A DNA stretch of 64,000 bases from the NCBI RefSeq assembly GCF_016839145.1, contig NZ_CP069304.1, positions 62,001 through 126,000 on the forward strand, read 5' to 3'. The position numbers and the translations under genes are program-made. Position 1 is the first letter of the stretch, and each line of letters opens with the position of its first letter. Below, piece after piece: positions 1 through 64,000 of this stretch. The notes beneath the pieces are model-generated. The model was not told where the DNA came from. It saw only the letters and a program-made list of their open reading frames with translations, and made no database searches. The stretch is from Shinella sp. PSBB067 (GTDB lineage: Bacteria > Pseudomonadota > Alphaproteobacteria > Rhizobiales > Rhizobiaceae).

Positions 1-141
1 CCGGTCGCCGGGGCGGAACTCGCCGATGATCAGCTTCTCCTTGATCTGCTGGTAGATCTGCTCGTTGAGCGTATCCTGGACGAGGGTCCTGTAGGTCTGC
101 ATCGACCCGCCATCCGCCGGCGCGTGTTTCCTGCCTTCCAT
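1..141 (-). CDS. GntR-family transcriptional regulator, N-terminal part (truncated by window edge)
   Basis: The 47 visible codons start at an ATG (complement 139-141) and end at the window edge. The stretch from about residue 24, reading NEQIYQQIKEKLIIGEFRPGDR, is the typical opening of a GntR winged-helix DNA-binding domain: helix 1 followed by the G-x-F/L-x-P-G turn. The effector domain lies outside the window, so FadR/FCD against other subclasses cannot be settled. The start is 2 bp from the stop of the amino-acid permease gene on the same strand, so it is very probably the last visible gene of that operon. It may control the operon through the palindrome at 4992-5003. Confidence 0.85.
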   Translation of the reverse strand, partial: MEGRKHAPADGGSMQTYRTLVQDTLNEQIYQQIKEKLIIGEFRPGDR

Positions 142-143
142 GC

Positions 144-1223
144 CTAGTGCTTCTCGTTGGCGAATTCCCGCTCGAGGCGGCGGGAATGCAGGGAGAGGAT
201 GAAGCAGAAGACGAAGAAGGCGCCGCCGACGACGAGGTAGGCCTCGCGGTAGAAGCCCAGCCACGCGCCGTCGGCGATCGCCCCGCGTGCTCCGCCAAGC
301 ACGTCGATGAGGCCGATGATGCTGATCAGCGTCGTGTCCTTGATGGATTCGATGAAGGTGTTGATGATCGCCGGCAGCGCGATGCGGAAGGCCTGCGGCA
401 GCACGATGAGGCGGGAGATCAGGCCGCCGGAAAGCCCGAGGCTGTGGCCGGCCTCCGACTGGCCGCGCGGCACGGCTTCGAGGCCGCCGCGGATCGCCTC
501 GGCCAGATAGGCCGCCTGGAAGAGGATCAGCGCCACCTGCGCGCGCAGGATGTTGTCGATCAGGTTGCCGCCGGGCAGCAGGAAGGGCAGCATGGTCGAG
601 GCGATGAACAGCACCGCGATCAGCGGCAGGCCGCGCACGATCTCCACATAGAGCGAGCAGAAGCGGCGGATGACGGCGGCCTTGGAGCGGCGGCCGAGCA
701 CGATGAAGACCGAGAGCGGCAAGGCGAGCACGATGCCGAAGGCCGAAAGGCCGACGGTGAGCGGCAGGCCGCCCCAGCGGCTGGTGGAAACCGAAGGCAG
801 GCCGAGGACGCCGCCGCCCATCAGGATGAGGCTGATCACCATGACGGCGATCCAGGCGAGCGCCAGCGGCGGCTTCCAGAAGCGGCGGAAGCCGCTGAGG
901 ATGAGGATGGCGAGCACCAGCACGACGGCGAGCGTCGGGCGCCAGTACTGGTCGGCCGGATAGCTGCCGAAGAGGATGATGTGGTAGCGCTCGTGCAGGA
1001 AGGCCCAGCAGGCGCCCGCCGCCGCCCGGCAGGTCTCGGGCGAGGCCTGCCCGAACACCGCATCGGTGACGGCCCAGCGGTAGAAGCGCGCAAGCAGATA
1101 GAGGAGGCCGCCGGTGATCGCCACCGTCAGCAGGGCATGCGGCCACGGATGGAAGTACGGGCGCAGCCGGCCGGCGAGGCCGCCATTGGAGGGGCGGGGG
1201 AGTGCCGCGGTAATTTCGCTCAT
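144..1223 (-). CDS. polar amino-acid ABC transporter permease (AapM/BztC-like)
   Basis: A 359-residue inner-membrane protein with about eight hydrophobic segments. The C-terminal half carries the binding-protein-dependent permease signature (SEAGHSLGLSGG followed by IVLPQAFRIALPAIINTFIESIKDTTL), the loop that docks on the ATPase. The long N-terminal extension with extra helices and a periplasmic loop is typical of AapM/BztC-type permeases rather than the shorter HisM type. The ATG (complement 1221-1223) overlaps the stop of the preceding permease as ATGA, indicating translational coupling. No ATP-binding subunit is visible here; it may lie past the window edge or be shared. Substrate is inferred only from family. 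Confidence 0.9.
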   Translation of the reverse strand: MSEITAALPRPSNGGLAGRLRPYFHPWPHALLTVAITGGLLYLLARFYRWAVTDAVFGQASPETCRAAAGACWAFLHERYHIILFGSYPADQYWRPTLAVVLVLAILILSGFRRFWKPPLALAWIAVMVISLILMGGGVLGLPSVSTSRWGGLPLTVGLSAFGIVLALPLSVFIVLGRRSKAAVIRRFCSLYVEIVRGLPLIAVLFIASTMLPFLLPGGNLIDNILRAQVALILFQAAYLAEAIRGGLEAVPRGQSEAGHSLGLSGGLISRLIVLPQAFRIALPAIINTFIESIKDTTLISIIGLIDVLGGARGAIADGAWLGFYREAYLVVGGAFFVFCFILSLHSRRLEREFANEKH

Positions 1224-2344
1224 GACTTCACCAGTTGCGCGCGCTTTTCCAGCCAGCGGATGACCGCGGAGGTCACGAGGCTGAGCGACAGGTAGATCAG
1301 AAGGTAGATGGACACGGTCTCGATGGCCCGGCCGGTCTGGTTGAGCGCGGTATTGCCGACGGAAACCAGGTCCGGATAGCCGATGAGCACGGCGAGCGTC
1401 GTGTTCTTGATGGCGTTGAGATACTGGTTGGCGAGCGGGGGCAGCATGAGCCGCATCGCCTGCGGGGCGAGCACCAGGTAGAGGGTGAGGAGCGGGCTGA
1501 GGCCGAGCGAGTTGGCGGCTTCCGACTGGCCCTTCGGCAGGGCAGCGAGGCTGCCGCGCACGATCTCGGCGATGAAGCCGGAGGTATAGAAGGAAAGTCC
1601 CACCAGCATCGCCAGATATTCCGGCGTCATGCCCATGCCGCCGCGGAAGTTGAAGCCCATCAGCGTCGGCTTCTGGATCTCGCCCCAGCCGAGCGCATAG
1701 ACGGCGACGCCGACAAGCGCGGCGGCCGAGAGGAAGAGGCCGCCGGTCGCGGGCCGCGGGAAACGGCCCGTCTCGTTGCGGCCGCGCACCATGGCGCGCC
1801 AGAAGAGGACGCCGCAGGCAAGGGCAAGCACGCCGATGGCGGCGAGAACCGGGCCGGCCTCGCCGGCAAGCACCGTCGGGATGTAGAGCCCGCGGCTGGA
1901 GATGAAGACGGATTCGCCGAAGGTCCAGGCCTGGCGCGGCGGCGGCAGGACGCGCACGGCGGTGGCGCAGACGACGAGGATGAGCAGCAGCGGCGTGTTG
2001 CGCGTCACCTCGATATAGGCTTTGGCGAGGGCACGCAGCTGCGGATGGGCGGTGCGCCCCGCAAGGCCGATCAAGACGCCGAGCAGGGTGGACAGCACGA
2101 TGGCGGCAAGCGCCAGCTTGACGGTGTTGAGCAGCCCGACGAGCAGCGCCCGGAAATAGGTGTCGCCCGAACCGAAGGAGATCAGCGACTCGCCGATCGG
2201 GAACGACGTGGCGCTCCACAGGAAGCCGTAGTCGATGGTGATGCCGCGGGCGGCGAGGTTGGACGCAAGATTGTGCGACAGCCACGCAAGAACTGCGATG
2301 GCTGCCGCGACAAACAGCGCGTTTTGAAGGCGCTCGCTACGCAT
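1220..2344 (-). CDS. polar amino-acid ABC transporter permease (AapQ/BztB-like)
   Basis: A 374-residue multi-spanning inner-membrane protein. The hydrophobic N-terminus (from about residue 8), a segment reading AIVLSTLLGVLIGLAGR, and a C-terminal EAA-type loop (EAANSLGLSPLLTLYLVLAPQAM) identify the His/Glu/Gln-type permease family. Its length and the wide insertion between the first and second permease halves resemble AapQ/BztB. The ATG (complement 2342-2344) overlaps the binding-protein stop by 1 bp and the gene ends in an ATGA overlap with the second permease. It should form the heteromeric membrane channel with that protein. Amino-acid specificity cannot be read from the sequence. Confidence 0.9.
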   Translation of the reverse strand: MRSERLQNALFVAAAIAVLAWLSHNLASNLAARGITIDYGFLWSATSFPIGESLISFGSGDTYFRALLVGLLNTVKLALAAIVLSTLLGVLIGLAGRTAHPQLRALAKAYIEVTRNTPLLLILVVCATAVRVLPPPRQAWTFGESVFISSRGLYIPTVLAGEAGPVLAAIGVLALACGVLFWRAMVRGRNETGRFPRPATGGLFLSAAALVGVAVYALGWGEIQKPTLMGFNFRGGMGMTPEYLAMLVGLSFYTSGFIAEIVRGSLAALPKGQSEAANSLGLSPLLTLYLVLAPQAMRLMLPPLANQYLNAIKNTTLAVLIGYPDLVSVGNTALNQTGRAIETVSIYLLIYLSLSLVTSAVIRWLEKRAQLVKS

Positions 2345-3387
2345 CAGCGCAAGGGTGCTGCGTACATGAGGCCGCCCTTCGTCCACAGGTCGTTGAGACC
2401 GCGGTCGAGCTTGAGGGGCGAGGCCTTGCCGAGGTTGCGCTCGAAGCTCTCGCCGTAATTGCCGACGGACGAGACGATCTTGACGACCCAGTCTTCGGAA
2501 AGGCCGAGGTCCTTGCCGTTGCCCGGCGTCGTGCCGAGGAGCTGCTTGACTTCCGGATCCGGCGAGTTCTTGGCGAGGTCGTCGACATTGGCCTGCGTGA
2601 TGCCGAGGCGCTCGGCCTCGACGAGGGCGAACATCACCCAGCGCGCGACGAGGAAGAGTTCTTCGTCACCGCTCTTCACGGCCGGCGCATAGGGCTCCAG
2701 CGTGATGAAGTTCGGGAAGATGATGTAGTCATCGACATTGCCATTGCCGGCGCGCGAGCCGGCGAGGTTGCCGTAGTTGCCGCCGAAGGCGTCGCAACGG
2801 CCGCCGAAGAAGGCCGCGTCGAGCTGTTCCCAGGCGCTGAGGACGAGCGGCGTGTAGTTGAGGCCGCGCGACTTGAAGAAGTTCTCGGTGTTCACCTCGA
2901 AGGTCGAGCCCTGCAGGATGCAGACGGTGGCGTCAGCAAGCTGGTCCGGGCTGTCGACGCCGAGCGACTTCGGCACCATGAAGGTATAGCCGTCGAAATA
3001 GTTCGGCGAGGCGAAGCGCGCGCTCTGGGCGCCTTCGCGGTTGAGTGTGGTCGTCGTGTCGTGCGCCAAAACGTCGATCTCGCCCGAGGAGAGCAGGACG
3101 AAACGCTCGGAATAGGAGGTCTGGCGGTAGGTCACCTTGGAGGCGTCGCCGAGGATGGCGGCAGCCATCGACTTGCAATAGTCGATGTCGATGCCGGCGA
3201 GCTCGCCATTGGCGGCCGGCGCGGAGAAGCCCGGTACGGCCTGGCCGACGCCGCAGACGAGGTTGCCGCGGGCCTTGATGGCGTCGAGCGCCGCGCCGGC
3301 CTCGGCGGTGCCGGCAAAGGACATGGCGCCCATCAGCGCGCTCGCGCAGGCGAGAACCCCCAGTTTCAGTGAAGTCGCAAGTTTCAT
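2344..3387 (-). CDS. polar amino-acid ABC transporter substrate-binding protein (AapJ-like)
   Basis: A 347-residue periplasmic solute-binding protein of the bacterial SBP_3 type. It has a cleavable signal peptide (about residues 1-30, ending near GTAEAGA) followed by ALDAIKARGNLVCGVGQAVPGF, the usual first strand of amino-acid binding proteins, and a ligand-site region around DIDYCKSMAAAILGD and DVLAHDTTTTLNR. Two or more Cys after the signal peptide are consistent with the disulfide seen in AapJ/BztA proteins. The start is chosen at complement 3385-3387, preceded by a strong AAAGGGG ribosome site. It is the first transporter gene and lies 76 bp after the dehydrogenase gene. Confidence 0.93.
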   Translation of the reverse strand: MKLATSLKLGVLACASALMGAMSFAGTAEAGAALDAIKARGNLVCGVGQAVPGFSAPAANGELAGIDIDYCKSMAAAILGDASKVTYRQTSYSERFVLLSSGEIDVLAHDTTTTLNREGAQSARFASPNYFDGYTFMVPKSLGVDSPDQLADATVCILQGSTFEVNTENFFKSRGLNYTPLVLSAWEQLDAAFFGGRCDAFGGNYGNLAGSRAGNGNVDDYIIFPNFITLEPYAPAVKSGDEELFLVARWVMFALVEAERLGITQANVDDLAKNSPDPEVKQLLGTTPGNGKDLGLSEDWVVKIVSSVGNYGESFERNLGKASPLKLDRGLNDLWTKGGLMYAAPLR

Positions 3388-3463
3388 GTATTTCCCCTTT
3401 TCATGCGCATTCAGGTGAGGCCCGCAGGCACCATTGCCGGCGGGATGCATTTCCGGCGGGCCG

Positions 3464-4957
3464 TCAGGCCGCCGATTGGGTGATGCAGACGTATTTGAGC
3501 TCGAGGAATTCCTCGATCCCGTATTTCGAGCCCTCGCGGCCGATGCCGGATTCCTTCACGCCGCCGAAGGGCGCGACCTCGTTCGACACCAGGCCCTCGT
3601 TGACGCCGACGATGCCGGACTCGATCTTCTCGGCGACCCGCCACATGCGGTCGAGGTCACGGGTGAAGATGTAGGCGGCAAGGCCGGAGGCGGTGGCGTT
3701 CGCCGCCTTGATGACGCTCTTCTCGTCGGAAAAGCGCTGGATCGGGGCGACGGGGCCGAAGGTCTCCTCGCTCTCGAAGAGCATGGTGGCGTCGACATCG
3801 GTCAGCACGGTCGGCTCGTAGAAGGTCTGGCCGAGGCCATGGCGCTTGCCGCCGGTGGCGACCTTGGCGCCCTTGCCGAGCGCGTCGGCGACATGGCGTT
3901 CCACCTTCGTCAGCGCCGCCTCGTTGATCAGCGGGCCCTGCTGCACGCCGTCCGCAAAGCCGTCGCCGACCTTGAGCGCGCCGACCGCCGCCGAAAGGCG
4001 GGCGACGAAGGCGTCGTGGACGTTTTCATGTACATAGATGCGGTTCGGGCAGATGCAGGTCTGTCCGGTGTTGCGGAACTTCGCGTTGATGACGCCCTGC
4101 ACGGCGACGTCGAGGTCGGCGTCGTCGAAGACGATGAGCGGGGCGTTGCCGCCGAGCTCCATCGCCACCTTCTTCACCGTATTGGCCGACTGCTCCAGGA
4201 GCAGCTTGCCGACGCGGGTGGAGCCGGTGAAGCTGATCTTGCGAACGATCGGGTTTGCGGTCATCTCGCCGCCGATGGCCGTCGCGTCGCCGGTGACGAT
4301 GTTGAAGACGCCCTTGGGGATGCCGGCGCGCTCGGCAAGCTCGGCCAGCGCCAGCGCCGAATAGGGCGTGAACTCGGAGGGCTTGACGACGACCGCGCAG
4401 CCGGCGGCGAAGGCCGGGGCGCATTTGCGGGTGATCATGGCCGAGGGGAAGTTCCACGGCGTGATGGCGGCGACGACGCCGATCGGCTGCTTGAGCACCA
4501 TGATGCGCGACTGGGCGCGCGGGGCGGGGATGAGGTCGCCATAGGCGCGCTTCGCCTCCTCGGCGAACCATTCCACGAAGGAGGCGGCATAGCGGATTTC
4601 CCCCTGGCTTTCGGCCAGCGGCTTGCCCTGTTCGGCGGTCATGATGGCGGCAAGGTCGGGAAGGTTGGCGACGATCAGGTCGAACCAGCGGCGCAGCACG
4701 ACGGCGCGGTCCTTGGCGGCGAGCGCCGCCCAATCATGACGGGCTTCCTCTGCCGCCTCGATGGCGCGGCGGGTCTCGGCGGCGCCCATGTTCGGCACGG
4801 TGCCGATCTCAAGGCCCGTCGCCGGGTCGACCACCGCCACCACGGCGCCGCTGTCGGCCTCCGCCCATGCGCCGTCGATATAGGCACGCTCGCGCAACAG
4901 CGAGGGGTCTGCAAGGCGTTCGGCAAGGGGGCGTGGCGAGAGTTGGTGCACGGTCAT
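3464..4957 (-). CDS. gabD: NAD(P)-dependent succinate-semialdehyde dehydrogenase
   Basis: A 497-residue aldehyde dehydrogenase that would oxidise succinate semialdehyde to succinate in the cytosol (GABA or related degradation). The order of motifs is canonical: PWNFP (168-171), NAD-site FTGSTRVGK (243-251), general base Glu267 in MELGG, and nucleophile Cys301 in GQTCIC. The overall pattern (LLRERAYIDGAW, KPSEFTPYSALALAELAERAGIPKGVFNIVTG) matches the GabD group better than other aldehyde dehydrogenases. Cys301 and Cys303 form a C-x-C pair as in the redox-switched human enzyme. The downstream amino-acid transporter suggests a role in using an amino compound. Close relatives act on glutarate semialdehyde, so the exact substrate is inferred. 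Confidence 0.85.
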   Translation of the reverse strand: MTVHQLSPRPLAERLADPSLLRERAYIDGAWAEADSGAVVAVVDPATGLEIGTVPNMGAAETRRAIEAAEEARHDWAALAAKDRAVVLRRWFDLIVANLPDLAAIMTAEQGKPLAESQGEIRYAASFVEWFAEEAKRAYGDLIPAPRAQSRIMVLKQPIGVVAAITPWNFPSAMITRKCAPAFAAGCAVVVKPSEFTPYSALALAELAERAGIPKGVFNIVTGDATAIGGEMTANPIVRKISFTGSTRVGKLLLEQSANTVKKVAMELGGNAPLIVFDDADLDVAVQGVINAKFRNTGQTCICPNRIYVHENVHDAFVARLSAAVGALKVGDGFADGVQQGPLINEAALTKVERHVADALGKGAKVATGGKRHGLGQTFYEPTVLTDVDATMLFESEETFGPVAPIQRFSDEKSVIKAANATASGLAAYIFTRDLDRMWRVAEKIESGIVGVNEGLVSNEVAPFGGVKESGIGREGSKYGIEEFLELKYVCITQSAA

Positions 4958-4991
4958 GGATCGGGTTCCTGTTCACTCCGGATTCTGTCGA

Positions 4992-5003
4992 GTGTTATAA
5001 CAC
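4992..5003. promoter_or_regulatory. perfect 12-bp palindrome, candidate GntR operator
   Basis: GTGTTATAACAC is a perfect inverted repeat 34 bp before the dehydrogenase ATG, in the 217-bp gap between the minus-strand operon and the aldolase. Short AT-centred palindromes of this kind are typical GntR-family operators, and a GntR gene ends the same operon. Binding is inferred. Confidence 0.5.
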
Positions 5004-5174
5004 ACATCAGATTTCAAACTGTCAAGACGCAATTTCCCGTGCCGGCCGGTGGCATCCACAGGGTGCTGTGAACGGGTGCGACGGTCGAAAACAGGTGCGA
5101 AGATCGCGGTACGTGCGTCCGCATCGGTGATAGGCTAGGATGGGATCGGATTGGCCAGCAGCAGGGAGGCAGGC

Positions 5175-6071
5175 ATGGTTGACGCGGGAATGATGGCGCA
5201 GATGGCGGGCAGGGAGGGCTTCATCGCCGCCCTCGACCAGAGTGGCGGCTCCACGCCGGGCGCGCTCCGCAACTACGGTATCGCCGATACCGACTATAGC
5301 GGCGAGGAGGCGATGTTCCGCCTGATGCACGAGATGCGCGTGCGCATCATGACGGCGCCCGCCTTTTCCGGCGACAAGGTGATCGGCGCGATCCTGTTCG
5401 AAAAGACCATGGACGGCGAGGCGGGGGGCAAACAGGTCCCGGCCTTCCTCTGGGAGGACCGCGGCGTCGTGCCCTTCCTCAAGGTCGACAAGGGCCTTGC
5501 CGCCGAGGAGAACGGCGTGCAGCTCCTGAAGCCGATGCCCGAGCTCGACGAATTGCTCGCCCGCGCGGTGAAGAAAGGCATCTTCGGCACCAAGATGCGC
5601 TCGGTGATCGCCAATGCCGACCGCGCCGGCATCGCGGCCGTGGTGAAGCAGCAGTTCGAGATCGGCCGGCGCATCCTCGGCCACGGGCTGGTGCCGATCA
5701 TCGAGCCGGAAGTGTCCATCAAGAGCCCGACCAAGGCGGAGGCCGAGACGATCCTGCTGGAGGCGATCCTGCAGAAGCTCGACGCCCTGCCTGCCGGCGA
5801 AAGGGTGATGCTCAAGCTCACCCTGCCCACTGTCGCCGACCTCTACGAGCCCCTGGTCGCCCATGCGGCGGTCGTGCGCGTCGTCGCCCTTTCGGGCGGC
5901 TACAGCCGGGCGGAGGCCTGCGAGAAGCTCAGCCGCAACCATGGCATGATCGCCAGCTTCTCCCGCGCCCTCACGGAGGACCTGAAGGTGACGATGAGCA
6001 AGGCCGAGTTCGACGCCAGCCTCGCCGGCACGATCGACGAGATCTACAGGGCGAGCGTCGTCAAGGCGTGA
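5175..6071 (+). CDS. class I fructose-bisphosphate aldolase
   Basis: A 298-residue cytosolic aldolase that would split fructose 1,6-bisphosphate into glyceraldehyde 3-phosphate and dihydroxyacetone phosphate by a Schiff base, with no metal. Motifs of the bacterial class I family are clear: GFIAALDQSGGSTPGAL near the N-terminus, FEKTM, LKVDKGL, VPIIEPEVSI and the lysine-containing VMLKLTLP segment. An in-frame TTG lies 24 bp upstream, but the ATG at 5175 has a good GGGAGG ribosome site 5 bp ahead and gives the family's usual length. It is monocistronic: divergent from the dehydrogenase operon and convergent with the next gene. Confidence 0.92.
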   Translation: MVDAGMMAQMAGREGFIAALDQSGGSTPGALRNYGIADTDYSGEEAMFRLMHEMRVRIMTAPAFSGDKVIGAILFEKTMDGEAGGKQVPAFLWEDRGVVPFLKVDKGLAAEENGVQLLKPMPELDELLARAVKKGIFGTKMRSVIANADRAGIAAVVKQQFEIGRRILGHGLVPIIEPEVSIKSPTKAEAETILLEAILQKLDALPAGERVMLKLTLPTVADLYEPLVAHAAVVRVVALSGGYSRAEACEKLSRNHGMIASFSRALTEDLKVTMSKAEFDASLAGTIDEIYRASVVKA

Positions 6072-6079
6072 GGGCAAGG

Positions 6080-6120
6080 CGCCGTGGCTAGCCGCGCGCC
6101 GTCGCGGGCCGGCCACGGCG
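6080..6120. terminator. hairpin between convergent genes
   Basis: CGCCGTGGC (6080-6088) and GCCACGGCG (6112-6120) are exact reverse complements with a 23-base GC-rich spacer. The hairpin lies 9 bp after the aldolase stop and just before the end of the convergent epimerase-like gene. There is no T-run, so it is at best a factor-assisted or bidirectional terminator. Confidence 0.4.
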
Positions 6121-6159
6121 GTGTCGGCCTGCCCGGGGCCGATCTTCGCGGCCCGCGCC

Positions 6160-7044
6160 TCAGTTCGGGATCAGCCGCTCCATGACGGCCTTGAGTTCGG
6201 CGGCCACGGCGAAGCTGTCGTCCTGGTGCTGGCGCCTGCAGAAGAGCTCGCAGCTCCACCAGCCCCGGTAGCCGGTCGATCGCACGGCGTCGACCCATTC
6301 CCTGAGGTCAAGGGCGCCCCGGCCCGTGGGCACGTCCCGCAGCACCGGCTCGTTTGGTATGCCGCCGGTGAAGGGCAGGGAATCGCAAAGATGCACGCCG
6401 TAGATGAGGTCCTTGTCGAGCCGCGAGATGCGCTCCGGCGTGTCGCCGGACGTATAGGAATGCCAGAAGTCGATGACGATCCGCACATTGTCCCGCTTGC
6501 AGAGGTCGAGGATGCGCCGTTGCGCGTCGAGCGTGTTGAGCGGCGTCCAGGACAGCGCCTCCAGATAGACGACCAGCCCGTGGGCGGCGGCGATGTCTGC
6601 GACCGCCTGGAGGTTACGCGCGGTGCGCTCGGTCTGGTCCGCCTCCGGCAGGTCGATGAGCCCGCGGTAGAGGCCGGGATGGCGCGCGGCGGCATCCGGC
6701 TCGAACACCCTGATGTCGAGCGGCCCGGTGATGGCCTCGATCCCTTTCGCGCCGGCCGCGACGGCGAGGTCGCAAAGCGCCTCCGCCTCGCGCAGCATCT
6801 GTGCGCGGCCGTCTCCCTGGCGTTCGAGATCGATGAGGAAGCCGATGCCGGGAAGGAAAAGGCCGTCGAGGTGCTCCTTCAGCTCGCGCTCGGTGAAGCC
6901 GGCCTCCAGGAACGCGGCGATCTTGGCGCCGGAGGTTTCGAGGCCGTCGAAACCGAGGCGTCTTGCGATCGCGATGTCGATCGCAAGGCTGTTGGGCCTG
7001 GAGGCCATCGAATGGAAGATGAGCTGGTTCTGGAGCCTGGTCAT
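6160..7044 (-). CDS. TIM-barrel sugar phosphate isomerase/epimerase family protein
   Basis: A 294-residue protein of the xylose-isomerase-like (AP endonuclease 2) fold. Visible landmarks are LGFDGLETSG (strand 1), a central LVVYLEAL with the metal-ligand Glu, IVIDFWHSY with an Asp and His pair, IYGVHLCDSL with a His, and WWSCELFCRR with the last Glu; these are the divalent-metal ligands of the fold. Members isomerise or epimerise sugars and inositols, and some cleave 3-keto-glycosides. It lies directly after the Gfo/Idh/MocA gene on the same strand (32 bp gap), so the two probably act in sequence. The substrate is not recognisable. Confidence 0.85.
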   Translation of the reverse strand: MTRLQNQLIFHSMASRPNSLAIDIAIARRLGFDGLETSGAKIAAFLEAGFTERELKEHLDGLFLPGIGFLIDLERQGDGRAQMLREAEALCDLAVAAGAKGIEAITGPLDIRVFEPDAAARHPGLYRGLIDLPEADQTERTARNLQAVADIAAAHGLVVYLEALSWTPLNTLDAQRRILDLCKRDNVRIVIDFWHSYTSGDTPERISRLDKDLIYGVHLCDSLPFTGGIPNEPVLRDVPTGRGALDLREWVDAVRSTGYRGWWSCELFCRRQHQDDSFAVAAELKAVMERLIPN

Positions 7045-7076
7045 GGGTGCGAACCTCGTGTGAATGTCTGGTTTCT

Positions 7077-8075
7077 TCAGCGCGTGCGAATGGATGCGGG
7101 GCGTTTCCGCTGGGCAGCCCTGACCGCCTCGGCGGTGCGCAGCGCCATGACATTGTCCTCTCCGACGGACATCCAGCCCGCGGTCTTCTGCGGCAGGGCG
7201 ATGAAGGCTTCCACCGTCGTCACATGCTGGTCGCGGTCGCGGATGGGGATGAGCTCGTTGCGCCCGTTCAGCCGCCGGACGAGGGCGCCGGATCCCTTGC
7301 CGCTGAGCGTTCCGTGGGCGAGAAGGGTGCCGCGATCGCCGGCGAGCATGACGATGCTGTCGAATTCCGCGGTCGTGAAGCTCTCGTAGGACTGGAAGAT
7401 CGCCCCGCCGGACATCTCGATCGCATAGGCCTGCTGTCCCGCGCCGTTGCCCGGCGGCACGGCCGGGAGCGCGGAAACGGCAGCCGGCTCTTGGCCGGTC
7501 AGGAAACGCGCGAGGTCGATGCTGTCGACGGACATCTCGAAGAGCGCGTCGCCGTGGTCCGTTTCCTCATCGGGATGGCGGTTCGGCGGCGGCTGGAAGG
7601 GCGCGCCGCGCGCGATGAGAAGCGATTGCAGGGTACCGATCTCGCCCTCCTGAAGCAGGCGGCGCATGGTCTGGTGCGGCGACAGGGCGCGGAAGGGCTG
7701 GTTGAGGGCGAGCACGATGCCCGCGTTCCTGCACGCCTCGGCAAGGGTGGCGGCGATGCGGCTGCTGGCGGCGATCGGGCCGTCGCAAAGGACATGCCGT
7801 CCCTCGGCCGCCGCCGCCTGGATATAGTGCCTGCGGCGATCCCGGGCGGCGCTGACATAGGCAAAGCCGACACGCGGATCCTGCAGGGTCCGCCGGGCGT
7901 CGACGGATATGCCGGGGATTTCCATGTCCTGCGAGAAATGCGCGGCATATTGCCGGTTGCGGCTGACGACCCACAGCGGCCGGTGGCCCGCCGCGCGGAT
8001 TGCCGCGACCATGTGCTCGGTCGCGATCGTGCCGGTGCCCATGACCGACCACCCGGTCTCTCCTGTCGAATGCAC
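7077..8075 (-). CDS. Gfo/Idh/MocA-family oxidoreductase
   Basis: A 332-residue NAD(P)-dependent sugar or inositol dehydrogenase-like protein. The N-terminal Rossmann part begins WSVMGTGTIATEHMVAAIRAAGHRPLWVVSR, a G-x-G-x-I/A dinucleotide motif. The family's usual EKP motif is replaced by CDGPIAAS (about residues 96-103), so the conserved lysine that often acts in catalysis appears to be missing. The C-terminal alpha/beta domain has the HGDALFEMSVDSIDLARFL region typical of the family. It is the first gene of a two-gene minus-strand unit and is divergent from the XRE regulator. Activity on a 3-keto sugar is possible but unproven. Confidence 0.85.
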   Translation of the reverse strand: MHSTGETGWSVMGTGTIATEHMVAAIRAAGHRPLWVVSRNRQYAAHFSQDMEIPGISVDARRTLQDPRVGFAYVSAARDRRRHYIQAAAAEGRHVLCDGPIAASSRIAATLAEACRNAGIVLALNQPFRALSPHQTMRRLLQEGEIGTLQSLLIARGAPFQPPPNRHPDEETDHGDALFEMSVDSIDLARFLTGQEPAAVSALPAVPPGNGAGQQAYAIEMSGGAIFQSYESFTTAEFDSIVMLAGDRGTLLAHGTLSGKGSGALVRRLNGRNELIPIRDRDQHVTTVEAFIALPQKTAGWMSVGEDNVMALRTAEAVRAAQRKRPASIRTR

Positions 8076-8154
8076 CGTGGATCCTCCTCTTCTTCACCCG
8101 GAGATTGCCTGCGCGCGCCGTCCGCCACAACTTCGCAGATCATTGAAGTCATTA

Positions 8155-8190
8155 GCGACATGAAGTAATTCTAGCGTCACAATGCGTCAC
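8155..8190. promoter_or_regulatory. GCGTCAC repeats in the divergent promoter region
   Basis: Two exact GCGTCAC copies (8174-8180 and 8184-8190) are spaced 10 bp apart, and a related GCGACA is at 8155-8160. They lie in the gap between the Gfo/Idh/MocA gene and the XRE regulator, directly before the chosen regulator start, a fitting place for an autoregulatory operator. This is inference from spacing only. Confidence 0.3.
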
Positions 8191-8205
8191 TCATCGGGGG
8201 CTGGA

Positions 8206-9033
8206 ATGGAACATATGGGAAGGGACGGGGCCGCATTGGCGGCGAACCTCAGGACGCTCTGCGAGCAGCACGGATCGGTCGCGGCGGTGTGCCGCAAGAT
8301 CAACGTCAACCGGCAGCAATTCAACAAGTACCTGTCCGGCGCCCATGTGCCGTCGACCGCGAACCTTCGGATCATCGCGAACTACTTCGGCCTCAGCGTG
8401 CCGATGCTTTTCACCGATCCCGAGGAGTTCCGCACACTCGTCGAGGGCAATTTCTTCCATGCGATGGCGACGGCCCGCCAGTTGCCGGAATTCTCGCGCT
8501 TCGTCTCCGACATGATCGTCGAGAACAACAGCGCCGATCACGACGACATCGTCGGCGTCTACGACCGCTACCAGTTCTCCTCGATCTACAAGGGCTTCGT
8601 GCTGCGCTCGGCCTTCTGCATCTACCGCAACAAGGAGTTCCTCCAGCACTATTACGTCGAGCGCTTCCCCAGCTTCGACAATCCGAAGAAGACGGAATAC
8701 GTCTTCAAGTACTACGGCTTCTGCTTCCCGGTGGCCGACCGGCTCTTCACGGCGGATTTCGAGGGCATCCAGTCGAACGAGCTGACCTTCGGCGTCTATG
8801 CGCAGGTCAAGCGCAACGCCAAGAAGTTCATGTTCGGCATTTCCAGCGGCATCGCCGCGACGGTCTTTCGCCAGCCCTATTCGACGAAGGTGGCGCTGCA
8901 CTATCGCGGCCCGGGGCTGCTGCGCCGCGATCACCTGAAGGACCTCACGGTGCTCGACCGCAACGACCCGGCGATCCCGCGCGAGGCGCTGCAATATCTC
9001 GGCGACGGCTCGGACATGATCCAGATGAGCTGA
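8206..9033 (+). CDS. XRE-type helix-turn-helix regulator with unknown C-terminal domain
   Basis: About 275 residues. The first 60 form a Cro/CI-type helix-turn-helix (AALAANLRTLCEQHGSVAAV, VNRQQFNKYLSGAHVPS, LRIIANYFGLSVPMLF). The remaining 200 residues contain no motif I recognise but are rich in aromatic residues and could be a ligand-binding domain. Three in-frame ATGs exist (8182, 8206, 8215); 8206 is preceded by GGGGGCTGGA and is preferred. It is divergent from the epimerase/dehydrogenase pair and lies next to the catabolic operon starting at 10126, so it is the likely local regulator. The effector is unknown. Confidence 0.85.
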   Translation: MEHMGRDGAALAANLRTLCEQHGSVAAVCRKINVNRQQFNKYLSGAHVPSTANLRIIANYFGLSVPMLFTDPEEFRTLVEGNFFHAMATARQLPEFSRFVSDMIVENNSADHDDIVGVYDRYQFSSIYKGFVLRSAFCIYRNKEFLQHYYVERFPSFDNPKKTEYVFKYYGFCFPVADRLFTADFEGIQSNELTFGVYAQVKRNAKKFMFGISSGIAATVFRQPYSTKVALHYRGPGLLRRDHLKDLTVLDRNDPAIPREALQYLGDGSDMIQMS

Positions 9034-9048
9034 CGGCCTCCCGCCGCG

Positions 9049-9738
9049 TCAGGGGTGCAGTTCGACGGCGAGCCACACGCTGTCGGTATCCGCGTAGTAG
9101 CGGTGCCAGGGATAGGTCCACTGGTTCTCGCCCGTCACCCGGCAGAAGGGATCGTGCGAATAGCCGATCGGCATCACGACGTCCTCGTAGAGCGTGGCGG
9201 CGTCGCGCGCCGTGAACTTCTGCATGCGCCCGAGCCCTTGGATCTGCGTGTGCGTTTCCAGGAACGGGTGCTCGTTGTGGATGAAGCAGTCGGTATCGCC
9301 CGGCGACCACCAGAGATTGAGCTTCAGCGTGAAGACCTGCGGCGCTTCCGCTGTAGCACTCTCATTGGTGAAGACGCGCGGGTCGAGGGTCACCGTGCCG
9401 ATCTCGTCCTGCGCCGAGATGTAGAGGGGCGTATCGCGCGGAAAGCTGCGGATGCGGTTGCCGAGCCAGTCCCAGCCGCGGAACATGCAGCCGCCGAGAT
9501 TGGTGGGGTTGACCACCTTGATGATCGCGGCCCGCTCCGCCGAACGGATGCGGCCGCCCTTCAGCCAGGTGGATTTCCAGGCCGGCACGATGGCGGGGTG
9601 CTCGTCGCCCGTCACCATCGGGGAGGGGCTGATATTGACCACGACGGCGTCCGCCACGTCGTAGTCGACCACGTTCTCAACCAGCGTTGCGGAAATGAAA
9701 TCGTCCGCGAAGGCCAAATCTCTGCTTAGGTTCTGCAC
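9049..9738 (-). CDS. hypothetical protein, possibly cupin-like
   Basis: I do not recognise this protein. The chosen GTG start (complement 9736-9738) has an AGGGA ribosome site and gives 229 residues; the reading frame stays open upstream but the extension is low-complexity. The C-terminal half is rich in His, Trp and Glu (for example FIHNEHPFLETHTQIQGLGR, then YSHDPFCRVTGENQWTYPWHRYY), which fits a metal-binding double-stranded beta-helix, but no cupin motif is exact. No signal peptide or membrane segment is seen. It is convergent with the XRE gene (15 bp gap) and divergent from the ThDP enzyme, so a role in the same catabolic system is inferred. Confidence 0.65.
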   Translation of the reverse strand: MQNLSRDLAFADDFISATLVENVVDYDVADAVVVNISPSPMVTGDEHPAIVPAWKSTWLKGGRIRSAERAAIIKVVNPTNLGGCMFRGWDWLGNRIRSFPRDTPLYISAQDEIGTVTLDPRVFTNESATAEAPQVFTLKLNLWWSPGDTDCFIHNEHPFLETHTQIQGLGRMQKFTARDAATLYEDVVMPIGYSHDPFCRVTGENQWTYPWHRYYADTDSVWLAVELHP

Positions 9739-10125
9739 GGCGGCGTCCCTGTTGTCTGAAAGTGCCCTGAGCAAGCCATAGCGCGCGCTTGCGAAAAAGT
9801 GCGCGCCGCAATTAATTTGTTCGCGTAATGACGCGATGCCAGCTTCACTTTGCGAAGCGTGCCTCCCGTCAGGCCGTTTTCCGCCCGCGGTTCCGCCACT
9901 GCATGAGGTGCCGCAAATCGGCCCCTGTGGCGGCGGTGCGGCCGGCGCGGCCGCGATCCATGAAGCAGAACTGCTTTGGAAGTGCGTCATCCCGCGTCAG
10001 TGTTTCGATGGCTGCGAACTTGCGGGCGCACCCCGCCCCAACGAAGAATGAGCCCATCGCTGGAAGTCGTGCCGAGGGGACGATCTTTCCGCTCCGAGAG
10101 AACACGATTTCAGAGGGTCGATCAC
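9739..10125. other. 387-bp divergent intergenic region
   Basis: This region separates the hypothetical protein (minus) from the ThDP-enzyme operon (plus). It holds an imperfect 10-bp-arm inverted repeat at 9781-9806 and the AGAGGG ribosome site (10112-10117) of the ThDP gene. I see no convincing small gene. Confidence 0.6.
9781..9806. repeat. inverted repeat, candidate operator or hairpin
   Basis: GCGCGCGCTT (9781-9790) and AAGTGCGCGC (9797-9806) are reverse complements except for one position (G opposite T), with the 6-base spacer GCGAAA. It starts 43 bp upstream of the GTG of the hypothetical gene and could be a regulator site for the divergent promoters or a hairpin in the leader. Confidence 0.45.
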
Positions 10126-11928
10126 ATGAAACTGACAGGTGGCCAAGTCGTCGCGAAAGCGTTGAAGGAATACGGCGTCGAATATGTGGCGGGCGTGCCG
10201 GGCCACGGTATCTGGTCGCTGTTCGACGCCTTCCTGCAGGAAGGCTCGGAAATCCCCTTCATCCAGGTGATGCACGAGCAGAGCGCGGTTCACATGGCCG
10301 ACGGCTACTATCGCGCCTCCGGCAAGCCGATGGCCTGCTCGACCTCGGTCGGCCCGGGCGCGGCCAACACCATCATCGGCCTCGCGACCGCCTACTGCGA
10401 TTCCACCGCGCTCTTCTACGTCTCCGGCTCGCCCCAGACCTACATGCACGGCCACGGCACCATGCAGGAACTGGAGCGCCAGCAGGACAACGCCTTCCCG
10501 CGCATCACCGAGCAGGTGACCAAGCGCGCCTGGCAGGCCAATTCGGTGCAGGTCCTCCCAAGCATCATGCACCGCGCCTTCAGCGAACTGCTGACGGGCC
10601 GCCCGGGTCCGGTTCATGTCGAGGTCCCGATGGACGTCCAGGTCGAGGCGGCGGATGTCACCATCCATCCGCTCGGCAAGCGTCTGCCGGTCGGCGTCGC
10701 CTATCCGGACCCGAAGGCCGTTGAGGCGGCGCTGAAGGTTCTTCTTGCCGCCGAACGCCCGGTCATCGTCGCCGGCGGCGGCGCGATCACGGCCAACGCC
10801 TCGGCCGAACTGACGCGCCTTGCCGAAAAGCTCGGCGCTGCCGTCTCCATCACCTGGAACGGCAAGGGCGCGATTTCGGAAGATCATGCCCTGTTCATCG
10901 GCGCCGTCGGCCAGACCGGCACGACCTGCGGCAACAGGATCACCGCGTCGGCCGACGTCGTCGTCTCGGTCGGCTGCCGCTTCACCGACTGGTCGGCCTC
11001 GTCCTATGCCAAGGGCGTCTCCTTCTCGATCCCCTCGGCCAAGCTGATCCATATCGACCTCGACCCGCGCGAGATCGGCAAGAACTACGAGACCGAGGTC
11101 GGCATCGTCGCCGACGCCAGGGTGACGCTGGAGGCGCTGCTCTCGCTGATTTCGGACACGGACTCGCAGAAGATGCTCGCCCGCCGCGAACCGTTCCTCG
11201 CCGACGTGCAGAAGGCCAAGGCCGACTGGCGCGCCCAGGTCGAGCCGCGCGAGAACAGCCGCGAGACGCCCTTCACCTCGCAGCGCCCGCTGGTGGCGCT
11301 GCGCAAGGTGCTCGACCGCGACGGCATCGTCGTCGTCGGCTCGGGCAACACGCAGGGCTCGGTCAAGCAGAGCTTCCCGGTCTACGAGCCGCGCACGCAC
11401 CTGACCTCCGGCTCCTATTCGCCGATGGGCTGGGCGGTGCCGGCGGCCATGGGCGCCAAGCTCGCCTGCCCGGACCGGCAGGTCGTGGCCATCGTCGGCG
11501 ACGGCGACTTCATGATGTCGTTGCCCGAGATGGGCACGGCGGTCATGAACGGCATCAATGTCGTCTTCCTGGTGCTGAACAACCAGGGCTACATGTCGAT
11601 CCGCGGCGGCATGCGCAAGTTCATGGGCCGCCATATCGCCTCCGAGTTCAACCATCACGCCGGCAACGGCGCGCCCTATTCGGCCGACATCGCCGCTTCC
11701 GCCAAGGCCTTCGGCCTCCAGGCCTGGAAGGTCGAGAAGGACGAGGACCTCGAGAGCAGCCTGAAGGCAGCGCTCGAATGCGGCGGCCCGGCCCTCGTCG
11801 AGGTCATCGTCTCGCGTGACGCCGCCGGCCCGTTCGCCACCGGCTGGTGGGACTTCCCGTCGCCGGCCTACTACGAGAAGGAACAGGCGGCCTACGCCGA
11901 GATGCGCGCCCGCGAACAGCACCTCTGA
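10126..11928 (+). CDS. thiamine-diphosphate-dependent enzyme (acetolactate synthase-like)
   Basis: A 600-residue three-domain ThDP enzyme. The N-terminal domain has the activating glutamate (Glu51 in MHEQSAVHMADGYYR) and the SVGPGAANTIIG loop. The middle domain (about 190-330) resembles the FAD/nucleotide domain of acetolactate synthases. The C-terminal domain has the ThDP motif GDGDFMMSLPEMG ending in NN about 27 residues later (LVLNNQGYMSIRG). The ATG at 10126 has an AGAGGG ribosome site 8 bp upstream. It lacks recognisable sulfoacetaldehyde acetyltransferase or IolD sequences. It leads the operon with the histidinol-dehydrogenase paralogue and the sugar transporter, so it probably cleaves or condenses a keto-acid intermediate. 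The true reaction is unknown. Confidence 0.88.
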   Translation: MKLTGGQVVAKALKEYGVEYVAGVPGHGIWSLFDAFLQEGSEIPFIQVMHEQSAVHMADGYYRASGKPMACSTSVGPGAANTIIGLATAYCDSTALFYVSGSPQTYMHGHGTMQELERQQDNAFPRITEQVTKRAWQANSVQVLPSIMHRAFSELLTGRPGPVHVEVPMDVQVEAADVTIHPLGKRLPVGVAYPDPKAVEAALKVLLAAERPVIVAGGGAITANASAELTRLAEKLGAAVSITWNGKGAISEDHALFIGAVGQTGTTCGNRITASADVVVSVGCRFTDWSASSYAKGVSFSIPSAKLIHIDLDPREIGKNYETEVGIVADARVTLEALLSLISDTDSQKMLARREPFLADVQKAKADWRAQVEPRENSRETPFTSQRPLVALRKVLDRDGIVVVGSGNTQGSVKQSFPVYEPRTHLTSGSYSPMGWAVPAAMGAKLACPDRQVVAIVGDGDFMMSLPEMGTAVMNGINVVFLVLNNQGYMSIRGGMRKFMGRHIASEFNHHAGNGAPYSADIAASAKAFGLQAWKVEKDEDLESSLKAALECGGPALVEVIVSRDAAGPFATGWWDFPSPAYYEKEQAAYAEMRAREQHL

Positions 11929-11940
11929 GCGAACCTGCGG

Positions 11941-11957
11941 GGGAGGCGCCGCCTCCC
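11941..11957 (+). terminator. intercistronic hairpin after the ThDP gene
   Basis: GGGAGGC-GCC-GCCTCCC is a perfect 7-bp stem 13 bp after the stop codon, with no T-run following. It could reduce read-through into the next gene or protect the upstream mRNA end. Confidence 0.35.
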
Positions 11958-12023
11958 TCGTCCCCCTCCCAAGCCCATTGATGACGCGGCGCCACCGGCG
12001 GCCGTGAACGAAGAGACTTTGTC

Positions 12024-13337
12024 ATGATCCGGCACATCAAAACAGCCAAGGCCACCACCCACGACGGCGGCGCCGACAGTGCGGTCACCACGGCGGTCGA
12101 GGCGCTTCTCGCCAAGGTCAGGGACGGCGGGGACAGGGCGGTTCGCGAACTCTCCGTCCGGTTCGACGGGTTCGACCGCGACTCCTACCGCCTGACCCGG
12201 CAGGAAATCGCCGGCTGCATCGATGCGCTGACGGCGCAGGAACGCGCCGACCTCGACTTCGCGCAGGACCAGATCCGCCGCTTCGCCGAAGCGCAGAAGG
12301 CGGCGCTGAAGGATATCGAGATCGAGACCCTGCCGGGCGTGATCCTCGGCCACAAGAACGTGCCGGTGCAGAATGTCGGCTGCTACGTGCCCGGCGGCAA
12401 GTATCCGCTGCTCGCCTCGGCCCACATGACCGTGCTGACGGCGCGCGTCGCCGGCTGCGAGCGCGTCATCACCTGTGCCCCGCCGTTCCAGGGCAAGATC
12501 GCCGAGAAGATCGTCGCGGCGCAGGCCCTTGCCGGCGCGGACGAGATCTACTGCCTCGGCGGCGTGCAGGCGATCGCCGCCATGGCCTACGGCACCGAGA
12601 CGATCGCGCCGGTCGACATGCTCGCCGGGCCCGGCAACGCCTATGTGGCGGAAGCCAAGCGCCTGCTCTTCGGCCGCGTCGGCATCGACCTCTTCGCCGG
12701 CCCGACGGAAACGCTGGTCATCGCGGACGACAGCGTCGACGGCGAGCTTGTTGCGACGGACCTCCTCGGCCAGGCCGAGCACGGCGTCAACTCGCCGGCC
12801 GTCCTCATCACCAATTCGCAAAAGCTGGCGCGCGACACGCTCGTCGAGATCGAGCGCCTCCTGAAGATACTGCCGACGGCGGCGGTCGCCGGCAAGGCCT
12901 GGGAGGATTGCGGCGAGATCATCCTGTGCGACACGATCGAGGAGATGCTCGCCGAGGCCGACCGCGTCGCCTCCGAGCACGTCCAGGTCATGACGCGCGA
13001 TCCGGACTACTTCCTCGACAACATGAGGAACTACGGCGCGCTGTTCCTCGGCGCGCGCACCAACGTCGCCTTCGGCGACAAGGTGATCGGCACCAACCAC
13101 ACCCTGCCGACCAACAAGGCGGCCCGCTACACCGGGGGCCTCTGGGTCGGCAAGTTCCTCAAGACCTGCACCTACCAGAAGGTCCTGACCGACGAGGCCT
13201 CCGCCATGATCGGCGCCTACGGCTCGCGGCTCTGCCTGATGGAAGGTTTTTCCGGCCATGCCGAGCAGGCCAATATCCGCGTGCGCCGCTACGGCGGGAA
13301 GAACGTCGGATACGCCATGCCGGTCGAGCCCAACTAA
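12024..13337 (+). CDS. histidinol dehydrogenase family protein (catabolic paralogue)
   Basis: A 437-residue zinc- and NAD-dependent dehydrogenase that would oxidise a primary alcohol through the aldehyde to the acid. All family catalytic residues are present: zinc ligands Gln250 and His253 (GQAEHG), catalytic Glu318-His319 (SEHVQVM), Asp352 ([10 protein letters not shown]) and His412 (SGHAEQ). The context is sugar catabolism and not the his operon, and it has C-terminal features ([15 protein letters not shown]) seen in paralogues such as the sulfopropanediol dehydrogenase HpsN. No sulfonate-pathway partner is nearby, so a polyol or sugar-alcohol substrate is at least as likely. It lies between the ThDP gene and the transporter. 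Confidence 0.85.
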
Positions 13338-13397
13338 CAGCCACGCACAAGAGCCCGCCAGGGGCCGCGGTCAAACCCAACCAGAGAGGATGAAACC

Positions 13398-14645
13398 ATG
13401 TCCAAGTTTATCGCCACGGCCCTTGCGGCGACCATGCTGATGCCCGTCGCCGCCCGGGCGGAAGGCCAGATCGAAGTTCTGCACCACTGGGTTTCGCAGA
13501 GCGAGGTCGAGGCGCTCAACGTCATCCGCAAGGATCTCGAGGCCAAGGGCTTCCAGTGGAAGGATTCGGCGGTCGGCGGCATGAGCGGCGCCAATGCGCA
13601 GCAGGCGCTGCGCGCCCGCCTGACGGCGGGCGACCCGCCGGGCGCCATGCAGTTCCTCGGCTGGGAAGGCGTGCAGTGGGCCGAGCAGGGTGTCGTGCGC
13701 GACCTCAACGACCTCGCCACGGCCGGCGGCTGGCGCGAGGCGCTCGCCCCGCAGCTCCTGCCCTTCGTGACCTCGGGCGAGGCCTTCATCGCCGCGCCCA
13801 TCAACATGCACCGCCAGAACTGGGTCTGGGCCAACAAGAAGCTCTTCGACGATGCCGGCGTTGCCGTGCCGAAGAGCTGGGCCGAGCTGATCGAAGTCGG
13901 CAAGACGCTGAAGGAAAAGGGCATCGTTCCCATCGCGATGGGCGACGAGCCGTGGCAGATCGGCATCATCTTCGATGCGCTGCTGACGGACATCAACGGG
14001 CCGGAATTCTACCAGAAGACGGCGATCGACCTCGATCCCGAAGCGCTCGGAAGCCCCGAGATGGTCAAGGTGTTCGACGCGCTGCGCGAGGTGCGCGGCC
14101 TCGTGGACGACAACTTCGTCGGCCGCGACTGGGCCGTTGCGACAGGCATGGTCATCAACGGCGAGGCCGCCATGCAGTTCATGGGCGACTGGGCCAAGGG
14201 CGAGTTCCTCGCCAAGGGCCTGAAGCCCAACCAGGACTTCTACTGCTTCGCGACGCCCGGCAAGGTGACTTCCTTCCAGTATCTCATCGACAGCTTCGGC
14301 ATGTTCACCGTGAAGGACGAGAGCGTGCAGCAGGCGCAGGCCGCGCTCGCCGAGACCATCATGGACCCGAAGGTGCAGAAGGACTTCAACCTCATCAAGG
14401 GTTCGATCCCGGCGCGCAGCGACGTTCCGGTCGACGATTTCGACGATTGCGCCAAGCTCGGCTTCAAGGAGCGTGCGGAAGCCGTCGAGAAGGGCAGCAT
14501 GCAGGGCGCGATGACGCACGGCTTTGCCGCCAAGCCGGAATTCGCCTCCGTCTTCAGCGACGTCGCCGCCCAGTTCTTCGTCGGCAGGATGAGCTCGGAG
14601 GATGCGGTCAAGATGCTGGTCTCCGGCATCGACAACGCCCGCTGA
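13398..14645 (+). CDS. sugar ABC transporter substrate-binding protein (CUT1 family)
   Basis: A 415-residue periplasmic binding protein with a signal peptide (residues 1-21, cut after AARA). The mature start GQIEVLHHWVSQSEVEALNVI and the segment AFIAAPINMHRQNWVWANKKLFDDAGVAVPKSW are characteristic of glucose/mannose-type and other CUT1 binding proteins (SBP_bac_1 fold). A GAGAGGATG ribosome site precedes the ATG. It is followed by a strong hairpin and then by the two permeases and the ATPase, the usual order. The ligand cannot be deduced. Confidence 0.92.
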   Translation: MSKFIATALAATMLMPVAARAEGQIEVLHHWVSQSEVEALNVIRKDLEAKGFQWKDSAVGGMSGANAQQALRARLTAGDPPGAMQFLGWEGVQWAEQGVVRDLNDLATAGGWREALAPQLLPFVTSGEAFIAAPINMHRQNWVWANKKLFDDAGVAVPKSWAELIEVGKTLKEKGIVPIAMGDEPWQIGIIFDALLTDINGPEFYQKTAIDLDPEALGSPEMVKVFDALREVRGLVDDNFVGRDWAVATGMVINGEAAMQFMGDWAKGEFLAKGLKPNQDFYCFATPGKVTSFQYLIDSFGMFTVKDESVQQAQAALAETIMDPKVQKDFNLIKGSIPARSDVPVDDFDDCAKLGFKERAEAVEKGSMQGAMTHGFAAKPEFASVFSDVAAQFFVGRMSSEDAVKMLVSGIDNAR

Positions 14646-14660
14646 TCCCAGTCGCCCTCA

Positions 14661-14686
14661 GGAGGAGCCGGCCCGCCGGCTCCTCC
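14661..14686 (+). terminator. strong intercistronic hairpin between binding protein and permease genes
   Basis: GGAGGAGCCGG (14661-14671) and CCGGCTCCTCC (14676-14686) are exact complements around the loop CCCG, an 11-bp GC-rich stem 15 bp after the binding-protein stop. There is no T-run. Its position suggests partial termination or 3'-end stabilisation that keeps binding protein in excess over the membrane subunits. Confidence 0.6.
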
Positions 14687-14712
14687 GCAAGTCCCGCCAT
14701 CGGAGCTGACCC

Positions 14713-15606
14713 ATGAGCGCCTCTAAGCGCATGTCCTCGCGATTGGCAGGCTGGCTACCGCGCCTCGTCGTCGCTCCCAGCCTGCTCGTCGTCATCGTCA
14801 CGGTCTACCTGTTCATCCTGTGGACGGGCGTGATCTCCGTGACCTCGTCGAAATTCGTGCCGACCTATGATTTCGTGGGCCTTGAGCAATATGTCCGCCT
14901 CTGGGCGACGCCCCGCTGGCACACCGCCGTCGCCAACCTCTTCATCTTCTCGGCGCTGTTCCTGGCGCTCTCCACCGGCCTCGGGCTGCTGATGGCGATC
15001 TTCCTCGACCAGAACATCCGGGCCGAGGGCGTGCTGCGCGCGATCTACCTCTACCCGATGGCGCTCTCCTTCATCGTGACCGGGACGGCGTGGAAGTGGA
15101 TCATGAATCCCGGCCTCGGCATCCAGAAGGTCGTCAACGATCTCGGCTGGACGGATTTCCGCTTCGACTGGATCACCAATCCCGACATGGCGATCTACAC
15201 CGTCGTGGTGGCCGGCGTCTGGCAGTCCTCGGGCTTCGCCATGGCGATCTTCCTCGCGGGCCTGCGCGGCATCGACAATTCCGTCATCAAGGCGGCGCAG
15301 ATCGAGGGCGCCTCGCTGCCGCTGATCTACCGGCAGATCATCATCCCCATGCTGCGCCCGGCCATGCTGAGCGTCGTCGTTCTCCTCAGCTACATCGCCA
15401 TCAAGAGCTTCGACCTCGTGCTGGCGCTGACCAATGGCGGGCCGGGCACGGCGACCGAACTGCCCTCGACCTTCATGTTCTCCGCCACCTTCAGGCGCAA
15501 CCAGATGGGCGTCGGCGCGGCGAGCGCCGTCATGATGCTCATGACCGTGGCGGCCATCATCGTTCCCTATCTCTATTCCGAACTGAGGAGCGAGAACAAT
15601 GACTGA
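14713..15606 (+). CDS. sugar ABC transporter permease 1 (MalF/UgpA-like)
   Basis: A 297-residue inner-membrane permease with six predicted helices. The first follows a short basic N-terminus, and the EAA loop reads EGASLPLIYRQIIIPMLRPAMLSVVV, as in CUT1 permeases of the UgpA/MalF group. The segment AWKWIMNPGLGIQKVVNDLGW is typical of the glucose/mannose-type subgroup. It is preceded by the intercistronic hairpin and overlaps the second permease by 8 bp, so their translation is coupled. Confidence 0.92.
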   Translation: MSASKRMSSRLAGWLPRLVVAPSLLVVIVTVYLFILWTGVISVTSSKFVPTYDFVGLEQYVRLWATPRWHTAVANLFIFSALFLALSTGLGLLMAIFLDQNIRAEGVLRAIYLYPMALSFIVTGTAWKWIMNPGLGIQKVVNDLGWTDFRFDWITNPDMAIYTVVVAGVWQSSGFAMAIFLAGLRGIDNSVIKAAQIEGASLPLIYRQIIIPMLRPAMLSVVVLLSYIAIKSFDLVLALTNGGPGTATELPSTFMFSATFRRNQMGVGAASAVMMLMTVAAIIVPYLYSELRSENND

Positions 15607-16474
15607 GGTCCTTTCCCGCTCCGGCAAGGCGCGGCTCGGCCGCCTCGTCGTCTACGGCTGCCTGGCCGTCGTCGCGCTCGTCTACCTGATGCCGCTCTGG
15701 GTCATGGTCGTGACGTCGCTGAAGCCGCTCGACGAGATCTACGGCGGCTCCTTCATCGGCCTGCCGAAGGCCGTCACGCTCGACGCCTGGCGGGCGGCGT
15801 GGTCGCAGGCCTGCATCGGCACCGAATGCACGGGCCTGAAACCCTATTTCGTCAACTCGCTGCTGATGGTGATCCCGGCGGTGGCGCTGTCGACCGGCAT
15901 CGGGGCGATCAACGGATACATCCTCACGAAGTGGAAGTTCCCCGGCGCGAACTTCGTCTTCGGCCTCCTGCTGTTCGGCTGCTTCCTGCCCTACCAGGCG
16001 ATCCTCATTCCGATGGCCCGCACGCTCGGCCTGCTGGGGCTCGCCGGCTCCATTCCCGGCCTCGTCGCCGTGCATGCCTCCTACGGCATCTGCTTCACGA
16101 CGCTGTTCTTCCGCAACTACTTCGTGTCGCTGCCGGACGAGTTGACCAAGGCGGCGATGGTCGACGGCGCGGGCTTCTTCCGCATCTTCTGGAGCGTCAT
16201 CCTGCCGACCTCGATCCCGATCATCGTCGTGTCCTGCATCTGGCAGTTCACGCAGATCTGGAACGATTTCCTCTTCGGCGTCTCGTTCACCTCGGGCTCC
16301 AGCAGCCCCATCACGGTGGCGCTCAACAACATCGTGAACGTGACCACCGGTCGCAAGCAATACAATGTCGACATGGCCGCCGCCATGATCGCCGCCATCC
16401 CAACCCTGGTCGTCTATATCGTCGCGGGCCGCTATTTCGTCCGCGGGCTGACGGCCGGCGCCGTGAAAGGCTGA
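15599..16474 (+). CDS. sugar ABC transporter permease 2 (MalG/UgpE-like)
   Basis: A 291-residue inner-membrane permease and partner of the preceding one. It has a hydrophobic first helix ([28 protein letters not shown]), the cytoplasmic EAA loop [20 protein letters not shown], and the conserved [12 protein letters not shown] near the last helices. Start ATG at 15599 lies inside the previous gene. Only 4 bp separate it from the ATPase gene, consistent with one transcript for the complete importer. Confidence 0.92.
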
Positions 16475-16478
16475 GCCC

Positions 16479-17579
16479 ATGTCCACTCTTGAAATCGATC
16501 GCGTCCGCAAGGCCTACGGTCACCTCGAAGTCCTGAAGGAAGTGTCGATCTCCATCGGAACCGGCGATTTCCTCGTGCTGCTCGGCCCCTCCGGCTGCGG
16601 CAAGTCCACGCTGCTCAACATGATCGCCGGGCTGGAGACGATCACCGGCGGCGAGATCCGCATCGCCGGCAAGACCGTCAACGACCTCTCGCCGAAGGAC
16701 CGCGACATCGCCATGGTGTTCCAGTCCTACGCGCTCTATCCGACGATGACCGTGCGGCAGAACATCGAGTTCGGCATGAAGATCCGCCGGATCGCCCAGG
16801 TCGACCGCGACAAGGCCGTGAAGACGGCGTCGGACCTCCTGCAGATCACCCATCTGCTCGACCGCAAGCCCTCGCAGCTCTCCGGCGGCCAGCGCCAGCG
16901 CGTCGCCATGGGCCGGGCCATCGTGCGCGAGCCGAAGCTGTTCCTCTTCGACGAGCCGCTGTCGAACCTCGACGCGAAACTCCGCGTCGACATGCGCACC
17001 GAGATCAAGCGCCTGCACGCCCGCCTCGGCACGACCATCGTCTACGTCACGCATGACCAGATCGAGGCGATGACGCTCGCAACGCGCGTCGCCGTCATGA
17101 AGGACGGCGTGGTGCAGCAGCTCGACGAGCCGCAGGCCGTCTACGACCGGCCGGCCAATGTCTATGTCGCGCGCTTCGTCGGTTCGCCGGCCATGAACAT
17201 CGTGCCGGCCGTCCTTGAAGTCGAGGGCACGGCGGCGACCGCCGTGATCGACATCGCGCGCCGGCCGGCCGCGCGCATTGCGGGCATTTCCCTCTCCCCG
17301 GAGGCGCTGCGCCGCTATTCCGGCAGGAAGGTCCTGGTCGGCATCCGTCCGGAGAACTTCTCGATTGATACAAGCGGCGGCGCCCCGGCGCTGACCGTCG
17401 ATTTCGACGTCGTCGAGCCGACCGGCCCCGATACGCTCGCCGTCTTCCAGCTCGGCGGCGTCGAGGTAACCGCCCGGCTTCCGCCGCGGCAGGCCCATGC
17501 GGGCAAGGAGGCGGGGCTGGCGGTCGATACGTCCAAGATCGTCCTCTTCGACAGCGAAACCGAAACGCGTATCGACTGA
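16479..17579 (+). CDS. sugar ABC transporter ATP-binding protein (MalK/UgpC-like)
   Basis: A 366-residue cytoplasmic ATPase. It shows Walker [11 protein letters not shown]-loop [12 protein letters not shown], signature [14 protein letters not shown], Walker [13 protein letters not shown] and the switch His in [10 protein letters not shown]. The C-terminal about 130 residues form the OB-type regulatory domain of MalK/UgpC proteins ([10 protein letters not shown]). It energises the permease pair encoded just upstream and completes a CUT1 importer. The stop is 9 bp before the first GMC oxidoreductase gene, so transporter and oxidoreductases are probably co-transcribed. Confidence 0.94.
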
Positions 17580-17588
17580 GAGATTTCC

Positions 17589-19091
17589 ATGACCGGGACG
17601 GCAGACATCGTCATCATCGGCTCCGGCATCGGCGGAGCTTCCCTGGCGCACAGCCTCGCGCCTTCGGGCCTCAGGATCGTCATCCTCGAACGCGGGACGC
17701 ATCTGAAGGACACGCCCGAGGCGCGCGATGATGTCGCCATCTTCCAGAAGGGGTTCTATCGCTCGTCCGAGGAATGGCTGGGCACGGATGGGAAAAGCTT
17801 CCTGCCGGGCAATTATTATTATGTCGGCGGCAACTCGAAGTTCTTCGGCGCCGTCATGTACCGCTATCGCCGCGAGGATTTCGCCGCCCGCCGCCACATG
17901 GACGGCGCATCGCCCGGCTGGCCGCTGTCCTATGAGGAGCTTTCGCCCTGGTACGATGCGGCAGAGCAGATCTTCCGGGTGCGCGGCTCGACGGAAGGCG
18001 ACCCGACGGAGCCGCCGCACGAAAAGCCCTACGGCTATCCGCCGGTTCCCGACGAGCCGGCGATGTCCGCCGTCCGCCGCCGGCTGGAAAAGGCCGGCGT
18101 CCATCCCGCCTCGCTCCCTCTGTCGATCGACATCGAGGCCTGGCTGAAGCGGGCGAAGACGGGCTGGGACGCCTTCCCGAACACCGGAACCGGCAAGATC
18201 GACGCGGAGGTGGGACCGCTCGCCAGCGCGCTCGCCCATCCGAATGTCAGCCTCGTGACCGGCGCCGACGTCACCCGCCTCGAAACCGACGCGGCGGGAC
18301 GCCGTGTCATCGCCGCCGTCTACCGGAAGGATGGCGCCGAGCATCGCATCGCGGCGGGCCGCTTCGCCGTGGCCGCCGGCGCGGTCCAGTCCGCCGCCCT
18401 TCTCCTGCGTTCTTCGAGCACCGCGCACCCGGCCGGTCTCGGCAACAGCTCGGACCAGCTCGGCCGCAACTTCATGAACCACAACACGACGGCGATGCTG
18501 GCGATCGATCCCTTTGCCGCCAACAGTTGCGTCTACCAGAAGACGATCGCCTTCAACGATTTCTACAATGCCGACAACGAATACGGCTTTCCGCTCGGCA
18601 ACGTCCAGCTCCTCGGCCACATCACCGGCAACATCCTGAAGGCCAACCTGCCGGTGCCCGCGCCGGCGTGGTTCGCGAGACTCATGGCGCGCCATGCCTA
18701 TGGCTGGTTCCTGACGAGCGAGGACCTTCCCAATCCGGAGAGCCGGGTGATGGTGCGCGACGGCCGCATCGTCATGCACTGGATACGCTCGAACATGCGC
18801 GCCCACGAGGCGCTGATCGGCAAGACCCGCGCCGTCATGCGCAAGGCGGGATTCCCCATCGTGCTGACGCATACCTTCGGCCGCAAGACGACGTCGCACC
18901 AGTGCGGCACCGCGCGCCTCGGCGCCGATCCGCAAACCTCGGTCGTCGACCTCGACTGCCGCAGCCACGATGTCGAGAACCTCTACGTCACGGATGCCTC
19001 GGTGCTGCCGACATCGGCCGCGGTCAATCCGGCGCTGACCGTCGCCGCGCTCGCCATCAAGGCCGGCGCGGCCATATCAAGGGGGCACTGA
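17589..19091 (+). CDS. GMC-family FAD-dependent oxidoreductase
   Basis: A 500-residue flavoprotein. The N-terminal dinucleotide-binding motif is IVIIGSGIGGASLAHSLAPSG with the following ILERG. GMC features are the PGNYYYVGGNSKFFGAVMYR region replacing the usual signature, AAGAVQSAALLLRSS, and the C-terminal catalytic region SHQCGTARLGADP with VDLDCRSHDVENLYVTDASVLP. No signal peptide is seen. This subgroup includes membrane-linked sugar and glucoside 3-dehydrogenases that oxidise a secondary hydroxyl. It follows the transporter ATPase by 9 bp and abuts the second GMC gene. Substrate is inferred to be the imported carbohydrate. Confidence 0.88.
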   Translation: MTGTADIVIIGSGIGGASLAHSLAPSGLRIVILERGTHLKDTPEARDDVAIFQKGFYRSSEEWLGTDGKSFLPGNYYYVGGNSKFFGAVMYRYRREDFAARRHMDGASPGWPLSYEELSPWYDAAEQIFRVRGSTEGDPTEPPHEKPYGYPPVPDEPAMSAVRRRLEKAGVHPASLPLSIDIEAWLKRAKTGWDAFPNTGTGKIDAEVGPLASALAHPNVSLVTGADVTRLETDAAGRRVIAAVYRKDGAEHRIAAGRFAVAAGAVQSAALLLRSSSTAHPAGLGNSSDQLGRNFMNHNTTAMLAIDPFAANSCVYQKTIAFNDFYNADNEYGFPLGNVQLLGHITGNILKANLPVPAPAWFARLMARHAYGWFLTSEDLPNPESRVMVRDGRIVMHWIRSNMRAHEALIGKTRAVMRKAGFPIVLTHTFGRKTTSHQCGTARLGADPQTSVVDLDCRSHDVENLYVTDASVLPTSAAVNPALTVAALAIKAGAAISRGH

Positions 19092-20738
19092 ATGGAACTT
19101 CGGGACATGGGATCGGCGCGCCACGGCATTTTCCCGCGCGCGCCGGCCGAGATCGACACCTTCGACTATATCGTCGTCGGGGGCGGGTCCACCGGCTGCG
19201 TCGTCGCCTCGCGCCTCTCGGAGGACCCCGCCGTCCGCGTTCTGCTGATCGAGGAGGGGCCGCGCGACCTCAGCCCCTACATCCACATTCCCGGCGCCTA
19301 CTACAAGACCGCGCAGGGCGATCTGCTGAAGCGCATTCCCTGGGAGCCGATGCCCGAGCAGGCGCGTGACGAGACGCCGACCATGGTGCAGGCGCGGGTG
19401 CTCGGCGGCGGCAGCTCCGTCAACGCGATGATCTATATCCGCGGCGTGCCCGCCGATTACGAGCGCTGGGTCGATCTCGGCGCTGAAGGCTGGGGCTACG
19501 GCGATGTGCTGCCCTTCTTCAAGCGCGCGGAGGACAACAACCGCTTCTGCAACGAGGCCCATGGCGTCGGCGGGCCGCTTGGGGTCTCGGACATCGACTA
19601 CATCCACCCGCTGACCCGCGCCTGGCTGCAGGCCTGCCAGCAGGCGGGCCTGCCCTACAATCCCGACTTCAACTCGGGCGATCCCGCAGGCTGCGGCCTC
19701 TACCAGATCACGGCGCGCAACGGCCGCCGCAGCTCCGCCGCCGTCGCCTATCTCAACCCGGCGCGCAGGCGGCCCAACCTGTGCATCGAAACGGGCACCG
19801 CGGTCACCCGCGTGCTGGTCGAGAAGGGACGGGCGGTCGGCGTCGAGGGCATCAGGGGCAGGCGCAAGGTCGTCTACCGCGCCGACCGGGAGGTGATCGT
19901 CTCCACCGGTGCGATCGCCACGCCGAAGCTCCTCATGCTCTCGGGCATCGGTCCGGCCGCGCCGTTGCGGCGGCACGGGATCGAGGTCCATGCCGACCTG
20001 CCGGGCGTCGGCCAGAACCTGCAGGACCATATCGAGATTTCGCTGGTCTACCAGCTCAACGGCCCGCACAGCTACGACAAGTACAAGAAGCTGCACTGGA
20101 AGGCCGCCGCGGGCCTCAACTATGCGCTCTTCCGCAACGGCCCCGCATCGTCCAACCTCATCGAGGGTGGCGCCTTCTGGTGGGGCGACAGGAACGAGGC
20201 GACGCCCGACATCCAGTATTTCATGGTCGTCGGCGCGGGCATCGAGGAGGGCGTCGACGCGGTGCCCGGCGGCAATGGCTGCACCGTCAATCTCGGGCAG
20301 ATCCGCCCGCGCTCGCGAGGGGAGGTCACGCTTCTCGGCGCGGACCCTGCCATGAACCCGCGCGTGGCGCCCCGCTACTTCTCCGATCCCTACGATCTCG
20401 ACGCGATAACGGACGGGACGATGGCGGCGGTCGACATCATGGCGCAGCCGGCCATCGCGAAGTTCGTGGCGGCGCGCCACATGCCGGGCCCGTCGCTGCG
20501 CACGCGCGAGGAGATCCGCGCCTTCTGCGTCAAGGATGCCCATGCCGCCCTCCATCCCGCCGGGACGTGCCGGATGGGCCGCGACGACATGGCGGTGGTG
20601 GACCCGACGCTGCGCGTGCACGGCATCGAGGGCCTGCGGGTCGCGGATGCTTCGGTCATGCCGGCGCTGATCTCGGGCAACCCGAATTCCGTCTGCATCA
20701 TGATCGGCGAGCGCGCCGCCGATTTCCTGCGGGCCTGA
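19092..20738 (+). CDS. GMC-family oxidoreductase (choline/alcohol dehydrogenase-like)
   Basis: A 548-residue FAD-dependent alcohol dehydrogenase of the classical GMC type. Motifs include FDYIVVGGGSTGCVVASRL (ADP-binding), ARVLGGGSSVNAMIYIRG (GMC signature 1), STGAIATPKLLMLSGIG (signature 2), HPAGTCRMG with the catalytic His, and GNPNSVCIMIGERAADFL at the C-terminus. It resembles choline dehydrogenase and polyethylene-glycol or other alcohol dehydrogenases. The ATG follows the first GMC stop directly. Two unlike GMC enzymes in a row suggest two oxidation steps or two substrates in one pathway. Confidence 0.9.
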   Translation: MELRDMGSARHGIFPRAPAEIDTFDYIVVGGGSTGCVVASRLSEDPAVRVLLIEEGPRDLSPYIHIPGAYYKTAQGDLLKRIPWEPMPEQARDETPTMVQARVLGGGSSVNAMIYIRGVPADYERWVDLGAEGWGYGDVLPFFKRAEDNNRFCNEAHGVGGPLGVSDIDYIHPLTRAWLQACQQAGLPYNPDFNSGDPAGCGLYQITARNGRRSSAAVAYLNPARRRPNLCIETGTAVTRVLVEKGRAVGVEGIRGRRKVVYRADREVIVSTGAIATPKLLMLSGIGPAAPLRRHGIEVHADLPGVGQNLQDHIEISLVYQLNGPHSYDKYKKLHWKAAAGLNYALFRNGPASSNLIEGGAFWWGDRNEATPDIQYFMVVGAGIEEGVDAVPGGNGCTVNLGQIRPRSRGEVTLLGADPAMNPRVAPRYFSDPYDLDAITDGTMAAVDIMAQPAIAKFVAARHMPGPSLRTREEIRAFCVKDAHAALHPAGTCRMGRDDMAVVDPTLRVHGIEGLRVADASVMPALISGNPNSVCIMIGERAADFLRA

Positions 20739-20811
20739 CGGCTTTGTCATTGCGTTTATGTGCGTGTTCATGCATATCTCGGAACAGATTCGCGCATGAA
20801 GAGGCAGAAGA

Positions 20812-21441
20812 ATGAATCCGAGCATTGTGGTCTTCGACATCGGCGGCGTGCTGATCGACTGGAATCCCGCCTATCTCTACCGCAAGCTCCTGCCGGACGA
20901 GGCGGCGGTCACGGCGTTTCTCGCGGAGGTCTGCACGCCGGCATGGAACGAGCAGTTCGATGCCGGGCGCCCCTTCGCCGAGGGCGTGGCGGACCTTTGC
21001 GCGCGCCACCCCGACCGCGCCGGGCTGATCGAGGCCTATTGGCTGCGCTGGCACGAGATGCTGGGCGGGGAGATCGCCGGAACCGCGGGGCTGCTCGGCC
21101 GGCTGAAGGCGGTCGGCGTGCCCGTGCACGCGATTTCCAACTGGTCGGCGGAAACCTTCCCGAGGGCGCGCGAGATCTTCCCCTTCCTGGATGCGTTCGA
21201 CGTTCTCGTCGTCTCCGGCAGGGAAAAGCTCGTCAAGCCGCACGCGCCGATCTTCGAGCGCTTCCTGGAGCGGGCGGGCGTCGGTGCCAAGCAATGCCTC
21301 TTCATCGACGACAATGCGGCGAATATCGCCGCGGCGGCGGCCCTCGGGTTCCATACCGAGCACTTCCGCAGCGCCGAGGCGCTGGAGGCCCGCCTGGCGG
21401 CGCTCGGCCTCCTGGCGCACGCGGCGGAGGTGGCCGGGTGA
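20812..21441 (+). CDS. HAD-family hydrolase
   Basis: A 209-residue protein of the HAD-IA subfamily. Motif I is VVFDIGGVLIDWNP with the nucleophile Asp9, motif II AISNW, motif III Lys in REKLVKPHAPIF, and motif IV FIDDNAANI. The second Asp of motif I is replaced by Gly, as in the subgroup that includes YihX-like sugar phosphatases and haloacid dehalogenase-like proteins. It likely removes phosphate from a sugar phosphate. It overlaps the DeoR regulator start by 4 bp (GTGA) and follows a 73-bp gap that may hold a separate promoter. Confidence 0.88.
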   Translation: MNPSIVVFDIGGVLIDWNPAYLYRKLLPDEAAVTAFLAEVCTPAWNEQFDAGRPFAEGVADLCARHPDRAGLIEAYWLRWHEMLGGEIAGTAGLLGRLKAVGVPVHAISNWSAETFPRAREIFPFLDAFDVLVVSGREKLVKPHAPIFERFLERAGVGAKQCLFIDDNAANIAAAAALGFHTEHFRSAEALEARLAALGLLAHAAEVAG

Positions 21442-22220
21442 GCGAGGGCGCGAAGGAACTGGCGGCGCTGTCGCCGGAGGAGCGGCAGGCCGTCATACTC
21501 GACAGGGTCAACACCGCGGGGCGCGTGCTCGCCGCCGGGCTGGCGCAGGAATTCGGCGTCTCGGAGGATTCGATCCGCCGCGACCTGCGCGACCTCGCGG
21601 ATGCCGGGCTCGTGCAGCGGTTTCACGGCGGCGCGGCGCGGCTCGTGACGCCCGTGCTCGATTTCCGGCGCCGCGAGACGCTGCAGGCGGACGAGAAGCA
21701 GGCGATCGGCCGTGCGGCGGCCGCCACCATTGCGCAGGGCGCGACGCTGCTGGTGGATTCCAGCACGACGGTCGTCCGCTTCGTGCGCGCGCTGCCGCCG
21801 TCGCTTTCCGTGCGTATCGTGACGGTGGCCGTCGATGTCGCCGCCGCCGCGCTCGACCACCCGCTGGCCGAAGTGGTCATGCTCGGCGGTCGCCTCGGCC
21901 GGCTGACGCGCGGCGTCACCGGCGTCGCGGCGGTCGATGCGATCCGGGGCCTGCGCGCCGACTACTGCATTCTCGGCACCTGCGGCATCGATCGGGGCCT
22001 GACGCTCCGCGCCGACGACTACGAGGATGCCTACCTGAAATCGGCGATGATCCGGGCCGCCGGCAAGACCCTGCTCCTGGCGACGGCCGACAAGCTCGGC
22101 CAGGCCTCGACCTACGAAGTGGCGCCGATGTCCGCGGTCTCGACGCTTTTCACCGACAGCCGCGACATGGCCATCCTCGACGCCATCCGCGCCGCTGGTG
22201 TCGATGTCCAGACGGTTTGA
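21438..22220 (+). CDS. DeoR/GlpR-family transcriptional regulator
   Basis: A 260-residue repressor-type protein. The N-terminal winged helix includes GRVLAAGLAQEFGVSEDSIRRDLRDLADAGLVQRFHGGAA, the DeoR signature, and the C-terminal sugar-phosphate-sensing domain has TLLVDSSTTVVRFVRAL, ADYCILGTCGIDRGLTL and LLATADKLGQ. The start is a GTG at 21438 that overlaps the HAD stop. Members respond to phosphorylated sugars and usually repress adjacent catabolic genes. Here the likely targets are the operon around it; the gap before the HAD gene contains TTTATG and TTCATG half-site-like repeats. Confidence 0.9.
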   Translation: MSEGAKELAALSPEERQAVILDRVNTAGRVLAAGLAQEFGVSEDSIRRDLRDLADAGLVQRFHGGAARLVTPVLDFRRRETLQADEKQAIGRAAAATIAQGATLLVDSSTTVVRFVRALPPSLSVRIVTVAVDVAAAALDHPLAEVVMLGGRLGRLTRGVTGVAAVDAIRGLRADYCILGTCGIDRGLTLRADDYEDAYLKSAMIRAAGKTLLLATADKLGQASTYEVAPMSAVSTLFTDSRDMAILDAIRAAGVDVQTV

Positions 22221-22236
22221 GATTGCGGAGACGATG

Positions 22237-23241
22237 ATGAACGCTTCAATGGACCGGGATGCAAGGGCGGTGCTCCTGCCCGCTTTCGACAGGCTCGACG
22301 TCATGGACGTCATGGCGCCCTTTCTGGAAAAGGGTGGCTGTTCCGTCCTCATCGGCGAGAGCCGGGCGGAGTATGTCGCGCGCGCCATGTCGGCGGAACG
22401 GCTGGACCAAGAGACGCCGGAGGGCTTTCGCGCCGCCATCGCGGTGCTGCGGGCCGCAAGCCCCCGGCTGATCGTCGCGGTGGACCAGGAACTGGGCGGC
22501 ATCCAGCGGCTCCAGGGGCTGGTCCCGCCGCTTCCCGCGTTGGACGAGGCGCATGCCCTTGCCGGCGACGTGCTTGCCGAACGCTGCCGGACGACGGCCG
22601 CCGCCGCGCGCGACCTCGGGGTTTCGATGTTCCTCGCGCCCATCGCCGATATCATCGACGACAGGAATCCCTGGCTGGAGGCACGCACGATGGGAACCTG
22701 CCCGCAAGCCGTGGCGCGGCTGGTCGCGGCCTTCGTCGAGGGCGTCCAGGCCGCCGGCATAACGGCGGTCACCAAGCATTTTCCCGGCTTCAACAGCCTC
22801 TCGGCCGATCCGGCCCTTGCCGACGTCTCGCTGCTGACCTCCCGCGCGCGCCTTCTCCAGGATGCGCTGCCCTTCAGGGCCGCCATCGAGGCGGGGACGA
22901 AGGCGATCATGACGGGACCGGCACCGGTCGCCGCGATCGACGCCGACAATGCCGCCAGCACATCGCCCGCGGTGATGGCGATGCTGCGGCAGGATTTCGG
23001 CTTCACGGGCCTGATCGTCAGCGACGATCTCGATGCGCCCGCCACCCTGCGCGGGCGATCCCTGGCCGAGACGGCCGTCGCGTCGCTGAATGCGGGGGCG
23101 GACCTGCTGCTGGTCGGCGGCGGGCCGCATCTCGATGCCCTGTGCGAGGACATCGCCGCCGCAGCGCGGGACGGCAGGATCGCGCCGGGGCGCCTGGCGG
23201 AGGCGGCCGCGCGCGTCAGGCGGAATGCGGCGGGTGAATGA
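22237..23241 (+). CDS. glycoside hydrolase family 3-like protein
   Basis: About 334 residues, the size of NagZ-type single-domain family 3 enzymes. It has the conserved VDQELGGIQRL, MFLAPIADIIDDRNPW, TKHFPGF and GFTGLIVSDDLDAPAT, where the Asp of SDD is the expected nucleophile. The NagZ His/Asp acid-base loop after KHFPG is not present: the region reads FNSLSADPALADVS with no His. The protein may therefore use another acid, or act as something other than a beta-N-acetylglucosaminidase. GGAG (22227-22230) favours the second of two adjacent ATGs. No signal peptide, so it would act on imported substrate. Confidence 0.82.
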   Translation: MNASMDRDARAVLLPAFDRLDVMDVMAPFLEKGGCSVLIGESRAEYVARAMSAERLDQETPEGFRAAIAVLRAASPRLIVAVDQELGGIQRLQGLVPPLPALDEAHALAGDVLAERCRTTAAAARDLGVSMFLAPIADIIDDRNPWLEARTMGTCPQAVARLVAAFVEGVQAAGITAVTKHFPGFNSLSADPALADVSLLTSRARLLQDALPFRAAIEAGTKAIMTGPAPVAAIDADNAASTSPAVMAMLRQDFGFTGLIVSDDLDAPATLRGRSLAETAVASLNAGADLLLVGGGPHLDALCEDIAAAARDGRIAPGRLAEAAARVRRNAAGE

Positions 23242-23242
23242 G

Positions 23243-24451
23243 ATGACGACCGATCAAGCCACAGCGAACCCGCTTCGCCGGTCCGGCCGGCTGCATTGCA
23301 ACGTCTTCTTCCTCGCCGCCGGCCTCGGCATCGGCGCGTGGGCATCCAGCCTGCCGCTGCTTGCGGCCGGAGTCGGGCTGAACAAGGGAGAGCTCGGGCT
23401 GGTCCTGCTCTGCTTTGCCCTCGGCGCGATCGTGCTCATGATCAATGTCGGCCGCTATATCGACCGGGTGATCGGCAACCAGGCGCTGAGCCTTTGCGGC
23501 AGCCTGGTCTTCGGCGCGGTTTTCCTGGTCATTCCCTTCGTGGGAAATCCGATCGCGCTGGGCGGATGCGTGCTGCTGGCCGGTGCGGCGTTCGGAACGC
23601 TCGACGTGGCCATGAACACGCAGGCCTCGCAGATCGAGCGGGAGACTGGACGGCACCTGATGTCGTCCTTCCATGCCGTCTTCAGCATCGGCAACCTTGC
23701 GGGCGCGTTCCTCGTCGGGCAGTTGATCGGCTACGGCGGCGACCTGCGGGCGTGCCTCGGCGCAGCCGGGGTGCTGGTGATGGGCCTTGCCGTCGCGGCG
23801 CGGCTGATCGCCGCGAATGCCGACCATGCGGCGCCCGCCGCCGGTGAAGACGCGCATGCCGCGGACACCGCGCTCGACGCATCGCAGCGCGCACTCATCG
23901 TCCTGCTCGGGACCGTCGCCTTCCTCGCCTTGCTCGCTGAGGGCGGCATGATGGACTGGACCGCGATCTACATGATCGACATCCTCGGCGCATCCCGCAG
24001 CCATGGCGCCTATGCCTTTGCGGTCTTCGCCGCCGCCATGGCGGGCGGGCGCCTCGTCGGCGATGCCGTGACGCGGCGCGTCGGCCATGTCCGGCTGGTG
24101 CGGGCGGGCGGCTTCGTCTGCGCCCTGTCGGTCGCCATCCTGCTCGTCACGGACAGCGCGGCCGTTTCCCTCGTCGCTCTCGCCCTTTGCGGCTTCGGCG
24201 TTGCCAACATGGTGCCGGCGGTTTTCGCGAGCGCCGGCCATGTCGGCGGAAAGGCCGCGGGCAGGGCCATCTCCATCGTGACCACGATGGGATACAGCGG
24301 CCTGCTGCTCGGCCCCGCCTTGCTCGGTTTCCTCGCCCAGGCGACGAGCCTCGTCGTCAGCTTCGTTCTGATCACGCTGGCGTTCCTGCTGATCGCGGCG
24401 GTCACGATACAGCTCGACCGGAGCCTCAGGCGGCGGCAGGCGCGCCGCTGA
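23243..24451 (+). CDS. MFS transporter
   Basis: A 402-residue major-facilitator protein with about twelve hydrophobic segments. The first follows a hydrophilic N-terminus (LHCNVFFLAAGLGIGAWASSLPLL), and the central cytoplasmic loop (about residues 195-220) is hydrophilic. The sequence FGTLDVAMNTQASQIERETGR after helix 4 resembles the YbjJ/FucP-like group, whose members move sugars or drugs. ATG at 23243 is chosen; a GTG 9 bp earlier is an alternative. It overlaps the GH3 gene region by proximity (1 bp gap) and ends the catabolic cluster. Whether it imports or exports a sugar is unknown. Confidence 0.88.
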   Translation: MTTDQATANPLRRSGRLHCNVFFLAAGLGIGAWASSLPLLAAGVGLNKGELGLVLLCFALGAIVLMINVGRYIDRVIGNQALSLCGSLVFGAVFLVIPFVGNPIALGGCVLLAGAAFGTLDVAMNTQASQIERETGRHLMSSFHAVFSIGNLAGAFLVGQLIGYGGDLRACLGAAGVLVMGLAVAARLIAANADHAAPAAGEDAHAADTALDASQRALIVLLGTVAFLALLAEGGMMDWTAIYMIDILGASRSHGAYAFAVFAAAMAGGRLVGDAVTRRVGHVRLVRAGGFVCALSVAILLVTDSAAVSLVALALCGFGVANMVPAVFASAGHVGGKAAGRAISIVTTMGYSGLLLGPALLGFLAQATSLVVSFVLITLAFLLIAAVTIQLDRSLRRRQARR

Positions 24452-24745
24452 GACGGGAAGCCGGGGCATTCTAGCGCCTTACCGCGCGGGCAACAGGCTG
24501 CCTGCCGAAGGCGTCGCGGAGGCGCTGACGGTCGCTGTCCGTCGCGCGCAGCGGCCTGCCCGCGAACCCGTTTTCGCAAGGCATGCCCGGTCGGCGCATC
24601 CCGCGCCGTCTCCTCCCCGATCCCCGGCGTCAAAGCCTGCCTTTCCCGTCCGTTGCCTGTGGAATCACCGCTTCTTTGTCGGGGCACAAAGACCGGCCGG
24701 TGCGGGCGATCCAATGTCCGGGCACGATTTGCGGGAAAGCCTGGA
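24452..24745. other. 294-bp region upstream of nosR
   Basis: This region separates the carbohydrate cluster from the nos operon. It holds the Crp/Fnr-type palindrome at 24674-24691 near its right end and no convincing gene. The nosC gene often found before nosR in related bacteria is absent. Confidence 0.6.
24674..24691. promoter_or_regulatory. candidate Crp/Fnr-family (FnrL/NnrR-type) site upstream of nosR
   Basis: CTTTGT-CGGGGC-ACAAAG is a perfect inverted repeat (6-bp arms, 6-bp spacer) containing the TTG-N8-CAA core of Fnr/Dnr/NnrR sites. It is centred about 63 bp before the nosR ATG, leaving room for a promoter about 41 bp downstream. It fits oxygen or NO control of nos genes; the half-site differs from the E. 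coli TTGAT form. Confidence 0.55.
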
Positions 24746-26902
24746 ATGAAATTCGTCCGTCTCGTCCTATTGCTCTGCGCCAGCCTGTGCTTCGCGGTCT
24801 CCGCCAACGCGGCCAGCGTCCTGCAGGAATATCTCCCTTCCTCCACGGCCTCCGACCTCGTGCCGGGCGCGGACGGCTTCGGGCCGATCCGCGACGACGT
24901 GGCGGTGGCGCCGGTCCTCAAGGGCGGCGAGACGGTGGCCTGGGTCTTCATGACCTCCGACTTCGTGGGCACGACAGGCTATTCCGGCAAGCCCATCCAT
25001 ACGCTCGTGGCCGTCGGCAAGGATGCCAGGATCGTCGGCGTAAAGCTCGTCAAGCATTCCGAGCCGATCGTCCTCATCGGCATTCCCGAGGCGAAGGTGA
25101 AGGCGCTGGTGGCGAGCTATGCCGGGCTCGACCTCGTCGCCGAGGCGAAATCCGGCGGCACGGCGCATGAGGTGGACATCATCTCCGGCGCGACCGTGAC
25201 GGTCATGGTGATCGACGATTCGATCGTCCGCTCGGGGCTGAAGGTCGCCCGCGCGCTCGGCCTCGGCGGGCTGGCGCCGGAAACGGACAATGCCGGGCCG
25301 CGCTTCGAGATCGATCCGGATGCCGCCGCGCCGGCCGACTGGGTCGAGGCCGAGGGCGACGGCACGCTGCGCCGACTGTCGCTCGACGTCGCCCAGGTCA
25401 ACGCCGCCTTCGCCGCGCATCCCGACGAGCGGGCGCGCGACCGCGCCATCGCCGAGGCGCCGCAGACCACCTTCATCGACATGCAGGCGGCGCTCGTCTC
25501 GGTTCCCGCCATCGGCAAGGCGCTGCTCGGCCCGGCCGAGGAAGCCAACCTCAAGGGCTGGCTGAAGGAGGGCGAGAACGCCATCGCCGTCGTCGGGCGC
25601 GGGCTCTATTCCTTCAAGGGCTCGGGCTATGTGCGCGGCGGCATCTTCGACCGCATCGTGCTGATCCAGGACGACGTCTCCGTGCGCTTCCGCGACCGCG
25701 ACCATCGCCGCCTCGGCGCCATCGCGCTTTCCGGTGCGCCGGAATTTTCCGAGATGGACCTCTTCCGCATCCCCGCCGGCCTCGGCTTCGATCCGGCAAA
25801 GCCCTTCCGCATCCAGCTCCTGGCGCAGCGCGAGGTCGGGCCGATCGAGAAGGTCTTCCACACCTTCGATCTCAGCTACCAGTTGCCGCAGAAATACCTG
25901 CGCGCCGTCGCGCCGCCGGCAAAGGACGTCGCCGCCGTCTCGCCGCGGGAAGAGGGCGCGGCGCAGGCCGACCTGTGGAAGCGCATCTGGCGCGATTCCA
26001 AGCTGAAGATCGCGGTGCTCGGCTCGATGCTGGTGGTGCTGACGGGCGTGTTCTTCTTCCAGACCTACGCGGTCAGGAACGCCAAGGGCTTCTACATCTT
26101 CCGCATGGCCTTCCTGGTGGTGACGCTGGTCTTCCTCGGCTGGTATGCCAATGCGCAGCTTTCCGTCGTCAACCTCATGGCGCTGTTCGGCAGCCTCGTC
26201 GGCGGCTTCAGCTGGCAGGCCTTCCTGCTCGATCCCTTGACCTTCATCCTGTGGTTCGCCGTCGCCGCCGCGCTGCTCTTCTGGGGGCGCGGGGCCTATT
26301 GCGGCTGGCTCTGCCCCTTCGGCGCCATGCAGGAACTGACCAACCAGATCGCCCGCAAGCTGCGCATCCCGCAATGGACGCTGCCCTGGGGCCTGCACGA
26401 GCGGCTCTGGCCGGTGAAATACATGATCTTCCTCGGCCTCTTCGGCGTCTCGCTGATGAGCGTCGAGCAGGCCGAGCACCTCGCCGAGATCGAGCCGTTC
26501 AAGACCGCGATCATCCTGAAGTTCATCCGCGCCTGGCCGTTCGTCGCCTATGCCGTCGCGCTTCTCGTCGCCGGGCTCTTCGTCGAGCGGTTCTACTGCC
26601 GCTATCTCTGCCCGCTCGGCGCCGCGCTCGCCATCCCCGCGCGCATGCGCATGTTCGACTGGCTCAAGCGCTACCACGAATGCGGAAACCCCTGCCAGAC
26701 CTGCGCCAACCAGTGTCCTGTGCAGGCGATCCACAAGACGGGCGAGATCAACCCGAACGAATGCATCAACTGCCTGCACTGCCAGGTGCTCTACCAGTCC
26801 GAAACGGTGTGCCCCGTCGTGATCAAGAGAATGAAGTCGCGCGCCAGGCTCGCCGCGAGCCCCGGCGGCGCCCCGATCCACCAACCCGCAGCCAAGGTTT
26901 AA
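24746..26902 (+). CDS. nosR: nitrous oxide reductase regulatory/electron-donating flavoprotein NosR
   Basis: A 718-residue polytopic protein needed for nosZ expression and for passing electrons to the N2O reductase. It has a signal sequence (1-22), then a periplasmic FMN-binding domain with flavinylation motif SGAT (147-150, Thr150). Several helices follow between about 430 and 640, with two C-x3-CP motifs (YCGWLCP near 518 and YCRYLCP near 618). The C-terminal cytoplasmic ferredoxin part has two 4Fe-4S sets ([13 protein letters not shown] and CINCLHCQ...CP). The ATG at 24746 is used because it starts the signal sequence. NosX, encoded at the end of the operon, probably attaches the FMN. Confidence 0.96.
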
Positions 26903-26921
26903 CCGAAGAAGGAAACCGACC

Positions 26922-28850
26922 ATGGAAACCAAGGAAAACAAGGGATTGAGCCGCCGCGCGCTTTTCAGCGCGACAGCCGGCACGGCCGTTCTGGCCGGCA
27001 CGATGGGGCCGGCCGCGCTCGGCCTCGGCGTCGCGGGTCTTTCGACCCCCGCGCGTGCGGCGAGCGGGGCCGACGGCTCGGTCGCGCCCGGCAAGCTGGA
27101 CGACTACTACGGCTTCTGGTCCTCGGGCCAGACCGGCGAGATGCGCATCCTCGGCATCCCCTCGATGCGCGAACTGATGCGCGTTCCGGTGTTCAACCGC
27201 TGCTCGGCCACCGGCTGGGGCCAGACGAATGAATCGATCCACATCCACCAGCGCACGATGTCGGAGAAGACGAAGAAGCAGCTCGCCGCCAACGGCAAGA
27301 AGATCCACGACAACGGCGACCTGCACCACGTCCACATGTCCTTCACCGAAGGCAAGTACGACGGCCGCTTCCTCTTCATGAACGACAAGGCCAACACGCG
27401 CGTGGCGCGCGTTCGCTGCGACGTGATGAAGACCGACGCGATCCTGGAAATCCCCAACGCCAAGGGCATCCATGGCCTTCGTCCGCAGAAGTGGCCGCGC
27501 TCGAACTACGTCTTCTGCAACGGCGAGGACGAGGCACCGCTCATCAACGACGGCTCGACCATGAAGGACGTCTCGACCTATGTGAACATCTTCACCGCGG
27601 TCGATGCCGACAAGTGGGAAGTCGCCTGGCAGGTCAAGGTCTCCGGCAATCTCGACAACTGCGATGCCGACTACGAGGGCAAGTGGGCCTTCTCGACCAG
27701 CTACAACTCCGAAATGGGCATGACGCTGGAAGAGATGACCAAGTCCGAGATGGACCATGTCGTCGTCTTCAACCTCGCCGAGATCGAGAAGGCCATCGCC
27801 GCCGGGCAGTTCGAGGAGATCAACGGCGTCAAGGTGCTGGACGGCCGCAAGGAGGCGAAGTCCCTCTTCACCCGCTACATCCCGATCGCCAACAACCCGC
27901 ACGGCTGCAACATGGCGCCGGACAAGAAGCACCTGTGCATCAACGGCAAGCTCTCGCCGACCGTCACCGTGCTCGACGTCACCAAGTTCGACGCGATCTT
28001 CTACGAGAACGCCGAACCGCGCAGCGCCGTGGTGGCCGAACCGGAACTCGGCCTCGGCCCGCTCCACACGGCCTACGACGGCCGCGGCAACGCCTATACG
28101 TCGCTCTTCCTCGACAGCCAGGTGGTCAAGTGGAACATCGAGGAGGCCATCCGCGCCTATGCCGGCGAGAAGATCAACCCGATCAAGGACAAGCTGGACG
28201 TCCAGTACCAGCCCGGCCACCTGAAGACGGTGATGGGCGAGACGCTGGATGCCGCCAACGACTGGCTGGTGTGCCTGTGCAAGTTCTCCAAGGACCGCTT
28301 CCTCAATGTCGGCCCGCTGAAGCCGGAGAACGACCAGCTCATCGACATCTCCGGCGACAAGATGAAGCTGGTGCATGACGGCCCGAACTTCGCCGAGCCG
28401 CACGACGCCATCGCCGTTTCGCCCTCGATCCTGCCGAACATCCGCTCGGTCTGGGACCGCAACGACAAGATGTGGGCCGAGACGCGCAAGCAGGCCGAGG
28501 CCGACGGCGTCAATATCGACGAATGGACCGATGCCGTCATCCGCGACGGCAACAAGGTGCGCGTCTACATGACATCGGTCGCGCCGAACTACAGCCACGA
28601 GAGCTTCACGGTGAAGGAAGGCGACGAGGTCACCGTGATCGTGACCAACCTCGACGAGATCGACGACCTGACGCACGGCTTCACCATGGGCAACCACGGC
28701 GTTGCCATGGAGATCGGGCCGCAGCAGACGAGCTCGGTCACCTTCATCGCGGCCAATCCGGGCGTCTACTGGTACTATTGCCAGTGGTTCTGCCATGCCC
28801 TGCACATGGAGATGCGCGGCCGGATGTTCGTCGAACCGAAGGACGCCTGA
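26922..28850 (+). CDS. nosZ: nitrous oxide reductase NosZ
   Basis: A 642-residue periplasmic multicopper enzyme that reduces N2O to N2, the last step of denitrification. The twin-arginine signal ([12 protein letters not shown], Arg11-Arg12) marks the clade I, Tat-exported type. The beta-propeller holds the CuZ histidines (for example the segments [14 protein letters not shown] [18 protein letters not shown] and NPHGCNM). The C-terminal cupredoxin domain carries CuA: His585 in [10 protein letters not shown] and Cys620, Trp622, Cys624, His628 and Met631 in [14 protein letters not shown]. All key residues are present, so the enzyme should be active. It is 19 bp after nosR. Confidence 0.98.
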
Positions 28851-28853
28851 GCA

Positions 28854-30182
28854 ATGCGCCTGCCCGTCCTTCTCATCGGCCTCCTTCTCGCTTCGCCGCT
28901 TGCGGCGGCGGAGCGCGCGGTTGCGCCGGGGGCGGGCAGCCTTTCAGCCGCCATCGCCGGGGCGGACCCCGGCGATGTGCTTGTCCTCGGCGACGGGACC
29001 TATGCCGGCCCCGTCGTCATCGACCGCCCGCTCACCATCACCGGCCCGCGCGGGGCGGTGGTGGACGGTCTCGGCGAAGGCAGCGTGATGACGATCACCG
29101 CGCCCGACGTGACGCTGACCGGGTTCACCGTCACCGGTTCGGGGCACGTCAACCAGGATCTCGACGCGGGCGTGAAGATCCTCACGGGCGCCGATCGCGC
29201 CCGGATCGCAAGTCTGCTCGTCACCGGCAACATGCACGGCATCGACGTGCATGGCGGCCGCGACGCCGCCGTCACGGGCAACGAGATCGTCGGCATCAAG
29301 AGCCCGCGCATGAACGAGCGCGGCAACGGCATCTACGTCTGGAACAGCCCCGGCACGCTCTTGGAGGGCAATGCCATCCGCTACGGCCGCGACGGCATCT
29401 TCTCGAACGCCAGCGCGAACAGCGTCTATCGCGGCAACACCATGCGGGACCTGCGCTTCGCCGTGCATTTCATGTACACGCGCAATACCGAGGTTTCCGG
29501 CAATGTCTCGGTCGGCAACCATCTGGGCTTTGCCATCATGTTCTCCGACCGGGCGAAGATCCTCGACAATCTCAGCCTCGGCGACCGCGAGCACGGGCTG
29601 ATGCTGAACTACGCCAACAATGCCGACGTCAGCGGCAACCTGGTGCGCGGCGGCACGAAGAAGTGCCTCTTCATCTACAACGCCCACAAGAATCTCATCT
29701 GGAACAACCGTTTCGAGGGTTGCGGCATCGGCATCCATTTCACCGCCGGCTCGGAAAAGAACGTGCTGACCGGCAACGCCTTCATCGCCAACCGCGAGCA
29801 GGTGAAATATGTCGGCACGCGCAACATCGAATGGAGCCATGAGGGCCGGGGCAATTTCTGGTCCGATCATCCGGCCTTCGACCTCAACGGCGACGGCATC
29901 GCCGACAGCTTCTACCGCCCGAACGACCTGATGGACCAGATCCTCTGGTCGCAGCCGGCGGCAAGCCTCCTCATCGGCTCGCCCGCCGTGCAGCTCGTGC
30001 GCTGGAGCCAGCGGGACTTTCCCGCGACGCTTCCCGGCGGCGTGCGCGACAGCGCGCCGCTGATGAAGCCCCTGACCATATCCGTCCCGCCCGAAATCCT
30101 CGGCTATGAGGCCGAGGCCGCCGGGCGCTGGACCGAAGGAAATGATGATGACACCGACCCTGACGATCTCTCGGCTCACTAA
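28854..30182 (+). CDS. nosD: periplasmic copper-site maturation protein NosD
   Basis: A 442-residue exported protein with a signal peptide (1-19, cut near LAAAERA). It is built from repeated right-handed beta-helix (CASH/parallel beta-helix) coils, seen as recurring N/D-G-I motifs such as MHGIDVHGGRDAAVTGNEIVG. NosD works with the NosFY ABC complex to deliver copper from NosL and sulfur for the CuZ centre. It starts 3 bp after nosZ, and its end overlaps nosF by about 35 bp, so translation is coupled. An acidic C-terminal tail (EGNDDDTDPDD) is present. Confidence 0.95.
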   Translation: MRLPVLLIGLLLASPLAAAERAVAPGAGSLSAAIAGADPGDVLVLGDGTYAGPVVIDRPLTITGPRGAVVDGLGEGSVMTITAPDVTLTGFTVTGSGHVNQDLDAGVKILTGADRARIASLLVTGNMHGIDVHGGRDAAVTGNEIVGIKSPRMNERGNGIYVWNSPGTLLEGNAIRYGRDGIFSNASANSVYRGNTMRDLRFAVHFMYTRNTEVSGNVSVGNHLGFAIMFSDRAKILDNLSLGDREHGLMLNYANNADVSGNLVRGGTKKCLFIYNAHKNLIWNNRFEGCGIGIHFTAGSEKNVLTGNAFIANREQVKYVGTRNIEWSHEGRGNFWSDHPAFDLNGDGIADSFYRPNDLMDQILWSQPAASLLIGSPAVQLVRWSQRDFPATLPGGVRDSAPLMKPLTISVPPEILGYEAEAAGRWTEGNDDDTDPDDLSAH

Positions 30183-31047
30183 GCGCTTCGGCGACGTGGA
30201 GGCGCTGCAGGACGTCTCGCTGAGCCTCATGGCCGGAAAGCGCGCCGCATTGCTCGGCCACAACGGCGCCGGCAAGTCGACGATGATGAAGATCGTCCTC
30301 GGCCTCATCCCCTTCGACGGCGGCGAGGTATCCGTCTGCGGCGCGCGGCCGGGCTCGCCCGCCGCCAGGTCGCAGGTCGCCTACCTGCCGGAGAACGCCG
30401 CCTTCCACCCGGCCCTGACCGGGGAGGAGCAGCTCCGCCACTATCTCTCGCTGCGCGGCGAAAGCCCGCGCCAGGCGATGGAGCTCCTGTCGCGCGTCGG
30501 CCTTGCCCATGCCGCGCGGCGGCGCATCGGCACCTATTCCAAGGGCATGCGCCAGCGCGTCGGCCTTGCCCAGACGCTGATCGGCCGCCCCCGCCTCCTG
30601 GTCCTCGACGAGCCGACCTCCGGCCTCGACCCCGTCTCGCGGCGCGATTTCTACGACCTGCTCGACGGGCTTTCCGCCGAGGGGACCGCGATCCTCCTGT
30701 CCTCTCATGTCCTGACGGAGGTGGAGGCGCGCACCGACAGCATCCTCATCCTGTCCGGCGGCCGGCTGGTGGCGGAAGGCACGCTCGCCGAGCTGCGCGC
30801 CCGTGCGGCGCTGCCGGTCTCTCTCCTCGTCCGCCCGGCGCCCGACCATGCGGCCGCGCTCGCCGCGGCCTATCCGCAGGGCCTGCCCGGCGAGGACGGC
30901 GTCCTGCGCCTCACCTGCGCGCAGGCCGACAAGCTGCCGCTTCTTGCCGGCATCGCCGCGCTCGGGACGAAGATCGCCGATCTCGACGTCATCCCGCCGA
31001 GCCTCGAGGACATCTACAGCCATTTCAGCCGGAGGGACGGGCAATGA
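30148..31047 (+). CDS. nosF: ABC transporter ATPase NosF
   Basis: About 299 residues; the cytoplasmic ATPase of the NosDFY complex. Motifs are Walker A GHNGAGKST, signature YSKGMRQRVGLAQ (SKGMR replacing LSGGQ, as usual for NosF), Walker B LLVLDEPTSGLDP and switch His in SSHVLTEVE. Three successive ATGs occur at 30142, 30145 and 30148; the AAGGA ribosome site at 30136-30140 is best spaced from the last. The start lies inside nosD and the stop overlaps nosY (ATGA). Confidence 0.95.
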   Translation: MTPTLTISRLTKRFGDVEALQDVSLSLMAGKRAALLGHNGAGKSTMMKIVLGLIPFDGGEVSVCGARPGSPAARSQVAYLPENAAFHPALTGEEQLRHYLSLRGESPRQAMELLSRVGLAHAARRRIGTYSKGMRQRVGLAQTLIGRPRLLVLDEPTSGLDPVSRRDFYDLLDGLSAEGTAILLSSHVLTEVEARTDSILILSGGRLVAEGTLAELRARAALPVSLLVRPAPDHAAALAAAYPQGLPGEDGVLRLTCAQADKLPLLAGIAALGTKIADLDVIPPSLEDIYSHFSRRDGQ

Positions 31048-31865
31048 GCCGCATCCTCGCCACCGCGGTCTGCGAATTCCGCATCGCGCTCCGCAACCGC
31101 TGGGTCTCCATCGCCACCGGCATGATGGTGCTCTTCGCGCTGGTGCTGGCCGCCGCCGGCTCCGCGCCGACCGGCGAGGTCGGCGTCGACCGGCTCTCGG
31201 TGACCGTCGCGTCCCTGACCTCGCTCGCCGTCTATCTGGTGCCGCTGCTGGCGCTGCTGATGAGCTTCGATGCGGTGGCGGGCGAGGTGGAGCGCGGCAC
31301 GCTGCCGCTGCTTCTCACCTATCCCGTCTCGCGCCTGCAGATCCTTCTCGGCAAGCTCCTGGCGCATCTGGCGATCCTCGGCCTTGCCGCGACGCTCGGC
31401 TATGGCGCGGCCGCGCTGGTGGCCGTCTGGACCGACCCGGCCGCGGTCGAGGGGCTCGGCGCGCTCTGGCGGCTGATCTGGTCGTCGGTCGTGCTCGGCG
31501 CGACCTTCCTCGGCGCGGGCTATGCGCTCTCGGCGCTCGCCCGCCGGCCTTCAGGTGCGGCGGGTCTGGCCATCGCCCTGTGGCTTGCCGCCGTGGTGCT
31601 CTACGACCTTGCGCTTCTCGCGCTGATCGTCACCGACGGCGGCGGGGCCTTCACCACGCAGGCGCTGCCCGTGGCCCTGCTCGCCAACCCGGCCGATGCC
31701 TTCCGCGTCTTCAATCTCTCCGCCGCGCAGGCCGTCGCGGCGGCCGGCGGCATCGGCGGGGCGGCGGGGGCCATACCGCTCTGGCAATCGGCGGCCTCGC
31801 TCCTTGTCTGGCCGCTCGCCGCCGTCGCGCTCGCTGTCGCCGCCTTCCGGAGGGTGACGCCATGA
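31044..31865 (+). CDS. nosY: ABC transporter permease NosY
   Basis: A 273-residue inner-membrane protein with six hydrophobic segments, starting after a short amphipathic N-terminus. The segment AGEVERGTLPLLLTYPVSRLQILLGKLLAH is the conserved cytoplasmic coupling region of ABC-2-type permeases of the NosY family. It anchors NosD in the periplasm and NosF in the cytosol for N2O reductase maturation. ATGA overlaps couple it to nosF before and nosL after. Confidence 0.95.
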   Translation: MSRILATAVCEFRIALRNRWVSIATGMMVLFALVLAAAGSAPTGEVGVDRLSVTVASLTSLAVYLVPLLALLMSFDAVAGEVERGTLPLLLTYPVSRLQILLGKLLAHLAILGLAATLGYGAAALVAVWTDPAAVEGLGALWRLIWSSVVLGATFLGAGYALSALARRPSGAAGLAIALWLAAVVLYDLALLALIVTDGGGAFTTQALPVALLANPADAFRVFNLSAAQAVAAAGGIGGAAGAIPLWQSAASLLVWPLAAVALAVAAFRRVTP

Positions 31866-32443
31866 GGGTGCCTTTCCGCCATGCCGCGTTCCTCGCGGCG
31901 CTGACGCTGCTGTCCGCCTGCAAGGAGGACGTGGCGCAGACCTACAAGCCGCAGGAGATGACGCCCGAGACGCTCGGCCACTACTGCCAGATGAACCTGC
32001 TGGAGCATCCCGGCCCCAAGGCGCAGGTCTTCCTCGAGGGCAATGCGGCGCCGCTGTTCTTCAGCCAGGTGCGCGACGCCATCGCCTATACCCGCGCGCC
32101 CGAGCAGGTCGCGCCGATCGTCGCCGTCTATGTCAACGACATGGGCGCGGCCGGCGCGACATGGGAAGAACCCGGCAAGGGCAACTGGATCGCCGCCGAC
32201 AAGGCCTTCTACGTGGTCGGCTCCGCCCGGCAGGGCGGCATGGGCGCGCCGGAGACCGTGCCCTTCTCCAATCGGGAACGGGCGGCGGCCTTTGCGCTTG
32301 TGGAGGGCGGGCGCGTGCTGGCGCTTGCCGATATTACCGATGCCATGGTCCTGACGCCGGTGGAGACCGGCGCGGTGCCCGAGCCCGACGACGCCGACTA
32401 TCTCGGCCGTCTGCGCGCCTTGCCCCATCCAGCCGGAGAATGA
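31862..32443 (+). CDS. nosL: copper chaperone lipoprotein NosL
   Basis: A 193-residue periplasmic lipoprotein that binds Cu(I) and passes it to NosD for the CuZ site. The lipobox is LLSAC with Cys20. The copper motif C-x-M is visible as HYCQMNLLEHPGPKAQVFL. The region GNWIAADKAFYVVGSARQGGMGAPETVPFS holds further Met and aromatic residues typical of the family. It overlaps nosY by 4 bp and is followed 4 bp later by nosX. Confidence 0.94.
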   Translation: MRVPFRHAAFLAALTLLSACKEDVAQTYKPQEMTPETLGHYCQMNLLEHPGPKAQVFLEGNAAPLFFSQVRDAIAYTRAPEQVAPIVAVYVNDMGAAGATWEEPGKGNWIAADKAFYVVGSARQGGMGAPETVPFSNRERAAAFALVEGGRVLALADITDAMVLTPVETGAVPEPDDADYLGRLRALPHPAGE

Positions 32444-32447
32444 CCCG

Positions 32448-33359
32448 ATGATGCTGACCCGCCGCCGCCTGATCGCCATTTCCGCCGTGCTGGCCGTGCT
32501 GCCCGCCGTCGCGCGCGCCAATCCCGCGGCCGCCCGCCTTTGGACCGGGCAGGCGCTCGGCGCGCGCGCCTCGATCCGGCTCGTCCATCCGGACGGCGAG
32601 GCTGTCGCCGCCCGCGTCATGGCCGAGATCGACCGGCTGGAGAACATCCTCAGCCTCTACCGTCCCGCCAGCGCCCTGTCGCGGCTCAACCGGGAGGGGC
32701 ATCTTTCCGCTCCGCCCTTCGAGCTGCTGGAATGCCTGTCGCTGGCCGGCGCCGTGCACCATGCGAGCGGCGGGCTTTTCGACCCGACGGTGCAGCCGCT
32801 GTGGGCGCTATGGGCGCAGGCCGCCGCCGACGGAACGCGGCCCGACGCCGGGGCGCTGGAGCGCTTGCGGCGCAAGACCGGCTGGGACAAGGTGGAGATG
32901 GATGCGGCCGCGATCACCCTTCGCGCCGGTACGGCGCTGACGCTGAACGGGATCGGCCAGGGCTATGTCGCCGACCGGGTGGCCGCGCTGCTGGAGGCCG
33001 AGGGCCTCACCGACATCCTGATCGACACCGGCGAACTGCGCGCGCTCGGCGGCAGGCCGGAGGGCGGCGGATGGCCGGTCCGGCTGGAAACGGGCGAGCG
33101 CCTTGGGCTGCGCCAGCGGGCGCTTGCCACCTCCGCCGCGCTCGGCACGACATTCGACCAGGCCGGAAGGGACGGCCATATCCTCCATCCGAAGACGGGG
33201 ATGCCGGCACCCGCAAGGTGGCGCGCCGTTTCGATCTCGGCGCCGTCCGCCGCCATCGCCGACGCGCTGGCCACGGCGGCCTGCCTGATGCCGGACAGGG
33301 ACGCGATCCTCGCGCTGGCCGGCCGCTTCGACGGCGCGCGGCTGGAAAACAGCCTCTAA
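32448..33359 (+). CDS. nosX: FAD:protein FMN transferase NosX (ApbE family)
   Basis: A 303-residue exported protein, with a twin-arginine-like signal (LTRRRLIAISAVLAVLPAVARA). It has the ApbE features: an early LENILSLYRPASALSRLNR, then FDPTVQPLWALW, TLNGIGQGYVADRVAALL and the DTGELRALG strand that carries metal and flavin ligands. It transfers FMN from FAD to the threonine of NosR. It closes the nos operon; the GGAG at 32435-32438 gives a 9-bp spacing to the first of two ATGs. Confidence 0.92.
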   Translation: MMLTRRRLIAISAVLAVLPAVARANPAAARLWTGQALGARASIRLVHPDGEAVAARVMAEIDRLENILSLYRPASALSRLNREGHLSAPPFELLECLSLAGAVHHASGGLFDPTVQPLWALWAQAAADGTRPDAGALERLRRKTGWDKVEMDAAAITLRAGTALTLNGIGQGYVADRVAALLEAEGLTDILIDTGELRALGGRPEGGGWPVRLETGERLGLRQRALATSAALGTTFDQAGRDGHILHPKTGMPAPARWRAVSISAPSAAIADALATAACLMPDRDAILALAGRFDGARLENSL

Positions 33360-33380
33360 GGGAGGATTATCTGAAAGAAA

Positions 33381-33396
33381 CACCCCCACGGGGGCG
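33381..33396 (+). terminator. hairpin after nosX
   Basis: CACCCCCACGGGGGCG forms a short C-run/G-run stem with a CACG loop about 22 bp after the nosX stop. It could end the nos transcript, but there is no T-run. Confidence 0.35.
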
Positions 33397-33426
33397 TCCA
33401 GCCTGCCGCGTGCGACAACTCCCCTT

Positions 33427-33512
33427 CCGTCATGCTCGGGCTTGTCCCGGGCATCTGCGACGTCCCGATTTCTCAAAGCGTTGGCAGATCCTCGGCACAA
33501 GGCCGAGGATGG
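33427..33512. repeat. mosaic palindromic intergenic element (RIME-like)
   Basis: The element contains two stem-loops: ATGCTCGGG/CCCGGGCAT (33432-33454, one wobble pair) and ATCCTCGG/CCGAGGAT (33488-33510, perfect). The sequences GCTCGGGCTTGTCCC and CCTCGGCACAAGGCCGAGGAT resemble the Rhizobium-specific intergenic mosaic elements found in many copies between genes. It lies between the convergent ends of nosX and metQ. Confidence 0.65.
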
Positions 33513-33584
33513 CGGTCGTGGCAAGGCGAGGTTGTCAACAGGCGCAGCGCCCCGCCGGCCGGGCGGGGCGCTGCGCTTCGTCGA

Positions 33585-34361
33585 TTACCAGGACGGGATC
33601 AGGGCGCCCTTGAACTCGTCGTTGATGAAGGCCTTGATGCTGTCGTCGTGGTAGGATTCGACAAGCGTCTTGACCCACGGCGCGTCCTTGTCGGCGCTGC
33701 GCACGACGATCAGGTTGGCATAGGGCGACTCGCTGCCCTCGATGGCGATGGCGTCGGACTTCGGATGCAGGCCAGCTTCCAGCGCATAGTTGGTGTTGAT
33801 GACGGCGGCGTCCACGTCGTCGAGCGAGCGCGGAAGCTGGGCGGCGTCGAGCTCGGAGAACTGGATGTTCTTCGGGTTCTCGGTGACGTCTGCCGGGCCG
33901 GCCTTCAGGCCCGCGTCCGGATTGACCTTGATGAGGCCTTCCTTGGCGAGGATGAGCAGCGCGCGGCCGCCGTTCGTCGGGTCGTTCGGGATGGCGACGG
34001 TCGCCCCGTCCGCCAGTTCCGCGAGGCTCTTGACCTTCTTCGAATAGACGCCCATCGGCGTGGTGATGGTCTTGCCGACGCCCACGAGGTCGAAGCCGCG
34101 GTCGGCGATCTGGTTGTCGAGATAGGGCTGATGCTGGAAGGAATTGGCGTTGAGGTCACCGTCGGCCAGCGCCTGGTTCGGCACGACATAGTCGGAGAAT
34201 TCAAGGATCTCGATGTTGAGGCCCTTCCCGGCGGCGATCTCCTTGACCTTCTCCATGATCTGGGCGTGCTCGCCGGGCGTGACGCCGACCTTGATGTCTT
34301 CGGCGAGCGCCGGGGCGCTGATGAGGGCGGCCAGCGCCACTGAAACGAGGAACTTCATCAT
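33585..34361 (-). CDS. metQ: methionine ABC transporter substrate-binding protein
   Basis: A 258-residue binding protein of the NlpA/MetQ family. The signal peptide (1-21, ending ALA) has no lipobox cysteine, so it is soluble and not lipid-anchored as in E. coli. Family landmarks are KVGVTPGEHAQIMEKVKE, NSFQHQPYLDNQ, PMGVYSKKVKSLAELADGATVAIPNDPTNGGRAL and AAVINTNYALEAGL. AAGGAG precedes two adjacent ATGs. It follows metI by 42 bp on the same strand and is the last gene of metNIQ. Confidence 0.94.
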   Translation of the reverse strand: MMKFLVSVALAALISAPALAEDIKVGVTPGEHAQIMEKVKEIAAGKGLNIEILEFSDYVVPNQALADGDLNANSFQHQPYLDNQIADRGFDLVGVGKTITTPMGVYSKKVKSLAELADGATVAIPNDPTNGGRALLILAKEGLIKVNPDAGLKAGPADVTENPKNIQFSELDAAQLPRSLDDVDAAVINTNYALEAGLHPKSDAIAIEGSESPYANLIVVRSADKDAPWVKTLVESYHDDSIKAFINDEFKGALIPSW

Positions 34362-34403
34362 GTGTATCTCCTTGATGTTACATGAGTCTTGGGAGGGCGG
34401 AAA

Positions 34404-35072
34404 TCAGCTCTTGCGGTTGCGCTTGTCGAAGCGGCGGGCGAGCGCGTCGCCCGCGCTCTGCACAAGCTGCACGAGGACGATGAGCACGACCACCACGGCC
34501 AGCATCACCTCCGGCATGAAGCGCTGGTAGCCGTAGCGGATGCCGAGGTCGCCGAGGCCGCCGCCGCCGACCGCGCCGACCATGGCCGAATAGCCGATCA
34601 GGCTGACGATGGTCATGGTGAAGGCGAGCAGGATCGCCGGGCGGGCCTCGGCGAGAAGCACCTTGAAGACGATCTGCATGGGCGTCGCGCCCATGGCGCG
34701 GGCCGCCTCGATCAGCCCCTTGTCGATCTCCCGGATCGCCGCCTCGACGAGACGGGCGAAGAAGGGAACGGTGGCGATGGTCAGCGGCACGATGGCCGCC
34801 GTCGTGCCGATCGACGTGCCCGTCAGGAGGCGGGTAAACGGGATGATGGCGACGACGAGGATGATGAACGGCGTCGAGCGTGCCGCGTTGACGACGAGCC
34901 CGATGGCATGGTTGAGCGCCGGGGCGGGGAAGAGCTCGTTCCTGCCGCTGGTGGCGAGGAAGACGCCGATCGGCAGGCCGATCAGCGAGCCGACGAGGCC
35001 GGACACGGCCACCATGTGCAGGGTCTGCAGCAGGGATTTCCAGAGCAGGTCGAAAAGCATGTCAGGCGACAT
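34404..35072 (-). CDS. metI: methionine ABC transporter permease
   Basis: A 222-residue inner-membrane protein with five helices. It shows the MetI-type opening [25 protein letters not shown] and the EAA loop [29 protein letters not shown]. The chosen ATG (complement 35070-35072) lies inside metN, giving an 11-bp overlap and coupling, and matches the family's length (about 217-225 residues). It forms a homodimeric channel with two MetN subunits. Confidence 0.94.
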
Positions 35073-36156
35073 AGCCGAGCACCTCCGTGGAAAGGCCGGT
35101 TGCGGCATAGAAGCGGGCGGCGCGGTCCAGGACCTCGGGCGTTGCCGGATAGGCGACGACCAGCGTGCCGAAGGGCTCGCCGGCGATCTCCTCGATGGAA
35201 CCGGCGAGGATGTTGACGTCGCCGCCGATCTCGGTGACGAGCCGGGCCGTCAGCGGCTGGAAGGCCGTCGCGCCGAAGAAGGTGAGGCGCACGAGGATGC
35301 GGTCGCCCGCAGAAGGCGCGGCCTTCACGCCGGAGCGCAGCCATTCCGGCAGGCTGGTGCCGAGCGTGGAGGAAAGCAGGATCTTCGTCGTCTCGTGCTT
35401 CGGCGCGGTAAAGATGTCGAAGGTCGGCCCCTGCTCGACGATGCGGCCCTTGTCGATGACCGCGACATGCGAGGCGATGGTCTTGACCACTTCCATCTCG
35501 TGGGTGATCAGCAGCACGGTGAGGCCGAGATCGGCATTGATCTGCTTGAGGAGCGCGAGGATCGACTGGGTGGTCTCGGGGTCGAGCGCCGAGGTCGCCT
35601 CGTCCGAGAGCAGCAGCTTCGGCGAAGTGGCGAGCGCGCGGGCGATGCCGACGCGCTGCTTCTGCCCGCCGGACAGTTCGGAGGGATAGCGTTCCGCCTT
35701 GTCGCCGAGGCCGACGAGGTCGAGAAGCGGGCCGACCTTGGCGCGGATGGCGGCGCGGTCGAGCCCGGCGATCTCCAGCGGCAGGGCGATATTGTCGAAG
35801 GCGGTGCGCGAGGACAGGAGATTGAAGTGCTGGAAGATCATGCCGACTTCGCGGCGCAGGCCCCGCAGCGCCGCCTCGTTGAGCGCGCCCACCTCCGTCC
35901 CGTCGACCACGACCCTGCCGGAGGTCGCCTTTTCAAGGCCGTTGACGAGCCGGATGAGCGTCGACTTGCCCGCGCCGGAGCGGCCGATGATGCCGGTGAT
36001 CGCGCCGCGGCCGACCGTCATGTCGACGCCGTCGAGCGCGACGAAGGCGTTTGCGGCATCGCCGAAGCGTTTCGTCACGCCTTCGAAGGCGACCATGGGC
36101 GCGGTGTCCGCGCGGTCCTGCGGCAGGGCCGCGGCCGCGGCGGTTGGAAGTGTCAT
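35062..36156 (-). CDS. metN: methionine ABC transporter ATP-binding protein
   Basis: A 364-residue ATPase from the ATG at complement 36154-36156. It has Walker [10 protein letters not shown], signature [14 protein letters not shown], Walker [14 protein letters not shown] and switch His in LITHEMEV. The C-terminal about 90 residues form the NIL domain that binds methionine and inhibits transport. The frame is open to 36240; an upstream ATG at complement 36235-36237, with a GGAGGG ribosome site, would add a 27-residue extension and place the ribosome site in a hairpin (see findings). It is divergent from the methionine-metabolism enzyme at 36459. Confidence 0.93.
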
Positions 36157-36186
36157 TTTCAAGCTCACGCGTTCAGTCCGATCGTC

Positions 36187-36265
36187 CGGTGCAGATAGCA
36201 CCGCCGCTCCGCCATGCGAAGACGTGGTGCCCTCCATCAAGGGCGACCCTCCGTCACAGGGCGCC
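36187..36265 (-). promoter_or_regulatory. structured metN leader with mutually exclusive hairpins
   Basis: On the minus strand there are three stems: 36265-36242 (GGCG and CCCT pairing with AGGG and CGCC, one bulged base), 36244-36229 (GCCCT/AGGGC) and 36203-36187 (CGGTGC/GCACCG). The first two share bases 36242-36244, so only one can form at a time. The first includes the GGAGGG that would serve an upstream metN start. The pattern is attenuator-like; no known riboswitch class is recognised. Confidence 0.4.
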
Positions 36266-36314
36266 GGTTCCGGGCCGATCGCCGCACTCTTGCCGTGAGT
36301 AGCCGGCGTTTTAC

Positions 36315-36329
36315 AGGAATGAAATTCCT
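36315..36329. promoter_or_regulatory. palindrome in the metN / gamma-synthase-family divergent promoter region
   Basis: AGGAAT-GAA-ATTCCT is a perfect inverted repeat between the divergent methionine transport and metabolism genes. Its size and AT-rich centre would suit an Lrp/AsnC or similar dimeric regulator controlling both directions. Binding is inferred. Confidence 0.45.
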
Positions 36330-36458
36330 AAAAGCGCGTCATCGGGGAAAATAACCTCATTCCAGCCTTCGCGAAGCGGGACTTTTGGCCGATCGCCGCG
36401 CCGCAATGTTTGATATGATCCGCATCCGGACTCGCGACATCAACCGAGGAGACCTTCC

Positions 36459-37742
36459 ATGACCGCGCCGCACCCGCCGAGGACCCATATCGGCAACCAT
36501 GCCCTGCACCCGGAAACGCAGATGCTCAACTACGGCTACGACCCGGAGCTTTCCGAGGGCGCCGTCAAGCCGCCCGTTTTCCTCACCTCGACCTTCGTCT
36601 TCAAGTCGGCCGAGGACGGCCGGGATTTCTTCGACTACGTCTCCGGCCGCAAGGAGCCGCCGGAGGGCAGGGGCGCGGGCCTCGTCTATTCGCGCTTCAA
36701 CCATCCCAACAGCGAGATCGTCGAGGACCGGCTGGCCGTCTACGAGCGCACGGAGAGCTGCGCGCTGTTCTCCTCCGGCATGTCGGCCATCGCCACGACC
36801 CTCCTTGCCTTCGTGCGCCCGGGCGATGCCGTGCTGCATTCGCAGCCGCTCTACGGCGGCACGGAGACGCTGCTCGCCCGCACATTCCTCAATCTCGGCG
36901 TTGCGGCCGTGGGCTTTGCCGACGGCGTCAGCGAGGCGTCGGTGACGGCGGCGGCCGAAGAGGCGATGGGCAGGGGCCGCGTCTCGGTGATCCTCGTCGA
37001 GACGCCCGCAAACCCCACCAACAGCCTGGTCGACGTCGCGATGATCCGCCGCGTCGCGGACAGGATCGGCGAACGGCAGGGCCACAGGCCGGTCGTCGCC
37101 TGCGACAACACGCTGCTCGGCCCAGTCTTCCAGCGGCCGATCGAGCATGGCGCGGACATCTCGCTCTACTCGCTGACGAAATATGTCGGCGGCCATTCCG
37201 ACCTCATCGCGGGGGCGGCGCTCGGGCCGAAAGCGGTCATGAAGCAGGTGAAGGCGCTGAGGGGCGCCATCGGCACGCAGCTCGATCCGCATTCCTGCTG
37301 GATGCTCGGACGGTCGCTGGAAACGCTGCAGATCCGCATGGAGCGGGCGAACGGCAATGCCGCGGCGGTCGCCGGCTTCCTGCGCGACCATCCCAAGGTC
37401 GAGACCATCCACTACCTGCCCTACAACGATCCGCAATCGCCCGTCGGCCGCGCCTTCGCCGCCCAGTGCACCGGCGCGGGCTCCACCTTCTCCTTCGACA
37501 TCAGGGGCGGGCAGGCGGCCTCGTTCCGCTTCCTGAACGCGCTGACGATCTTCAAGCTCGCCGTCAGCCTCGGCGGAACGGAATCGCTCGCCTCCCATCC
37601 CGCGACGATGACGCATTCGGGCGTCCCGGTGGAGGTGCGCGAGCGCATCGGCGTGCTGGAATCGACCATCCGCCTTTCCATCGGCATCGAGCATCCTGAC
37701 GACCTCATCGCCGACCTGACGCTGGCGCTGGACGCGGCCTGA
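36459..37742 (+). CDS. cystathionine gamma-synthase/methionine gamma-lyase family PLP enzyme
   Basis: A 427-residue fold-type I PLP enzyme of the Cys/Met metabolism group. Landmarks are [61 protein letters not shown] and the PLP lysine in [11 protein letters not shown], followed by [18 protein letters not shown]. The N-terminal extension and the [16 protein letters not shown] insertion mark the bacterial cystathionine gamma-synthase family protein subgroup. Divergence from metNIQ suggests it metabolises imported methionine (gamma-lyase reaction) rather than making it. GAGGAG precedes the ATG. Specificity cannot be fixed from sequence. Confidence 0.88.
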
Positions 37743-37769
37743 GCGGCTTCCTGCGCATAAACATGTATG

Positions 37770-37785
37770 CAAAACTCAAGTTTTG
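37770..37785. repeat. 16-bp palindrome after the gamma-synthase-family gene
   Basis: CAAAACT-CA-AGTTTTG is an exact inverted repeat 28 bp after the stop and 23 bp before the NnrR-like box. It may be a weak terminator (its right arm ends in TTTTG) or a second regulator site for the TonB operon. Confidence 0.45.
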
Positions 37786-37792
37786 ACTCTTG

Positions 37793-37808
37793 TTTGCGCC
37801 AGCGCAAA
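37793..37808. promoter_or_regulatory. NnrR-type (Crp/Fnr family) operator
   Basis: TTTGCGC-CA-GCGCAAA is a perfect palindrome with the core TTGCG-N4-CGCAA, the form described for NnrR, the NO-responsive regulator of alphaproteobacterial denitrification genes. It is centred 68 bp before the TonB receptor ATG. The last gene of the operon it precedes encodes NnrS, a typical NnrR-regulon member, which supports the assignment. Confidence 0.65.
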
Positions 37809-37868
37809 GAGCGGCCTTCGCCGGATATGCAATTCCCACCGCAAGGCAATCGGCGAGCGGGGGTTATC

Positions 37869-40013
37869 ATGGCGCGCAACGGTGGACTGGGCTTTCTGGC
37901 GGCATTCCTGCTGGCGGGCACGGCAACGGGGGTCTGGGCACAGTCGGCAACGCCCGGCTCGACCACGGTCCTCGACGCGATCGTGGTCGACGGCAACAGG
38001 TGGAGCGATACGGCCGAAAAGGCGCGGGAGCGGCTCGCCGCCATTCCCGGCGGCGTGGCGGCCATCGGCGGTGAGGACATGGCCGCGCGCGCGGTGCCGA
38101 CCCTTTCGGAGGCGCTGGCGCTGGTGCCCGGCGTCGTCGTGCAGCGCTTCTTCGGCGGCAACGACCAGCCGCGCGTGCAGATCCGCGGCTCCGGCCTGCA
38201 GCAGAACCCGGTCGAGCGCGGCATCCTCGTCCTCAGGGACGGCCTGCCGATCAACCGGGCGGACGGCTCCTACATCGTCGGCCTTGCCAATCCCGGCCAG
38301 TCGAGCCTGATCGAGGTCTATCGCGGCTATACCGCCAACCGCCTCGGCGCCAGCGTGCTCGGCGGGGCCATCAATTTCGCGTCGCCCGTGGAAGCGGGAA
38401 CGCGCCTGTCGGCCGGCGGCGGCAGCTTCGGCGCGGCGGAGGCTTCCGCAAGGACCGGCTTCGACACGGATCGCTTCGCCGGCAGCTTCTCCATCGACAG
38501 CAGCCGCCGCGGCGGCTTCCGCCAGCACAACGGCTCCCGCCGCACCAGCCTCGGCGGCACGGTCGAGGCCGCGCTCTCCGACCTCGTCACGACGCGCGCC
38601 TTCATCGGCTATACCGACCTCGGCTTCGACGTCTCCGGCCCGCTGACGCGGAGCGCGCTGGAGGCGGATCCGACGCAGGTCTCGCCCGGGCCGCCGACGA
38701 GCATGGGGCCCAATGTCGTCCGCGACAGGCCGCGCCGCGAGGCCAGCCAGTTCCTCGTCGGCTCGCGCACCTCGATCACCCTCGACAACCATCTCTTCGA
38801 CATCGGGCTCGGCTATACCTATACGAAGGACATGTTCCGCTTCCCGATCTCGAGCGGCGTGCGCCGCACCGAGGGCGGCGACCTGACGGGCCTCCTGCGC
38901 TATGCCTACCAGCCGGATGCGGACGCGCTCCTGCCGCTCTTCGAGACGACCGCGCAATATTCGCTCGGCTCGGCGGAGCGGACCTACAACATCAATCGCA
39001 TGGGCGCCGACGGGCCGGCCTTCTCGAAGAACGATCTCGACGCCACCACCCTGTCGCTCTCCGCCGGCCTCAACGTGCCGGTCGGCGCGGCGGTGACGAT
39101 CTCGCCCTCGCTGTCCTACACCCATGCGACGCGCGGCAACGACGATCTCTGGGGCGCGGCGACCCGCCCGCGGCTGAGCTTCCCGGGTGGCGTCGTCACC
39201 CAGTTCCCGGCGATCGATACGAGCTATGACCGCAGCTATGGCGGCTGGTCGCCGGCACTGGCGGCAAGCTGGCGGCCCGACGAGAGCAACATGCTCTTCG
39301 CCGCGATCAGCCGCAGCTTCGAGCCGCCGACCCATGACGACCTGCTCGGCACCACGGGCGGCACGCCCAATGCCTCGCCCACCGGCTTTTCCACGCCCGG
39401 CCTCGATGCCCAGACGGCAACCACGGTCGAGATCGGCTGGCGGGGCGATCACGATGCCTGGACGGTGGACGCCGTCGCCTACTATTCCTGGGTGGACAAC
39501 GAGCTTCTGAGCCTGCGCGACACCAGCGGCTCGCTTTTGGCGGCCTTCAATGCCGACCGGACGATCCATGCGGGGCTGGAGCTCGGCGTGACGGGCGAGA
39601 TCCTCGACGGGCTGACGGGCCGGCTCGCCTATACGTTCCAGGATTTCCGTTTCGACGGCGACGCGACGCGCGGCGACAACCGCCTTGCCGGCGCGCCGCG
39701 CCATGTGGTGCACCTCGCGCTGCAATATGCCGTGACGGAGGACTGGGACATCGGCGCGGCCCTGCAATGGGTTCCGGCGAAGACGCCCGTCGACAACATG
39801 AACACGCTTTATGCCGATCCCTATGCGGTGGTGGACCTCAAGACCGAATACCGCATCAACGAGGCCTTCAGCGTCTACGGCGCCGTTACCAACCTGTTCG
39901 ACAAGACCTATGCCTCCTCCACCCTGATCCTCGATCAGGCGACCCCGGGGCAGGCGGTCTACCTGCCGGGCGACGGCCGCGGCTTCTATGCCGGCATCAA
40001 GGCCCGCTTCTGA
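37869..40013 (+). CDS. TonB-dependent outer-membrane receptor (nnrS-linked)
   Basis: A 714-residue outer-membrane beta-barrel receptor. It has a signal peptide (1-23, ending VWA), a TonB-box-like TVLDAIVVDG at the mature N-terminus, a plug domain (about 60-165: PTLSEALALVPGVVVQRFFGGNDQPRVQIRG, then GILVLRDGLPINRADGS and GASVLGGAINF), and a barrel ending in ...GFYAGIKARF with a terminal Phe. I find no cysteine and few methionines, unlike copper receptor NosA. The ligand is unknown. It starts the operon with an ABC importer and NnrS, behind the NnrR-like site. Confidence 0.9.
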   Translation: MARNGGLGFLAAFLLAGTATGVWAQSATPGSTTVLDAIVVDGNRWSDTAEKARERLAAIPGGVAAIGGEDMAARAVPTLSEALALVPGVVVQRFFGGNDQPRVQIRGSGLQQNPVERGILVLRDGLPINRADGSYIVGLANPGQSSLIEVYRGYTANRLGASVLGGAINFASPVEAGTRLSAGGGSFGAAEASARTGFDTDRFAGSFSIDSSRRGGFRQHNGSRRTSLGGTVEAALSDLVTTRAFIGYTDLGFDVSGPLTRSALEADPTQVSPGPPTSMGPNVVRDRPRREASQFLVGSRTSITLDNHLFDIGLGYTYTKDMFRFPISSGVRRTEGGDLTGLLRYAYQPDADALLPLFETTAQYSLGSAERTYNINRMGADGPAFSKNDLDATTLSLSAGLNVPVGAAVTISPSLSYTHATRGNDDLWGAATRPRLSFPGGVVTQFPAIDTSYDRSYGGWSPALAASWRPDESNMLFAAISRSFEPPTHDDLLGTTGGTPNASPTGFSTPGLDAQTATTVEIGWRGDHDAWTVDAVAYYSWVDNELLSLRDTSGSLLAAFNADRTIHAGLELGVTGEILDGLTGRLAYTFQDFRFDGDATRGDNRLAGAPRHVVHLALQYAVTEDWDIGAALQWVPAKTPVDNMNTLYADPYAVVDLKTEYRINEAFSVYGAVTNLFDKTYASSTLILDQATPGQAVYLPGDGRGFYAGIKARF

Positions 40014-40028
40014 CGAAAGGACGACGAC

Positions 40029-41012
40029 ATGACCCTTCCTACCCGCCGTGACGTTCTCGCGGGCCTTTCCGCGCTTGCCGTCGCAACCCTTTCGGCGCCT
40101 TCGATCCTGAAGGCCGCCGCGCCGCTGACGCTGTACGGCCCGCCGGCTGCGCCCTCCGCCGTGCTTGCCCATGCGGTCAAGGCCGGCTTCCTGAAGGACG
40201 TCGCGCCCTCGGCGGTCTTCCGCGCCTGGAAGACGCCGGACGAGATGCGCGCCGCCGTCGCCTCCGGTTCGATGGGCGCGGTGGTGATGCCGAGCTACGC
40301 CGCCGCCAACCTGCACAACAGGGGCCTCGGCATCGGCCTCCTCAATGTCCTGACGACGGGCCTGCTCTACATCGTCTCCAAGGACGAGAGCCTGACGACG
40401 GTCGCCGGGCTGAAGGGCAGGACGCTCGCCCTGCCGTTCAAGAACGACATGCCGGATTTCGTGATGGCGCGGCTGCTGGCACAGGCCGGGCTGGGGCAGG
40501 GCGAGGTCTCGCTCGAATACACGGCCTCGCCGCCCGAGGCCGTCCAGCTTCTCCTGACCGGCCGCGCCGATGCCGCCCTCCTCAGCGAGCCGGCGGCGAC
40601 GGGCGTCATCATCAAGGCGAAGTCGCTGTTCATGACCGTCCACCGCGTCATCGACGTGCAGGCCGAATGGCGCTCCGTCGCCGGCACGGCGGAGATCCCC
40701 CAGGCCGGGCTCGCGCTGACGGGCGAGGTGCAGCAGGCACTCGGCAGGGACGGGACCAGCGCCCTGCAGAAGGCGATCGAGGCGGCGCTTGCCGATGCGC
40801 TCGCCGATCCCGGGGTGGCCGCCGATGCCGTCGCCGATGCCCTCGGCTTCCCGCCGGAGATCATCGCCGCCTCCTTCCCGACCAGCCATCTCAGCGCGAT
40901 CCCCGCCAGCGCGGCGCGCAGGACGCTGGAGGGCTTCTACGGCGTGCTGGCTGAGGCCAACCCGGCGATCATCGGCGGGAAGCTGCCGGGCGACGGATTC
41001 TACCTGGTGTGA
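40029..41012 (+). CDS. ABC transporter substrate-binding protein (NitT/TauT, NMT1/THI5-like)
   Basis: A 327-residue periplasmic binding protein with a twin-arginine-like signal (TRRDVLAGLSALAVATLSAPSILKA). Family features are APLTLYGPPAAPSAVLAHAVKAG, GLLYIVSKDESLTTVAGLKGRTLALPFKND, and SPPEAVQLLLTGRADAALLSEPAATG, which is typical of NMT1-like proteins that bind small anionic or heterocyclic ligands. It follows the TonB receptor by 15 bp and precedes the permease by 4 bp, so it probably accepts the ligand delivered by that receptor. The ligand is unknown. Confidence 0.88.
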   Translation: MTLPTRRDVLAGLSALAVATLSAPSILKAAAPLTLYGPPAAPSAVLAHAVKAGFLKDVAPSAVFRAWKTPDEMRAAVASGSMGAVVMPSYAAANLHNRGLGIGLLNVLTTGLLYIVSKDESLTTVAGLKGRTLALPFKNDMPDFVMARLLAQAGLGQGEVSLEYTASPPEAVQLLLTGRADAALLSEPAATGVIIKAKSLFMTVHRVIDVQAEWRSVAGTAEIPQAGLALTGEVQQALGRDGTSALQKAIEAALADALADPGVAADAVADALGFPPEIIAASFPTSHLSAIPASAARRTLEGFYGVLAEANPAIIGGKLPGDGFYLV

Positions 41013-41016
41013 TGCC

Positions 41017-41826
41017 ATGAGCCCCATCCTCGCCGGCCTCGGCTGGACGGGCCGCTATCTGTGGGCCGGCTGGGCAGGCCTTGCCGGCATCTTCTGCTTC
41101 CTCGCCGTCTGGCAGGCCGGGCACGAGATCTACGGCTCCTTCATCCTGCCGTCGCCGGCGGAAACCGCGGCGGCCATCGGCGCGCTCGTGACGCGGCCGG
41201 ACTTCTGGACGATCCTCGGGCAGAGCGCCGGCCGGGCGCTTTCCGGCTTTGCGCTCGCCGCCGTCATCGGCACGATGAGCGGGCTTCTCGCCGGCTATTC
41301 CTTCGCCGCCATGCGGCTGATGAAGCCGGTGGTCACGGTGATGCTCGGCGTGCCGCCGATCGGCTGGATCGTGCTCGCGCTGATCTGGTTTGGCTCCTCG
41401 GGCGGCACGGCCGTCATGACGGTCGTCATCGCCTCCGCGCCGCTCTCCTTCGCCGGCGCGCTCGAGGGCGTCGCCAAGCGCGACCGGCAGCTCGACATCA
41501 TGGCCCAGTCCTTCGGCGCGTCCTGGCTCTACCGGCTGCGCACCATCACGCTGCCGCACGTGCTTTCCTACCTCTTTCCCGCCTGGACGACGACGGCCGG
41601 CAGCGCCTGGAAGGTCACGGTCATGGCGGAGCTCCTGTCCAATTCCGGCGGCATCGGCGGGGAGCTGGCGACGGCGCGCGCGCTCTTCGACATCCCGCTC
41701 GTCACGGCGTGGCTCGCGATCACCGTCATGCTCGCGCTCGCCACCGATTACGGCGTGCTGCATGTGGTGCGCGAGGCCGCCGAGCGCTGGCGCAGCGCCG
41801 GCCTGCCCTGGGGGGTGAAGCGATGA
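41017..41826 (+). CDS. ABC transporter permease (NitT/TauT family)
   Basis: A 269-residue inner-membrane permease with six helices. It has the family's FILPSPAETAAAIGALV start and the EAA loop QSFGASWLYRLRTITLPHVLSYLFPAW. The substitution of Gly-Val-Pro-Pro-Ile-Gly-Trp (MLGVPPIGWIVLALIWFG) in helix 4 matches nitrate/taurine-type permeases. ATG at 41017 is the only start that gives a full first helix. It overlaps the ATPase gene by 4 bp. Confidence 0.9.
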   Translation: MSPILAGLGWTGRYLWAGWAGLAGIFCFLAVWQAGHEIYGSFILPSPAETAAAIGALVTRPDFWTILGQSAGRALSGFALAAVIGTMSGLLAGYSFAAMRLMKPVVTVMLGVPPIGWIVLALIWFGSSGGTAVMTVVIASAPLSFAGALEGVAKRDRQLDIMAQSFGASWLYRLRTITLPHVLSYLFPAWTTTAGSAWKVTVMAELLSNSGGIGGELATARALFDIPLVTAWLAITVMLALATDYGVLHVVREAAERWRSAGLPWGVKR

Positions 41827-42575
41827 CCGCAAGCACGGCGCTTTCCTTCTCCCGCGTCGGGCACGCCTTTCTCGGGCGCAGCCTCTTCGAGGACTTCGAC
41901 CTTTCCATCGGCAGGGGCGAGGCCGTCGCCCTGCTCGGCCCCTCCGGCAGCGGCAAGACGACCCTGCTGCAGATCGCCGCCGGGATCGTCGAGCCGGTCA
42001 AGGGCCGGGTGTCGCGGGGATACCGCCGCCAGGCGGTGGTGTTCCAGGAACCGCGCCTCCTGCCATGGATGACGCTGACGGACAATATCGCCTACGGCCT
42101 TTCCGCCCGCGGCGAGGGCAAGGCCGCGCGCCGCGCGACGGCCGAACGCCTCGCGCTCGCCGTCGGCCTGGAGGAGACCGACTTCGCGAAATATCCGGCC
42201 GAGCTTTCCGGCGGCATGCGGCAGCGGGCGAACGTGGCCCGGGCGCTGGCCGTCAATCCCGACATGCTGTTCCTCGACGAGCCCTTCAGCGCGACGGATG
42301 TCGGCCTGCGCCGGCACCTCCAGGACCTGCTGATCGCCGCCGCCCGGCAAGAGGGCTTCTCGGTGCTGCTGGTGACGCACGATCTCGCCGAGGCCGTCCG
42401 TATCGCGGACCGCATCGTCGTCCTCTCGGCCCGCAACGGGCGCATCGCCGCCAGCCGGGCGCTTGCCGGCCGGCCGGGCGAGCGCTCCGAGCGCGCCATT
42501 TTCGAGCAGGTGGAGGCATGGTCGCGCGATCCCCTTTTCGAGGAACTGTTTTCGGCGGCGGAGCGTCTGAGATGA
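41823..42575 (+). CDS. ABC transporter ATP-binding protein (NitT/TauT family)
   Basis: A 250-residue ATPase with Walker A GPSGSGKTT, Q-loop VFQEPRLLPWMT (the QEPRLLPW form of TauB/SsuB), signature LSGGMRQRANVARAL, Walker B MLFLDEPFSATD and switch His in LVTHDLAEAV. It pairs with the preceding permease. ATGA overlaps link it to both neighbours, the permease before and nnrS after, which argues that NnrS and the importer are made together. Confidence 0.92.
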   Translation: MTASTALSFSRVGHAFLGRSLFEDFDLSIGRGEAVALLGPSGSGKTTLLQIAAGIVEPVKGRVSRGYRRQAVVFQEPRLLPWMTLTDNIAYGLSARGEGKAARRATAERLALAVGLEETDFAKYPAELSGGMRQRANVARALAVNPDMLFLDEPFSATDVGLRRHLQDLLIAAARQEGFSVLLVTHDLAEAVRIADRIVVLSARNGRIAASRALAGRPGERSERAIFEQVEAWSRDPLFEELFSAAERLR

Positions 42576-43762
42576 GGAAACGGCCGATCCTTGCCGAAGC
42601 GCTGCGGCTGTTCTTTCCCCTTGCCGCCGCCCATGGCGCGCTGCTGCCCTTCCTGTGGGTGGTCGCCGGGGGCTACGGGCTGCCTTTCGCCGCCGACATC
42701 CCGCCCGCGCAATGGCATGCGCACGAGATGATCTTCGGCACCTACGGCATGGCGCTTGCCGGCTTCCTCGGCTCGGCCGTGCCGGAATGGACCGATACCC
42801 GGCCGGCACGGGGCCGCACGCTCGTCTGTCTTGCCGCCCTCTGGCTTCCCGCCCGGCTGGTCGGCGCGACGGGGGCGGATGCGCTGAGCCCGCTGGCCGG
42901 CCTCTTCGACCTTGCCTTCCTGCTCGTCCTCTCCCTCCTTCTCGGCCGGGCGATGCTGGCGCGCCGCACGACGAAGCATCTCGCCTTCCTGTTCTGGCTC
43001 CTCGCCTTTGCAGCCGTGGAAGCGGGCTTGCGCTATTGCTGGTTCGCCGGCGAGACCGCGCTGTCCGCCCGCCTGCTCGAAACCGCGCTTTGCATCTTCA
43101 TCGTCCTGTTTTCCCTCTCCGCCTCGCGCATCAATGTCGTGGTGATCAACCTGGCGCTCGACCCGACCGGCGAGACGACGCCCTACCGGCCGCATCCCGG
43201 GCGGCGTCACGCGGCGGCGGCGATGACGGTGCTCTACATGGCCGCCGCGCTGTTCCTGCCGGAAAGCGGCGTTTCGGCCTGGCTGGCGCTGGCGGCGGGC
43301 GCCGCCTTCCTCGACCGGCTCGCCGAATGGTTCATCGGCCGGGCGGCCTTCAAGACGGAGGTGGCGCTGCTCGCGCTCGGCAACGCCTTTGCCGGCGCGG
43401 GGTTCCTGGCGCTCGGGGCGACGCGGCTCGGCCTCGATCTTCCGCCGGTCGCAGGCCTGCACATGCTGTCGGTCGGGGCGCTCGGATGCGCGGTGATGGC
43501 GGTGTTCATCATCGCCGGCCTGCGGCATACCGGCCGCGACCTGGCGCATCTTCCCTGGCAGGCCCATGGCGCGGCCCTGCTGATGGCCGCCGCCGCGGCG
43601 GTGCGCGTGCTGCCGGAATTCGGCTTCGCCTCGGGCCTTGCCCCCGCGCACCATGCGGTGAGCGCCGTGCTCTGGGGGGCAAGCTTCGCCGTCTGGCTGC
43701 ACGGCTTCCTGCCGATGCTGGCCGCGCCGGGCATCGGGCAGGATACCGGCTGCGAGGGATGA
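42572..43762 (+). CDS. nnrS: NnrS family haem/copper membrane protein
   Basis: A 396-residue inner-membrane protein with about twelve hydrophobic segments. The conserved NnrS motifs are present: AQWHAHEMIFGTYGMALAGFLGSAVPEWT near the N-terminus with His ligands, SASRINVVVINLAL, GLHMLSVGALGCAVMAVFI and LWGASFAVWLHGFLPML. Family members bind haem and copper and relieve nitrosative stress. It is usually regulated by NnrR, fitting the palindrome at 37793-37808. Coupling by ATGA to an ABC importer is uncommon and noteworthy. Confidence 0.92.
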   Translation: MRKRPILAEALRLFFPLAAAHGALLPFLWVVAGGYGLPFAADIPPAQWHAHEMIFGTYGMALAGFLGSAVPEWTDTRPARGRTLVCLAALWLPARLVGATGADALSPLAGLFDLAFLLVLSLLLGRAMLARRTTKHLAFLFWLLAFAAVEAGLRYCWFAGETALSARLLETALCIFIVLFSLSASRINVVVINLALDPTGETTPYRPHPGRRHAAAAMTVLYMAAALFLPESGVSAWLALAAGAAFLDRLAEWFIGRAAFKTEVALLALGNAFAGAGFLALGATRLGLDLPPVAGLHMLSVGALGCAVMAVFIIAGLRHTGRDLAHLPWQAHGAALLMAAAAAVRVLPEFGFASGLAPAHHAVSAVLWGASFAVWLHGFLPMLAAPGIGQDTGCEG

Positions 43763-43886
43763 GGCACGCCTTTCCGCCGGCCGCGCGGGATCGGCGGTCG
43801 CCGGGTGGGGCGGCGGAGAAAGCGGAAGGCGAGCGGCCCCGGACGCGCTATAAGAACAAAAAAATTGCATCGAACGGGGGTTTCGC

Positions 43887-44714
43887 ATGGATATCGACCG
43901 GGCGCGCACCTTTCTTGAGATCGTCCATACCGGCAGCTTCCTCAAGGCCTCGGAACGGCTGCACATCACCCAGACGACGGTGAGCGCGCGCATCCGCACG
44001 CTGGAGGAGGCGCTGGGGCGCCGGCTTTTCGTGCGCACGCGCAACGGCGCGGCGCTGACGGCGGCGGGACGGGAGTTCGAGCGCTTCGCGCAATCCTTCG
44101 TGCAGGTATGGGAGCGGGCGCGCCAGCAACTCACCGTGCCGCCCGGCCGCACCGGCGTCGTCGCCATCGGCGGGGAGACGAGCCTGTGGAACCCGATGCT
44201 GGTCGACTGGCTCGTGTGGATGAAGGGAAACTGCCCGCAGGTCGCCATCCATGCCGAGGTCGGCATTCCCGACCAGTTGCTGGAGCAGTTGCGCACCGGC
44301 GTGCTCGACATCGCCGTGCTCTATGCGCCCAGGCTGATGGCGGGCTTCAAGGTCGAACTGGTGGAGGAGGAGCAGCTCGTGCTGGTGCGCAAGGCCGGCC
44401 TGCCCGCGGATGGCGGCGAGCCGGATTACGTCCATGTCGACTGGGGGCCGCAATTTGCCGGGCAGGGCGGCTTTGCCGAGCCGGCGCTCCAGGTCGGCTT
44501 CGGCCCGCTTGCCCTGCACTATATCCTGCGGGCCGGCGGCATGGGCTATTTCCGCAGGAAAACGCTCGCGCCCTATCTGGCGTCAGGCGCGCTCGAACGG
44601 GTCGAAGGCGCGCCCGAATTCACCTATCCGGCCTATGCCGTCTATCCGGAATCGGCCGCGGGCCGGCGCGCCGTGCAGGACGCGCTGGCCGGCCTGAAAA
44701 AGGTCGCGCGCTGA
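43887..44714 (+). CDS. LysR-family transcriptional regulator
   Basis: A 275-residue LysR protein. The N-terminal HTH reads ARTFLEIVHTGSFLKASERLHITQTTVSARIRTLEEALGRRLFVRTRNG, a standard LysR opening. The effector domain (about 90-275) is somewhat short. It is 124 bp after nnrS on the same strand with its own ribosome site (GGGGG before the ATG). Target genes are not obvious; neighbours on both sides are possible. It is convergent with rpsU. Confidence 0.9.
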   Translation: MDIDRARTFLEIVHTGSFLKASERLHITQTTVSARIRTLEEALGRRLFVRTRNGAALTAAGREFERFAQSFVQVWERARQQLTVPPGRTGVVAIGGETSLWNPMLVDWLVWMKGNCPQVAIHAEVGIPDQLLEQLRTGVLDIAVLYAPRLMAGFKVELVEEEQLVLVRKAGLPADGGEPDYVHVDWGPQFAGQGGFAEPALQVGFGPLALHYILRAGGMGYFRRKTLAPYLASGALERVEGAPEFTYPAYAVYPESAAGRRAVQDALAGLKKVAR

Positions 44715-44786
44715 CGCGGCCTCAAGGCGGAAGGGCCGGCAGACCGCAAGGGGCGCAGCGGCCCGCAAGCGGCGTCGGATGCGTCG

Positions 44787-45032
44787 TTATGCGGCTCTGC
44801 CGGGCATCGGCTTCTTCTTCGGTGCCGGAAGCAGGCCTTCGCGCTGCGCCTTCTTGCGCGCGAGCTTGCGGGCGCGGCGGATGGCGTCGGCCTTTTCGCG
44901 TGCCCGCTTCTCCGAAGGCTTCTCATAGGCGCTGCGCGCCTTCATTTCGCGGAAGACGCCTTCGCGCTGCATCTTCTTCTTCAGAACGCGGATGGCCTGC
45001 TCGATATTGTTGTCCCTGACGAGAACCTGCAA
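44787..45032 (-). CDS. rpsU: 30S ribosomal protein S21
   Basis: An 81-residue basic protein of the small ribosomal subunit with the rhizobial S21 sequence ([38 protein letters not shown], lysine/arginine-rich tail). It contacts the anti-Shine-Dalgarno region of 16S rRNA during initiation. No ATG exists at the expected start. A TTG (complement 45030-45032) preceded by GGAAGGA gives the exact family N-terminus, so TTG initiation is inferred. It lies 38 bp after the small protein gene on the same strand. Confidence 0.93.
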
Positions 45033-45070
45033 AATATGTCCTTCCCTGGCCGCACGGCGGCTTCCTGATG

Positions 45071-45358
45071 TTACTTCTTGATCCGTATGCTCGATGGCTT
45101 GAACCACGGCTCGTTTGCCCTGCGGGCGGATGATGGGCCGGCGGTCTTGCCCGGCCTTGCCGTTTCCGGCGCTTCGATGTCGCTGGCGACGATACGGCGT
45201 TCGCACGTCTCCTCGCCCATGCGGACCCGATACTGTACCTCCCCGTGATCGGAAGGCAGGATCGCCACAATGCGGCAGGTCCTGTCGGTGTCTGCCGGCC
45301 GGAACAGGCTGGCCCTGAGCGTCACCCTGTCGCCGATCGCGTGAACGGTCCGGCTCAT
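45071..45358 (-). CDS. small conserved-looking protein between cspA and rpsU
   Basis: A 95-residue protein with no family I can name. The ATG has a strong AAGGAG site. The N-terminal part ([57 protein letters not shown]) looks like a small beta-barrel similar to KOW/SH3-like folds. The tail is basic, ending in IRIKK. Its position between a cold-shock gene and rpsU suggests a translation or RNA-linked role; this is inference from neighbours only. Confidence 0.75.
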
Positions 45359-45393
45359 GCGCAACTCCTTTCGGGAACATGTCCCGTGTGCGG

Positions 45394-45422
45394 AAACAAA
45401 AAGGCCGGGCGTTACCCCGACC
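45394..45422 (-). terminator. rho-independent terminator of cspA
   Basis: Reading the minus strand, GGTCGGG pairs with CCCGGCC (one G-T wobble) around GTAACG and is followed by TTTTTGTTT. It lies about 70 bp after the cspA stop and before the next minus-strand gene, so it should end the cspA message. Confidence 0.75.
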
Positions 45423-45490
45423 TCTTCCCGTCGCTCACCCTTTCCTGCCGCCGGTACATCCATGGTCGGCGAAAAGGGGCGACGATCCTG

Positions 45491-45700
45491 TTAGGCAGCG
45501 CGCAGGTTGTCTGCCGAAACCTTGCCGGACTTGCGGTCCTGTACGAGGTCGTAGCTCACCTTCTGGCCTTCGGCCAGCGAGCGGAGGCCGGAGCGCTCCA
45601 CTGCGGAGATGTGCACGAAGACGTCGTTGGCGCCATCATCGGGTGCGATGAAGCCGAAGCCCTTGGTGCTGTTGAACCACTTTACGGTACCGGAGTTCAT
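45491..45700 (-). CDS. cspA: cold-shock protein (CspA family)
   Basis: A 69-residue OB-fold RNA chaperone. RNP1 (KGFGFI) and RNP2 (VFVHI) are intact in [21 protein letters not shown] and [12 protein letters not shown]. It binds single-stranded RNA or DNA and melts secondary structure. A long upstream region (from 45701) and a downstream terminator suggest its own regulated transcript. Confidence 0.96.
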
Positions 45701-46032
45701 GGCGATGTCCTTTCAATCGTTAAAGAAAGCGATCCAGAATGATCGCGTGTAGATCGACGATGAGAGGAAATCTGGCCAAGCCGAAAGGCCGAAGACAAAG
45801 GTCGCAAGCAAAGTTCGATAGATCGAACATAGGTGCCGGGGCCGACTTATGCAACAAATTTTATTTGCAAGGCAGGGAAATCGACTTTGGCAATTCCGGT
45901 TTAAGCCCATGAATCCAGCGGCATGACCGGATTTTTCTATCCTGTCGCTCAGGTTGGCCGCGCAGGCTGGAAGGGAACCGGACGCGGGCAGCCCCGTTAA
46001 GGATGCGTCTTCTAACGGAGGAACGGGCAGCC
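45701..46032. other. 332-bp cspA upstream region
   Basis: This gap separates cspA (minus) from the small basic-protein gene (plus). It is likely to hold the cspA promoter and a long 5' leader. An AT-rich palindrome, CAAAT-TTT-ATTTG, is at 45855-45867. I see no convincing gene. Confidence 0.55.
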
Positions 46033-46212
46033 ATGGAAAAACAGGCCGCACACAGCAAGTCGAAGGACAAGAGCAGCCGGGACAGCACCAAGCCGGGCAC
46101 GATCGTCGCCGGCCCCGAGGCCCATGCGCGCGAGGGGTCCGGAAAGGCGCCTTCGGGTGCAAGCGGAAAATCCGCGAAGGACGCCGAGCGCAAGCCGGCC
46201 GGCAAGTCCTAG
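46033..46212 (+). CDS. small basic, low-complexity protein
   Basis: A 59-residue hydrophilic protein from ATG 46033 (an in-frame ATG at 46003 would add 10 residues). It is rich in Lys, Ser, Ala and Gly (for example KSKDKSSRDSTKPG, AREGSGKAPSGASGKSAKDAERK) with no hydrophobic core, so it is probably disordered. GGAGG occurs at 46017-46021, slightly far from the ATG. Small Lys/Ser-rich proteins of this kind occur widely in rhizobia with unknown function. Gene reality is moderately supported by composition and placement. Confidence 0.5.
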   Translation: MEKQAAHSKSKDKSSRDSTKPGTIVAGPEAHAREGSGKAPSGASGKSAKDAERKPAGKS

Positions 46213-46223
46213 AGCGCGTCCAG

Positions 46224-46248
46224 CCTCCCCCCGTTCCGACGGGGGAAG
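46224..46248. terminator. hairpin between convergent genes
   Basis: A CCCCCCG/CGGGGG stem extended by CCT/AGG, with loop TTCCGA, lies 12 bp after the small gene stop and 22 bp before the katG end. No T-run; may act in both directions. Confidence 0.4.
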
Positions 46249-46269
46249 GCGTTGTCGTGACGGCGAAGG

Positions 46270-48603
<2,334 letters not shown>

Positions 48604-48609
48604 TTAATT

Positions 48610-49527
48610 ATGATCGGCCTTTCGATGAAACATCTCCGCTATTTCGACGCGCTCGCCCGGATCGGCCATTTCGGCCGCGCGGCGGAAAGCTGCTCCATCT
48701 CGCAGCCGGCGCTGTCCGTGCAGATCCGCGAGCTGGAGGACCTGATCGGCGCGCCGCTGGTCGAACGGGGCGGCCGGCAGATCCGCCTCACGGGCCTCGG
48801 CGAGGAATTCGCCGGGCGCACCCGCGCCATCCTGCGCGCAGTCGACGAGCTGGAGGACCTCGGGCGGGCGGCGCACGGGCCGCTTGCCGGCCGTCTGCGG
48901 CTCGGCGTCATCCCCACGGTCGCGCCCTATCTCCTGCCCGATGTCATAAAGGCGCTGACGCGGCTCTATCCGGGGCTCGATCCGCGCCCGCGCGAGGCGA
49001 TCACGCAAAGGCTCATCGAGGACCTGGCGGAAGCCAGGCTCGACGTCGCCATCGTCGCCCTGCCGATCTCCGAGCCCGCGCTGGAGGAGATCCCGCTCTT
49101 CAATGAGGAATTCGTGCTGGTGCGGCCGCTGGAGGACGCGGGCAAGCCGGTGCCGGCTTCCGAGCGGCTGCACGAGATGCGCCTGCTGCTGCTGGAGGAG
49201 GGGCACTGCTTCCGCGACCAGGCGCTCTCCGTGTGCAACATCACCGCCGCCGCGACGCGCGACCTGATGGAGGGAAGCTCGCTGTCGACGCTCGTCCAGA
49301 TGGTCGGCGCCGGCATCGGCGTCACGCTCATCCCGCAGATGGCGGTCGATACCGAGATCCGCTCGTCCGCGGTCTGCGTGTCGCGGCTCGCCGAGCCTCG
49401 CCCCACCCGGACGATCGGCATGGTCTGGCGAAAGACCAATCCGCTCGCCGCGCAGTTCGCCCAGGTCGCCGAGATCGTCCGGCAGGCCGGGCTCGGCAAG
49501 CGGGGCGAGGCCCTGCCGCCGGCGTGA
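48610..49527 (+). CDS. oxyR: hydrogen peroxide-responsive LysR regulator OxyR
   Basis: A 305-residue LysR protein. The HTH is LRYFDALARIGHFGRAAESCSISQPALSVQIRELEDLIGAPLVERG. The redox pair is Cys200 and Cys209 in GHCFRDQALSVC, the same spacing as Cys199/Cys208 of E. coli, so peroxide sensing by disulfide formation is expected. It is divergent from katG with a 165-bp shared regulatory region. A second ATG (codon 6) is a possible start. This assignment is firm. Confidence 0.95.
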   Translation: MIGLSMKHLRYFDALARIGHFGRAAESCSISQPALSVQIRELEDLIGAPLVERGGRQIRLTGLGEEFAGRTRAILRAVDELEDLGRAAHGPLAGRLRLGVIPTVAPYLLPDVIKALTRLYPGLDPRPREAITQRLIEDLAEARLDVAIVALPISEPALEEIPLFNEEFVLVRPLEDAGKPVPASERLHEMRLLLLEEGHCFRDQALSVCNITAAATRDLMEGSSLSTLVQMVGAGIGVTLIPQMAVDTEIRSSAVCVSRLAEPRPTRTIGMVWRKTNPLAAQFAQVAEIVRQAGLGKRGEALPPA

Positions 49528-49536
49528 GGCGGACGG

Positions 49537-50646
49537 TCAGCCGCGCGCCTCCAGCAGCGCCTTCGCATGGATCGCCATCATCCGCTCCTCGTTGGCGGGG
49601 ATGACGAGCGGGCGGAACGGGCCGAGGAGGGCAAGGCGGGCGAGGATCGCCTCGCGCACCGGCGCGGCGTTCTCGCCGATGCCGCCGGTGAAGACGAAGG
49701 CATCGATGCCGCCCATGGAGACCGCCATCGCCGCGGCGTGCTGCGCCACCTTGAGCACGAAATAGTCGAGCGCGAAGGCGGCGCGCGGATCCTCGCTTTC
49801 GAGCAGCGTCTTCACGTCGTTGCTGATGCCGGAAAGGCCCCTGAGGCCGGACCGCTCGTAGAGCGCGTGCTCCACCTCGTCCACCGTCATGGCGAGGTCG
49901 CGCAGCATGTAGGTGACGGCCCCGGCATCGATCGCCCCGGCGCGGCTGCCCATCGGAAGGCCGTCGAGCGCGGTCATGCCCATGGTCGTGTCGACGCTCC
50001 GCCCGCCCGCCATGGCGCACAGGCTCGCGCCGTTGCCGAGATGGCCGACGACGACCCGGCCGCGCGCCAGCTCCGGATGGTCCCGCTCCAGCATGCGGGA
50101 AATCCATTCGTAGGAGACGCCGTGGAAGCCGTAGCGGCGGATGCCCTTGTCGCGAAGCGCCGCCTCGACGGCGAAGACGCGGAAGAGCGGCGCGTTGCCG
50201 GCATGGAAGGCGGTGTCGAAACAGGCGATGTCCGGGGCGTCCGACAGCCGGTCCGAGGCGGCGATGCCGGCCAGATTATAGGGCTGGTGGAGCGGTGCGA
50301 GCGGCACCAGCGCTTCGAGCCGCTTCAGGATGTCGGGCGTGACGACCACGGGCTCGACGAAGTCGGCGCCGCCATGCACGATGCGGTGGACCGTCGCCAC
50401 CATGCGCCAGCCGTCGTCGTAGCGGTCGATGAGGTCGATCACCGCGCCCATGGCGGTATCGTGGTCGTTTTCCGCGAGCGTCTGGTCGATCCTCGCGCCG
50501 GTCTCCTCGATCGTCGCGCCGAGCCGCGCCGCGGTGCCGATGCCGGTGACCTTGCCCTTGGCGAGCCTGTCGAGCCGCTCGTAGCCGAAGACCTCGAATT
50601 TCAGGCTCGACGAGCCGGTGTTGAGAACGAGCAGGACGTCGATCAC
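49537..50646 (-). CDS. ackA: acetate kinase
   Basis: A 369-residue enzyme converting acetyl phosphate and ADP to acetate and ATP (or the reverse). Motifs are VLLVLNTGSSSLKFEVF, VVGHLGNGASLCAMAGGRSVDTTMGMTALDGLPMGSRAGAIDAG and FTGGIGENAAPVRE. It is about 25 residues shorter than the typical 395-400. The start is a GTG at complement 50644-50646 that overlaps the pta stop (GTGA). It ends 9 bp from convergent oxyR. Confidence 0.94.
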   Translation of the reverse strand: MIDVLLVLNTGSSSLKFEVFGYERLDRLAKGKVTGIGTAARLGATIEETGARIDQTLAENDHDTAMGAVIDLIDRYDDGWRMVATVHRIVHGGADFVEPVVVTPDILKRLEALVPLAPLHQPYNLAGIAASDRLSDAPDIACFDTAFHAGNAPLFRVFAVEAALRDKGIRRYGFHGVSYEWISRMLERDHPELARGRVVVGHLGNGASLCAMAGGRSVDTTMGMTALDGLPMGSRAGAIDAGAVTYMLRDLAMTVDEVEHALYERSGLRGLSGISNDVKTLLESEDPRAAFALDYFVLKVAQHAAAMAVSMGGIDAFVFTGGIGENAAPVREAILARLALLGPFRPLVIPANEERMMAIHAKALLEARG

Positions 50647-51572
50647 TTGATGAGGCCTTTCGTTCTCGCATCGGCGACGAGGGACGCGAGCGCGGCCGAC
50701 AGGAGGCGCGTGCGCTCGTCGTCGGCCCGGCTCGTCAGCACCACGGGCACGCGCGCGCCGAGCACGATGCCCGCCGCTTCCGCGCCGCTGAGGAAGGTGA
50801 GCTGCTTGGCCAGCATGTTGCCGGCCTCGATGTCGGGAACGAGGAGGATGTCGGCATCGCCCGCGACCTCCGAGACGATGCCCTTTTCCCGGGCCGCCTG
50901 CGGGCTGATGGCATTGTCGAAGGCGAGCGGCCCGTCGATGAGGCAGCCGGTGATCTGCCGGCGGTCTGCCATCTTGCAGAGCGCGGCGGCGTCCAGCGTC
51001 GCCTGCATCTTCGGATTGACGGTCTCGACGGCCGCCAGCACGGCTACCCGGGCCGGCCGCGCCTCGCCGAACACCACGCGCCAGAGGTCGGCGGCGTTCT
51101 GCACGATGTCGGCCTTCACCGAAAGGTCCGGCAGGATGTTGACGGCGGCGTCGGTGATGATGAAGGGTTTTGGATAGGTCGCGATGCTCATCAGGTAGCA
51201 GTGCGATATGCGCCGCTCCGTGCGCAGGCCCGAATCGGCCCGGACGATCGCGCCGAGCAGTTCGTCCGTGTGGAGCGATCCCTTCGAGATGGCGGCGACG
51301 TGGCGGCCGGCCGCCAGCTCCGCCGCCCGCATCGCGGCCGCATGGCTGTGCTCGGTGTCGACGATCTCCCAGCCGGCGATGTCGACCGCCGTCTCCTTCG
51401 CTGCGGCTGTGATGCGGGCCGCCGGGCCGACGAGGACCGGGACGACCAGCCCCGCCCGCGTGGCTTCCGCCGCTGCCGCCACGACATTTGCCGTCACCGG
51501 ATGCACGATCGCGGTGCGCGTCGGCGGCAGGGAACGGCAAAGATCGAGGATCGCGTCTGTCTGTGTGCTCAT
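50643..51572 (-). CDS. pta: phosphate acetyltransferase (short, single-domain type)
   Basis: A 309-residue enzyme of the phosphate acetyl/butaryl transferase family, forming acetyl phosphate from acetyl-CoA. It has no N-terminal DRTGG or P-loop domain. Landmarks are SKGSLHTDELLGAIV, TERRISHCYLM, ITDAAVNILPDL, GPLAFDNAISPQAA and DIEAGNMLAKQLTFL. It is translationally coupled to ackA. Butyryl-CoA specificity is possible but the ackA partner favours acetyl. Confidence 0.9.
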   Translation of the reverse strand: MSTQTDAILDLCRSLPPTRTAIVHPVTANVVAAAAEATRAGLVVPVLVGPAARITAAAKETAVDIAGWEIVDTEHSHAAAMRAAELAAGRHVAAISKGSLHTDELLGAIVRADSGLRTERRISHCYLMSIATYPKPFIITDAAVNILPDLSVKADIVQNAADLWRVVFGEARPARVAVLAAVETVNPKMQATLDAAALCKMADRRQITGCLIDGPLAFDNAISPQAAREKGIVSEVAGDADILLVPDIEAGNMLAKQLTFLSGAEAAGIVLGARVPVVLTSRADDERTRLLSAALASLVADARTKGLIK

Positions 51573-51679
51573 CGGTTCGGGAAGGCTCCTGGGAGGTACG
51601 GTCGCGCCGCAGGATCGCGGAAGACCGGATGCCGGGTCAAGACGTCAAAACAGGTTCCGGCGGGCGGATGCCCCCGTCG

Positions 51680-52552
51680 TCACGCCCGCCGGTGCTTCGG
51701 CGAGACGCCGTAGGCCTTCTTGAAGGCGGTGGTGAAGCTGGAAGGGTTGCGGTAGCCGGCGAGATAGGCGGCCTGCGAGATCGGGATGCCGTCCCGTTCG
51801 AGCGCGGCGCGGGCCGTCTCCAGCCGCTCCTGCCGGATGAAGTCCGACACGGTGACGCCGAAGCGTTCCTTGAAATGGCGCTGGATCGAGGAGGTGCTGA
51901 TGCCGACCGCGCGGGCGATGCGCTCCAGCGTCGGGCCCTCGCAGGCATGGGCGAGGATATAGTCGCGCACCTTCTCGCCTTGCCGCCGGCCAAGGGCCGT
52001 CGGCTGGCGCGGCGCGGTCTCCTCCTGCACCAGGATGGAGCAGGCCTGGCACAGGATGTCGAAGGCGTGGGAATTGCGGTGGAGCGTCAGCAGTTCGCCC
52101 GTCATCGCCGCCGGCGGCTTGAGGATCTGCTCGGCGATCTGCGTCAGGTGGCGGCTGGGCGCGAAGTGGAAGGTGGCGAGGTGGCGCGCGAAGAAGGCCC
52201 GCAGCCGCGGCATGCTCGTCGGCTGCGAGCGGATCAGCCGGTCGATCCAGGGCAGCGGCGCGGAAATCATCACCTTGCGCAGCGGCGTCGTGCTCTCGTT
52301 GACGAACTGCACTGTGCACGCCCGGGCGATGTTCAGCATGAAGACGCGCGGGGCGGGGCTCTCCTCGTCGCCGGCATCGATGCGGAAATGCTCCCCGTCC
52401 ATCACGAAATGCTGCTGGCCCTGCAGCAGCACCATGACCAGAAATTTCGGCCAGATGTCGTAGAAATCGTCGTCCGGCGTGCAACTGGCCGGGCCGTCCA
52501 TGGCGCCGACGAACAGGTGCTCGGGAATGTCCGGTTTGATCCTGATGTTCAA
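51680..52552 (-). CDS. AraC-family transcriptional regulator (siderophore-receptor linked)
   Basis: About 290 residues. The C-terminal about 100 residues are a standard AraC double helix-turn-helix (TLERIARAVGISTSSIQRHFKERFGVTVSDFIRQERLETARAAL, then ISQAAYLAGYRNPSSFTTAFKKAYGVSPKHRR). The N-terminal domain would bind an effector, perhaps a ferric siderophore as in PchR-type regulators. The TTG at complement 52550-52552 has a GGGGGCG site; the frame is open to an ATG at 52630 with no clear ribosome site. It is divergent from the TonB receptor, which it probably activates. Confidence 0.85.
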   Translation of the reverse strand: MNIRIKPDIPEHLFVGAMDGPASCTPDDDFYDIWPKFLVMVLLQGQQHFVMDGEHFRIDAGDEESPAPRVFMLNIARACTVQFVNESTTPLRKVMISAPLPWIDRLIRSQPTSMPRLRAFFARHLATFHFAPSRHLTQIAEQILKPPAAMTGELLTLHRNSHAFDILCQACSILVQEETAPRQPTALGRRQGEKVRDYILAHACEGPTLERIARAVGISTSSIQRHFKERFGVTVSDFIRQERLETARAALERDGIPISQAAYLAGYRNPSSFTTAFKKAYGVSPKHRRA

Positions 52553-52672
52553 GACGCGCCCCCGTGCATCGTCCCACCCGCGTGAATGACCCGGCTGCCG
52601 CGTCCGCGAAATTTTCTGCGGCCTGCGCATAAGTCTTCGCGGTCGACAACCGGCTCATGCTACTGGCATAGT

Positions 52673-52687
52673 TGACTACGTTAATCA
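52673..52687. promoter_or_regulatory. IRO box (RirA-type iron-response site)
   Basis: TGA-CTACGTTAA-TCA fits the TGA-N9-TCA core bound by RirA, the rhizobial iron regulator. It is 49 bp before the siderophore receptor ATG, in the gap shared with the AraC gene. Confidence 0.55.
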
Positions 52688-52697
52688 AGTTTAATCA
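52681..52697. promoter_or_regulatory. TTAATCA direct repeat, candidate AraC site
   Basis: TTAATCA occurs at 52681-52687 and 52691-52697, one helical turn apart, overlapping the IRO box. Directly repeated half-sites of this spacing are usual for AraC proteins. Confidence 0.45.
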
Positions 52698-52735
52698 CCG
52701 GCCTCGGGCCGGCTATCGCGTGTGGGTTCAGGACA

Positions 52736-54931
52736 ATGTGGGGCACTCTTTCGCTGTCGCTCGGGCGGCGGCGCATCATGCTATTGGCGGCGGCAAGCGT
52801 CTTTGCGCTGAATGCGCATGCGCAGGAGCGAACGCAATCGCCGGCGGGCACGACGCTGGAGGCGATCGTCGTCGAGGGCGGCGCGGGCGAGCGGGGCGAC
52901 GGGCCCGTCAAGGGCTATGTCGCGAAGAAGAGCCTTTCGGGCACCAAGACCGATACGCCGGTCGCAAGGACGCCGCAGACGATAAGCGTCGTGGCGAAGG
53001 ACCAGATCGAGGACCAGCACGTCCAGTCCGTCGCCGAGGCGCTGCGCTATACGCCCGGCGTCGTCACCGAGTATCGCGGCGCCTCGAACCTGCGCGACGA
53101 GCTCTTCGTGCGCGGCTTCTACTATGTGCCGAAATATCTTGACGGCCTGTTCCTCGGCGGAGACCTCTCCTATGCCAGGATCGATCCCTACCTTCTCGAA
53201 CGGGTGGAGTTGATCTCCGGCCCGGCCTCCGTGCTCTACGGCCAGGCCAATCCGGGCGGCATCGTCAACATGGTCAGCAAGAAGCCGACCGGCGAGCCCT
53301 TGCGCGCGGCCGAGCTCTCCGTCGGCACGGACCGCTCCATTTCCGCCGGCTTCGACATTTCCGACACGTTCGACGACGCCTTCGGCTACCGCCTTGCCGC
53401 CACGGGGCTTTCGCGCGACCTGCAGGAGGATTTCGCCAAAAGACGCTCGCTCGCCATCGCCCCGTCGTTCACCTGGTCGCCGGACGGGGGCACGTCGCTG
53501 ACGATCCTCGGCGGATACCAGAACGAGCCGGATGCCGGCTACCGCAACTTCCTCGACGCCGCCGGCACCGTCACGCCGATCCCCGGCTTCGGCTACGTGC
53601 CGCGCGACTTCTTCGTCTCCGACCCGAACTACGAACGCTCCGAGCGCGAGCAGGCCTGGATCGGCTACGAGTTCAGGCACGAGTTCAACGACAACCTGAC
53701 CTTCCGCCAGAATGCGCGCTACCTCCATCTCGACTGGCTGCACCACACGCTCGTCTACGGCAGCCTCAGCGCCGACCCGCTGACCGGCGCCAACACGGTC
53801 ATCAGCCGCTCGGCGAGCGGCGGCACGGACAACTGGGGCCAGTTCACCATCGACAACCAGATGGAGGCGACCTTCTCGACGGGTGCGGCGGAGCATACGC
53901 TGCTGGCCGGCGTGGACTACCAGTACCGAACGCGCGACTACCAGTGGGGCCGCGCGCCGGTGCCGAGCATCAACATCGCCGATCCGCACTATGGCGGCTT
54001 CAACTACGGCTCCGTGGTGCTGGCGACGTCGGACCTCCAGGCGGTCGATGCGCGCCAGACCGGCGTCTATCTTCAGGACCAGATGGAGATCGGCGGGCTG
54101 AACCTGCTCGCGGGCCTGCGCTACGACTGGGCGCAGACCGACATCGACGACCGGCTTGCCGCCAACAACGACCAGTCCTACGACGAGGGCGCCCTGACCT
54201 GGCGCGCCGGCGCGCTCTACGCCTTCGACAACGGCATCGCGCCCTATGTCAGCTACGCCACCTCCTTCGAGCCGGTGCTCTACCTGCCCCCGGCCGGCGC
54301 GCCCGCCTTCAAGCCGACGACCGCCGAACAGTTCGAGGTCGGCGTCAAATATGCGCCGGAAGGCTCGGATGTCCTGCTGACGGCGGCCTATTACGACCTG
54401 ACGCAGAACGACGTCGTCGGCAGCCAGTGGGTGGGCGGCGTTCCCGTCTACTCGCAGACCGGCAGGATCCGCAATCACGGCGTCGAGCTGTCCGCCCGCG
54501 CCGAGATCAATGACGGCCTGTCGCTGATCGCCGGCTACAGCTTCATCAGTTCGGTCGTGAAGGAATCGGTGACGGCCAGCGAGGTCGGCAGGATGCCGGC
54601 GCGCATTCCGCAGCACCAGGCCTCGCTCTGGGCGACCTATACGCTCGACGGCGGCGCGCTGGAGGGGCTGACGCTCGGCGGGGGCGTGCGCTATGTCGGC
54701 ACGAGCTGGGGCAACAACGCCAACACGTTCAAGGTGGGCGCCGTGACACTGTTCGACGCGATGGCATCCTACGATTTCGGCGCGCGCAATCCCGACCTGA
54801 AGGGCCTGTCGCTGCAGGTCAACGTCAAGAACATCGCGGACGAGCGCTACGTCGCCTCCTGCGCCAGCGCCTATGCCTGCTTCTACGGCGAGGGCCGCAG
54901 CATCGTCGCGACGCTGAAGAAGCAATGGTGA
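52736..54931 (+). CDS. TonB-dependent siderophore receptor (FhuA/FoxA-like)
   Basis: A 731-residue outer-membrane receptor for a ferric siderophore. It has a signal peptide (1-29, ending AHA), TonB box TLEAIVVEGG, the FhuA-type plug (TDTPVARTPQTISVVAKDQIEDQHVQSVAEALRYTPGVV, then LLERVELISGPASVLYGQANPGGIVNMVSKKP), and a barrel ending in a C-terminal Trp. The sequence of the plug is that of the hydroxamate-type group; the exact siderophore is not certain. It overlaps or abuts the esterase gene and lies behind the IRO box. Confidence 0.93.
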   Translation: MWGTLSLSLGRRRIMLLAAASVFALNAHAQERTQSPAGTTLEAIVVEGGAGERGDGPVKGYVAKKSLSGTKTDTPVARTPQTISVVAKDQIEDQHVQSVAEALRYTPGVVTEYRGASNLRDELFVRGFYYVPKYLDGLFLGGDLSYARIDPYLLERVELISGPASVLYGQANPGGIVNMVSKKPTGEPLRAAELSVGTDRSISAGFDISDTFDDAFGYRLAATGLSRDLQEDFAKRRSLAIAPSFTWSPDGGTSLTILGGYQNEPDAGYRNFLDAAGTVTPIPGFGYVPRDFFVSDPNYERSEREQAWIGYEFRHEFNDNLTFRQNARYLHLDWLHHTLVYGSLSADPLTGANTVISRSASGGTDNWGQFTIDNQMEATFSTGAAEHTLLAGVDYQYRTRDYQWGRAPVPSINIADPHYGGFNYGSVVLATSDLQAVDARQTGVYLQDQMEIGGLNLLAGLRYDWAQTDIDDRLAANNDQSYDEGALTWRAGALYAFDNGIAPYVSYATSFEPVLYLPPAGAPAFKPTTAEQFEVGVKYAPEGSDVLLTAAYYDLTQNDVVGSQWVGGVPVYSQTGRIRNHGVELSARAEINDGLSLIAGYSFISSVVKESVTASEVGRMPARIPQHQASLWATYTLDGGALEGLTLGGGVRYVGTSWGNNANTFKVGAVTLFDAMASYDFGARNPDLKGLSLQVNVKNIADERYVASCASAYACFYGEGRSIVATLKKQW

Positions 54932-56529
54932 TGCGAAGGATCGCCTCGATCGGCGCGCTCGCCATGATGCTTTCCGCCAGCGGGCTGTCCGCGGCCGAAG
55001 AGCCGCAGGCCGTGGCCCTGCCGGTCGGCGTTGTCGTCGCGGGCAAGGGGGAGGAGCGGCAGGTCTTCGATCCCCGGACTGCCGCCGGCGATTATGTCAG
55101 GGGGCAGCTCCGCGTCGCCTCGGGCCGCTTCGACCTCGACCTCGTCGACGGTGCCGGCGGGCACCTGCGCCGGCTGGCGGAGAAGGCGGGGGGCGTTGCG
55201 GATTTCCAGTTCGTCGCCGGGGGGCCGGACAAGCGGCTGGTCGTGACGATGCAGGCGGCGGGGGCCTATGCGCTCACCGTCGAGCGCAAGGTCGCGGCGG
55301 CCGATCAGGTGCCGCCGGCACCGGATTACCTCAGCCCCATCATCGCCGCCGAGGCCGCCGCCGTCGCTGCCGGAACGTCCACGGACGCCTTCTGGGCCAT
55401 GGCCGCGGCGCGCGGCACGCCGCTCGTCGAGGACGGGCGGGAGGGATACCGGATCGTCACCTTCCTCGGCCGGGGCGCGAAGCGCAATATCCGCCTGTTC
55501 GGCGCGCCGAGCGGCGATCATGAGGAGCTGCAGCGCCTCGAAGGCTCGGACATCTGGTTCAAGAGCTTCGAGGTGCCGGCGGCAACGCGGCTTTCCTACC
55601 AGCTCGCCTTCGACGTGCCCGACGTGCCGGGCACCGCGCGCGACCGGCGCGTCGCCATACTCTCGACGGCGAGGGCCGACCCGCTCAACCGCCACCCCTG
55701 GCCGGCGGAGGCGATCGACGCCTACAACCAGGATTCCGTGCTGGAGCTGGCCGATGCCCCGCCGCAGCCGTGGCTGGCGGAGAGGGGCAGCCCCGCCGGG
55801 ACGCTCGCCCGGCTCTCCATCGAAAGCGCCCGCCTCGGCAATCGCCGCGACATCGCGATCTACCGGCCGGCCGGCTTCGATCCCGCGCGCAGGGACACGG
55901 TCCTGCTCTACGTCTTCGATGCCGACCAGTATCTCGAAAGGGTGCCGGTGCCGCGCATCCTCGACAACATGATCGCCGCCGGCGCGGTGCCGCCGGTCGT
56001 CGCGGTCTTCGTCGCCAATCCCGACCGCGCCGCGCGCGCCCGCGAGCTGCCCGCCAATCCGGCCTTCGCCGATTTCATGGCGCAAGAGCTCCATCCGATG
56101 GTGGTGAAGGAAACCGGGCTCGACGCGCCGGCCGGCCGCACGGTGCTTGCCGGATCGAGCTATGGCGGGCTCGCCTCTGCGACGGTCGCCATGCGCCACC
56201 CCGAGGTCTTCGGCAATGTCCTTGCCATGTCCGGCTCGTTCTGGTGGAGCCCGCCCGGCACGCCGGAGGACCGGCAGGAGCATGTGGCCGGGCTGGTTGC
56301 CGCGGGGCCGGCGCTGCCGCTGCGCTTCTTCCTGTCGGCGGGGCTTTTCGAGACCGGTTCGCAGGGGACGGCCGGCATCCTCGACAGCAGCCGGCACCTG
56401 CGGGACGTGCTTGCGGCCAAGGGCATTCCCGTCATCTACCGCGACTATGCCGGCGGCCATGACTATCTCGTCTGGCAGGGCGTCATTTCGGACGGGCTGG
56501 TCGCGCTTTTCGGCGGCGGGCGGCCCTAG
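54925..56529 (+). CDS. exported enterochelin-esterase-like hydrolase
   Basis: A 534-residue protein. The signal peptide (about 1-23, ending LSAAEEP) predicts export. The N-terminal half has a beta-rich region followed by the enterochelin-esterase N-terminal-like domain. The C-terminal half is an alpha/beta hydrolase of the esterase D/Fes group with nucleophile motif GSSYGG (Ser near 411) and catalytic His in GGHDYLVW. It probably hydrolyses an esterified siderophore or removes iron in the periplasm. ATG 54925 overlaps the receptor gene; another ATG lies at 54931. Cargo is inferred from the neighbour. Confidence 0.88.
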   Translation: MVMRRIASIGALAMMLSASGLSAAEEPQAVALPVGVVVAGKGEERQVFDPRTAAGDYVRGQLRVASGRFDLDLVDGAGGHLRRLAEKAGGVADFQFVAGGPDKRLVVTMQAAGAYALTVERKVAAADQVPPAPDYLSPIIAAEAAAVAAGTSTDAFWAMAAARGTPLVEDGREGYRIVTFLGRGAKRNIRLFGAPSGDHEELQRLEGSDIWFKSFEVPAATRLSYQLAFDVPDVPGTARDRRVAILSTARADPLNRHPWPAEAIDAYNQDSVLELADAPPQPWLAERGSPAGTLARLSIESARLGNRRDIAIYRPAGFDPARRDTVLLYVFDADQYLERVPVPRILDNMIAAGAVPPVVAVFVANPDRAARARELPANPAFADFMAQELHPMVVKETGLDAPAGRTVLAGSSYGGLASATVAMRHPEVFGNVLAMSGSFWWSPPGTPEDRQEHVAGLVAAGPALPLRFFLSAGLFETGSQGTAGILDSSRHLRDVLAAKGIPVIYRDYAGGHDYLVWQGVISDGLVALFGGGRP

Positions 56530-56653
56530 CGGACTGCTGGTTCCTGCGGAGGAAATTTTATCAAATTTTAATTCTGATCCAACAGCCTAGGGTGCAGACG
56601 CTTTTCTCACCCCTGCAACCGTCGCCGCTGCCCGGCGAGACAGGACCGCACCC

Positions 56654-58900
56654 ATGGCCACCATCTCCGCTGCCTCCGCGCGCGTGAAAACCTCCCCGAA
56701 ATCCTCCATGTCGCTCGCCGTCAAGCTGCTGTCCGTCAGCGCGCTCGCCATCGCCTGCTTCCTGGCGGCGACCTTCGTCGTCGTCATCCTGCAGGTGCGC
56801 GAGCGCACCGTGGCGATCACGCTCAAGCAGGCCGAGGCCGAGGCGGATGCGAGGGCGCAGGCGATGAGCGGCAAGATCGAAGCCCTCACCGCCGCCGCCC
56901 GAAGCCTTGCCGGCGCGGTCGAACGGGGCATCGCCAGCGGCGGGCTCGACCGCGCGCGGATCGCCGCCATGCTGCCGGCGCAGGTCGAGAAGTTCGATCT
57001 CGTCTTCGGCGCCTGGATGGTCGACACGGAAGAGGGGCTCGACGGCAAGCGCGGCCCGTCCGACGACGCGGTTCAGGGCACGAACACGGACGGCGTCTTC
57101 ACGCCCTACTGGGTCCGCGGCGCCGGCGGCCTCGAAATGCTGCGGCCCGCCGCCGTCGACCGGCAGGCGGAATACTATCGCCTCGCCGCGACCAGCATGA
57201 AGGGGGCGGCCACCGAGCCCTACGAGGAAGCCGCCGCCAACAACCTCCTGATGATGACCGTCGCCCAGCCGGTGATCGTCGACGGCCGCCTTGTCGCCGT
57301 CACCGGCCTCGACATCGGGCTCGGCACGCTGGCGCAATCGCTGAAATCGGAGCGCCCCTTCGGCGAAGGCCGCGTCTACCTGCTCTCCGGCGGCGGCAAG
57401 TGGCTGGCCGCGCCCGATGCCTCGCAGGTCATGAAGGACTATGCCGCCGAAGGCGCCGAGAAGGTGAAGGCGGCCATCGGCAAGGGCGAGACCGTGACGC
57501 TTGAAGGCGTCGCCGGCAGCGACGGCGGCACCGTCTACCGCGTCGTCCGCCCGTTCGAGCTTCCCGGCCTCAACGCCCGCTGGGCGGTCGCGGTCGACGT
57601 GCCGGCGACGGCGATCTCGTCCGTCGTCAACGAACAGACGAAAATCCTCGTGATCGGCGGTCTCTTCATCCTGGCGGCCGTCGTCGGCTCGCTGCTTCTG
57701 GCGGTGCGCACCTTCGTGCAGCGGCCGATGGCCTCGCTGCTCGGCGATGTCGGGCGCATGTCCGAGGGCAGGCTCGAGCAGCCGGTCGCCGGGCAGGAGC
57801 GCAGCGACGAGATCGGCAAGGTCGCGGTCGCCCTCGAAGCCTTCCGGCACCGGCTGGCCGACGGTCGCCGCCTGGAGGCCGCCAATGCCGAGCAGCGCCA
57901 GCTCACCGAGAGCGAGAGGCGCCAGAGCGAGGCGGAGCGCGCCCGCGCCGCCGAGGAGCAGCGCAAGGTCGTCGAGGCGCTCGGCCGCGGGCTCGCCGAT
58001 CTCGCGCGCGGCGACCTCACGTGCCGCATCGTCGAGGCCTTCCCGCCGTCCTATGTCGAGCTGCGCGACAATTTCAACGACACGATGGACAGCCTGGAAC
58101 GCACCATCCTGCAGCTCAACGCCACCGTCCATTCGCTCAATGCCGGCATCGGCGAGATCAGCCGCAGCTCCGACAACCTCTCGCGCCGCACCGAGCAGCA
58201 GGCCGCCAGCCTGGAGGAGACCGCCGCGGCGATGAACGAGATCGCCGAGCAGATGCAGACCAGCACCCGCAATGCGGGCGACGCGGCGGCAAGGGTCAAC
58301 GAGGCCTGTGCCGACGCCGACCGCTCCAACGCCGTCGTGCGCAAGGCGATCACGGCCATGGAGGGCATCGAGGATTCCTCGGAAAAGGTCGCCCGCATCA
58401 TCGGCGTCATCGATGAGATCGCCTTCCAGACCAACCTGCTCGCCCTCAATGCCGGCGTCGAGGCGGCCCGCGCCGGGGAAGCCGGCAAGGGCTTTGCGGT
58501 CGTGGCGCAGGAGGTGCGCGAGCTCGCGCAGCGCTCGGCCCAGGCGGCCAAGGAAATCAAGGCGCTGATCTCCGCTTCGAGCGCGCAGGTGCAGGAAGGC
58601 GTCACGCTCGTCGGCGAGACCGGCAGCGCGCTGACGCGCATCGCCGAGCAGGTGCTTTCGGTCAACCGGTTGATCCAGGACATCTCCGCATCGGCGCGCG
58701 AACAGTCGGCCGGGCTGCAGGAGATCAACGTCGCCGTCAACAACATGGATCAGGTGACGCAGCAGAACGCGGCGATGGTCGAGGAGACCACGGCCGCCGC
58801 CAACCTGCTCAACGACGAGGCCGGCACCTTGCGCGACATGGTGATGCGCTTCACCGTCAACGGCGCGGCGGAGGCGCTGCGCCACCGGGCCGCCGCCTGA
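56654..58900 (+). CDS. methyl-accepting chemotaxis protein
   Basis: A 748-residue chemoreceptor. The first transmembrane segment is at about 21-47, followed by a periplasmic Cache-type sensor (about 48-325, with VFGAWMVDTEEG and PYEEAAANNLLMMTVAQPVI typical of dCache). The second segment (about 328-350) leads into a HAMP domain and a long signalling coiled coil with the hairpin tip DEIAFQTNLLALNAGVEAARAGE near residue 590. It has no C-terminal NWETF-like CheR/CheB tether. It senses an unknown small ligand and signals to CheA. Confidence 0.95.
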   Translation: MATISAASARVKTSPKSSMSLAVKLLSVSALAIACFLAATFVVVILQVRERTVAITLKQAEAEADARAQAMSGKIEALTAAARSLAGAVERGIASGGLDRARIAAMLPAQVEKFDLVFGAWMVDTEEGLDGKRGPSDDAVQGTNTDGVFTPYWVRGAGGLEMLRPAAVDRQAEYYRLAATSMKGAATEPYEEAAANNLLMMTVAQPVIVDGRLVAVTGLDIGLGTLAQSLKSERPFGEGRVYLLSGGGKWLAAPDASQVMKDYAAEGAEKVKAAIGKGETVTLEGVAGSDGGTVYRVVRPFELPGLNARWAVAVDVPATAISSVVNEQTKILVIGGLFILAAVVGSLLLAVRTFVQRPMASLLGDVGRMSEGRLEQPVAGQERSDEIGKVAVALEAFRHRLADGRRLEAANAEQRQLTESERRQSEAERARAAEEQRKVVEALGRGLADLARGDLTCRIVEAFPPSYVELRDNFNDTMDSLERTILQLNATVHSLNAGIGEISRSSDNLSRRTEQQAASLEETAAAMNEIAEQMQTSTRNAGDAAARVNEACADADRSNAVVRKAITAMEGIEDSSEKVARIIGVIDEIAFQTNLLALNAGVEAARAGEAGKGFAVVAQEVRELAQRSAQAAKEIKALISASSAQVQEGVTLVGETGSALTRIAEQVLSVNRLIQDISASAREQSAGLQEINVAVNNMDQVTQQNAAMVEETTAAANLLNDEAGTLRDMVMRFTVNGAAEALRHRAAA

Positions 58901-58909
58901 GGCTTTCCC

Positions 58910-58933
58910 GCACGCGGCTAAAGCGCCGCGTGC
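58910..58933. terminator. 9-bp-stem hairpin between convergent genes
   Basis: GCACGCGGC and GCCGCGTGC are exact complements with loop TAAAGC. It fills the 37-bp gap between the chemoreceptor and DUF983 genes, so it probably ends both transcripts although it has no T-run. Confidence 0.5.
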
Positions 58934-58937
58934 GCCG

Positions 58938-59324
58938 TCAGCCGGCTTCCTGCCGGCGGACCAGCTTGCCTTCCTCGGCCTTGTAGAAATACTGGCTTGC
59001 CACCAGCCATCCCTTGAGCGGGCGGAGCGGCGGTATGCAGGTGAGGAGCATGAACGGGCCGGTCACCAGGAACTGCGTCAGCAGGGAGGCGCTGAAGGCG
59101 ACCTCCAGCCACACGGCGAGCAGGACGCTCGGCACGCAGGCGAAGCAGATGACGAAGAAGGCCGGGCCGTCGGCCGGGTCGGCGAAGGAATAGTCGAGCC
59201 CGCAGGCCTCGCATTTCGGCGCGAGCGTCAGGAACCCCTTGAAGAGATGCCCCTGGCCGCAACGCGGGCAGCGGCCGCGCACGCCGGTCTGCATGGGCGG
59301 CAGCGGCGGATAATCCTTGTCCAT
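58938..59324 (-). CDS. DUF983 family membrane protein
   Basis: A 128-residue protein of the DUF983 family. It starts with a zinc-ribbon-like region (GRCPRCGQGHLFKGFLTLAPKCEACGLDY, two CxxC pairs) followed by two transmembrane segments (AFFVICFACVPSVLLAVWLEVAF and LVTGPFMLLTCIPPL). Function is unknown. The ATG at complement 59322-59324 places the CxxC region at the expected position. A long palindrome lies about 60 bp upstream. Confidence 0.85.
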   Translation of the reverse strand: MDKDYPPLPPMQTGVRGRCPRCGQGHLFKGFLTLAPKCEACGLDYSFADPADGPAFFVICFACVPSVLLAVWLEVAFSASLLTQFLVTGPFMLLTCIPPLRPLKGWLVASQYFYKAEEGKLVRRQEAG

Positions 59325-59380
59325 GGCTTTGTTCCGTTCAATCCATTCATATGATGCTGTCATATAGATGTATTCATGCA

Positions 59381-59407
59381 GTCAATATGTCGATCAGACA
59401 TACTGAC
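59381..59407. promoter_or_regulatory. 27-bp near-perfect palindrome
   Basis: GTCA-A-TATGTC (59381-59391) and GACATA-C-TGAC (59397-59407) form an inverted repeat with 10 of 11 bases matching and the spacer GATCA. It lies between the DUF983 start and the MocR stop. It may be an operator for DUF983 or the terminator of the MocR gene; no T-run is present. Confidence 0.5.
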
Positions 59408-59457
59408 GCAGGCGCGCGGCGCGCCACGCGGCCTGTGTGGGAAAGCGGATTGGGGGG

Positions 59458-60864
59458 CTAGAAGAAGGAGCCGGAGAGCTCCGGCGGGCCTTCCAGCGCG
59501 TGCGCCATGAATTCGAGGCCGGTCTGGAGATCGGGCCGGGCGAGGGGCCCGCCGAGGCAGACGCGGACGGCTTCGGCCGGCGTGCCCTCGACGGTGAAGG
59601 CGTCGCTCGCCACGACGCCGAGGCCGGAGGCGCGCATGTAGGTGCCGAAGATCGAACGCGTCCAGCCATGCGGCAGCGGCAGCCATATGTTGAAGCTCGT
59701 CGCGTCGGCGCGGTAGCTTCCGGCGGGCAACAGGCCGGCGACGAGCCCCTGGCGCGCGGCGGCCTCGCCGCGCAGGAAGCGCAGGATCGCATCGGCTGTG
59801 CCGTCCTCGATCCAGCGCGTGGCGAGCGCCGTCGTCAGCGGCGAGGCCATGACGTTGCCCGCCCGCATCGCCCCGGCGAAGGACCAGATGGCGCGGCTGT
59901 CGTCGGGCGCCACCACATAGGCGAGGCGAAGGCCGGCGCCGAGGCATTTCGACAGGCCGGCGACGTGCCAGGTGAGGTCCGGCGCGTGCGCGGCGAGCGG
60001 GGCCGGCCCTTCCGCGGGAAGGAAGCCGTAGGCGTCGTCCTCGATGATCGGCACGCGATGCTGGCGCGCCACGGCCGCAATCTCTGCGCGCCGCGCGGCC
60101 GGCATGGTCAGCGTCAGGGGATTGTGCAGCGTCGGGTTGAGGTAGAGCGCCTTTGGGGCCGCGCGCGCGCAGGCGGCGGCGAACGCCTCCGGCAGGATGC
60201 CGTCCGCATCCATCGGCAGGCCGCAAAGCCGCAGGCGGAGCTGCGCGGCGATCGAGCGCATGCCGGGATAGGTGATGTCTTCCGAAAGCACCGTGTCGCC
60301 GGGCCGTGCGAGGGTGCCGAGGATGGCGAGCAACGCCGGATGGGCGCCCGGCACGGTGAAGATGCGCTCGTGCGGCGGCGTCAGGCCCCGGCGGCCGAGC
60401 CATGCGGCGGCCGCCTCCCGGTCCATCGCCGCGCCGCCGAAGCCCTGGTAGCGCAGGAGCGGCACCAGATCGGCCGCCACCGCCGACAGGCCGTCGCGCA
60501 TGCGGGCGAGGAGCTCCGGGTCGTCCGGTTCCGGCGGCATGTTCATCGAGGGGTCGGCGGCGCCGGCGCGCCGCGCATCGGGCGCCGCTTCCGCCGGCAG
60601 GCCGCCGGGTGCCGCATCCTTTCTGCCGGCCACGAAGGTTCCCCGGCCGACATGCGACTGCACGAGCCCGCGCTTCTGCGCCTCCAGGTAGCCGCGCGCG
60701 ACGGTGGTGACGTCGACGGCGAGGCGCCGGGCGAGCTCTCGATGCGTCGGCAGCCTGTCGCCGGCCGAAAGGTGCCCGCTGCGCAGGTCCATTTCCACGA
60801 GGTCGGCGATGGCCATGTAGAGCGGGCTGCTGCTGCGGCTGAGGTCGGGATGCCAGTTCTTCAT
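59458..60864 (-). CDS. MocR-type PLP-dependent GntR regulator
   Basis: A 468-residue fusion of an N-terminal GntR winged helix (SPLYMAIADLVEMDLRSGHLSAGDRLPTHRELARRLAVDVTTVARGYLEAQKRGLV) and a C-terminal aminotransferase-like domain. The PLP lysine is in HVAGLSKCLGAGLRLAYV (about residue 307). Members sense an amine or amino acid through PLP and control amino-acid or vitamin B6 metabolism. Its target is not obvious; DUF983 and the opposite IclR region are neighbours. The start is supported by the family N-terminus. Confidence 0.93.
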   Translation of the reverse strand: MKNWHPDLSRSSSPLYMAIADLVEMDLRSGHLSAGDRLPTHRELARRLAVDVTTVARGYLEAQKRGLVQSHVGRGTFVAGRKDAAPGGLPAEAAPDARRAGAADPSMNMPPEPDDPELLARMRDGLSAVAADLVPLLRYQGFGGAAMDREAAAAWLGRRGLTPPHERIFTVPGAHPALLAILGTLARPGDTVLSEDITYPGMRSIAAQLRLRLCGLPMDADGILPEAFAAACARAAPKALYLNPTLHNPLTLTMPAARRAEIAAVARQHRVPIIEDDAYGFLPAEGPAPLAAHAPDLTWHVAGLSKCLGAGLRLAYVVAPDDSRAIWSFAGAMRAGNVMASPLTTALATRWIEDGTADAILRFLRGEAAARQGLVAGLLPAGSYRADATSFNIWLPLPHGWTRSIFGTYMRASGLGVVASDAFTVEGTPAEAVRVCLGGPLARPDLQTGLEFMAHALEGPPELSGSFF

Positions 60865-60956
60865 GTCAAAGGGTTCCAGGCCGCGGGACTATTGACGGTA
60901 TATTGCCTGTATCCGCTCCTGTCATCCGCCGTTCGCGGACAAAGCGTCGCAAGCGG

Positions 60957-61745
60957 TCAGGCGTGCGTCCCCGTGCCGGCGCCGGCCATGTCGGAGAGCT
61001 TGCCGGCGGTTTGCGTGAGCAACTGGATGGTGGCGGAAATATCGGGCGCCGCGGGCGCGTTGATCAGCGTGATATAGGGCACGGTGAGCGCCGCGACGGC
61101 CGTACCATCCGCGCCGAGCACCGGAGCGGACAGGTTGATGACGCCGGCCGTCTGGGCGCTCGGCATCATCTCGTAGCCGCGCGTGCGGATGAGATCGAGG
61201 CGGGCCAGGAATTCCGCCGTCACGCGGCCGTCCGGGCCGCTGTCGCCGACATGTTCCGCGATCATGCGCTCGCGCTCGGCCGGGGCGCGGAAGGCGAGGA
61301 GCACATGGCCCGAGCCGGTGTCGAAGAGGCCGATGCGCGAGCCGACGCGGATGGAGATGCCCCAGTAGCCCGGCGCCTCCTGCTGGGCGATGACGACGGG
61401 ATTGCCGCGGTCGAAGACGACGAGCTGGCCGGCTTGCCGCGACGCCTCGGCAAGCGTGCGCATCAGCGGCACCGCGAAGGAGACGAGGCGGCGGACCGGC
61501 GCGTGGAGCTGGGCGAGGCCGAAGAGCTTCAGCGTCAGCGAGAAGCGGTCGCCGTCGATGCGCGTGACGTAGCCGCGCTTCACCAGCCGGTCGAGCATGC
61601 GGTAGAACTCGTTGGGACTGCGCTCCAGCCGCCGGGCGATCTCCGCCTGCGTCAGGCCGCCGTCCACCCCGGCCAGCAGTTCGAGGATGTCGAGGCCCTT
61701 GTCGAGCGCCGGAGCCCTGTAGCGGTCGTTGTCCTCGTCGGTCAC
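60957..61745 (-). CDS. IclR-family transcriptional regulator
   Basis: A 262-residue IclR protein. The N-terminal winged helix is ALDKGLDILELLAGVDGGLTQAEIARRLERSPNEFYRMLDRLVKRGYV. The effector domain contains YWGISIRVGSRIGLFDTGSGHVLLAF and GVINLSAPVLGADGTAVAALTVPYI. The start is a GTG at complement 61743-61745 with an AGAGGAAG site. It is divergent from the fuconate pathway genes and probably represses them, with an inducer such as a keto-deoxy sugar acid. Confidence 0.92.
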   Translation of the reverse strand: MTDEDNDRYRAPALDKGLDILELLAGVDGGLTQAEIARRLERSPNEFYRMLDRLVKRGYVTRIDGDRFSLTLKLFGLAQLHAPVRRLVSFAVPLMRTLAEASRQAGQLVVFDRGNPVVIAQQEAPGYWGISIRVGSRIGLFDTGSGHVLLAFRAPAERERMIAEHVGDSGPDGRVTAEFLARLDLIRTRGYEMMPSAQTAGVINLSAPVLGADGTAVAALTVPYITLINAPAAPDISATIQLLTQTAGKLSDMAGAGTGTHA

Positions 61746-61767
61746 CCGATCTTCCTCTGGTGAATGG

Positions 61768-61859
61768 ATGAATTCATATACGTCAGGACACCGCGAGACA
61801 ATTCCGCAAACGCCGCTTTCGGCTTGACGGTGATGAATAAATGGTTTGTCTATGAATAA
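61768..61859. promoter_or_regulatory. ATGAAT-motif cluster in the IclR / fuconate-gene divergent promoter
   Basis: ATGAATTCAT (61768-61777) is a perfect palindrome, and ATGAATAA occurs twice (61833-61840 and 61852-61859, 19 bp apart). They flank a possible TTGACG -35 hexamer (61824-61829). The cluster is a likely IclR operator region. Confidence 0.45.
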
Positions 61860-61928
61860 TGTAGCGATCACGTCCGGTCCAGCGGAACGACATGGCGATC
61901 GGATCGGCGCGTATTCCAAGGAGATCCC

Positions 61929-62663
61929 ATGTCCCTTTCCCTTCAGAACAAGCGCGTCCTCCTCACCGCCGCCGGCCAGGGCATCGGCCGGGCAAGCGCC
62001 ATCGCCTTTGCCCGCGCCGGCGCCTCTGTCGTCGCGACCGACGTCAATGAAGAGGCGCTGAAGGGCCTTGCCGGCGAGAAGGGCATCGAGACCCATGGGC
62101 TCGACGTCCTCAGCGACGAGGCGGTGGCGCGCGTCGTGGCCGCGACCGGTCCCTTCGACGTGCTGTTCAACTGCGCCGGCTTCGTCCATGCCGGCACGAT
62201 TCTCGACATGACGGACGGCGACCTCGACTTCGCCTTCGACCTCAACCTGCGCGCCATGGTCCGCACCATCCGCGCGGTCCTGCCGGCGATGCTGGAGCGC
62301 GGGAGCGGGGCCATCGTCAACATGGCCTCCGTCGCCTCCAGCATGAAGGGCGTGCCGAACCGCGCCGCCTACACCATCACCAAGGCCGCCGTCGTCGGCC
62401 TCACGAAGTCGGTCGCTGCGGATTATGTGGCGCAGGGCATCCGCTGCAACTGCATCTGCCCCGGCACGGTGGAAAGCCCCTCGCTGCAGGATCGCCTGCG
62501 GGCGCAGGGCGACTACGAGACGGCGCGCGCCGCCTTCATCGCCCGCCAGCCCATCGGCCGCATCGGCACGCCGGAGGAGATCGCGGACCTTGCCGTCTAT
62601 CTCGCCGGCGCCACCTACACGACCGGCCAGGCCTATGCCATCGACGGCGGCTGGACCATCTGA
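61929..62663 (+). CDS. short-chain dehydrogenase (2-keto-3-deoxy-L-fuconate dehydrogenase-like)
   Basis: A 244-residue classical SDR. It has the NAD motif TAAGQGIGRA (13-22), catalytic Ser134, Tyr148 and Lys152 (NMASVASSMK, AAYTITK), and the C-terminal GQAYAIDGGWTI. The N-terminal LTAAGQGIG is characteristic of the 2-keto-3-deoxy-L-fuconate 4-dehydrogenase/BDH2 group. It is followed 30 bp later by L-fuconate dehydratase, which supports this substrate. It would oxidise the dehydratase product with NAD. Confidence 0.85.
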   Translation: MSLSLQNKRVLLTAAGQGIGRASAIAFARAGASVVATDVNEEALKGLAGEKGIETHGLDVLSDEAVARVVAATGPFDVLFNCAGFVHAGTILDMTDGDLDFAFDLNLRAMVRTIRAVLPAMLERGSGAIVNMASVASSMKGVPNRAAYTITKAAVVGLTKSVAADYVAQGIRCNCICPGTVESPSLQDRLRAQGDYETARAAFIARQPIGRIGTPEEIADLAVYLAGATYTTGQAYAIDGGWTI

Positions 62664-62693
62664 CACACCAAGGGCCGTTGCGGGGACGCCTCC

Positions 62694-63974
62694 ATGACAA
62701 AGATCACCAGCCTGCGTTCGATCGACCTGCGCTTTCCCACCTCGCAAAGCCTCGACGGCTCGGATGCGATGAACCCCGATCCGGACTATTCGGCCGCCTA
62801 TGTCGTGCTCGGCACGGACGCGCCGGGGCTGGAAGGCCACGGCCTCACCTTCACCATCGGCCGCGGCAACGAGATCTGCTGCGCGGCCATCGATGCCCTG
62901 GCGCATCTGGTGGTCGGCCTCGACCTCGACTGGGTGCGCGAGGATCCCGGCCGCTTCTGGCGGCATGTGACGGGCGACAGCCAGCTCCGCTGGATCGGCC
63001 CGGACAAGGGCGCCATGCATCTTGCGACCGGCGCCGTGGTCAATGCCGTCTGGGACCTTCTGGCCAAGGAAGCGGACAAGCCCGTCTGGCGCCTCGTCGC
63101 CGAGATGAGCCCGGAGGAGATTCTTTCCATCGTCGACTTCCGCTACCTGACGGATGCGCTGAAGCCTGAGGAGGCGCTGGCGATCCTGAAGAAGGCGGAG
63201 GCCGGCAAGGCCGCGCGCATCGCAACGCTCGAAAAGGAAGGCTATGCCTGCTACACGACCTCGGCCGGCTGGCTCGGCTACGACGACGACAAGCTGCGCC
63301 GGCTCTGCCGCGAGGCCGTCGCGCAGGGCTTCACCCATATCAAGATGAAGGTCGGCCGCGACCTGGAGGACGACAGGCGCCGCCTGCGCATCGCCCGCGA
63401 GGAGATCGGCGACGAGCGCTACCTGATGATCGACGCCAACCAGGTCTGGGAAGTCGGGCAGGCGATCGACTGGGTGAGGGCGCTCACGCCCTACCGGCCC
63501 TTCTTCATCGAGGAGCCGACGAGCCCGGACGATATTGCCGGCCACAGGGCGGTCCGCGAGGCGGTGCGCCCCGTCAAGGTGGCGACCGGCGAGATGTGCC
63601 AGAACCGCATCGTCTTCAAGCAGATGATCGCCGGCGGCGCGATCGACATCGTGCAGATCGACAGTTGCCGCATGGGCGGCCTCAACGAGGTGCTGGCGGT
63701 GCTGCTGATGGCGGCGAAATACGGCCTGCCCGTCTGGCCGCATGCCGGCGGCGTCGGGCTCTGCGAATATGTCCAGCACCTCTCGATGATCGACTACATC
63801 GCCGTCTCGGGCACGAAGGAGGGCCGGGTGATCGAATATGTCGACCATCTGCACGAGCACTTCATCGACCCCTGCCGCATCGAGAACGCCGCCTACATGC
63901 CGCCGACGCGGCCGGGCTTCTCCATCGAGATGAAGCCGCAGTCGATCGCCGCCCACACATTCGGGAAGGGCTGA
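62694..63974 (+). CDS. L-fuconate dehydratase
   Basis: A 426-residue enolase-superfamily enzyme of the mandelate racemase group that would convert L-fuconate to 2-keto-3-deoxy-L-fuconate. It has the general base lysines Lys217 and Lys219 (HIKMKVG), metal ligands in LMIDANQVW, FIEEPTSPDD and VATGEM, and the catalytic HAGGVGLCEYVQHL region. The N-terminal cap (DGSDAMNPDPDYSAAYVVLGTD) is that of the fuconate dehydratase/ENOSF1 family. Together with the SDR it forms part of the non-phosphorylated fucose route; other genes may lie beyond the window edge. Confidence 0.92.
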   Translation: MTKITSLRSIDLRFPTSQSLDGSDAMNPDPDYSAAYVVLGTDAPGLEGHGLTFTIGRGNEICCAAIDALAHLVVGLDLDWVREDPGRFWRHVTGDSQLRWIGPDKGAMHLATGAVVNAVWDLLAKEADKPVWRLVAEMSPEEILSIVDFRYLTDALKPEEALAILKKAEAGKAARIATLEKEGYACYTTSAGWLGYDDDKLRRLCREAVAQGFTHIKMKVGRDLEDDRRRLRIAREEIGDERYLMIDANQVWEVGQAIDWVRALTPYRPFFIEEPTSPDDIAGHRAVREAVRPVKVATGEMCQNRIVFKQMIAGGAIDIVQIDSCRMGGLNEVLAVLLMAAKYGLPVWPHAGGVGLCEYVQHLSMIDYIAVSGTKEGRVIEYVDHLHEHFIDPCRIENAAYMPPTRPGFSIEMKPQSIAAHTFGKG

Positions 63975-64000
63975 CCTTCCATGCGGCGCCGCGACGATCC

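Follow-up and report, generated by a model that had tools for sequence, protein, structure and literature searches.

Five adjacent genes in the window, the 64,000-nucleotide stretch of Shinella sp. PSBB067 DNA analysed here, very probably form a conserved uptake module linked to nitric oxide (NO) or anoxia, whatever its cargo. For the whole chain, in which a metal chelate is imported during denitrification by an NO-linked, single-transcript operon that ends in NnrS, we estimate a probability of about 0.55. Copper is favoured over iron or haem as the cargo, and sequence relationships put a copper chelate at slightly under even odds. The role of NnrS is unsettled, and few bacterial copper import routes are described (PMC6769254). 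A conserved NO-linked uptake operon ending in nnrS joins the two questions and makes both testable. Copper supply governs N2O reduction, so the nature of the cargo bears on soil N2O release.

Results

Organization and conservation of the operon

The operon occupies 37869-43762 on the plus strand, and here the Pfam scan and the coordinates agree with the five genes placed by the first-pass annotation. The first gene encodes a TonB-dependent receptor of 714 aa (37869-40013) from a clade that we call R1, with a plug (PF07715, 52 bits) and a barrel (PF00593, 155 bits) both above the Pfam cut-off. It is followed by a periplasmic binding protein of 327 aa with a NitT/TauT/PhnD-like fold (40029-41012), which matches PF12974 at 37 bits (cut-off 27) and PF13379 at 23 bits, slightly below its cut-off, and is 90% identical to that of S. 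zoogloeoides. The ABC permease (41017-41826, PF00528), the ABC ATPase (41823-42575, PF00005) and NnrS (42572-43762; PF05940, 258 bits against a cut-off of 28) complete the set, all on the plus strand, and the ATGA overlaps read at first pass join permease to ATPase at 41823-41826 and ATPase to nnrS at 42572-42575. No NCBIfam equivalog exceeds its cut-off for the permease (best 87 bits, cut-off 295), and none does for the ATPase among the matches listed (25 of 186 families). The longest receptor reading frame starts at 37767. We rejected this start because it would enclose the upstream box described below; the likely start is the ATG at 37869, with a signal-peptide-like stretch right after it. 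Elsewhere in the window, a LysR-type gene lies 3' of nnrS (43887-44714), with relatives of 73-74% identity located ~2.5 kb past nnrS in Mesorhizobium (L123) and Aquamicrobium (L142), and a FhuA-like siderophore receptor (41% to E. coli FhuA in the tree alignment) is followed by an enterochelin-esterase-like protein (52736-56529).

The conservation of both the gene set and the box exceeds chance. Scanning GTDB species genomes with a binding-protein profile (one peptide pattern) gave 358 relatives, the best 80 of which were analysed with flanks up to 9 kb; genes outside annotated records came from a codon-usage caller, which miscalled the window's binding-protein gene and some starts. Binding protein, permease, ATPase and NnrS are encoded on the same strand in 78 of these best 80 loci, L090 and L127 being cut by contig ends. 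A TonB receptor gene is present in 48 of 80, lying upstream on the same strand (37), divergent (3) or inside or after the operon (8), with one locus in two classes; in 32 of 80, no TonB receptor is found within the analysed stretch (flanks up to 9 kb). The 80 loci are not independent, as they carry 36 genus-or-higher labels, 24 of which include at least one boxed locus. The first-pass annotation had counted absence of linkage in other genomes as grounds against its proposed uptake route, and this gene-order survey, with the core in 78 and the receptor in 48 of 80 loci, finds the linkage conserved beyond the present genome. At the residue level, 224 of 714 receptor positions are at least 95% conserved (48 rows), and H49, E52, H297 and H319 of the operon-type NnrS are kept in at least 95 of 96 rows.

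The ABC-NnrS core extends to Campylobacterota and Neisseria, the NnrS match of Neisseria gonorrhoeae being weak (28% identity, 57 bits). NnrS is present in 14 of the 18 plasmid-collection loci (L056-L072, L206) and absent in L067, L069, L071 and L206. In this collection, the Agrobacterium operon is flanked by nor/ubi and nap genes, Azospirillum brasilense Sp7 has its receptor gene between the permease and ATPase genes, and further loci with NnrS come from Paracoccus, Martelella, Bartonella sp. HY328, Arcobacter cloacae and Nitratiruptor. Distribution within the genus is patchy (4 of 21 genomes). Phylum searches recovered 6 of 349 genomes with the receptor at E 1e-60, our own genome among them, and 10 of 349 with the binding-protein profile. 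Binding-protein relatives without NnrS also occur in L195, L223, L224 and L226-L228. In four of these (L223, L224, L226 and L228, from genomes G060, G097, G180 and G175), the binding protein-permease-ATPase set is divergent to two genes, which in L228, the one locus scanned for them, match [FeFe]-hydrogenase and NuoF-like domains.

Denitrification context

The window lies on a 685-kb replicon, and a nos cluster (24746-33359), with NosZ and NosD above their NCBIfam cut-offs and NosR at 809 of 1000, ends 4.5 kb upstream of the operon. The second replicon carries copper nitrite reductase, another nnrS, a CRP/FNR gene, hemN and nor-type genes; the nor genes were named by their order and likeness, and neither NorB nor NorC matches an NCBIfam model at 1e-20. 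Denitrification-linked genes are found in the flanks of 35 of the 80 loci (with a marker list that leaves out nirS), and nos genes adjoin the operon in Ensifer adhaerens, Pseudochelatococcus lubricantis and genome G195. NosZ is a copper enzyme. Comparing all 27 matching genomes other than our own with 28 of the 269 non-matching ones, taken at roughly even steps, we found NosZ in 16 of 27 genomes with a binding-protein relative against 6 of 28 without (p 0.006), an excess that is weak after grouping by genus and in which several of the relatives lack NnrS. NorB is not enriched (6/27 against 5/28, p 0.75).

The upstream box

A palindromic NnrR/FNR-type box, TTTGCGCCAGCGCAAA (TTTGCGC-CA-GCGCAAA; 37793-37808, no strand assigned), identified by motif search and recurrence, is centred 68.5 nt 5' of the receptor ATG. 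It is the perfect palindrome that had been seen at first pass, and its reading as an NnrR-type site is borne out by the literature: the window site TTTGCGCCAGCGCAAAG at 37793-37809 fits the published NnrR consensus, ctTTGcgnnnncgCAAag, as given in PMC1274295, and agrees with the sites of the NnrR-dependent Bradyrhizobium genes norE (TTGCGTCGGCGCAA) and hemN2 (TTGCGCGAGCGCAA) as given in PMC6710368. The pattern TTGCGN4CGCAA has one exact match in the window and 12 in the 5.77-Mb genome, where the reversed pattern has 2. The 16-mer TTTGCGCNNGCGCAAA has exactly two copies in the genome, with ~0.02 expected from base composition (assumed 63.5% GC). TTGN8CAA was sought at the operon start in a 450-bp stretch ending 30 bp past the first aligned codon. 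It is present there in 54 of 80 loci and absent in the other 26, whereas dinucleotide shuffles predict 9.9 and a coding-sequence control stretch has it in 3 of 80. On the genome counts, the exact recurrence of the 16-mer and the conservation relative to shuffles, we rejected a chance origin of the box. Our own genome also has such boxes, with no more than one mismatch, upstream of nirK/nnrS, norC, norE and a hemerythrin gene.

Three sites on C2, the hemerythrin one included, are given here with coordinates. An NnrR-like box, TTTGCGTTTGCGCAAA (L016:3986-4001; G000:C2:486985-487000), lies ~125 nt upstream of the gene for cytochrome c oxidase subunit II. A box-like site with two mismatches (L084:5120-5133; G000:C2:289119) lies between ubiD-like and SCP2/U32-peptidase-like genes, labelled by reading, and one with a single mismatch (L084:8207-8220; G000:C2:292206) precedes the hemerythrin gene.

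Receptor relationships and the choice between copper and iron

The evidence that we counted for copper consists of the receptor tree, a sister clade beside copper genes, TIGR01778-like receptors in related loci, the neighbours of the Shinella yambaruensis receptor, the NosZ excess and the listing of NnrS among cuproproteins in PMC6769254. In a quick tree with SH-aLRT support only, the operon receptors like that of the window (R1) form one clade (100) and group with receptors of Diaphorobacter, Pseudomonas, Providencia and Prevotella (92). The sister of this group comprises five receptors linked to DUF2946, L197, which has no such genes, and a Methylocalor receptor, and the two together have a support of 100, with PqqU falling outside. 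DUF2946 corresponds to CruR, described as a copper-sensing leader in Bordetella (PMC9426467), and some of the five linked receptors are also encoded with PCuAC or DUF1775. The plug apex FFGGNDQPR..IRGSG is common to R1 and the Providencia receptor but not to the copper clade, so R1 and the copper clade may not bind the same ligand.

The window receptor has no Cys and 7 Met in its 714 residues, as the first-pass annotation had remarked, and its conclusion that this is not a NosA-type receptor holds: TIGR01778 scores 34 bits against a cut-off of 472, and we rejected NosA/OprC membership. A receptor of another family does not exclude copper, because the other evidence here points to this metal. 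In G256, G288, G388 and G473, the receptor beside the binding protein has TIGR01778 as its best NCBIfam match, at 179-236 bits, all below the cut-off of 472; that of G473 adjoins a second, stand-alone binding-protein gene. The G072 receptor reaches 202 bits, also below cut-off, with DUF2946 in front, on a contig that ends before any nnrS. In S. yambaruensis, DUF1775 and a CopC-CopD-YtkA fusion lie directly upstream of the receptor, and a 130-aa gene before DUF1775, which has no Pfam match, ends in RGPP. A tblastn search of the 80 loci for copper and iron markers found DUF1775 in 1, a copper ATPase in 2 and HutW-like matches in 7, which are probably HemN kin since the strong cases overlap HemN.

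Several receptor loci deserve mention in their own right. In four OprC-like receptors (L188:8462-10351, L193:6029-7903, L200:12361-14337 and L201:12055-13977), the TIGR01778 match begins only at model position 139-150, and the usual plug may therefore be missing. On the Providencia stuartii plasmid pPS1 (L203:212-12684), a near-R1 receptor is accompanied by a Crp/Fnr gene, by two ABC sets, the first of them an iron-type importer, and by a cupin and a SAM methyltransferase. In Ensifer adhaerens (L096:3601-6457), the side divergent to the receptor gene of the operon carries a DUF2946-like reading frame (CETC ... ARGPP; 19.8 bits, below the cut-off of 23.7) followed by a Peripla_BP_2 and FecCD importer. 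Diaphorobacter sp. HDW4A (L067:5918-18867) has in a row Crp/Fnr, a TonB receptor, a binding protein, a cupin, a second TonB receptor, a CobN-like chelatase (981 bits) and a third TonB receptor.

The binding protein itself narrows the ligand class. Its AlphaFold2 model has a pLDDT of 91.8, and the nearest solved fold within Foldseek's list is 3hn0, whose molecule name is nitrate transport protein, followed by PqqT, a zinc-bound Staphylococcus protein and bicarbonate- and nitrate-binding proteins. The protein has no conserved Cys, Met or His, which we count against copper. Together with these neighbours, this suggests an organic ligand, an anion or a chelate.

The main competitor to copper is the same module with iron or haem as cargo, in which the operon would replace NO-bound iron and NnrS would shield it. 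NO ties up cellular iron as dinitrosyl complexes, and one link to iron is the box itself. Its second exact 16-mer copy (L014:9538-9553) lies between another nnrS and an operon for imelysin, a 175-aa protein, a multihaem cytochrome and an FTR1 permease. Boxes of the same type precede the imelysin-FTR1 operon of Shinella sp. HZN7 (TTGCGTTGGCGCAA), which itself directly follows nosZ, nosD, nosL and their neighbours, and the imelysin operon of genome G610 (TTGCGCTGGCGCAA). The FTR1 gene is present in 2 of 21 genomes of the genus, and the multihaem cytochrome was found in 2 of 299 genomes in a phylum search, one being our own. FTR1, multihaem cytochrome, imelysin and ferritin genes adjoin the ABC-NnrS operon in Nitratiruptor, so that the link between the two modules is a common box in Shinella and, in a distant phylum, a common small plasmid. 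Other neighbours in favour of iron or haem are PF10634 (P19-type), FTR1 and Fer4_5 genes 3' of nnrS in S. pollutisoli, ChaN 3' of nnrS in Arcobacter, hutW/hutX near the Cereibacter operon, the chelatase beside the Diaphorobacter receptor, and the L189 and L194 receptors, which best match haem models. However, the iron genes are mostly separate transcription units, and the nearest receptor clades, together with the five TIGR01778-like receptors, point to copper. We regard iron or haem as rather unlikely. One Paracoccus nnrS, which may not be the one of this operon, gave qRT-PCR values of 0.2 with iron and 0.3 without (PMC9409073).

Upstream of the FTR1 operon, L014:6631-9514 (G000:C2:242630-245513) holds a cytochrome P450 gene, a molybdopterin-binding-domain gene and a third nnrS; in G610 (L237), a P450-like gene, named by reading, also precedes the boxed imelysin operon.

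The candidate regulator

A CRP/FNR gene adjoins nirK and nirV (L015:6302-6997); its CRP/FNR equivalog scores are below cut-off, in a comparison that included no NnrR model. The operon might respond to low oxygen through an FNR/FixK-type regulator instead of to NO through NnrR. The boxes of the relatives prefer TTGCGC or TTGATC, and GCGCAA, many contain TTGAT-type half-sites, and FixK2 is reported to activate nnrR and nnrS directly in Bradyrhizobium (PMC6710368). Both half-sites of the window, however, are TTGCG, the published NnrR form. In addition, an Rrf2-family gene is commoner near boxless than boxed loci (10/26 against 5/54, Fisher p 0.004) and could be an NsrR-type NO sensor that replaces the box regulator, although the three Rrf2 proteins scored match NsrR and RirA about equally, below both cut-offs, so this replacement stays an inference. 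On balance, control by low oxygen rather than NO appears unlikely.

Discussion

Our preferred reading, NO-linked import of a metal chelate, would proceed as follows. The five genes would be read as one transcript, switched on when an NO-sensing activator of the FNR family (NnrR type) binds the box under NO or anoxia. Judging from protein families and neighbouring genes, the TonB receptor would bring the chelate across the outer membrane, and the binding protein and ABC transporter would carry it across the inner membrane. Linkage in 78 of 80 loci and the overlapping genes suggest that NnrS may handle the same metal at the inner membrane. The imported metal would probably supply NosZ, NirK, NnrS and haem enzymes under conditions where NO sequesters metal. 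Against this chain stand the 26 boxless loci, the 32 loci with no receptor in the analysed stretch, the relatives without NnrS and the NorB counts. A narrower version is doubtful: denitrifiers would possess an NO-switched import line for a copper chelate, at whose inner-membrane end NnrS would accept the copper and either take it up or shield it. If true, this route would add a new kind of copper import and assign NnrS a definite part in supplying metal. The uptake route inferred at first pass thus gains from the conserved linkage (78/80 and 48/80) and the box (54/80), while its argument from a non-NosA receptor does not rule out copper. The first-pass annotation also knew of no characterized system of this make-up; in the open-licence literature searched, we found neither such a system nor a paper joining NnrS with this transporter.

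Comparison with known systems

Among known systems, nosA of Brucella melitensis, a denitrifying alphaproteobacterium, offers a TonB-type receptor under an NnrR-type site, with regulation by NnrR predicted (PMC1274295). NosA, in contrast, is a copper receptor of another family, and the section of that paper devoted to it names no ABC genes or nnrS along with nosA. The Bordetella pertussis CruR (DUF2946)-BfrG operon also has a TonB receptor with suspected metal uptake, and DUF2946-headed receptor operons form the sister clade of R1. It differs in being repressed by copper through its leader reading frame and in the PepSY protein that follows, and its description in PMC9426467 includes no NitT-type ABC genes or nnrS. 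A motif scan of all loci for the DUF2946 leader (CXXC ... RAPP) gave no match in the window.

PqqU is the nearest solved receptor, and PqqT is among the nearest solved folds of the binding protein. The PqqU signature is Y99 (or F/W), R304 and R365 (PMC12124388). The window receptor has P, T and R at these positions, all 23 R1 rows fail the first two (P, T/S, R), and NF041535 scores 108 bits against a cut-off of 1200, on which we rejected PqqU membership. A cargo such as PQQ, another organic redox cofactor or an aromatic acid in place of a metal is very improbable, since the PqqT likeness is at fold level (28 bits) and the receptor group containing the copper-linked clade does not include PqqU.

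SsuABC, TauABC and NrtABC have a binding protein, permease and ATPase like those of the operon in fold and gene type. Their cut-offs are not reached (SsuA family 34 bits against 163, permease 87 against 295, ATPase below among the matches listed), and the window operon, unlike these, begins with a TonB receptor and ends in nnrS. Single nnrS genes beside nirK or nnrR share the NnrS family and an NnrR/FixK-type site; within the same genome, the operon NnrS shares only 28% identity with the nirK-linked NnrS and 26% with the C2 NnrS. The operon appears to be a new combination of known kinds of part.
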